A stretch of DNA of 31,686 nucleotides from a virus, in IMG/VR virus record IMGVR_UViG_3300009431_000082, positions 1 to 31,686 of that record, one strand, 5' to 3'. The position numbers were made by a program, and so were the translations under genes. Shown piece after piece: positions 1-31,686 of this stretch; position 1 is the stretch's first letter, and every line of letters starts with the position of its first letter. A model generated the notes under the pieces. That model saw only the letters and a list, made by a program, of their open reading frames with translations. It was not told the DNA's origin and made no database searches.

Positions 1-159
1 CAAGGTTGTGATTCGTGTGAAAAGTCAGAAACTACAAATCATTGGCAAGGCAGTTGTATGAATGAGTATTCAGATAAATATTGCAAAGTAGTCAACAAAA
101 CAACTTCCTGTATTCACCACAGCAAAAGAAACCGCCCAGGAAATCAGAAAAAACTTTAA
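1..159 (+). CDS. C-terminal end of a Cys-rich small protein (5' partial)
   Basis: Frame 1 is open from the window edge to a TAA at 157-159, giving the last 52 residues of a gene that starts upstream. Cysteines occur at partial residues 3, 6, 19, 28 and 37, the first two as a CxxC pair, and His-His follows at 39-40; this suggests a small metal-binding fold, which is an inference. The downstream gene can start six bases after the stop, as expected in a tightly packed phage operon. I do not recognise a family. The reading frame could be chance, but the Cys pattern and the clean junction argue for a real gene. Confidence 0.45.
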   Translation, partial: QGCDSCEKSETTNHWQGSCMNEYSDKYCKVVNKTTSCIHHSKRNRPGNQKKL

Positions 160-164
160 TTGAT

Positions 165-392
165 ATGGAAAAAATTAAGTATTCAATACCCGAAATCTTA
201 ACTGCTATCATGGATTTGATAGATAAAGACAGATATATTCCTGATTGTGGAGGAGATATTGATATGGAGGAATGTCAGGCGTGTAAGTATTTTCATGAAT
301 GTAAACAAGGATATGATGATGCGAAAATGGCAAAGCATTGTAGGGGAATGATTAGAAGAATAAAAGATGACACACCAAATAAGGCTCTCTAA
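165..392 (+). CDS. Hypothetical Cys-rich protein, 75 aa
   Basis: The frame is open further upstream to an ATG at 81, but that version would overlap the preceding gene by 79 bases and add a Gln/Ser/Pro-rich tail. I therefore prefer the ATG at 165, just after the upstream stop. The protein has a helical N-terminal part and then Cys at residues 28, 37, 40, 46 and 59, with His at 44 and 58. This could form one or two zinc sites, with CxAC and HxC spacings visible. It ends in a basic segment. No family is recognised. Its Cys-rich neighbour suggests a run of small metal-binding proteins of unknown role. Confidence 0.6.
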   Translation: MEKIKYSIPEILTAIMDLIDKDRYIPDCGGDIDMEECQACKYFHECKQGYDDAKMAKHCRGMIRRIKDDTPNKAL

Positions 393-459
393 GACACTTA
401 TGTTTTGGGTGAGGGATAATACTACTCAAAGGGAGAACGTGCAAAAGAAAGGATAAGGA

Positions 460-858
460 ATGAATTATCAAGACCAATTAAAACAAATGACGGATAAGGA
501 GATTGAAAGGAAAGTAAATTATAACATAAGTGAGATGATAGAACTAGAAATAAGACATAAAATTTACAAATATGCTTTAGAAAAGATTCAACAAGCCTAC
601 TTAACTGAAAATTACAACAATGATATTTGTGGTTTAATAGCTCAAGTTATAATGGATAATTTAATAGAAGCTCCTAATCCATTTACTCATTTGTATGATT
701 ATTCAGAAATCTGGAAACACAGACCATCAGGTATGGTTGAGTCTGACTTAACTGATGGGCTAACTGAACCTTGGTTTCCTAAGACTAAAAAAGGTTGCAG
801 GAAACGTATTAAGATTTTAGAAAATGGAACAAGAGAAACCAAACCAATTTTAGATTAA
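460..858 (+). CDS. Hypothetical protein, 132 aa
   Basis: The ATG lies a few bases after a purine-rich stretch (GGATAAGGA), one of the few plausible ribosome binding sites here. The first half (residues 1-65) is rich in charged and amphipathic residues and probably helical. The second half contains a Trp-rich loop and a basic stretch near residues 108-118. There is no signal peptide or membrane segment. I do not recognise the family. The 67 bases before it hold no recognisable promoter or terminator, so it is probably co-transcribed with the upstream genes. Confidence 0.65.
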   Translation: MNYQDQLKQMTDKEIERKVNYNISEMIELEIRHKIYKYALEKIQQAYLTENYNNDICGLIAQVIMDNLIEAPNPFTHLYDYSEIWKHRPSGMVESDLTDGLTEPWFPKTKKGCRKRIKILENGTRETKPILD

Positions 859-877
859 TCAGTAAAAATTATGACAT

Positions 878-1066
878 ATGGGATCATGTAGTAACCGTAA
901 TGACACAAAGAGTGAAAGAATTGGTGAGTACGCTAAAAAAGTTTCAGAAACAAGAGATATTTCTGATTTTGGTTTTCAGACATCAGCAGGTGCTAAAATA
1001 AGAGGAGAACTAGGAACTGAGAAAGGAAATACTTTTATCAAAACTATTAAAAATGTATCTAAATGA
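878..1066 (+). CDS. Hypothetical protein, 62 aa
   Basis: A short, polar, Lys/Glu/Thr-rich protein with no recognisable domain. Its TGA overlaps the ATG of the next gene in an ATGA junction (1063-1066), which suggests translational coupling and is the main reason to accept such a short frame. A second ATG seven bases upstream is in another frame. It could be a small regulatory or accessory protein; nothing in the sequence shows which. Confidence 0.5.
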   Translation: MGSCSNRNDTKSERIGEYAKKVSETRDISDFGFQTSAGAKIRGELGTEKGNTFIKTIKNVSK

Positions 1067-1566
1067 AAAAATTATTATTATTCTGCTGTCTGATAACGTC
1101 AATAACGGCGTTTGGGCAAGGATATGTGTTCGATACAACTATAAAAATACCCCTAACTAATGGAGACATGATGGAATATAAGGAGATTATCAACACTGAT
1201 GTCCTAATAGAACCCTCACCTGATGTTTTTTTTGGAACAAAAGAAGAGCTTGACGAAGTAATCAATCTTTACAAACAAGTATTGGCAAAAAGTCTTATCG
1301 AACTTTGGGAAGAATATGAAAAGACTTGTGGGCCTGCTTTGTTTCATGTGCCAAATCAACGCACCTTATTCGGTAGACATCTATCGGGCGGAACATGGGT
1401 GTTTGACCAAGAAACCGTTAGGGTTTATGAAATAGGTAAAGACGGTGCTAAACCAACAGGTTCTCTTAAAGCATTGCGTTGCCTTGAAGTTTGTAATGTA
1501 TTTGAAAGATGGCAACTTAAACAACCAACATTCAAAGGATTTATTAATTATCTTAAAAATAAATGA
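1063..1566 (+). CDS. Secreted or periplasmic protein of unknown function, 167 aa
   Basis: The N-terminus is a textbook Sec signal peptide: MKK, a hydrophobic core over residues 4-16, and a small-residue site followed by Gln (AFG then Q, about residues 16-19), a pattern common in Bacteroidota exported proteins. The adjacent CC at 8-9 sits too early in the core to be a convincing lipobox. The mature part (about 148 residues) has no domain I recognise. It overlaps the genes on both sides by four bases (ATGA), so three genes (878, 1063, 1563) form a translationally coupled set, and the next product is membrane-anchored. A role at the host envelope is possible but is inference only. Confidence 0.7.
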   Translation: MKKLLLFCCLITSITAFGQGYVFDTTIKIPLTNGDMMEYKEIINTDVLIEPSPDVFFGTKEELDEVINLYKQVLAKSLIELWEEYEKTCGPALFHVPNQRTLFGRHLSGGTWVFDQETVRVYEIGKDGAKPTGSLKALRCLEVCNVFERWQLKQPTFKGFINYLKNK

Positions 1567-1937
1567 TTATGGATCGAAAAACAAGTTTTATTTTAGCAGC
1601 TGCTGTAATAGTAGTACTAGTTGTAATTTATCTATTTGCATTTGATGGAAACAAGCATCTGGGTTTTGTAAATTCAGAACAACAAGCAACAAAAGAAACA
1701 GAAGAAATAAATTACACAGAAGAGACTAGGGAAATACCAGTAATAGTCGAGTGGGTTGATACTAATTCATTCTCACATGCTTCTAATGGAAAGATTCAAC
1801 TAAAGGGAATTGGACATCAGGAAGGAGAATCATTTGTGTTTGACACAGTTAAAGAAGAAACTGTATTTGTTTGGAGTAAGAAAGATACCTCACATTTACC
1901 ATTAGCAAAAAGTGCTGTACTAAGAATACACAGATAA
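1563..1937 (+). CDS. Membrane-anchored small protein, 124 aa
   Basis: After a short charged start (MIMDRK) there is one strongly hydrophobic segment of about 18-20 residues (roughly 8-27), then an acidic, Thr/Glu-rich linker and a C-terminal soluble part. This is the layout of a single-pass inner-membrane protein with an N-in tail. The alternative start at 1569 would remove only MI. The gene follows the signal-peptide gene with an ATGA overlap and is the last one before the promoter at 1961-1992. It could be a spanin-like, holin-associated or exclusion protein, but no feature decides between these. Confidence 0.65.
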   Translation: MIMDRKTSFILAAAVIVVLVVIYLFAFDGNKHLGFVNSEQQATKETEEINYTEETREIPVIVEWVDTNSFSHASNGKIQLKGIGHQEGESFVFDTVKEETVFVWSKKDTSHLPLAKSAVLRIHR

Positions 1938-1960
1938 GTAAAAAAATAATTTACAAAAAA

Positions 1961-1992
1961 TTTGGAAAAGGTGAAATTTTTCACTATCTTTG
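1961..1992 (+). promoter_or_regulatory. Bacteroidota-type promoter for the replication operon
   Basis: TTTG at 1961-1964 and TATCTTTG at 1985-1992 are separated by 20 bases. This matches the sigma-ABfr consensus (TTTG, about 19-21 nt, TAnnTTTG). It sits in the gap between 1937 and 2007 with the start codon 15 bases downstream, so the leader would be very short. Two other sites in the window (9307-9338 and 12432-12463) share the same spacing and the extended TTTGGAAA upstream box. Confidence 0.78.
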
Positions 1993-2006
1993 CAACTTAA
2001 AATGTT

Positions 2007-2270
2007 ATGTCAAAAATAAAATCCAGAATACAGTTATTTGACTTAGCAGTCAAACTAGTTGAAATTACCTATGGAAAGTTAGAAGACCCAGAACATTTAC
2101 TAGAAGTACTACAAACAGAATTCCCAGAGGATAATTACACGGAAGAGGACTTAATGGAGTGGAATTCACTACAAGCTGAAATAGAAGATATTTCGATTCA
2201 GCTTAAAACACAAGGACTATGTTGCGAGAGCTTACAATCAACATCCAGTCCTATCTCAAATCCAGATTAA
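2007..2270 (+). CDS. Hypothetical acidic protein, 87 aa
   Basis: First gene after the promoter. The protein is helical and acidic (residues 25-65 rich in Glu and Asp) with a C-terminal Ser/Pro tail. It overlaps the next gene by 52 bases, so part of its C-terminus may be dictated by the overlapping frame. No family is recognised. Its position at the head of a replication operon makes a regulatory or replication-accessory role plausible. Confidence 0.6.
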   Translation: MSKIKSRIQLFDLAVKLVEITYGKLEDPEHLLEVLQTEFPEDNYTEEDLMEWNSLQAEIEDISIQLKTQGLCCESLQSTSSPISNPD

Positions 2271-2821
2271 CACCATCAGAATATATAATTCTAATATTAA
2301 TACATAAGAAGGAACTAAAACTATTAGACCATATCGCAAAATCACTGTTTGGTGTTACTGATACATACTATGGCGAAGTTTTTACTTCGTTTCAAGATGA
2401 TGGTTGGCTTAAGATTACAGGAGATAATCTACCAGACGATCTTGAGGTAAGACAGAAATTTTTAAATCTCCTAGATGTAAAAGAAGAAGGTGAGGAAAAA
2501 CCAGTATTAGATGATTGGTATCGAGAATATCGTATGTTATTTAAGAATACGGGTAAGAAAGGTGCTATTGGAGACAGGGCTGCAATAATAAGTAAGTTCA
2601 GGAAGTTCTTTATATCTAATCCTGAGTATTCCAAAGAAGAAATATTAGAAGCAACAAAAACTTATATAAGAACATGTGCTCCATCATATAAATATATGAT
2701 GCAAGCAGATTATTTTATCAGTAAAGTAGATAAAGAAGGAATACCACATTCAAGATTGTTAACTTTCTTAGAAGAAGAGACAGAAGGAACTACAGAGACA
2801 GACTTCACAACTCAAATCTAA
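2219..2821 (+). CDS. Putative helicase-associated replication protein, 200 aa
   Basis: The N-terminal 60 residues look like a winged-helix or DnaD-like module: alternating hydrophobic helices, then a segment ending in SFQDDGWLKITG. The C-terminal half (about residues 95-185) has a helical region with a Tyr/Phe-rich pattern (YKYMMQADYFISK) reminiscent of helicase-loader or phage replication-protein C-terminal domains. It ends three bases before the DnaB-like helicase gene. The role as loader or partner of that helicase rests on position and general appearance, not on a diagnostic motif. The start overlaps the previous gene because no later in-frame ATG comes before the probable N-terminal domain. 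Confidence 0.6.
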   Translation: MLRELTINIQSYLKSRLTPSEYIILILIHKKELKLLDHIAKSLFGVTDTYYGEVFTSFQDDGWLKITGDNLPDDLEVRQKFLNLLDVKEEGEEKPVLDDWYREYRMLFKNTGKKGAIGDRAAIISKFRKFFISNPEYSKEEILEATKTYIRTCAPSYKYMMQADYFISKVDKEGIPHSRLLTFLEEETEGTTETDFTTQI

Positions 2822-2824
2822 GAT

Positions 2825-3919
2825 ATGATAATTGACGATGTAATAAGAAACGTAGAAAGAGGTAAAGAAGGTGGTAATCAGGGACTCTACATGGGGTTTC
2901 CAAGACTAATGGAATTTGTCCCAGGTGTCCAGCCGTCAACCATTTACAACCTTGGTGGTATGACCGGTACTGCTAAAACCACCTTTGCCCTATCTTCATT
3001 TATGTACAATCCTTACGAGGACTACTTGCTGAGAACAGCTGCAGGTGAGGTAATTAAATTTAAAGTATTCTTATTTTCAATGGAGATGTCTAAGGAGACA
3101 GTCATTGCAAAGGGTATTTGTAGAAGAATATTCAAGGATCACAAGTTAATAGTTGATACTAATTACATCTTATCTCGTGGCAAGAACAGGATTTCACAAG
3201 AAATTTATGACAAAGTATTAGAAACACGTAAGTATTTTGAACCACTTGAAGATGTAGTAACAATCCTGGGATCTCACAATCCTACTGGAGTTGCTAAGAT
3301 GCTAAAGAAATATTTTGAAGATAATGGCAAGGAAGAACGAGTACCCTTTGAATTTAGAGATGAAAATGGTGTATTACATAAAGTATCACGATTCAAGAAA
3401 TATAATCCTAACATTGAAAATACCTATGTAATTGCTATTTTCGACCATGTTAGTCTAACCAAGTCAGAATCACACAAGAATGTTAAGCAGACGATTGATA
3501 AGTTAATGGAGTATCTGGTAGAGTACACAAATAACTACTACCTAACTTCAGTGATTGTTCAGCAGCTTAACAGGAATGTTGAAGGTGTAGATAGGATGAA
3601 GTGGAACGCTATTGAACCTCAACTATCAGACTTTAGGGACACTAGTGATACTACACACGCTGCACATTTTGTGTTAGGACTAACTAATCCATTCATGTGG
3701 GAGAGTTCTCCCTACAGAGGTTATGACATTACCAGACTAAGAGACCGATTTAGGTCTGTTAAAATCCTTAAGTCCAGGGAAGGAATAGCCAGTATTGTAA
3801 TTGGATTAAACTATGTCGGAGAAGTAGGAATGTTCAGAGAATTACCACCAGCAGAACCAGAGAATAAAATGACAGAAGAAGAATACATACGAATATTAAA
3901 CCTTAAGAAATATGTTTAA
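2825..3919 (+). CDS. DnaB-like replicative DNA helicase (SF4, RecA fold)
   Basis: A 364-residue protein made of the ATPase domain alone; the usual DnaB N-terminal collar domain is missing. The Walker A loop is GGMTGTAKTT at residues 44-53, with Ala where Gly normally precedes the Lys. FSMEMS (84-89) is the typical helicase motif 1a. Walker B ends in IFDH (205-208), and QQLNR (246-250) matches the DnaB motif 3 region. Arg-rich segments after residue 300 may provide the arginine finger. As a hexamer it would unwind duplex DNA ahead of the phage fork. It lies between a putative loader and recombination genes. A Sak4- or KaiC-like protein is the alternative, but FSMEMS and QxNR favour DnaB. Confidence 0.85.
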   Translation: MIIDDVIRNVERGKEGGNQGLYMGFPRLMEFVPGVQPSTIYNLGGMTGTAKTTFALSSFMYNPYEDYLLRTAAGEVIKFKVFLFSMEMSKETVIAKGICRRIFKDHKLIVDTNYILSRGKNRISQEIYDKVLETRKYFEPLEDVVTILGSHNPTGVAKMLKKYFEDNGKEERVPFEFRDENGVLHKVSRFKKYNPNIENTYVIAIFDHVSLTKSESHKNVKQTIDKLMEYLVEYTNNYYLTSVIVQQLNRNVEGVDRMKWNAIEPQLSDFRDTSDTTHAAHFVLGLTNPFMWESSPYRGYDITRLRDRFRSVKILKSREGIASIVIGLNYVGEVGMFRELPPAEPENKMTEEEYIRILNLKKYV

Positions 3920-4085
3920 ACAAGTAGAAATAACCAATGTTACCGAAGAGACCAAACACCTCTACAAGGAAGATCGAATACATAAGGTATTTGGAGAGAA
4001 AAGAGATGAGTATTTAATAATGCTCAAGACTGGGGAGTTTGGCTATGTCTGGAAAGGTAACTGTAAATTAGTAGAGAATGAGTGA
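3912..4085 (+). CDS. Small hypothetical protein, 57 aa
   Basis: A short frame that fills the otherwise empty gap between the helicase and the Sak4-like gene. Its ATG lies inside the last codons of the helicase gene (AAATATGTTTAA) and its TGA overlaps the ATG of the next gene by eight bases (ATGAGTGA). The product is charged and ends in an aromatic beta-like stretch (GEFGYVWKGNCKLVENE). The nested junctions at both ends match the coupled style of this operon. Function unknown. Confidence 0.6.
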   Translation: MFKQVEITNVTEETKHLYKEDRIHKVFGEKRDEYLIMLKTGEFGYVWKGNCKLVENE

Positions 4086-4758
4086 GTTAATCGGAATTGT
4101 TGGATCGTCTGGTGAAGGTAAATCTACTTCAATCGAGACTCTTGATCCAAAATCTACCTTTATTATCAATGTTTTAGGTAAACCACTTCCATTTAAAGGT
4201 TGGAAAAGTAAATATGTTTTAGCTAACCCTAAAGAAGGCACTGGTAATTATGTCGAGACTGACAAACACAGTGAGATCATAAGTATTCTAGAACATATTA
4301 ATAAAACACGGACTGACATCAAGACTATTATTTTAGAAGATGCTCAGTATATTATGGCTAACGAAAACATGGCCCGTGCTTTGGAGAAAGGTTATGAAAA
4401 ATGGAGTGAACTTGCAAATCATATGTGGGGAGTTCTTAATAAAGCAAGAACCTTAAGAAGTGATTTAAAAGTTATCTGTATGTGGCATGATGAATCTATT
4501 AGTGAAAACTACCAGCCTAAACGTAAGATTAAGACAGCTGGGGCTATGCTTGACAGACACATTACAGTAGAAGGATTATTTACTGTAATTTTATTTACCA
4601 AAGTCACTACTGATCCTAAAACGAAAGTAAATAAGTACGAATTTGTGACTCAAACTGAAGATGGTACAACTGCTAAGTCTCCTAAAGGAATGCTTGAAAG
4701 ATACATTCCTAATGATTTGGCACTTGTAGTAAAAAAAGTTGATGAGTATTATAATTAA
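4078..4758 (+). CDS. Sak4-like RecA-fold ATPase (AAA_24 type), single-strand annealing
   Basis: 226 residues. Walker A is GSSGEGKST (9-17), and a Walker B-like strand ends in TIILEDA (83-89). Residues 133-145 form another beta strand with MWHDE, where sensor residues occur in this family. Length and layout match phage Sak4 / AAA_24 proteins, which promote single-strand annealing recombination with a phage ssDNA-binding protein. A candidate for that partner is encoded two genes downstream. A recombination-mediator role follows from family knowledge. The core RecA motifs are visible but the exact subfamily cannot be proved by eye. Confidence 0.78.
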   Translation: MSELIGIVGSSGEGKSTSIETLDPKSTFIINVLGKPLPFKGWKSKYVLANPKEGTGNYVETDKHSEIISILEHINKTRTDIKTIILEDAQYIMANENMARALEKGYEKWSELANHMWGVLNKARTLRSDLKVICMWHDESISENYQPKRKIKTAGAMLDRHITVEGLFTVILFTKVTTDPKTKVNKYEFVTQTEDGTTAKSPKGMLERYIPNDLALVVKKVDEYYN

Positions 4759-4778
4759 TTAAACTAAATTATTAAACT

Positions 4779-5150
4779 ATGACCGAAGGAAATGTGACTG
4801 AAGTTGTTGAACTGAGTATGCAGAAGATTGCCGTAGAACGTGCACTCGGAGCTAGTACTCAGGAACTATCTAACAAATACGGTATTAGTGTACCACAGAT
4901 GACATCAGCTCTAAGAGAGATGAATTTCATCAAGACACGTGGACCTGAAGCTGAAGATAGTACTAAAGGAGAAGAACTAACAGAGCGAGAAAAGAAATTT
5001 CAAAAAGTTTGTAAAGAAAATAAATTAGAAGAACCTAAAGTACATAAATTGTTATCTGAATTAGGAATGGAATACAAAACTGGAAGACGGAAGGGTGCTC
5101 TCAATGCTAAGAAGTACTCTATTATTTATGATTTAAAATTAGACGATTAA
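4779..5150 (+). CDS. Helix-turn-helix protein with two similar halves, 123 aa
   Basis: Residues 22-50 form a helix-turn-helix of the resolvase/homeodomain type (ASTQELSNKYGISVPQMTSA). Residues 70-108 look like a second, weaker copy. The two halves align around MTSALREMNFIKTRG and VHKLLSELGMEYKTGRR, suggesting an internal duplication. A Glu/Lys-rich linker joins them. The likely role is DNA binding, perhaps in regulation or origin recognition, but this is inferred. It lies between the Sak4-like gene and the putative SSB, and its stop directly abuts the next ATG. Confidence 0.65.
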   Translation: MTEGNVTEVVELSMQKIAVERALGASTQELSNKYGISVPQMTSALREMNFIKTRGPEAEDSTKGEELTEREKKFQKVCKENKLEEPKVHKLLSELGMEYKTGRRKGALNAKKYSIIYDLKLDD

Positions 5151-5963
5151 ATGCCAGTAAAAGGTAACAAAGGACAACAGGAAGTTGTCAGAAACGTAAG
5201 GCTTTACACAGGAATAGCTCCATTTAAGGTAATTGCAGTTAATCCTGATAAAGAGCATTTGGTGAAGATTGGTATTAATGCCCAGAAGGAACCAGAATAT
5301 CTTGTTGGAGACAGGGTTAGAGTTGACTTTTGGCTTGAGACACAATTTAAACCAGAAGAACTAACTGCACATAAACTGGATGAACAGATTAAAACCAAGC
5401 TATCAACATTTCTAGGTAGCAAATTCTCTACTAATGCAGCAGAAACTAAATATGAATGGATCAATTCGTTTGGTATTACTGCCTGGAGTAAAGATGGTGA
5501 CTCAGAAGAGACTCCGCCAGACTTACCTTGGTTTAAACTATCCAAAGAAAGAAAAGCTTATGTTGGTGAGGGACAACTAATTAATTTTATTGTTAATTGG
5601 ATTAACTCAGACACTAGAAAGGACGAAGTTTCTATTGATAATTGGGAAAATCTATTCAAAGGAGATGTTACAGAAATAAGAGGCATTTATGATGCTTACA
5701 AAGACAATATCATACGTTGTATGATGGATGTCAGAACCAATACTGAAGGAAGATCATTTCATGAAATTTATCCATATTATTTCACAAGGTGGAACCAGGT
5801 TGATCAAGCTGGTTGGCATAAGCACTTTACTAATATGCAAAGTCGTGGTAAGCTTAGCAATATTACTTTCTCCTACGAGATAAAGATATTTAAGCCTACC
5901 GAAGCTCAGCCGGATATTGAAACTATTCCATCTTCGGACGAAGTAGAAAGTGAGTGGAGTTAA
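5151..5963 (+). CDS. Putative ssDNA-binding protein, 270 aa
   Basis: A soluble protein with a Lys/Arg-rich start, a beta-rich first half (residues 18-60 contain an OB-like strand pattern such as PFKVIAVNPD and YLVGDRVRVDFWLE) and an acidic C-terminal tail ending DEVESEWS. Acidic tails of this kind are typical of SSB-like proteins. It lies between the Sak4-like ATPase and HTH genes upstream and the primase downstream, which is where crAss-like and other phages carry their SSB. There is no catalytic motif. The SSB call rests on context, length and tail, so confidence is moderate. Confidence 0.5.
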   Translation: MPVKGNKGQQEVVRNVRLYTGIAPFKVIAVNPDKEHLVKIGINAQKEPEYLVGDRVRVDFWLETQFKPEELTAHKLDEQIKTKLSTFLGSKFSTNAAETKYEWINSFGITAWSKDGDSEETPPDLPWFKLSKERKAYVGEGQLINFIVNWINSDTRKDEVSIDNWENLFKGDVTEIRGIYDAYKDNIIRCMMDVRTNTEGRSFHEIYPYYFTRWNQVDQAGWHKHFTNMQSRGKLSNITFSYEIKIFKPTEAQPDIETIPSSDEVESEWS

Positions 5964-5973
5964 ACTCTAAACT

Positions 5974-6948
5974 ATGTTTAAAGGTCACACAGCAATATCT
6001 AAAGATCAAATTTTGGAGAAGATTTCTGAGGAGGAACTCTTCAAATATTATTGTTCTGGATTTAAGAAGTTAGATGAATCATTTAAAAGTGACCTGAGAA
6101 AAGAAGACATTCCAAGCTGTCGGGTTTCAGACTTTGGTGGTTATCTATTGTACAAAGATTTTGGGAGTTCAGAACCAGGAACTAACATTTGGGGGTATCT
6201 GATGCGTAAGCATGGTATCAACTATTTAGAAACAATAGATATGATTGCCAGAGACTTTAACTTGACAGCTTCGGCTGTCTCACCTACAGAACAAGAAATT
6301 ATTTTACAAGAATCCAAGATTGGAAGACGTAGAAGAACTGTAATAAAAATAAAGAGCAGAAAGTGGCTAGAAATAGATAAGGAGTATTGGTATGAAAGAT
6401 ATGGAATAACTAAACAGCTTTTAATAGACTATACGGTTAAACCTGTTAGTCACATCTGGCTTAACGACTCAGTTATTAAGACAGCAGAGTTGTCCTACTG
6501 TTATGATTATTATTTTCATGAAGGAAGACTACTCCGTAAGGTGTACCAGCCCCTAAGTAATTGGAAATGGTACAGCAATATTGACAATACTGTAGTACAA
6601 GGAATAGCAAATATTCCTAAGTTTGCTGACCTATTAATAATTACCAAGTCTCTAAAAGATGTGATATGCTTGAATCTCCTAGGTTATCCTGCAGTGGCAC
6701 CTAATAATGAGATAACATGGCTACCAGAACCAGTTTGGGAGAAATTTAAGACACGTTACAAGCAGATGATAATTCTGTTTGATAACGATGAGCCTGGTAT
6801 TAATAATGCCCAAAGGTTCTCAGAGCAGTACAATATTCCATATTGCTACTTATCAGTAGAAGAAAATGTTAAGGATATCAGTGATTATATTGATAAGTAC
6901 AGAGACTTGGGTAAAGCTAAACAGTTGATTAAAAATCTAATAACATGA
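5974..6948 (+). CDS. DnaG-type primase with degenerate TOPRIM motif
   Basis: 324 residues. The N-terminal 90 residues resemble a primase zinc-finger region that has lost its Cys/His ligands (RKEDIPSCRVSDFGGYLLYKDF keeps the shape of the CHC2 fold). The TOPRIM domain spans about residues 215-300: ITKSLKD at 223-229 and LFDNDEPG at 268-275. In canonical DnaG the first motif carries a catalytic Glu (xxEGxxD); here that position is Lys-Ser, while the Asp pair of the second motif is kept. It would make RNA primers for the helicase encoded four genes upstream. A degenerate TOPRIM is known in some phage primases, so activity is likely but unproven. Confidence 0.8.
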   Translation: MFKGHTAISKDQILEKISEEELFKYYCSGFKKLDESFKSDLRKEDIPSCRVSDFGGYLLYKDFGSSEPGTNIWGYLMRKHGINYLETIDMIARDFNLTASAVSPTEQEIILQESKIGRRRRTVIKIKSRKWLEIDKEYWYERYGITKQLLIDYTVKPVSHIWLNDSVIKTAELSYCYDYYFHEGRLLRKVYQPLSNWKWYSNIDNTVVQGIANIPKFADLLIITKSLKDVICLNLLGYPAVAPNNEITWLPEPVWEKFKTRYKQMIILFDNDEPGINNAQRFSEQYNIPYCYLSVEENVKDISDYIDKYRDLGKAKQLIKNLIT

Positions 6949-7178
6949 AATCTCCGATACAAGGATACCCAATAAAGATTCCTACTAGTATGATACAAAG
7001 GGATAAAAACCCCTGGAATATGGTTCTTAACGGAGAATCATTTCCAACACGTCCTGGAATAGGTGGGGAATTTTTTGCCATAAATTTTGAAGACAACTGG
7101 AAGAATTATAAAGCAATCAGTGGTTACCCAGGACCTAAAGAAGTTCCAAACAAGGAGGTAAATAATGAAGAAGAATAA
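6945..7178 (+). CDS. Small protein with NPWxxVLxG motif (paralogue A), 77 aa
   Basis: It overlaps the primase by four bases (ATGA). Residues 22-36 read NPWNMVLNGESFPTR, and the protein ends NNEEE. The next gene begins with NPWQLVLEGKIHPT and ends NNEEA. In both cases the last 14 bases hold the start of the following gene within AATGAAGAAG. The pair thus looks like a tandem duplication that included the gene junction. Function is unknown; Pro/Gly-rich composition suggests a small peptide-like binder rather than an enzyme. Confidence 0.6.
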   Translation: MKSPIQGYPIKIPTSMIQRDKNPWNMVLNGESFPTRPGIGGEFFAINFEDNWKNYKAISGYPGPKEVPNKEVNNEEE

Positions 7179-7479
7179 TCCTTGGCAGTTAGTTTTGGAA
7201 GGAAAAATCCATCCAACTGTTTCTTACCAGCCGTACATTCCATTAGTAGAGTTAGTTATTAATGAAATGAGGAAACCTGACTCCGAATTAAATAAAGCTT
7301 TTAAGAACTTTTACCTCTGGATTTATGAGACATCCTTAATACTAACAGAACTAGGTTCGTACAAGCAACTCCAGGAAGAATCTTACCAGTATTCTAATAG
7401 TGTGTTTGACATAAAGTGGTTAGATGGAATAGTTGGTGATTTGATAAGACAAGATCCTATTAACAATGAAGAAGCGTAG
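7165..7479 (+). CDS. Small protein with NPWxxVLxG motif (paralogue B), 104 aa
   Basis: It begins MKKNNPWQLVLEGKIHPT, sharing the NPW-x2-VL-x-G motif with the product of the preceding gene, then continues with a helical region (residues 28-75) absent from that paralogue. It ends NNEEA, again overlapping the next start by 14 bases. There is no catalytic motif. The shared N-terminus suggests both proteins bind the same partner; this is inference. Confidence 0.65.
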   Translation: MKKNNPWQLVLEGKIHPTVSYQPYIPLVELVINEMRKPDSELNKAFKNFYLWIYETSLILTELGSYKQLQEESYQYSNSVFDIKWLDGIVGDLIRQDPINNEEA

Positions 7480-7864
7480 AGGAGTAGGTGGTGTAAAGAA
7501 GGTAGCCGGAACAATCTACAACAAGATTAAATTTAAATCCAAGCTAGAACTATTTATGTACAAACAACTTAAGGAAGCCAAAATAAAGTTTGATTATGAG
7601 AAACATAAATTTGTTCTAATCAAAGGTTTCTCCTACGGGGGAAGAAAGATCAGGTCAATTACTTACACGCCTGATTTTGTATTGAAAGACCATCCTGTTG
7701 TGATTGAAACTAAGGGATTTATTACTGAGGTCTTTAGAATTAAGATGAAGCTATTTAAATGGTTTCTGACAAATGAAAACGATGTAAGGGACATTTACAT
7801 GCCTAGAAATCAGAAACAATGCTTAGAAGTAATTGAAATTATTAAACAAAAATACAAAATATGA
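7466..7864 (+). CDS. PD-(D/E)XK endonuclease (DUF1064 / resolvase-like)
   Basis: 132 residues with the PD-(D/E)XK active site complete: Glu at 28 (KSKLELFMY), Asp at 70 (YTPDF), and Glu-x-Lys at 81-83 (VIETKG), followed by a helix with FRIKMKLFKW. The N-terminus is strongly basic (MKKRRGVGGVKK). Size and motif spacing match small phage nucleases of the DUF1064 type, related to Holliday-junction and T7-endonuclease-I-like enzymes. Likely role: cutting branched DNA during replication and recombination. Placement directly after the primase module agrees. The exact substrate cannot be read from sequence. Confidence 0.78.
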   Translation: MKKRRGVGGVKKVAGTIYNKIKFKSKLELFMYKQLKEAKIKFDYEKHKFVLIKGFSYGGRKIRSITYTPDFVLKDHPVVIETKGFITEVFRIKMKLFKWFLTNENDVRDIYMPRNQKQCLEVIEIIKQKYKI

Positions 7865-8187
7865 CACTAGAATTAGTTTGGAAAAACCCTAAGTCCTATT
7901 GGACAAATAAGTTTCCGCTTAAGAACAGCGAAGTCTTAGTAACTGGTTGGTACAATACTGGGGAATCAGATAATAATGGAAAAATTTTAACAAAACCTAG
8001 CTTTGAAGTAGAAGCAATCTTAATGGTAATTACTAACCCTAAGGGCCAGATAGTTCACATACCAGTAAGTAAGATGCTAGAAGATCTTAACTCCATTACC
8101 TGGAGAAAAGATACAGATAACGATTTATTTGAGTACTTTGAACATAAAATGATTGAATATTGTGGAAAACAAATTAAAGAGAGGTGA
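7861..8187 (+). CDS. Hypothetical protein, 108 aa
   Basis: Starts in an ATGA overlap with the nuclease gene. Trp- and Asn-rich start, then a predicted beta-rich body (EVLVTGWYNTG, VEAILMVITNPKGQIVHIPVSKM) with a C-terminal helix. It resembles small phage proteins with an SH3-like or barrel fold, which is an impression only. No catalytic residues are evident. The end overlaps the next gene by up to 35 bases. Confidence 0.6.
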   Translation: MTLELVWKNPKSYWTNKFPLKNSEVLVTGWYNTGESDNNGKILTKPSFEVEAILMVITNPKGQIVHIPVSKMLEDLNSITWRKDTDNDLFEYFEHKMIEYCGKQIKER

Positions 8188-8443
8188 TTTGGTTCTAATT
8201 GGAAGTACAGTTCATGTTTGTCTAGAACCGAACGAAAGAGATGGTTTCTACAACATGCTTCCTTTAGAGTACTATTATGGTAGATTAGATTTTACGAAAA
8301 TGCACGATTATGGTAAAAGTCTTATTGCTAAAGAATCAATAGAATATGTTTTTTGTAAAGTATCTCCAAAACAGTTATCAGAACCACAAAAAAGAGATTA
8401 TGAGAAGATTAAGACAAAAGGATTAGACACAGATTTACTATGA
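8153..8443 (+). CDS. Hypothetical protein (tandem paralogue 1), 96 aa or slightly shorter
   Basis: The only start codons are non-ATG: TTG at 8153 or GTG at 8162; both overlap the upstream gene. The protein begins with KRGDLVLIGS and ends with VSPKQL...RDYEKIKT. The next gene product has the same layout (IRLFDLVAIGT at the start, KIDPDQL...INYDKLMK at the end), so the two are probably diverged tandem copies. The beta-rich N-terminus looks like a small barrel. Function unknown. Confidence 0.55.
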   Translation: MNIVENKLKRGDLVLIGSTVHVCLEPNERDGFYNMLPLEYYYGRLDFTKMHDYGKSLIAKESIEYVFCKVSPKQLSEPQKRDYEKIKTKGLDTDLL

Positions 8444-8799
8444 AACACAAAGAAACAAGATTTAAGTACATAAATGGAGAACCAATAAGACTATTTGATT
8501 TAGTAGCAATTGGTACTTATGGTAGTTTATTTTGGTTTGGGTTAGTCTCTCCTAAGACACTAAAGTACCATACTTTACATATTATCACACTAGGTGGTTC
8601 AAGGGTTTGGGGCCAAACCAGAACCTTCGTCATAACTGGGCCAGATATTCTAATGGACTGGGGAACAGACTTCATTGCATCAAATATTGAAGGAAAAATA
8701 GTCAAAATTGATCCAGATCAATTAAACAAAGAAATGAGAATAAACTATGACAAACTTATGAAACAAATAAATTATGAGTCTTCAGCAGATAACACTTGA
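8440..8799 (+). CDS. Hypothetical protein (tandem paralogue 2), 119 aa
   Basis: ATGA overlap with the preceding gene and a 26-base overlap with the rIIA-like gene. It shares with its neighbour an N-terminal DLVxIG strand and a C-terminal P-x-QL-(x4-6)-R-x2-Y-(D/E)-K-(I/L) pattern. Between these lies an aromatic stretch with hydrophobic strands (YHTLHIITLGG, TFVITGPDILMDWG). No signal peptide. Not recognised beyond the paralogy. Confidence 0.6.
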   Translation: MKHKETRFKYINGEPIRLFDLVAIGTYGSLFWFGLVSPKTLKYHTLHIITLGGSRVWGQTRTFVITGPDILMDWGTDFIASNIEGKIVKIDPDQLNKEMRINYDKLMKQINYESSADNT

Positions 8800-9248
8800 C
8801 ACAACTGGTACTAAAGGTATCAAAAAGGAAATAAATTTAAATAGCATCAACGTAGTACTAGATGCACTACAAGTTTACGCCTACTCCAACCCAATTGAGA
8901 GTACGGTAAGAGAGCTTACATCTAATGCACTTGATGCTCAGCGTGAAAAAGAAATAGCTCTGGAGATTCTTGAAGGAAAAGCTAAACCAGAGGATTATTT
9001 TATTGAGAAGAAGGGTAAGGAATTTGAGGACAGCAAGTTTGATGTTACTTACTACAATAAAGATTGGCTAGATTCAGAGCAGAATGAGGTGGAACTAGAG
9101 TACTATGATATTCCCGGTTCTGGCTTCTGCGATGAATTTGTGGTAAGAGATTGGGGAGTAGGAATCGGTAATGGTAGACTTGAAGGAGTTTTACAGCTAG
9201 GATTTTCTAGCAAGAGGAACTCACGTGAACTAATAGGCGGATTTGGGT
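8774..9248 (+). CDS. rIIA: rIIA-like GHKL ATPase, exon 1 (join 8774..9248, 10213..12428)
   Basis: Exon 1 encodes residues 1-158 and the first base of codon 159 of an 896-residue protein. The GHKL (Bergerat) ATP-binding fold is clear: N-box ESTVRELTSNALDA with Glu47, Asn51 and Asp54, then the G1 box RDWGVGIG with Asp126, Gly128 and Gly130. The exon stops inside the G2 ATP-lid motif (GGFG|L). Without splicing, translation adds MKI and meets a TAG at 9260-9262. Joining to 10213 gives GFGLGQKSALS, the expected lid. T4 rIIA, the family reference, is a membrane-associated protein acting with rIIB against prophage exclusion; the function here is inferred. The start at 8774 overlaps the previous gene by 26 bases. 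Confidence 0.85.
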
Positions 9249-9306
9249 TAATGAAGATCTAGCCCAGTTATTTTGTAAAAAATAATTAAAAATATTACAT
9301 GAATTA

Positions 9307-9338
9307 TTTGGAAAACTAAGGAAAATGTTGTATCTTTG
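9307..9338 (+). promoter_or_regulatory. Bacteroidota-type promoter inside the intron, for the homing endonuclease
   Basis: TTTG at 9307-9310, a 20-base spacer and TATCTTTG at 9331-9338, with the TTTGGAAA upstream box shared by the promoters at 1961 and 12432. Initiation would be expected a few bases after 9338, only about 20 bases before the endonuclease ATG. It allows the endonuclease to be expressed independently of the rIIA-like pre-mRNA. Confidence 0.75.
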
Positions 9339-9362
9339 TACCTAGACATAAACCTCTAGGTA
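9339..9362 (+). repeat. Inverted repeat sequestering the endonuclease start codon
   Basis: TACCTAG (9339-9345) and CTAGGTA (9356-9362) are perfect 7-base complements with a 10-base loop. G-U pairs could extend the stem by two. The right arm includes the A of the start codon at 9362-9364. The left arm begins right after the TATCTTTG box, where transcription from the internal promoter should start. Read-through RNA from the rIIA-like gene can form the whole hairpin; RNA started at the internal promoter probably lacks part of the left arm. Confidence 0.65.
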
Positions 9363-10081
9363 TGAAAAATAGGAATCATAATTATTTTGATAAAATAGAC
9401 ACAGAATACAAAGCTTACATTTTAGGTTTCATTTTTGCTGATGGGACAATTGAGTTAGCAAAAGGAAACAGAATGAAGAGACTTAGAATATCTGTGCAAA
9501 TTGAAGATGGTTACATTCTTGACAAACTTGGAAAGGATGTGGGTAACAAAAAAACTGTTGTAAGATATCCACCGTCTTCTGTTAAAAATAGTTGGAAGAA
9601 ACAACTCAGTTTATCTATTAGCTCAGACATTTTGTGTGATAGGTTAATTGAACTAGGTTGTGCACCAAGGAAGTCCATTGTAGGAATGGATTTTCCTAAA
9701 TTACCAACTAAAATGGTTAGACATTTTATTAGGGGCTTCTTCGATGGAGATGGAAGCATTGTTATTAACAAATACATTTACAAAGGAAAATACAAGTCAA
9801 GAGTATTCAGGCGTAAGAGAATAGCATTGTGTTCAACATCTCAACAATTCTTAGAAGACTTAATAAAAGAACTACCAATATCAAAGATTTACAAAACTGT
9901 AAGAGTAAGAAATCTTTCGGTACATATTTACTGGATCGAAAGAAAAGCAGATATTGTAGAGATGAATAATTACTTTTACAAAGATTCCGAATTTTTTCTT
10001 CAAAGGAAAAAAGACAAGTTTTCTATGTCAACCAAGAGCCAAGCCTTAGGTACACCTAAGGAAGGTCTAGAGACTACCTGA
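9362..10081 (+). CDS. LAGLIDADG homing endonuclease encoded in the group I intron
   Basis: 239 residues with two LAGLIDADG motifs, so a monomeric two-domain enzyme: YILGFIFADG at 19-28 and HFIRGFFDGDG at 121-131. Each ends in the catalytic acidic residue. The protein is basic, as usual for this family. It should cut intron-less alleles of the rIIA-like gene near the insertion point, so that repair copies the intron. Its last codons run into the intron core: the reading frame covers the probable P5 hairpin and the 5' strand of P7 and ends at 10081. It has its own promoter and a start-codon hairpin just upstream. A dual maturase role is possible but not indicated. Confidence 0.93.
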   Translation: MKNRNHNYFDKIDTEYKAYILGFIFADGTIELAKGNRMKRLRISVQIEDGYILDKLGKDVGNKKTVVRYPPSSVKNSWKKQLSLSISSDILCDRLIELGCAPRKSIVGMDFPKLPTKMVRHFIRGFFDGDGSIVINKYIYKGKYKSRVFRRKRIALCSTSQQFLEDLIKELPISKIYKTVRVRNLSVHIYWIERKADIVEMNNYFYKDSEFFLQRKKDKFSMSTKSQALGTPKEGLETT

Positions 10082-10212
10082 GCAGTTTAGTCTGCTTAAT
10101 AACAGGAAGTAGGTTACCTTAGTCGGTAACTGAAAAAGCGTGTAACACCCTACCAAATTTAGAGGGTGATGAGATAGTCCGACACTCATGGAAACATGAG
10201 ATTAACAGAAAG

Positions 10213-12428
10213 TAGGTCAAAAATCAGCTCTGTCTACAGGTGCACCAATGTACACTATGATTACAGCACATGAAGGCAGACTATTCAAGTTCAATATCTA
10301 TTCTGATAAGATTGATATTCTAGTAGGAAAGTTAAATGAAGAGACGGGCAAGAAGAACAGATTTGTAACATTCTCACACGGAGAGCAAGTTCACTATGAA
10401 GAGACAAGACGTAAGAATTTTACGGAAATAATTGTACCTGTAAAGAAGTTAAATAAACATAAGTTCATTGATGCTGTTAAATCACAGCTACTTTATTTAC
10501 CTGGAGTTAAGTTTTACACAACCGAAGGAGAGAATCGTTACGAAGAGTCATTCAGAGCAGAAGTTTTGTACGAATCTGAGAATATTGTTATTAGTAACAA
10601 CCGTAGATTTGGCAGACCCCACTTGCTGGTGGTCAAAGACAAATCAGCAAATGCAGGAATATGTTACAACGAGATTGACTATAAAGAACTAGAGTTAGAA
10701 CAACGTTACGGTAAGGTAGCTCTTAAGGTTCAGACCAGGGCTGTTACTAAGGATGAGAATGGTAAAGAAACTCTTATTAATGAAGGAATAGCAGTAACAC
10801 CCAATAGAGAACAGGTTATCTGGAATGATCATACTAAAGAGTATCTGTTAAAGATTACCAGAGGAGTATCAGAAGAAGCTGCACAAATAATTGAGAAGGA
10901 GCTGAAGGAAGAAGACTTCTTAAGATGGATTAATAAAGCAGTCCAAGTTACTTCCAACTTTAAGTATGGTTCAGTGCTTCACGAGATCTCGCAAATGGTT
11001 GACAAGTCAACTATGGCACCTAAATTCCCGAAAGACAAGACAATAAAGCTAAAGGAGCTAAAGAAGTTGTTTTGGGGATTAGATGTTAGACATGTACGTC
11101 TGGTAAATGAGTGGGGACGTGGTGGTAATACTAAGGTTACTAAGGTACATAGAGATAAGATTGACTCATGGCACCACTTTGGTGGTAAGAATGTCTTTCT
11201 AAAGACCGAGCCTACGTCTCATGTTAAGGACCGTTACATTATGTCTAAGATTCTAAAGCAGGACAGCTACGGACAGCATGATCAGGGATTTCTGATGGTA
11301 GAAACACTTGATTATGACGCTTTATTAGAAGAGGCTGTTGCTAAAGGATCTACTGCTAAGGCTAGAAAGGAAATTGAAGAGAAACTAAATAAACTAGTAG
11401 AACAAAGAACTAAGGTACTAGATTTATTGAAAGCATCAGAAGACATTAAGATTTATGACGATGTAGAGGTACCAGATGACTTTAAAGTAGAAGCAGAAGA
11501 GACGGAAGCTAAGATTGAGGAGCTAATAAAAGAAGAAACTATGTCACTAGAGGCTTTACGTAAAGCTAACGGTCAAGTAGTGTTCTTTACTCCAAGACCA
11601 GACCAAGGCTGGAAACATAGTCCTGACTTAGTAATGGAAAAACAGGAAGAGAAAATCTCAGACTTGTCTTCAATATTTGAAAGAGTTTACTATGGTTTTG
11701 ATGAAGATCGTCCTAAGCTGGAGTGTGCTTGTAAAATACTAGGTAGAAATGATCAGAAGTCTTGGTACAACTCTAAACTAGCAATCGTAAAAATAGCTAA
11801 ATCTAATGAGAAGCACTTCAAAACAGTAGGAGAACATATTAGTAAATTCTTTTATGAAATAAATAACAAACAGGAAGTAATTGTGACACAAGAGGTATCA
11901 GACTACATAACAGCCAGGCACATATCTAAGAAACTGGAAGAAGCTAAATTTAGTTTCTTCACTAATTATGGAATAGTTGATGAAAGATTAGCTAGTATTT
12001 ACAAACACCTGGTAGAATTTGCAGGCAGGAGCTTTGAAACTAAGTATAAACTAAGTACTGGACGTGAAGAAACAGAGAAGGAGATGTTGGAGAATCTACT
12101 TAAGTATGCAGAGTTCCAACAGTTCGTGGAAAAGAATGGTGATGATGATGCCGCAATTGCAACTAAGAGTAAAGAATTATTTACAGTAGAAGGTGTAAAA
12201 GGTTCAAATATCTTACAGATGGTTGAACTAAAGAGACTAGGTCTCTTAGAGGAATATGCAGAAAACATATTTCCTCTGTTCAATGAGATAAATGTTCTAA
12301 CCAGTGTAAGATACGACGACAGTGTTGATTCTAGAATCATCAATATGATAAGAATTATCCTAAGAGAGTACAATCTAGAGCCTTTTGACATTCCAGAAGA
12401 ATTATTAATTAAGAAAAAAAGTGACTAA
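10213..12428 (+). CDS. rIIA: rIIA-like GHKL ATPase, exon 2
   Basis: Exon 2 supplies the last two bases of codon 159 (Leu) and residues 160-896, beginning GQKSALSTGAPMYTMI, which completes the ATP lid. An ATG at 10248 in this frame is not needed as a start, because the open frame upstream of it encodes conserved lid residues. The next 200 residues are beta-rich (GHKL transducer-like region). A helical, acidic coiled-coil-like segment (about residues 475-560) and a mainly helical C-terminal third follow. The length is close to that of phage rIIA proteins (T4 rIIA is about 725) but longer. The rIIB-like gene comes next, behind its own promoter, reproducing the T4 rIIA-rIIB pairing. Confidence 0.83.
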
Positions 12429-12431
12429 AAA

Positions 12432-12463
12432 TTTGGAAATTTTCAAAAAGTTTATTATCTTTG
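12432..12463 (+). promoter_or_regulatory. Bacteroidota-type promoter upstream of rIIB-like gene
   Basis: TTTG at 12432-12435, a 20-base spacer and TATCTTTG at 12456-12463, within the 51-base gap between the rIIA-like stop and the rIIB-like ATG at 12480. The extended TTTGGAAA box matches the other two promoters. The start codon lies 17 bases downstream. Confidence 0.78.
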
Positions 12464-12479
12464 TAAAAATCAATTGATT

Positions 12480-13673
12480 ATGATAAATATTAATGTTAGT
12501 GGAAAACTAATTTCGGGTTCCTATGGAAGGGAACAGTTCGTTGTACGCTACACAAAGGAGCGGTATGACAAAATGATGGAGATTAAAAAGGATGCTGACA
12601 AAGCTGAGGATTTAACTGCACTACAAAACTATTATTCTGAGTTTGCTGGTTACACCAAAGAGACAGCTAAGGAGATGGTAGAGACTATCTGTCCTTACAT
12701 CTACCAAGATGATTTGACAGAAGAATTTTTCTTAAAAAGTGAAGATGTTATTTCATCCATTCCAATTCCTCAAGTACTTGTTGACAGAATACTAGAATCA
12801 GCAGAAAAAGGAATTGATTTTGAGCCACTTGTTAAATTGTGGATAAGATGGTTACGTAATCCCAAACTAAGGAGGGGTACTAAACAGCAAAGGCTAGCTT
12901 TCTCGGACCTATTTGCTAACTACATAAGTACATTCTTCGTTAATGTAGAGAAGACCAGAGAGTTAATGGATGATCAGGGACTAGCAGAAGAAGTTGCTAT
13001 CAAACTATCTTCAGTTAGTGATGTATCGGTAACCCAGGAAGGGCTACTCTGTACTTATAAGGTAGTTAATGAACTATCCGAGTACACTAGCTACGATGAA
13101 GAAGGTAAGTTTGTCTCTAGTCGAGAAATCCATAATAAGGAGACTGACAACGAAACAGGTTTATCTGTAACTGAACAACCCAAACTTAACGAAGGAAGAG
13201 TCTTTGAACCGTGTATGATGAGAGACCGTGGTGATGCTATTTACATCGAGGGAGCAAACGGTTATCCAAACAGAGAACATAAGGTTAAAATTGGTTGTGT
13301 GCACAGACTACCAGACTGGAGCTATGTTAACACAGATGACTCAGTAAGCTGTGTAAAAGGTCTACATACAGGTTCTCTAACTTACGTTAAAGGCTGGCAA
13401 AGTTGTGGGAGTGAGACATTGGATGTACTACTCGATCCGATGCATATTGGTGCTGTAGCTAATGGTGATAATGCATTAAGAGTATTACAATATTTTGTAC
13501 ACGGAGCTTGGACCGGAACTAATGGTTCAATCTATCACTCTTCTACCTACGCTGCACAGACAGACGAGGAGTGGGACAGAATGCGTAAGGAAGTAGTTGA
13601 GTATTTTGCCAGAGAAAGAGAGAAAGTGATTGAAGCTCAGGATGAAGAAATTGCTGAGATTGAAGCTATTTAA
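12480..13673 (+). CDS. rIIB: rIIB-like protein
   Basis: 397 residues from the ATG at 12480; a TTG at 12474 would add two residues but is less likely. The C-terminal third carries the rIIB signature region: KGLHTGSLTYVKGW, followed by a strand and LDPMHIGAVAN and LRVLQYFVHG, matching the GLH-x-(A/G)S-x2-YVxG pattern of the family. The N-terminal half is helical with no clear motif. Cys residues around 230-310 are scattered. In T4, rIIB works with rIIA at the membrane against Rex exclusion; its biochemical activity is unknown. Adjacency to the GHKL gene strongly supports the assignment. The C-terminal tail is a Glu-rich helix. Confidence 0.8.
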   Translation: MININVSGKLISGSYGREQFVVRYTKERYDKMMEIKKDADKAEDLTALQNYYSEFAGYTKETAKEMVETICPYIYQDDLTEEFFLKSEDVISSIPIPQVLVDRILESAEKGIDFEPLVKLWIRWLRNPKLRRGTKQQRLAFSDLFANYISTFFVNVEKTRELMDDQGLAEEVAIKLSSVSDVSVTQEGLLCTYKVVNELSEYTSYDEEGKFVSSREIHNKETDNETGLSVTEQPKLNEGRVFEPCMMRDRGDAIYIEGANGYPNREHKVKIGCVHRLPDWSYVNTDDSVSCVKGLHTGSLTYVKGWQSCGSETLDVLLDPMHIGAVANGDNALRVLQYFVHGAWTGTNGSIYHSSTYAAQTDEEWDRMRKEVVEYFAREREKVIEAQDEEIAEIEAI

Positions 13674-13675
13674 AC

Positions 13676-13918
13676 ATGTCTCACTTTTACGGTAGTTTAC
13701 AAGGAAACAGAGGAAGAGTTACAAGATGTGGTTCTAAAAACTCTGGAATAGTTTCACATCTAGGAGGACATAACGTTGGATGTATGGTGGTATGTCGTAT
13801 TAATAAGGATGGAGTTAATGAAATTAGTGTTTACAGAACTACGCATTCTTTGGGAGGAAACGAGAAACTAATAGCTACAATAAAAGAGAAGGAAACAGAT
13901 GAGAGAAGATTTAATTAA
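13676..13918 (+). CDS. Conserved small phage protein of the MSHFYGS type, 80 aa
   Basis: It starts MSHFYGSLQGNRGRVTRCGS followed by KNSGI, a pattern I recognise from many small phage proteins of unknown function, usually found near nucleotide-metabolism or replication genes. The middle has a strand-rich part (HNVGCMVVCRINKDG, NEISVYRTTHS). Only two bases separate it from the rIIB-like stop, and it overlaps the next gene by 20 bases. No catalytic residues can be named. Confidence 0.75.
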   Translation: MSHFYGSLQGNRGRVTRCGSKNSGIVSHLGGHNVGCMVVCRINKDGVNEISVYRTTHSLGGNEKLIATIKEKETDERRFN

Positions 13919-14876
13919 ATACAAGGAAACAGAGGCTGCCAGTCAGTCTCTGTTATCCGCTCTAGACGTACATCCAAGAAGTTTGGTTGAAACTGATGGG
14001 GAAGATGAAGAATATTTTAGGTTTGGTTCGTTAGTAGACTGTCTGATGTTCACACCAGAGGACTATGATGAACTGTTCTTCCAAATCAGTGTACCTAAAC
14101 CAGGAGATAAAATGGGTGAATGGCTCGATGCTTATTTAAACATTGAGTTAGAACCAGATTACAGGTTACAAGACGCCGAAAAACTTATTTTAAAGGCCCG
14201 TGAGAGCGTTAACTACAATAGTAGGCTCTCAGACCAAGTAGCCTTAGATAAGTTCAACAAGGTATGTCTACCGTACTTAAATGAGGTAGCTATCGCAGGT
14301 GATCGAACCATAATTACAAGTGATAATTTTACTGAAGCAATTGCAATGCAATCAAAGCTTTTGGACAACGAATTTACTGCACCTTACTTTAGTCCTAGTA
14401 GTAAGGACATTGAAATTTTATTTCAAGTTCCTATCTACTTTACATTAGAAGGTGTAGAATTTAAGTCTTTAATCGACATTGTAGTTATCAACCACAAGAA
14501 GAAGGTAATTCAATTAGCTGACCTAAAGACTACCAGTAAATCCTTACTCTCATTTGAGAGAAGTTTTACTGACTACAGGTATTATCTGCAGGCATCTCTG
14601 TATCAATACGGTGCAGGACTGTTCTACAAAGGCTACAAGATGTCTAGTACATTTGACTTTGTAGTAGCTAACACGTGGGAAGAACCTATGATTTGGTGTG
14701 CAAATCAGATGCATCTAAGTCTTGGAATACAGGGTGGTATTACTAGGTACGGAAGGAAAATAAAAGGTGTCTATCAATTAATTGAAGATTACAAATGGCA
14801 CACACAAAACCAGAAGTATGAATACCAAGCCAATGTCTATGCAAACCATGGGAAGAAACAAATCGACATCTTATAA
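13899..14876 (+). CDS. RecB-type PD-(D/E)XK exonuclease
   Basis: 325 residues. The active site is recognisable: FGSLVDCLM at 42-50 corresponds to the helix that often carries His or Gln in RecB nucleases, Asp193 (SLIDIVVI) is the first metal ligand, D208-L-K210 (QLADLKTTS) is the D/E-x-K pair, and YYLQASLYQY (228-237) supplies the Gln and Tyr of motif IV. Layout resembles RecE / exodeoxyribonuclease VIII-like and Cas4-like phage nucleases. It probably resects double-strand ends to feed the Sak4-like annealing system upstream. Direction of digestion cannot be inferred. The start overlaps the preceding gene. Confidence 0.8.
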   Translation: MREDLIKYKETEAASQSLLSALDVHPRSLVETDGEDEEYFRFGSLVDCLMFTPEDYDELFFQISVPKPGDKMGEWLDAYLNIELEPDYRLQDAEKLILKARESVNYNSRLSDQVALDKFNKVCLPYLNEVAIAGDRTIITSDNFTEAIAMQSKLLDNEFTAPYFSPSSKDIEILFQVPIYFTLEGVEFKSLIDIVVINHKKKVIQLADLKTTSKSLLSFERSFTDYRYYLQASLYQYGAGLFYKGYKMSSTFDFVVANTWEEPMIWCANQMHLSLGIQGGITRYGRKIKGVYQLIEDYKWHTQNQKYEYQANVYANHGKKQIDIL

Positions 14877-15135
14877 GAATTTTACTAAAGAGGGTGTTTG
14901 GTTGGAAAGGTCCGAACTCTATGTTAGAACAGCTAGTAGCTTTGGAAGACCAAGAACATGTAGACTTTGTGGCACTAAAGTTGATAGAGGACAAGCTTAT
15001 CTGAATCTAGACAGACCAGGCTACAGAGGTCATTTACAAACAGGAACTTCATGTCAGGCTTGTACTGAAAATCTTATTACACAAATAAGAAAAGCTAATG
15101 ATTTACAAAGAGATAGTACATCTAAATTCTCCTAA
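14833..15135 (+). CDS. Small zinc-finger protein (two CxxC), about 100 aa
   Basis: The frame is open from an ATG at 14782, but that would nest 95 bases inside the nuclease gene and add an irregular tail. I take the ATG at 14833 (14839 and 14848 are also possible). The core has CRLC and CQAC pairs about 30 residues apart, with RxxCRLCGTKVDRGQ resembling zinc fingers of DNA-break-sensing proteins (PARP or ligase III type). This likeness is weak. Likely a zinc-bound nucleic-acid or protein adaptor. It overlaps the next gene by 38 bases. Confidence 0.62.
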   Translation: MSMQTMGRNKSTSYKNFTKEGVWLERSELYVRTASSFGRPRTCRLCGTKVDRGQAYLNLDRPGYRGHLQTGTSCQACTENLITQIRKANDLQRDSTSKFS

Positions 15136-15886
15136 TAAGGTTTTAGTTGAGGTATTAGATGCCCGAACTATTAAACTAACAGTTGATGCAAAACCTTTAG
15201 GAATAATCAGAGCATCACAAAAGCGTATTAAGGAAATACTTGTGGGAGACCAAGTCTACTTGGATATTAACAGTCCTGATGAAGGGAATAAAATTGTCTT
15301 TACAATAGGAGGAAGAGTTCATTTCTATGAGATTAAGGATATTACTCAGGTAGTAAATAATGTATTCTACGCTCATACTGAGCCCCGTATGAAGGCATCT
15401 TATTTTGTTACACCAATGTTAGGTAATGACAGAAAGTTCTTCAGGTGGGATCAGTACTATGTTAATACCTTCGTAAGTTCTGATTATCAGTACATAATAC
15501 TTAAATACAGGTTTTTTAATACTGAAGATTACAAGAAGTTTGAGTACTTTCTGACCAAACATGACCTGTTCATTAAGATGAGTGATAAAGACTATGAGCA
15601 TGTATTATTTTGGTTTGAAGTAAAAGAATCTTACAAAGAAGACTTAAAGAAGTTTACTCTTGGACAGTACTCACAAATGTCGGATAAGTACAAAACTAAT
15701 ATTTTGAAGTTTCATAAGTACCCCAAAGGTGGGGAGCTGGGTCAAATACTTTACAAGACCAGTAAGAAGAGAAAACAGATGGAACTAGAATTAGGTGAGA
15801 AATTACCAGAAGCTCTGGAGCTGTATGACAAACCTAAACTTGAAGTAGAGCTTTACCAAGATAACCAACTAATATTTGAAGTATGA
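15098..15886 (+). CDS. Hypothetical protein, 262 aa
   Basis: The N-terminal 100 residues appear beta-rich (VLVEVLDARTIKLTV, KIVFTIGGRVHFYEI). Then comes an aromatic-rich middle (residues 110-180 with many Tyr, Phe and Trp) and a Lys/Glu helical C-terminus. No catalytic motif, signal peptide or membrane segment. It overlaps its neighbours at both ends (38 bases upstream, ATGA downstream). I do not recognise the family; it may be a DNA-processing accessory given the nuclease and UDG nearby. Confidence 0.65.
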   Translation: MIYKEIVHLNSPNKVLVEVLDARTIKLTVDAKPLGIIRASQKRIKEILVGDQVYLDINSPDEGNKIVFTIGGRVHFYEIKDITQVVNNVFYAHTEPRMKASYFVTPMLGNDRKFFRWDQYYVNTFVSSDYQYIILKYRFFNTEDYKKFEYFLTKHDLFIKMSDKDYEHVLFWFEVKESYKEDLKKFTLGQYSQMSDKYKTNILKFHKYPKGGELGQILYKTSKKRKQMELELGEKLPEALELYDKPKLEVELYQDNQLIFEV

Positions 15887-16134
15887 CACATAATAGCCCT
15901 TGGATAAAAGGAAAAGCAATAAGTTGTTTTACAAACTTAAAATGTACTTTTACAATAGAATGTACTTGTGTAAATTGTGGGGACATATTTAGCATAGAAT
16001 TTGATTTTAAGAAAAAGAAATCAATTAATAAAGTTAAAGTATGTTGTGAAAAATGTAATAAACAGTTTTCATTAAATACTAAATACCTTGATTTTGATCT
16101 CCACTTACAAGCATTATTAGACACTTACAAATAA
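15883..16134 (+). CDS. Zinc-ribbon small protein, 83 aa
   Basis: Two Cys clusters, CTCVNCG (about residues 28-34) and CCEKCN (about 54-59), are spaced as in a zinc ribbon, with a basic KKKK segment between. It begins in an ATGA overlap and ends one base before the UDG ATG. Probably a nucleic-acid-binding ribbon; the partner is unknown. It may work with the adjacent glycosylase, which is only a positional guess. Confidence 0.65.
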   Translation: MTHNSPWIKGKAISCFTNLKCTFTIECTCVNCGDIFSIEFDFKKKKSINKVKVCCEKCNKQFSLNTKYLDFDLHLQALLDTYK

Positions 16135-16135
16135 G

Positions 16136-16834
16136 ATGACAGAAGAAATAGGAATTAAGAACTTTGGAGAACAGTGGTATCGTAGACTCAAACCTTTACT
16201 TGAGTCAAAAGGCTTTGAATATCTGGGGAGATTTATTTCAGGTGAGAGAATGCGGTCCACTGTTTATCCGTCTAAGGAGTTAGTGTTTAGGGCATTCAGA
16301 GAAACACCTTTCAATGACGTTAAGGTTGTGATGCTGGGGCAAGACCCTTACAACACACCAGAAGATGCAATAGGGTTAGCCTTTGCTAATCCTAATGATA
16401 AGATTGTGCCACAACCGTCACTAAAGAACATACTACTTGAAGTTGAAAATGATGTCTATGGTGGATTTGATTTTAATACTACAATTAATTTTGAGCTACT
16501 CAACTGGGCAAACCAGGGAGTTCTTCTACTTAATACATCTTTAACAGTTAGAAAGAAGGAACCTGGTAGTCATAGTACGAACTGGAGACAGTTTACTGAG
16601 TCTGTAATTAAAGCTCTGGATGAAGGTCATTCTGGATTGGTGTTTCTACTCTGGGGTAAGCATGCTCAATCATTTGAGCACTTATTAACCTTAGATAAGC
16701 ATCATATATTAAAGTGCGGTCATCCAGTAACTCCAGCCTACGGTAAGGACACGTGGTTTGGTAATAAGCATTTTAGTAAGACTAATGAATTACTTAAACA
16801 GATGAATGGAGAGGAGGCTATGATTAAATGGTAA
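16136..16834 (+). CDS. ung: Uracil-DNA glycosylase, family 1
   Basis: 232 residues, the normal length of Ung. Motif A is LGQDPYNTPEDAIGLAFANP: GQDPYN at 68-73 with catalytic Asp70, and the stacking Phe in GLAF. LLNTSLTVRKKEPGSH (131-146) is the uracil-pocket Asn motif. HPVTPAYGKDTWFGNKHFSK (196-215) is the C-terminal motif with catalytic His196. Two departures from E. coli Ung: GQDPYH has become GQDPYN, and HPSPLSAYRG has become HPVTPAYGKD, so the DNA-inserting Leu is missing. It should remove uracil from phage DNA. A role restricting a competitor or host defence is possible but not shown. Confidence 0.93.
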   Translation: MTEEIGIKNFGEQWYRRLKPLLESKGFEYLGRFISGERMRSTVYPSKELVFRAFRETPFNDVKVVMLGQDPYNTPEDAIGLAFANPNDKIVPQPSLKNILLEVENDVYGGFDFNTTINFELLNWANQGVLLLNTSLTVRKKEPGSHSTNWRQFTESVIKALDEGHSGLVFLLWGKHAQSFEHLLTLDKHHILKCGHPVTPAYGKDTWFGNKHFSKTNELLKQMNGEEAMIKW

Positions 16835-17097
16835 ACTTTTTACTAATATGCTACAATGTAGATGGAGATAGTTGGGTTCATCATGACTTAGTTGGAACAT
16901 TTGAAAAACTAGACAACGTTAAAAAGTGGTTAGCTATATCCAATAAGACAGATCCGATGAACGTTTATTATGAATGGGTAGTAGATGAAGATCAAGAAGG
17001 TTTTTACAACACAGAGGAATATTTTGATGTTTTTTGCTTGTCTAACAAAAAGTACGGATATGGTTACTACTTAGTAAAGAAAATTAGTAATGATTAA
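16828..17097 (+). CDS. Hypothetical acidic protein, 89 aa
   Basis: Starts within the last codons of ung (ATGGTAA). Acidic, Tyr- and Trp-rich, with a hydrophobic first strand (MVNFLLICYNVD) that is too short and interrupted to be a signal peptide. The rest appears alpha/beta and small. It is the last gene before the terminator at 17122-17159. No family recognised. Confidence 0.6.
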   Translation: MVNFLLICYNVDGDSWVHHDLVGTFEKLDNVKKWLAISNKTDPMNVYYEWVVDEDQEGFYNTEEYFDVFCLSNKKYGYGYYLVKKISND

Positions 17098-17121
17098 TAA
17101 TGATTAGTAGACTAACTTAAG

Positions 17122-17159
17122 TAGAGGGACTAACTTAGTTTGTTAGTCCTTCTATTTTT
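17122..17159 (+). terminator. Rho-independent terminator after the ung operon
   Basis: TAGAGGGACTAAC (17122-17134) pairs with GTTAGTCCTTCTA (17142-17154) over 13 base pairs with one G-U, around a 7-base loop. TTTTT (17155-17159) follows at once. It lies 25 bases after the stop at 17097 and should end the operon that begins at 12432. Confidence 0.85.
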
Positions 17160-17171
17160 AAACCAAATGAT

Positions 17172-17573
17172 ATGCTAGAAGGACTTTTTAAAGGTGAAAT
17201 AAATTATTTTCCAGAAGAACTTAATAATAAAATTGAGAAAGAGTCCATCAAACTAATTAAAGAAAACCGTTTACTAGAAACTAATATTATTAAAGTAAAA
17301 CAAGTAGTTTGTGATTACTTTAATTTAACAGAAGAAGAATTTATTACAAAAACCAGAAAAAGAAAGTACAGCTATCCAAGATCTATCTTCTGGTACATTT
17401 GTTACAGAGAACTTAAAATTAGTTTAGAAGATATTTCTAAGATCGGATGGTTTGAACGAGATAATATAAGAATTTCATCAGCTAATTTTGCCATAAACCA
17501 TCATCTTAACCCTGAAATGAAGAAAAATATTACAGAAATAAGGCAAAAACTAGGAATACCTGGAAAAACTTAA
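17172..17573 (+). CDS. Stand-alone DnaA domain-IV-like DNA-binding protein
   Basis: 133 residues. From residue 62 to about 110 the sequence follows the DnaA C-terminal domain: RKRKYSYPRSIFWYICYREL (basic loop and first long helix), then SLEDISKIG and FERDNIRISSANFAI, the counterpart of the DnaA signature RDHTTVxxA. The AAA+ domain is absent. The N-terminal 60 residues are charged helix. In bacteria this domain reads DnaA boxes. Here it may bind the phage origin or act as a decoy or regulator; both are inferences. The gene lies between a terminator and a structured non-coding stretch, so its expression must come from read-through or an unseen promoter. Confidence 0.72.
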   Translation: MLEGLFKGEINYFPEELNNKIEKESIKLIKENRLLETNIIKVKQVVCDYFNLTEEEFITKTRKRKYSYPRSIFWYICYRELKISLEDISKIGWFERDNIRISSANFAINHHLNPEMKKNITEIRQKLGIPGKT

Positions 17574-17578
17574 AATAA

Positions 17579-17663
17579 GGCCTTCTAACAAACGTAATGG
17601 TCAAGTGGACTCCTAGTATTACCCAAAGGTAGATCGTTCATCAGAGACGATCTATGGAGGTCA
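17579..17663 (+). ncRNA. Candidate structured RNA element (three-way junction)
   Basis: Within the 129-base gap after the DnaA-like gene. GGCCTTC (17579-17585) pairs with GGAGGTC (17656-17662), including two G-U pairs. Inside are two hairpins: GTAAT (17594-17598) with ATTAC (17618-17622), containing GTC/GAC (17600-17602/17608-17610), and TAGATCGT (17630-17637) with ACGATCTA (17647-17654) around a 9-base loop. The size and closing stem recall a tRNA, but there is no T-loop, no anticodon arm of the right form and no CCA. It may be a cis-regulator of the downstream gene, a small RNA, or chance pairing in AT-rich DNA; only the 8-bp hairpin is strong on its own. Confidence 0.38.
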
Positions 17664-17702
17664 AAATTAGCAATTATTAATTTAAATTTAAACCAAGTAG
17701 AT

Positions 17703-17993
17703 ATGGGATGGGGATTAACAATAAACGGACTTTATCTTAATAAAGTTACTAAGGGAGGTCTATTAATAGAAAAAGAAGAAACAGAAAATTTAATTAAATT
17801 ATACGAAACCGAGTTAATAGCAATAGGTGCCTATACTGGAACTACATATGAAGATGGGGAAGACACATGGTCATTAATAGATCATGTTTCCAGAAGAGTA
17901 CCAGAAATACTGGAAGAACTTTACCAGTATTACACAAGACTGATGTTAATAAACCATGCTTTGGAAAATCCAGACGATGTGACAGGAGAATAA
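17703..17993 (+). CDS. Hypothetical protein, 96 aa
   Basis: Starts MGWGLTINGLYLNKVTKGG, a beta-hairpin-like region, then becomes helical and acidic (residues 23-80). The stop overlaps the next ATG by one base (TAATG). The leader TTTAAACCAA shortly before ATATG is nearly the same as that of the DnaA-like gene at 17172. No family recognised. Confidence 0.65.
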   Translation: MGWGLTINGLYLNKVTKGGLLIEKEETENLIKLYETELIAIGAYTGTTYEDGEDTWSLIDHVSRRVPEILEELYQYYTRLMLINHALENPDDVTGE

Positions 17994-18526
17994 TGATTTA
18001 TATAACTGCAGACTTACATTTTTTACATCCTAAAATAGTATCAATTTGTTCACGACCAACTACACCAAGAGATCATAATGAATGGTTAACTGAAATGTGG
18101 AATTCTACCATTCAAAAAAAGGACACAGTTTACATTCTTGGTGACTTTTCTTTAGGCAATCGTGCATTAACTGAAAAGATTTTAGACAAACTACGTGGTA
18201 CTAAACATTTGATTTTAGGTAACCATGACAGAAATATTAGAAAATCAACAAGGTTTGAATCTATCACTCAAATTAAGAGGATTAATCACATCATAACAGA
18301 TGATAATGGTGAAGAAACCAAATTACCAATAATTCTCTGTCATTATCCTATTGCTAGCTGGGATATGAAGATTCATGGTTCCGTACATTTCTATGGACAT
18401 GTACATGGAAGATTCCAAAATGCTGGATTATCATTGGATGTTGGAATTGATGCACAAGATTACAAAATACGGTCAATTGATGAATTGATGGAACAGTTAA
18501 CTAAACGTTCACTAGATTTATTTTAA
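17993..18526 (+). CDS. Calcineurin-like metallophosphoesterase, 177 aa
   Basis: All metal-binding motifs of the family are present: DLH (Asp7, His9), GDFSLG (Asp51), GNHD (76-79), CHYP, and GHVHGR near the C-terminus. I chose the ATG at 17993 because the sequence before it in this frame overlaps the previous gene and lacks the starting strand, whereas MIYITADLHF is the classic family start. GGAG lies seven bases upstream. Size matches small phage or bacterial phosphoesterases of the YfcE or ApaH-like class that hydrolyse phosphodiesters or nucleotides. Substrate cannot be assigned. The HAD phosphatase follows five bases later. Confidence 0.88.
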   Translation: MIYITADLHFLHPKIVSICSRPTTPRDHNEWLTEMWNSTIQKKDTVYILGDFSLGNRALTEKILDKLRGTKHLILGNHDRNIRKSTRFESITQIKRINHIITDDNGEETKLPIILCHYPIASWDMKIHGSVHFYGHVHGRFQNAGLSLDVGIDAQDYKIRSIDELMEQLTKRSLDLF

Positions 18527-18531
18527 AAACT

Positions 18532-18945
18532 ATGAAAGCAAGCTTCGATTTTGATGGTACCCTTGAGCACAGTGATGTACAAGAATTAGCAGAACGACTA
18601 ATATTACTTGGACATATTGTAGAGATTGTTACTACACGATGGAACGAAGAAAATAAATGGAGGTATGAGTTCTATCAAAATCTTGATGAGAAAGCTCAAA
18701 CTGAATTGCATGACGATTTGTACTTAGTCTCGGAAGAGTTAAGAATTCCTTATTCTTTTACCAACATGGAGTACAAGGCTGACTTTCTCAAAGAGAACAA
18801 CTTTGACATTCACATTGATGACAATTGGGAAGAGACTATGCTGTGCAAAAGAGTCGGAATTAAAGGTTACAGAATTCCCTCAGCAATTGACAGAACACCA
18901 ATTGATGTTGAACAAGCTTTAAAAAATATTTTGGAATATAAGTAA
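18532..18945 (+). CDS. HAD-superfamily phosphatase, 137 aa
   Basis: Motif I is FDFDGTLE with Asp6 (nucleophile) and Asp8. VTTRWNEE near residue 34 is motif II (Thr). IHIDDNWEET (about 93-102) is motif IV with two Asp. A Lys within YKADFL may serve as motif III. The short length means a small or absent cap, as in phage nucleotidases and polynucleotide 3'-phosphatases. Together with the phosphoesterase upstream it may process nucleotides or RNA ends. It is the last plus-strand gene before the terminator and the convergent giant gene. Confidence 0.82.
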   Translation: MKASFDFDGTLEHSDVQELAERLILLGHIVEIVTTRWNEENKWRYEFYQNLDEKAQTELHDDLYLVSEELRIPYSFTNMEYKADFLKENNFDIHIDDNWEETMLCKRVGIKGYRIPSAIDRTPIDVEQALKNILEYK

Positions 18946-18983
18946 CAAAAGAGCAACTTCTTTCATTAGTAAAGAATTTGCTT

Positions 18984-19001
18984 AAGCTGGGAAACCAGTT
19001 T
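18984..19001 (+). other. Small hairpin with GAAA tetraloop
   Basis: AAGCTGG (18984-18990) and CCAGTTT (18995-19001) pair over seven bases (one G-U) around GAAA. It precedes the terminator hairpin in the 3' untranslated region and may stabilise the transcript end. It is short, and no function can be claimed. Confidence 0.35.
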
Positions 19002-19014
19002 GGTGATTTCATGG

Positions 19015-19049
19015 TAAAGGGGGAGTAAAATCCCCCTTTATTTTTTTTT
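19015..19049 (+). terminator. Rho-independent terminator between convergent genes
   Basis: TAAAGGGGGA (19015-19024) pairs perfectly with TCCCCCTTTA (19031-19040) around a 6-base loop, followed by nine T (19041-19049). On the minus strand the same stem is not followed by a T-run, so it is a plus-strand terminator for the genes ending at 18945. The giant gene, whose stop is at 19066-19068, has no evident intrinsic terminator of its own before 18945. Confidence 0.88.
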
Positions 19050-19065
19050 AGACCTCTGTAATAGA

Positions 19066-22000
19066 TTAGCGTTTGAATCTTCCACTTGGGTTGTAGGTAT
19101 CCCAAACATCCAGCATATCTACTACCTTGTTTACACCAGGAAATATTTTAGATGTGTAATAAAGCTGTCTGGTCCTATCTTCAGCTTTAGTAGGTTCCTC
19201 GCCAGTAATTAAGTAACCAGCTTCTTCAATAGTATTATTAAGTAAGTTGTAAAGATCTGTTATCATCCTGATATGAGGTAGGATATTTTGTCCAACCTGT
19301 TGTACAGATGCGGGACTTAAGAAGAAGGAGACTTCTAGATAACCACGGTTTAACATTCTGTAACCAATTACAGCTATTTTGTACATTGGATCTTCTTCAT
19401 CATCTGGAAGTGCAGCACGCATTCCAAATACTAGTAGTGCAAAGCTTAAATAGACTCTCAACTCTGCAGCCATTCCTTTAAGTTTAGCTACTCTCAGTTC
19501 AATAAAATCTTCCAGTGATAGTTGCTCTTTAGTTAGTCTATTCTTCCTAATGTACTCATTGTAAAAATGCTCCGAACGTTCCTGGCTAACATGAGTATCA
19601 AAATAACCCATATTAATAACTTCCTTAGCTAGGTTCCCAAAAGCCTTAAGTCTGGGCATTAATCCCTTACCTGTAAACTCACCAAAAGCTACCTTCATCC
19701 TACCAACGTCATAGTCACCAAACTCATTAGTACTGAAATTCTTAAATCTGGCACTAATCAAACCTGGTAGCCAGTTTTTAAACATCATTGCAGAAGACAG
19801 GTACATGTTTGTTCCAACAGCATTCTTATCTTCTGTAGACATCATTCCATTAATAGTTACTAAAGCTGATCTTACACGCTTTCTCACTTCTGTGTAGATT
19901 TCATCAGTTAGTCCTTCAATCTTAATACCATCTTCTGTAAGTTCAGCTGAGTCTAGTAGTGATTTACCATTTTTAATTTTAGAAATCTTCTTAAGTTGAC
20001 CATCACTAGGGTCAATACCGTAGTTCTGTAACATTGAGAGTAATACATCGTAACTCACCTGCATGTCTCCCCAACGCATCATTGAAAAAGCTTGATCCAT
20101 TGTAGCCCACTTGGTAAGCTGATTAGCAGAAAGACTCTTGTTTCTCTTTAAAACTAACTCACTCTTATTTGGCTCAAAATAACCCATAAGAGCAATCCAC
20201 TTAGGATCTTTATTGACAAACCTGTATTGAGTTCTCCTTAACTGTTTTAGTGTAAAGTATCTACCCTCTGTAGCAGCCATTAACAGTTGAGACTTACTGC
20301 CTAAATAGTTACCAGCAGCTAACAGTGGACTAAATCCCATCGCTTTGAGCGAAATAAAGTTATTAACCTTATGTAAGATTTTCTTGCTGGAATACTGTCT
20401 TCTACCAACTGTAAAAGTTCTATCAGTTGCACCTCCTTTAATTCCATACCAATACAAATCAGTAAATTTATCCAAGAGTTCAACTTCACCTTGAGGAATA
20501 CCCATCACATTAGCAATCTTATTAGTTAAATTATCAATAACAGGACTACCATCACTATTCTGAATAATAGTTTGCTGATTAGGATCACTCATCATATGTT
20601 TAAGAGACTTAACGTTAGTCTCTGTATCCTTAAAAGCCTGATGTGTGTAAACTGACTGGGCAAATGTAAATGCTGACTGAATCAAATCAACATTCTTAAG
20701 TTTTTTAGCCTTACCATATTCAAACTGTTCTAACCTGTATTCAAACTCACTAGTAAAGTCTTCAGAACCCTCAATGTATTTTTCTTCTATTAATTTATTC
20801 GTAATAGCTTTTCTTTCTTTCCTGGAAGCTGCTTCTCTTAATTCATGGTAGTAAGGTATTGGGACTCCCTTAATGGGTTTCCCCTCTGAATTAACCATAC
20901 TGATAGTACCACGAATTGGATCATGTTGTTGTACTTGGATTGACTGTAAAAAATTAGAAGCCAACCTGCCCACAGCGAATATTCCATTCTGTGAGACACT
21001 TTCCATTGTGGATTGGTAAATATTAGCTACAAAATTTTCACTAATAGGTACATCTACTATCAGATTAAGTTCCCGCATTAAATCAGTGTAAAAATCGTAG
21101 AAGTCTTTAAGTGGTTTATTAGCTTCCATGTATTTCCACTCATTTGTTACGTAGGTATTATCTTCCTTATTAATATCAATAAACTCATTATTGGGGTCTG
21201 TTACTGCATCCCTGTATTTACCAACATTATTCTGCTTTTCCCAAGTAGCCATAATAGAGTTTACACTGTCTTGTCCACCAATTATTGAACCATAAGCTTT
21301 TTCCAAGGACTGTCTCATGCTTTCACGACGTTCTTCAAACTTCTTCTGTACTTCCTCACTGTATTTGTAGGATGGTCTTTCATCTACAACCTTGCCTGCT
21401 TGTATGTTAGTGTGTTTAATAAACCAGGATGTATTGCCTTCTTTTCTGGCCTCTTCTAGATCATCATAGTACTGTTTACTAACCCTGCGAATAAGGTGCC
21501 CTGTTTCAGGATTATAAATCTTTTTGTAAGCCTGCATTAGAGATAATCCGTTACTTCTGGCCCACTTAGTCAGAGCTACCTTCTGTTTCTCAGCTTCTTC
21601 CCCTAGCTTAAGAAGTTTATCATTAATATATTTGTAGTTGGTATGGACAATTTGACTTAATGCTCTTAGTATCGGATGCTTAGACCTACTAAGTCTTCCA
21701 AATAGACGGTCCATTATTCCAGCACGTTCAGTTGGTTCTTTAAAATCTTGTTTAAGTGTACCAACAACCTTACCACCTATTTTAAGTGTCCTAAGATTAT
21801 CCTCAGATTTATGATTTATTCGCCTGTTTAAACTCTTAATAAGAAATGAAGCATTTTTCAGTTTCCTTATTAGCTTTTTATCCTTCTTTCCTGTCTGTCT
21901 ACCAAGTTCTTCAACATGATCTACAGCATCTAATGCGAAGTCCTCAAAGATATTCACGTAGTCACGGAGTTCACGCAGATCTTCTCCGTCTAAATAATTA

Positions 22001-25000
22001 GGATTTGGCTTACCATCAGCATCAAATTCGTCTGGAAATGCTTCACGTTCTTTAAGGAACTGGTTAATCTTCTTAAGTTCCTTCAATACGTAATTGACAT
22101 CTTGTTTAGTTTGCAGTCTCTTAATTACTTCATCTATTGCTTTAATTCTAGCCTCAAGTCTCTTGTTTCTCTTATCTTTGAAAAGAAGTCTGTCTAACAT
22201 ATTAGCTCTCTGCTTAGTCAAACGCTCTAAGGTGTCATTAATAGCTTTAAATTCAGTTAACTCAACAGCACTAGGAATAGTAGCTAGATGAGGATTCTCC
22301 TTATCACCATACCCAGATTCCATAAAGGCAATATTACCAGTAGTTTTATTAATATTAGCAGTCAATGGAACAATTCTAGACAAGCCAAATCTAGTTATTC
22401 CGTAACCATTTTCAAGCATGTTCTTGTAGGTAGTTAGCTGGAGATCATAAGCTTGTCTTTTGTACCACTTAATATCAGAAATGGTTCTCTTTCCAACTAC
22501 ATGTCCAGACAAAGACTTCCAGTCAAAAATACTTACTGCTCCATTACTATGAACTATCAATAGATCAATAGTTCCAGCCATATCCTCAGAAGGATCATGA
22601 ATAATTAGCTCTTTAAAAATAGTCGGTCTTGAAGGCTCGCCAGTAGTTTTTTTAATATTATCCTCTACCTCTTTAATTTGAGCAACAACACCTTTTATCG
22701 TAGGTATTACCCCAGCGTTGAAATGTTTTGGTAACAGTATCCTATCGAACTCTTCTTTAGTAATATCTTTAAAACTTGTTAGGTCTTTAATCTCATTCCA
22801 AACCTGGCTTCTAATATTTGCAAACTTTATCTCACTATTATCCCATACCAAATTAAAGGTTAATTCCATGTATTTATGGATAATAATTCCTACACGGGCT
22901 GCCTGCTCGGACTCTTCATCAGTCCTATCAGAGTTTCTGAATAGTCGTCTGTAAAAACTTTTAACTACATCGCTGGCTCTTTGTCTAATCTTTTTATTAG
23001 TAGACTTATTAATATATCTAGCTGTTTTATCATCTAGCACTATATTATCTTTAGACAGTTCCTCTATGATTCTATCACGTTCTGCTTTAACCTCCGGAGC
23101 TACCTCATAAAACACTAAGGGCCTATTAAGTGATTCTATTGGTCTTAATTGGGAAATATCCTCCTCTAAGACCATCCTAGCAGCTTCTTTGAAAGGATTA
23201 ATAACTTCCTCAAGCTCTTTAGTACTTACTCTCCTAAACTTACTCTTAATAAAGTTCCACAATCTGTCCCACCAGCTTTGTATTTTCTCAATTTTCTGTG
23301 GTGTCTCAGTACCAGTCTCTTGAGCTACAATATGTTTGGCAATAAGCTTACCAACAGCTTCTCTACGTAACTTATCTTCATTATCCTTGTACTCCGCCAG
23401 TTCTCCGTACTCAGCCACTGTCTCATTGTAGACCTCATACTGAGTAATATCATTAATCATCTTTTGTACCAGTGGATGATCTCCTAATAGTTCTAATAAG
23501 AAATGAGAAGCTTCTTCAGGTAATGTATCAATCTTAGCTTTACCCTCAACTATGGAAACTACTTTGTGGAGCATATCTGCTTTAGCAATAGCACTCATTT
23601 CCTCACCATTCTTATTAACTACCTTAATCTCATCAACTGAGTTTACGTCAATACCAATACGGTTTAGGAAAGCTGTTATTTTAGCATCTAAAGTTCTAAG
23701 AGGCGAACGTTTTTCCTCAGTTTTCTTCTGAAATAAAGGTAACTGAGTATCTGGGATAAATTCTATTGTGTAAAGATCTGCTTGTCCAACCTTAGCAGGG
23801 ATAGCTCTGTGAGAGGTTCCATGCTCTTTATTGTAAGTACCTATACGCTTCAACAACATATTCTTTTGAAGATCAGAATACTTATAGCCGGGATTCCTAA
23901 TTCCCAATTCCTTTTTTAATTGATTAACAGGTGATTCAGCCTGAAGAAAAGACTCAGGTTCTCTAGCTGTCTGAATATCTAAAGCATCTAGCACGGAAAT
24001 ATTAATCCTATTTTCATACTCTGCAAGTGTCTCAGCCTCTTCTTTCTTAAGTAAAGTGTGTTGGTACTCATGTTCAAGTACAAACTGTCTCCAACTCTCA
24101 TAAGTCTTAAACGTATCATCAGGAATTGGAGTAACACCTTCTACTTGAGGAGTAGTCCAAGCCTTCTGGTTAAACTTTTCTCGTAGCAGTTTTTCATCCA
24201 GCTTAATAGTACCCTCACTTAATCTTGCAGCAACCTTCTGATCATTAGTATTAATCATCCCAGAGGCTTTAATAACCTTAATACCTCTGTACTCCTTTAT
24301 TACTCCGCCCTGAGTAACCATTGAGGGTTTAGATGACTCCAACATCTGGTCAACATAAGTATCGTCTTCAGGACCTTCCTCATAAACATCATTGGTTAAA
24401 ATTAATCTATCAGATGTGTATTTATTCTCCGAAATATTATTACCAAAATCAGTAACACCTAGAGAATTTTCATCTACTTTATTCTCTCTTGTTCCTACAA
24501 AAACATCTGGTATTGCTGCAAATAGATTTCTGCCAAACGAAAGTTGTTCTATTATCTTCTTACCTTTAATTTTAGGATCAATAAGACGTTTAGTTGAGAA
24601 GAACTTGAAAAGCTTGTTAATCTTCTTACTTCTCTTCTTGACAGGATGAACCATTGTCTTAATCTTAGTATTCTGAAGAGGTACCTGGTTTCCATAAGAT
24701 TCATAAATTGAAGATTTCTCTTCTAAAGACTTAGCATCAAACTGATTGAATAGTTTACTGAAAATAGTATTGTAGACTTCAGCAGGCATTAAGTGCCAGA
24801 AACTCATCGGACTATTAAGCATACCAGTCTGCATAATAGTAAACTTAAATAAATCAATTCCAAATGGTTCTGCCAGTAGTTGCTCCCAGTCTGCAACAAG
24901 TTGATTTATCTCAATCTTATTAAGTTTAGTAGAACTGTAAGTAATGTAATTACCAGCTTTAACATTAGTTCCAGGGAACTTTTGGTAGTTAGGTCTAACG

Positions 25001-28000
25001 GGTTCGAGAGCTTGAAGTAAACTATTATTTTTGTATTTCTTTTTCATCTGTTCCAGCCTGGAAGCCATATTATTCTTCCCGTGAAACATTTCCTCATGCT
25101 CTTTCTGTAAATCAAACTCTACTCCATTTACCTCAAACTTACTAGTCTGTAACAAGAAGGTAAATAGGTCTTGTTTCCAAATATCAAGATGTTTAACAAT
25201 GTCTTTCTTACTGAATCCAATGCCTGTAAGTCTGTCTATCTCCCTGTTAAGTAAAGTAACAATAGCATCACTACCTAGTATTCTGGACAACGGTTTAAAA
25301 ATTTTCTGAAAATCAAATACTGCTTGGTAGTAGGGGTACAAGTAAGACCCTGTATCCTTAGGTTCATACCGTCCAGTGTCTGGGTTAGAGACAATACCTA
25401 GCATCTGGTCGAAGTTTTCAATAAACCCTTCAAGCATTGTACGATCAACCATTGCCAGCTTAAATAACATGTCACTGACATTCTTCCCAGCACCATCAGT
25501 ATCAAAACTAAGTGCATGTACTGCACGACCTACAAACCGTGCTAATTCTTGGTAGTTAACAAAATCATTTAGAATTTGGAACTGCTGGGCAAAATATTTA
25601 TCTCCCTGTCTAGATCTTGGCTTAGTACCTATCTCTAACAATTTAGCCAGAGATTCTTTAGTAAATTTAACATCCTTAGTACTAGTAATACCCTTCTTAT
25701 TAACAAATGCCTGCTTAACGATTGAAACAAAAGCTTTTTTATCCCTTACTGCTTTATTATTCTCCTCCTTAACCATCGACTCATTCTCAGCCTGCATCTC
25801 CAGGTATTTCTGGATAATAGGCTGACTCATGAATAGCCCTACAGTAATGGCATCCACACCTGCCATGTGTAAAAACAAAGCTGTATTAAGGTTAGCAATA
25901 GTAATACCCATATTAAACATATGAGGCTCTTTAGGGGCATCTACACCGGCATTAACCCATTCGGAAATTAGGCGTGAAATTTTAACCAAACCATCGGTAG
26001 TCATTTCGTCCGATATTGAGATTCTTCCGTCTTCTGTCACATTATGTGGAAGATTTAGAAAAGCATCATGAGCTTCTAACATTTTTGCACCGTGCTGTTG
26101 TGCAGCAATAAAGAAAGTAGAATGCAGTGCTGTAATACCAACGGATTGATTACCACCTTGGAATCTCTCTGAGATCTCAGTGTTAAACCTCTGATCCAGT
26201 AGCATATGAAGTGGTTGAGTTTCAAGAAATTCCTCATACCATCTGGTTGACACTTCTGTGTCAGTTCCTTCTAGCTTAGTACCATCTTTAAGTTTGGTGG
26301 GTTTACCGTTTTTAATCCAGGTTACAAGAGCTGCAGCTTCCTTAAGATGATAGGTAGAAATTGGAGTAACTAAATTTTCAAAATTATCTTTATCTAATAG
26401 AATCTTCTTGTGGATTTGGTGCATCCTATTATCTAATGCTTTGAGAGTAAATTCTTCTTTAGACATTAAATTTAACTGTTCTTCAGCTGTCTCTCTACGA
26501 AATTCAATATCATCTAAAATTAATTGTAAATCCCTTTTGTAAGTTTCATTACCAGTAGTAGAAAACCATACTTGTTCTGCTTTAATTAAAGCAACTAAAC
26601 TATCTAGCATTTCAGAATAAGTCTGACCATACTTATGAGCATCACTAATTACATTCTGATACTTACTACGCATCTTAGATCCAACAGGTAACCTAAGAAT
26701 TGTCTCGATTAGACTACCAATATCACGAGAAATTTCTTTACTGTACTCTTCAAACTGTTCATCAACTTTATCAATATCAATGTAAGTTACTCCAGAAAGA
26801 GTTTTAAAGTAACTAGGAAAATACAAGTTTAATTTATCAATGTCAAAGTCAGATCCTGCTTTAGATATAATTTCTGAAGGAACTATTACCATCTCACCCA
26901 TACTCTCTGGTAAGAAACCATCCTTAGTCCCTGGAAATTCTTTTACAACGATTGCTTCAATAGAGTTAGGCCCTTGTGTTGGAATCCTAAATCCTATTAA
27001 CTCTAATAACCTACTATCTTCAATCTTTCCTAATGGAATACCTTTTAAATAAGAAGGTAAATACACTTCCATTGCACTAGTCTGTTCACCTTCTTTAGGC
27101 TCATAAAACTTAAGTCCAGCTGAAGTGTAAACATACTTACCATTAACCTTAGTTCTTTCCACACCAGCTTCTTCTAACATTGCGCTAGAGACCTGTACCG
27201 CAGAATTGCCAAATGATTTTTGTGCAACAACCAGGTTTTTAGCCATGGAGAAAATAGTATTCTCAACTTTCTCCCTATTAACTAATACATCAATACCATT
27301 ATTTTCGTCGAGTAAATCAAGTCCCTCAATAATATTATCAGCCATTCCCCTACTAATAGCCTCTTTCCTAAGGGTCTCTTTAAATACAGCCAAATCCTTT
27401 ATTAAGTATCCGTCTTCCACTTCTACCAGTCCTAATTTTTGAATTAATACTTGTTTACCCAACTTAATTCGTTGGTTATTAACATCTATTAATTCCTTAC
27501 TTAATTTACCTAATTTGTCTGTTTTAGCTTTACCTCTGGCAAACAACCCACTGAAAACCTGTTTCATCATCTGAGTCCCAGTAACAACTCTAGACTTAGT
27601 TTCAAATCCAATGTCTAACTGCACTCCCCAGAACCTGGAATAGGTATCCTGGGTTAACATCTTCTCAGGCAACTCATAAGCCGATTGAATGCTTCCATCA
27701 CTATTAACTTTGTGACCAAATTTATTACCTGATGCAAATGAGACAATACCAATACCCTGGCTCTTCATCTTATCACTAAGAGGCTGTAGATTAGTTCCAC
27801 TAGTTAAACTTGGAGTTAAAGGATAAACAGAGAATTTAAATAACGTCTGTGTGTAACCGTCTTCAGCTAACGGTCCGTAATACATTAACTTAGCTGGTGT
27901 AAACTTAAGTGTTGGTCGTTTGATCTCCCATGAGGTATCAGTATCAGGATCAGTGTAGACAGGTATCTTGATACCTTTGGCTTTCTGAATTTCCCACTGG

Positions 28001-31000
28001 TACAATTCTTCCATTGAGTTTCTACCAAATGACCACAAACCACTCTTAAACATCATCCACCTGTACTCATCCAATGAAATAAATCCCTGTCCATCAGACT
28101 CTTCATAACTTTCATAAGCAGCTGCATCCTGCTTTTTAAGTATCTTCTTTAGTGTTTTAAGAAGGGACGAATCTACCTTAATATCCTCAATAGTAGCTGT
28201 TTTAATAGTACTCTTACCTTGGTAGTTAGTATCAGCATGTTTTCTCTTGTCCTCACGCTGCATATTTTTGTCCATCCAGTCATGTATGTGTAAGTCATCA
28301 TTCACCATCTTCTTAGTAGAGACAGCAGAAGCATGACGCTTGTACTCATCCTCTAGAGACTTAAATTGGATTGGATCACCAAAGAAAACCTTAGTCTGTT
28401 CTATCTTCCACGCCCAATCATTAATTACAAATGACATTAAATGTGACCTTAAATCAGCAAGACTATCTATTCCCTCAATAGTAAGTCCATTATTAACTAC
28501 TATCCCAGAAGGAGAAACTTTAATAAGTCCAGTCTTAATAAGATCTTCCTGTAAGGTATCTACTTGGTGTGAGAAAGAGCTTTCAAAAACACCAATAAAC
28601 TTACTAGCATTGTCTGGCCTGGTTAAGAAGTCCTCTACTAATTTGTTGGCATCATCTACTGACTCAGTCTTTTTTAACTCGCTTATTAAATTCCCTAAAT
28701 TATTCTTAAGAATAGTATCGGAACTATTGGTAATAAGAGAGACCATTACTCCATCAAACTTCTTATCATCACGGTAGATAATACTAGTTGGATCAAATTT
28801 AACCTGTATTCCCCTATTTAATTCATCCCTTAAGTAGTCTACGAAAGTATTAACATAAGTTCCATCACCTATTACACTCTGTTTAATTAAACGACCACCT
28901 GGAAGGCTAATAAATCTTTCTAACTTATTATCGGCAGTACGTAATAATAAATAACGTGGAGAACTATCAAAGAAGCTATTAAGACGGGCTCTGAGTTTAT
29001 CAGGGGGTGATAGTTGCCCAAACTCTTTTGCATCTGTATAAGACTGTTGTTTGCTACCCTCATAAAACCCAAACTCAACCTTACCTTTACGTCTTTTACC
29101 GTTTTCATTAAATAAGATTCCTCCTTTCTTTAACAATAAAGAATTAGTTAAATACTGTGCATCCTCACTATTGAGAAACGGAAACTTCTCCAACATATTA
29201 TCATAAGAAGTTATCTGGTTAAGTCCATTAATAATTTGTGTAAAATAACTGTTAAGACCAGCGTTGTAAACCAAATCTCCTTCCAGGTTGTAGTGAGAGT
29301 TCTCAAAAATATCTGGGTGTAACTTACTTTCAATCTCCGTTAAAGCGCGGAGATTATTACTCATATTAGTATCAATCGTATTGTCAAAAATGTTGGGAGC
29401 TCTACCAGTAGTATTTCTAGAGAACAGTCCTTTAGTATGGATTGCTAATTCCATCAATCTGGCAATATCTAAGTCTTTACTGGTAAATTCAATACCTAGA
29501 ATTTCAAAAAACTGAAATACATTATCCTCAGTTATTTTAGGAAACTTTGCAAAAGCTCTTGTTTTGTATTCCAGTGTTTTCTCATCGTAATATTCTGGGT
29601 AGGCTATTACAGCATTACGAACATTACTGGCCCATCTGGTGAGTGTAACATCACGTGACCTATTACGTGTTGAATCGAAGATTACATTATTACCATTCTC
29701 CCCAACAATATCCATAATGTACTCATAGTAATTCTTAGAAAATGTTTGGTAAAACTCAGTTTGAAGATTGGCTACAGTTGAACTGATGTTTTCTGCTTGA
29801 TCCAGTTCCAGGACATTTAATAAGGTAGAAAGATTAACCATCTCACCAGATATAACAGTATCCTGGATGACCTTCTCCATGTCTTCCAGACTGTCTAGGC
29901 CAGCTAGTCTATTAACCAGGTAGTTAAATGTTTTACCAAAGTCGGCAGTCTGACGTAAGCCTAGTTCATTAGTTTTAAAAACAATAGTCCCATCATCACC
30001 AAGTACTTTATCAGGTAGCCCCCCTATTAATAATTTAATATTATTAGTAGCAGTATCTTTAACGGAACGTTTAATTGAAGAATCTGACCATAACTCACTT
30101 GTACTACGCTGACTAGTTGACTCATCAACATCTTCTATTATTTCAAGTCCATACTCTGAATCTAAGAACTCAGCATGCTGTCTCATAACTTCATCGAAGT
30201 TGTCTAGGACAGCCTGTATTTCGTCCCTATGAGTTAAGTCTTCCTCTGTACCGCTTCTTTCAAACTTATCTCTCTTGACAGCAAGTCTGTCTTCAACAAA
30301 CTGTCTCATTTCCCGTAATACTTCAGGGTTCTTATCCTTAGAGAAAAGAGAAGCTAGTCTTTCTGGGTTTTTCTTACTAAATAAAAATCCAAACTCTAGG
30401 AAAGCTATTGATTTATTAAGTTGGAAGGTTTTTTGGTGACCAAATCCAATACTCTCTATTGCTTTATAAGTGGGTCCTTTAATACCTCTAACGGGTTTTC
30501 TACTTGCGTAATAGCCTGAATCAATTCTTTTAAAAATATCCTCAATACTAGGTTTTTCAAATCCTAAAAACTTAGCAATAAATGCCTTTAATCTTCTAAA
30601 GAAACCACGTTGTTTCTTACTTTTAAAAGCACTAATCTTCCTTCCAAGTTTCCACCGCATAAAATCATCAGCCAATCTCTGCTCAACCTGTTTATCGGTT
30701 AGCTCTTGAGCATCATTGGTGTCCCTGTATTCCTGATACAATTCCTGAACTTCCTGTTCAGTTAGAAACAGATGTGTAACCACATGCCATGCTTCATGAT
30801 AAGTTGTACCTATTTCGGCAGACTCTGAAATGTAGACTGCAGCCTCATAAAATTTACCCCAAGCCTTATTATCAACAAGACCTTGTACTACTTTAAAACT
30901 AACGCCCGGAAACCTCTGTTCAAACCAGTTCTGCATCTTAACCAGGTTCTCCGGTGTTCTGGTAGGTCCGGTAGCAGGACGGTATTCCACCTCATCCTCA

Positions 31001-31686
31001 TCTTCTCTGGATGTATCTCTAGTCTCAGTCTCAGAGTCTATCTCCTGCTTAAACTCAAGGTTAACATTTAGCTTAGTTTCATTGTCTCTCTCAGTGTGTG
31101 TCTGGTATTTTTCATTAGTACTAAGCTCAAGTATTGGTGCTTCTTCATTAAGCAACCACTCCTGGTAACCACCCTCATTCTCAAATGAATTATCAACCTC
31201 AACGTATCCTTCTTCTAAGTTGACATCAGTAATAAGATTAATACCACTACCTTTATTTAATCTATCAGCATTAACATGGTAAAATGTTTTATCAAGTCTT
31301 TCATTCAACCACTCGGAAAACTCTTCCGTAACAACCTTAGTGCCACCCTCGTTCCTAAAGGCCCTCATTGGACTACGCTCCTCGGTAGGTTTACCTTCAT
31401 TAATAACAACATAGTCTCTTCTTAGGTTGATATCTAATCCCGTAAGATCATGTATCACATCCTTTATTAGAACATGCTGTTTCTTGCCCTTCAGTGGCTT
31501 AAGTAAAGTACCGTTCTTGTAAGTAAGTTTTGTACCACCAGGTATTGCCTGGGTACGCCCACGCTCATTAGTGAAATGCTTACTAGCCCAAAGATCAAAT
31601 AAACTATTTATTATTTGTTTTGATCCATCTGTCAGTCTCTTAGTAATTCCAAGATAAACATTATCAGTAGATGTATCATGAATGTA
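19066..31686 (-). CDS. Giant polyprotein with virion RNA polymerase-like core, zincin-like and PD-(D/E)XK modules (5' partial)
   Basis: The frame is open from the right window edge to the stop at 19066, at least 4,206 residues; the GTG at 31458 is internal. In protein order: a zincin motif HEAWH (30784-30798); a large region reaching RIPTQ (26974-26988) and DFDID (26836-26850), matching the RPPT and DFDGD strands of the RNA polymerase catalytic double-psi barrel; a second HExxH, HEYQH (24058-24072); a degenerate one, EEASH (23503-23517); a RecB/Cas4-like nuclease with HKYME (22864-22878), AGTIDLL (22558-22578) and FDWKS (22513-22527); long charged coiled-coil-like helices; and a hydrophobic segment (about 19408-19458) near the C-terminus. 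CrAss-like phages inject such polymerases with the genome. Virion packaging and any processing are inferred. Confidence 0.82.
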   Translation of the reverse strand, partial: YIHDTSTDNVYLGITKRLTDGSKQIINSLFDLWASKHFTNERGRTQAIPGGTKLTYKNGTLLKPLKGKKQHVLIKDVIHDLTGLDINLRRDYVVINEGKPTEERSPMRAFRNEGGTKVVTEEFSEWLNERLDKTFYHVNADRLNKGSGINLITDVNLEEGYVEVDNSFENEGGYQEWLLNEEAPILELSTNEKYQTHTERDNETKLNVNLEFKQEIDSETETRDTSREDEDEVEYRPATGPTRTPENLVKMQNWFEQRFPGVSFKVVQGLVDNKAWGKFYEAAVYISESAEIGTTYHEAWHVVTHLFLTEQEVQELYQEYRDTNDAQELTDKQVEQRLADDFMRWKLGRKISAFKSKKQRGFFRRLKAFIAKFLGFEKPSIEDIFKRIDSGYYASRKPVRGIKGPTYKAIESIGFGHQKTFQLNKSIAFLEFGFLFSKKNPERLASLFSKDKNPEVLREMRQFVEDRLAVKRDKFERSGTEEDLTHRDEIQAVLDNFDEVMRQHAEFLDSEYGLEIIEDVDESTSQRSTSELWSDSSIKRSVKDTATNNIKLLIGGLPDKVLGDDGTIVFKTNELGLRQTADFGKTFNYLVNRLAGLDSLEDMEKVIQDTVISGEMVNLSTLLNVLELDQAENISSTVANLQTEFYQTFSKNYYEYIMDIVGENGNNVIFDSTRNRSRDVTLTRWASNVRNAVIAYPEYYDEKTLEYKTRAFAKFPKITEDNVFQFFEILGIEFTSKDLDIARLMELAIHTKGLFSRNTTGRAPNIFDNTIDTNMSNNLRALTEIESKLHPDIFENSHYNLEGDLVYNAGLNSYFTQIINGLNQITSYDNMLEKFPFLNSEDAQYLTNSLLLKKGGILFNENGKRRKGKVEFGFYEGSKQQSYTDAKEFGQLSPPDKLRARLNSFFDSSPRYLLLRTADNKLERFISLPGGRLIKQSVIGDGTYVNTFVDYLRDELNRGIQVKFDPTSIIYRDDKKFDGVMVSLITNSSDTILKNNLGNLISELKKTESVDDANKLVEDFLTRPDNASKFIGVFESSFSHQVDTLQEDLIKTGLIKVSPSGIVVNNGLTIEGIDSLADLRSHLMSFVINDWAWKIEQTKVFFGDPIQFKSLEDEYKRHASAVSTKKMVNDDLHIHDWMDKNMQREDKRKHADTNYQGKSTIKTATIEDIKVDSSLLKTLKKILKKQDAAAYESYEESDGQGFISLDEYRWMMFKSGLWSFGRNSMEELYQWEIQKAKGIKIPVYTDPDTDTSWEIKRPTLKFTPAKLMYYGPLAEDGYTQTLFKFSVYPLTPSLTSGTNLQPLSDKMKSQGIGIVSFASGNKFGHKVNSDGSIQSAYELPEKMLTQDTYSRFWGVQLDIGFETKSRVVTGTQMMKQVFSGLFARGKAKTDKLGKLSKELIDVNNQRIKLGKQVLIQKLGLVEVEDGYLIKDLAVFKETLRKEAISRGMADNIIEGLDLLDENNGIDVLVNREKVENTIFSMAKNLVVAQKSFGNSAVQVSSAMLEEAGVERTKVNGKYVYTSAGLKFYEPKEGEQTSAMEVYLPSYLKGIPLGKIEDSRLLELIGFRIPTQGPNSIEAIVVKEFPGTKDGFLPESMGEMVIVPSEIISKAGSDFDIDKLNLYFPSYFKTLSGVTYIDIDKVDEQFEEYSKEISRDIGSLIETILRLPVGSKMRSKYQNVISDAHKYGQTYSEMLDSLVALIKAEQVWFSTTGNETYKRDLQLILDDIEFRRETAEEQLNLMSKEEFTLKALDNRMHQIHKKILLDKDNFENLVTPISTYHLKEAAALVTWIKNGKPTKLKDGTKLEGTDTEVSTRWYEEFLETQPLHMLLDQRFNTEISERFQGGNQSVGITALHSTFFIAAQQHGAKMLEAHDAFLNLPHNVTEDGRISISDEMTTDGLVKISRLISEWVNAGVDAPKEPHMFNMGITIANLNTALFLHMAGVDAITVGLFMSQPIIQKYLEMQAENESMVKEENNKAVRDKKAFVSIVKQAFVNKKGITSTKDVKFTKESLAKLLEIGTKPRSRQGDKYFAQQFQILNDFVNYQELARFVGRAVHALSFDTDGAGKNVSDMLFKLAMVDRTMLEGFIENFDQMLGIVSNPDTGRYEPKDTGSYLYPYYQAVFDFQKIFKPLSRILGSDAIVTLLNREIDRLTGIGFSKKDIVKHLDIWKQDLFTFLLQTSKFEVNGVEFDLQKEHEEMFHGKNNMASRLEQMKKKYKNNSLLQALEPVRPNYQKFPGTNVKAGNYITYSSTKLNKIEINQLVADWEQLLAEPFGIDLFKFTIMQTGMLNSPMSFWHLMPAEVYNTIFSKLFNQFDAKSLEEKSSIYESYGNQVPLQNTKIKTMVHPVKKRSKKINKLFKFFSTKRLIDPKIKGKKIIEQLSFGRNLFAAIPDVFVGTRENKVDENSLGVTDFGNNISENKYTSDRLILTNDVYEEGPEDDTYVDQMLESSKPSMVTQGGVIKEYRGIKVIKASGMINTNDQKVAARLSEGTIKLDEKLLREKFNQKAWTTPQVEGVTPIPDDTFKTYESWRQFVLEHEYQHTLLKKEEAETLAEYENRINISVLDALDIQTAREPESFLQAESPVNQLKKELGIRNPGYKYSDLQKNMLLKRIGTYNKEHGTSHRAIPAKVGQADLYTIEFIPDTQLPLFQKKTEEKRSPLRTLDAKITAFLNRIGIDVNSVDEIKVVNKNGEEMSAIAKADMLHKVVSIVEGKAKIDTLPEEASHFLLELLGDHPLVQKMINDITQYEVYNETVAEYGELAEYKDNEDKLRREAVGKLIAKHIVAQETGTETPQKIEKIQSWWDRLWNFIKSKFRRVSTKELEEVINPFKEAARMVLEEDISQLRPIESLNRPLVFYEVAPEVKAERDRIIEELSKDNIVLDDKTARYINKSTNKKIRQRASDVVKSFYRRLFRNSDRTDEESEQAARVGIIIHKYMELTFNLVWDNSEIKFANIRSQVWNEIKDLTSFKDITKEEFDRILLPKHFNAGVIPTIKGVVAQIKEVEDNIKKTTGEPSRPTIFKELIIHDPSEDMAGTIDLLIVHSNGAVSIFDWKSLSGHVVGKRTISDIKWYKRQAYDLQLTTYKNMLENGYGITRFGLSRIVPLTANINKTTGNIAFMESGYGDKENPHLATIPSAVELTEFKAINDTLERLTKQRANMLDRLLFKDKRNKRLEARIKAIDEVIKRLQTKQDVNYVLKELKKINQFLKEREAFPDEFDADGKPNPNYLDGEDLRELRDYVNIFEDFALDAVDHVEELGRQTGKKDKKLIRKLKNASFLIKSLNRRINHKSEDNLRTLKIGGKVVGTLKQDFKEPTERAGIMDRLFGRLSRSKHPILRALSQIVHTNYKYINDKLLKLGEEAEKQKVALTKWARSNGLSLMQAYKKIYNPETGHLIRRVSKQYYDDLEEARKEGNTSWFIKHTNIQAGKVVDERPSYKYSEEVQKKFEERRESMRQSLEKAYGSIIGGQDSVNSIMATWEKQNNVGKYRDAVTDPNNEFIDINKEDNTYVTNEWKYMEANKPLKDFYDFYTDLMRELNLIVDVPISENFVANIYQSTMESVSQNGIFAVGRLASNFLQSIQVQQHDPIRGTISMVNSEGKPIKGVPIPYYHELREAASRKERKAITNKLIEEKYIEGSEDFTSEFEYRLEQFEYGKAKKLKNVDLIQSAFTFAQSVYTHQAFKDTETNVKSLKHMMSDPNQQTIIQNSDGSPVIDNLTNKIANVMGIPQGEVELLDKFTDLYWYGIKGGATDRTFTVGRRQYSSKKILHKVNNFISLKAMGFSPLLAAGNYLGSKSQLLMAATEGRYFTLKQLRRTQYRFVNKDPKWIALMGYFEPNKSELVLKRNKSLSANQLTKWATMDQAFSMMRWGDMQVSYDVLLSMLQNYGIDPSDGQLKKISKIKNGKSLLDSAELTEDGIKIEGLTDEIYTEVRKRVRSALVTINGMMSTEDKNAVGTNMYLSSAMMFKNWLPGLISARFKNFSTNEFGDYDVGRMKVAFGEFTGKGLMPRLKAFGNLAKEVINMGYFDTHVSQERSEHFYNEYIRKNRLTKEQLSLEDFIELRVAKLKGMAAELRVYLSFALLVFGMRAALPDDEEDPMYKIAVIGYRMLNRGYLEVSFFLSPASVQQVGQNILPHIRMITDLYNLLNNTIEEAGYLITGEEPTKAEDRTRQLYYTSKIFPGVNKVVDMLDVWDTYNPSGRFKR

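Follow-up and report, generated by a model that had tools for sequence, protein, structure and literature searches.

A probable mobile group I intron in the ATP lid of rIIA, with a predicted promoter and start-codon hairpin for its LAGLIDADG endonuclease gene

The intron, its host gene and the phage

The window analyzed here is the whole of an IMG/VR virus fragment of 31.7 kb (IMGVR_UViG_3300009431_000082; 31,686 nt). A run of + strand genes extends from 2007 to 12428, and ends with rIIA, which is followed by an rIIB-like gene (12474..13673, +; PHROG 609 RIIB, E=2.6e-8). The rIIA gene is in two pieces. Exon 1 (8774..9248, +), recognized from PHROG 612 (RIIA), Pfam HATPase_c_3 and homologues, encodes the N box, the G1 box and the first half of the ATP lid. 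It is separated from exon 2 (10213..12428, +) by a 964-nt group I intron of subgroup IA (9249..10212, +), which is supported by a match of 39 bits to Rfam RF00028, by covariation and by intronless homologues. Joining the exons yields a single 896-aa frame that reads GGFG|LGQKSALSTGAPMY across the junction, and without splicing the protein ends at residue 162, as the preliminary description had stated.

The splice coordinates given in that description are exact. P1 (UUGGGU/GCCCAG) pairs 9243-9248 with 9262-9267, with a U9248-G9262 wobble at the 5′ splice site; P10 (UAGGUC/GAUCUA) pairs the guide at 9256-9261 with exon 2 at 10213-10218; and the intron ends with G10212. Since there is a T at both 9249 and 10213, the junction could be shifted by one T in the DNA. 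The alternative junction, after 9249 and 10213, would produce the same mRNA but would break both the P1 wobble and the terminal G, and was rejected; it is these two features that select 9248/10213.

The host gene was described as an rIIA-like GHKL ATPase, and this assignment is borne out by RIIA and GHKL profile matches to the spliced protein and by the rIIB-like neighbor. Exon joining raises the PHROG 612 score from 38 to 58 bits (E=1.5e-15 for the spliced protein) and the HATPase_c_3 score from 20.1 to 28.9 bits, that is, from below to above the Pfam cut-off of 25. The spliced frame also aligns through the junction to intronless homologues, in agreement with the proposed restoration of the lid's glycine motif. 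One such homologue, L005, has an unbroken 887-aa ORF that is 46% identical to the spliced protein, with no gap at the junction (GGFGLGGKAPL). A profile of the window and L005 proteins found 78 further intronless loci, all of which read GxFGLGxK at the junction. A continuation other than GFGLG was sought in L005 and these 78 loci, and was not found. The window-lineage homologues are the best 80 of 144, a ranking in which an intron would lower a locus's place; the patterns used in the scan (DAQREKE and KxKxEDY) both lie in exon 1, and therefore do not select against introns. A search of INPHARED with the unspliced exons gave no match at 1e-5, so the window rIIA lineage is absent from that phage collection, and a PDB search with rIIA gave no match. 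An assembly artefact is rejected, because a near-identical second contig carries the same intron; a pseudogene reading of rIIA was likewise rejected.

The phage itself is probably crAss-like, as proposed earlier, because of the matches of its primase and of a giant RNA-polymerase-like ORF. The best primase matches, at ~30-33% identity, are mostly from crAss-like phages, with other Bacteroidota phages also present. The giant ORF (19066-31686, −) encodes at least 4206 aa, contains the motif AGSDFDIDKLN and runs off the contig end; its DFDID region matches RNA-polymerase-like proteins in 77 records, mostly from crAss-like phages. No structural genes (MCP, TerL, portal) were recognized on the 31.7-kb fragment. 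Elsewhere in the window, a small gene (6945-7178) is the site of a 99-nt in-frame insertion in the near-identical sister contig L001 (1756-1849, against window 7097-7101), with 99.3% identity upstream and 100% downstream.

The ribozyme core

The group I reading holds on the evidence of the core, covariation, P1 and the terminal G. The Rfam search suggested for checking it gave a more mixed result: RF00028 matches at E=3.2e-8 for 1 kb, but the score is under the gathering score of 50. RF00028 missed the intron in a scan of the whole window, and gave no match at E≤0.1 in 18 kb of three contigs with related introns (L214, L216 and L217). These low or missing matches are explained by the ORF inserted in L5, which splits the core. 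Thus, the intron illustrates why Rfam and gene callers overlook such elements.

The core can be followed strand by strand. Downstream of P1 lies the P2 hairpin (9268-9274/9279-9285, from folding), followed by the 5′ strands of P3 (9295-9301, with 10139-10145), P4 (9307-9311, with 10032-10036) and P5 (9315-9316 and 9319-9324, with 10027-10028 and 10019-10024). The endonuclease ORF sits in the P5 loop, an assignment that follows from the presence of the 5′ strands of P3, P4 and P5 upstream of it. Beyond the ORF interior are P6 (10038-10040/10064-10066 and 10044-10051/10054-10061), the P7 5′ strand GACUA (10072-10076), P7.1 (10080-10085/10092-10097), P7.2 (10112-10118/10125-10131), the P3 3′ strand (10139-10145), P8 (10146-10151/10163-10168, from folding), the P7 3′ strand UAGUC (10175-10179) and P9 (10185-10190/10195-10200). 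The intron is placed in subgroup IA because P7.1 and P7.2 are present between P7 and P3.

The pairings were compared across 12 distinct introns, aligned with the ORF interior omitted and with the structure drawn from the window. Across this alignment, 91.7% of cells are paired, as against 33-45% in slid-strand controls; 27 of the 61 pairs changed on both sides, and none of 500 shuffles reached any of five measures. Most of the covariation comes from P3 (two-sided change in 3/7 pairs, all cells paired), P6 (6/11, all cells paired), P7.2 (6/7) and P9 (6/6). P7 is invariant in all 12 introns. P8 shows two-sided change in 3/6 pairs, with some misalignment, and the outer part of P5 is weak by both fold and alignment, with 68% of its cells paired.

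The endonuclease gene, its promoter motif and its start codon

The ORF (9362..10081, +) encodes a 239-aa LAGLIDADG protein with both motifs and their acidic residues (LGFIFADG and RGFFDGDG). It scores 131 bits against PHROG 4645, 32.3 against PF00961 (cut-off 23.1) and 29.4 against PF14528 (cut-off 22.5), and by family it is taken to be a homing endonuclease that would cleave intronless alleles. Relatives in the phage collection are only 27-34% identical, one of them being annotated in a known intron; bacterial genomes contain distant endonucleases only, at ≤39% over short stretches, and the only LAGLIDADG matches in a PDB search were weak. The 3′ end of the ORF passes through P4, P6 and the P7 5′ strand, and in nearly all members the last codons, Glu-Thr-Thr-stop (GAGACUACCUGA), are the P7 strand itself.

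A promoter-like motif precedes the ORF by 55 nt (9307..9338, +). It consists of a −33 TTTG (9307-9310) and a −7 TATCTTTG (9331-9338) at a spacing of TTTG-N20-TATCTTTG, it lies on the P4-P5 strand, and it fits the Bacteroidota sigma-ABfr consensus, which is −33 TTTG and −7 TAnnTTTG (PMC7366714). The window has three exact copies of the fuller form, TTTGGAAA-N16-TATCTTTG, and 100 shuffles have none. The other two copies lie between rIIA and the rIIB-like gene (12432..12463, +) and upstream of the gene at 2007 (1961..1992, +); the latter may mark where the operon that leads to rIIA begins. Of the 14 distinct introns, 10 have an exact TTTG-N19/20-TAnnTTTG, and the + strand of 121.5 kb has only 12 matches in all, these 10 included; the −7 boxes of the other four (L307-L310) depart from the consensus by one or two bases. 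In L242, L243, L254 and L271, TTTG-N20-TAnnTTTG also lies 47-51 nt before the ATG of more distant endonucleases (32-35% identity), which suggests that endonucleases of this type commonly have such a promoter. Another phage carries 9-11 copies of TTTGGAAA-N16-TATCTTTGTAT over ~11 kb (L157 5798-11158 and L159 3276-9924), at a near-fixed distance of mostly ~24 nt before successive ATGs, in the manner of a regular promoter array.

The start codon itself (AUG, 9362-9364) is enclosed in a 12-bp hairpin (9335-9346/9355-9366, +), the left arm of which starts in the −7 box. The predicted energy is −13.2 kcal/mol (z −4.9, 0/200 shuffles). A stem reaching from the end of the −7 box to the start-codon region can form in 14/14 introns with differing sequences, for example AUAACC/GGGUUAU in L307 and UUUGGAAC/GUUCCAAA in L311, where the stem stops just short of the AUG. 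Taken singly, 7 of the 14 hairpins fail to beat shuffles at p<0.05. For a transcript starting 4 nt after the −7 box, the energy of the window hairpin falls from −13.0 to −1.4 kcal/mol. Both the hairpin and the promoter motif had escaped the preliminary description.

What could this layout do? The T4 td intron, which encodes I-TevI, has an internal promoter, a hairpin that hides the start, and an ORF that overlaps the core; removal of the hairpin harms splicing, presumably through ribosomes entering the core (PMC2988022). The same combination of internal promoter, start hairpin and core-overlapping ORF is present here at the sequence level. Four steps can be envisaged. First, the ribozyme would excise itself from rIIA transcripts and restore the lid, a step strongly supported by comparison. 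Second, in long rIIA transcripts the start codon would be locked in the hairpin, keeping ribosomes off the ORF and hence off the core. Third, the promoter laid over P4-P5 would give rise to a separate transcript beginning near 9343, inside the left arm of the hairpin. Fourth, this transcript would not contain the complete left arm, so the hairpin could not form and the endonuclease would be translated. Hence, the hairpin probably keeps the endonuclease silent until the separate transcript is made. Since the promoter is of host type, the same as that of neighboring phage genes, it may be the choice of transcript, rather than infection time, that sets the switch. If this is correct, splicing and endonuclease output are separated by transcript choice, and the intron is an independent Bacteroidota counterpart of the I-TevI switch.

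The promoter is the part of this scheme with the strongest competing explanation, in which the intron and endonuclease are as found, the promoter is unused, and the TTTG and TATCTTTG blocks are kept as parts of P4, P5 and the hairpin. The −33 box is indeed the P4 strand, and therefore its conservation does not count separately in favor of a promoter; in the −7 box, TTTG doubles as the hairpin base. However, the other half of that box, TAnn, falls outside P4/P5 and the hairpin, and it is nevertheless kept as TATC, TAAC or TATA in 10/14 introns at a spacing of 19-20 nt. In addition, the Rfam group I consensus at P4 is GCGGGAAA, not the TTTGGAAA of the window, and the exact 16-base motif stands before two ordinary window genes and many genes of another phage. 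An unused promoter is thus unlikely, and a used one is the preferred reading. Taking these features together, the locus probably holds a mobile, self-splicing group IA intron in the rIIA ATP lid, with a LAGLIDADG endonuclease under promoter and hairpin control. The splice solution, the ribozyme, the intact endonuclease ORF, the conserved promoter-like motif and the hairpin can all be read from the sequences compared.

Recurrence, spread and known counterparts

The intron is not confined to the window. Profile scans of IMG/VR uncovered ~20 other contigs with endonucleases 43-55% identical to that of the window, a recurrence in rIIA genes that the preliminary description had missed. In every such contig with readable flanks the site is in rIIA after GGGT, matched by a GGGU/GCCC guide pairing; the exception is L214, which has CGGT at the site and a guide changed to match (CGGU/GCCG). 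P10 varies in a similar way: in L306 the exon sequence CUCGGU is matched by the guide ACUGAG, and the L216 equivalent is CUAG/CUAG. In 14/14 distinct introns, exon 1 ends with GGU, the intron ends with G, and splicing restores G-x-G^LGxK.

Two rIIA lineages carry the element. The window and L311 belong to one, and the other 12 of the 14 distinct introns belong to a sister lineage related to the common RIIA family; the spliced L216 protein matches 2501 phage records, and the primase beside the L214 rIIA matches mostly crAss-like phages. The insertion point differs by one nucleotide between them: it follows the first base of a Leu codon in the window and L311 (GGGT|TAGGT), and lies between the Gly and Leu codons in the sister lineage (GGGT|CTAGGT). 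Thus, the element follows the GGGT sequence rather than the codon. Empty alleles are plentiful in both lineages, with 79 in that of the window (L005 and 78 others, from the best 80 of 144) and 80 of 80 in the sister lineage (best 80 of 294), where the site reads GMMGLGFKAP. The preliminary description had the insertion in the most conserved part of the ATP-binding fold. This is only partly right: the amino acids at the site are invariant in those 80 sister-lineage relatives, but its DNA is only moderately conserved, with 108 of 576 sliding windows more conserved.

How did the intron come to be in both lineages? Between them, rIIA proteins are 20-30% identical and endonucleases 43-50%; in values sampled within the sister lineage, rIIA is 61-78% identical and the endonucleases 55-90%. 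Lateral homing is the better reading, because between lineages the endonucleases are more alike than their rIIA hosts, and vertical descent is disfavored, because a conserved host region is not expected to outdiverge a selfish endonuclease. In such homing, the enzyme would cut intronless rIIA at GGGT/TAGGT and the intron would be copied in. We infer this from the protein family, the many empty sites and the greater similarity of the endonucleases than of the host genes. The recurrence of the intron in the rIIA of many phages also indicates that the ATP-lid site is conserved enough to be a homing target.

Some LAGLIDADG proteins act as maturases. It could therefore be argued that the intron is immobile and was inherited vertically with rIIA, its endonuclease being kept as a maturase, and it is true that every close endonuclease relative found sits in rIIA. 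Nonetheless, both catalytic acidic residues are retained, filled alleles are far outnumbered by empty ones among the relatives kept, and the between-lineage contrast described above is not what immobility predicts; L307 and L216 likewise have endonucleases that are 90% identical in rIIA proteins that are 73% identical. This makes a maturase in an immobile intron improbable. The simplest alternative of all, an rIIA gene broken by a free-standing endonuclease gene with no splicing, fits the unspliced stop at residue 162 and is scarcely credible given the covarying ribozyme core, the terminal G, P1 and P10, exons that join in frame at one and the same residue for 14 distinct introns, and an exon 2 that is still open. 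A spliced and mobile intron is thus retained. It is somewhat more probable than the contrary that the introns form a distinct rIIA family, which homing has carried between deeply diverged crAss-like and related phages and in which P4-P5 combines the roles of catalytic-core strand, host-type promoter and hairpin entry.

Much of this has precedent. Control by hairpin and promoter is known from T4 (PMC2988022), and LAGLIDADG-type group I introns are known from Delta and Zeta crAss-like phages, where they are listed in the genes for MCP, PolB, primase, ATP_43b and RNAP, rIIA being absent from the main text (Yutin et al. 2021, PMC7886860). Like T4 td/I-TevI, and the nrdB and nrdD introns, the element described here is a group I intron that interrupts a phage gene; like td, it has an internal promoter directly before the ORF, an ORF with a 3′ end that overlaps the core, and a hairpin that masks the translation start when transcripts read through but is absent from internal ones (here as a prediction). 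There are also clear differences. The endonuclease is LAGLIDADG rather than GIY-YIG or HNH, the host gene is rIIA, the promoter belongs to the Bacteroidota sigma-ABfr type and not to the T4 late promoters, and it overlaps the ribozyme P4/P5. Moreover, the start codon itself is paired, whereas the T4 hairpin hides the Shine-Dalgarno. The promoter inside the intron suggests that the T4 solution, to splice long transcripts and translate only short ones, was reached in another phage group, with another endonuclease, promoter and host.

The LAGLIDADG-type introns of Delta and Zeta crAss-like phages differ in host gene. The intron of the crAss-like phage cr116_1 (L010) is a group I intron with an RF00028 score of 92 bits, a 29%-identical endonuclease, a promoter of the form TTTGGAGA-N16-TATCTTTG and, immediately ahead of the AUG, a possible hairpin. 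It is in a different gene, and its ORF is 5′ of the core, so its promoter does not overlap P4. A related LAGLIDADG endonuclease (27-29%) is I-MsaII (L013), from an intron in the rec (RecA-like) gene of staphylococcal kayviruses, which differs in gene and host; no Bacteroidota-type promoter was found upstream of it. A search of largely open-access literature found no report of an rIIA intron. What appears new, then, is rIIA as host gene and site, the presence of the intron in two rIIA lineages that are far apart, and a layout in which ribozyme core, Bacteroidota-type promoter and start-codon hairpin overlap. Few phage genes are as widespread as rIIA, the function of which is still a matter of debate. 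The motif inside the intron also provides a precise predicted Bacteroidota-type promoter in uncultured crAss-like phages.

Two further intron cores were encountered in the contigs examined. The rIIA gene of L307 (IMGVR_UViG_3300032327_000596) contains a second group I intron at ~1750-2960, located at the FPTPNRES motif, with a different LAGLIDADG ORF (1814-2737) and a core that matches the first family (E=1.3e-13). L062, a window-lineage rIIA contig, has a short, weak intron-core match at 10590-10730 (E=3e-4), well downstream of rIIA, which is possibly a related intron in another gene.
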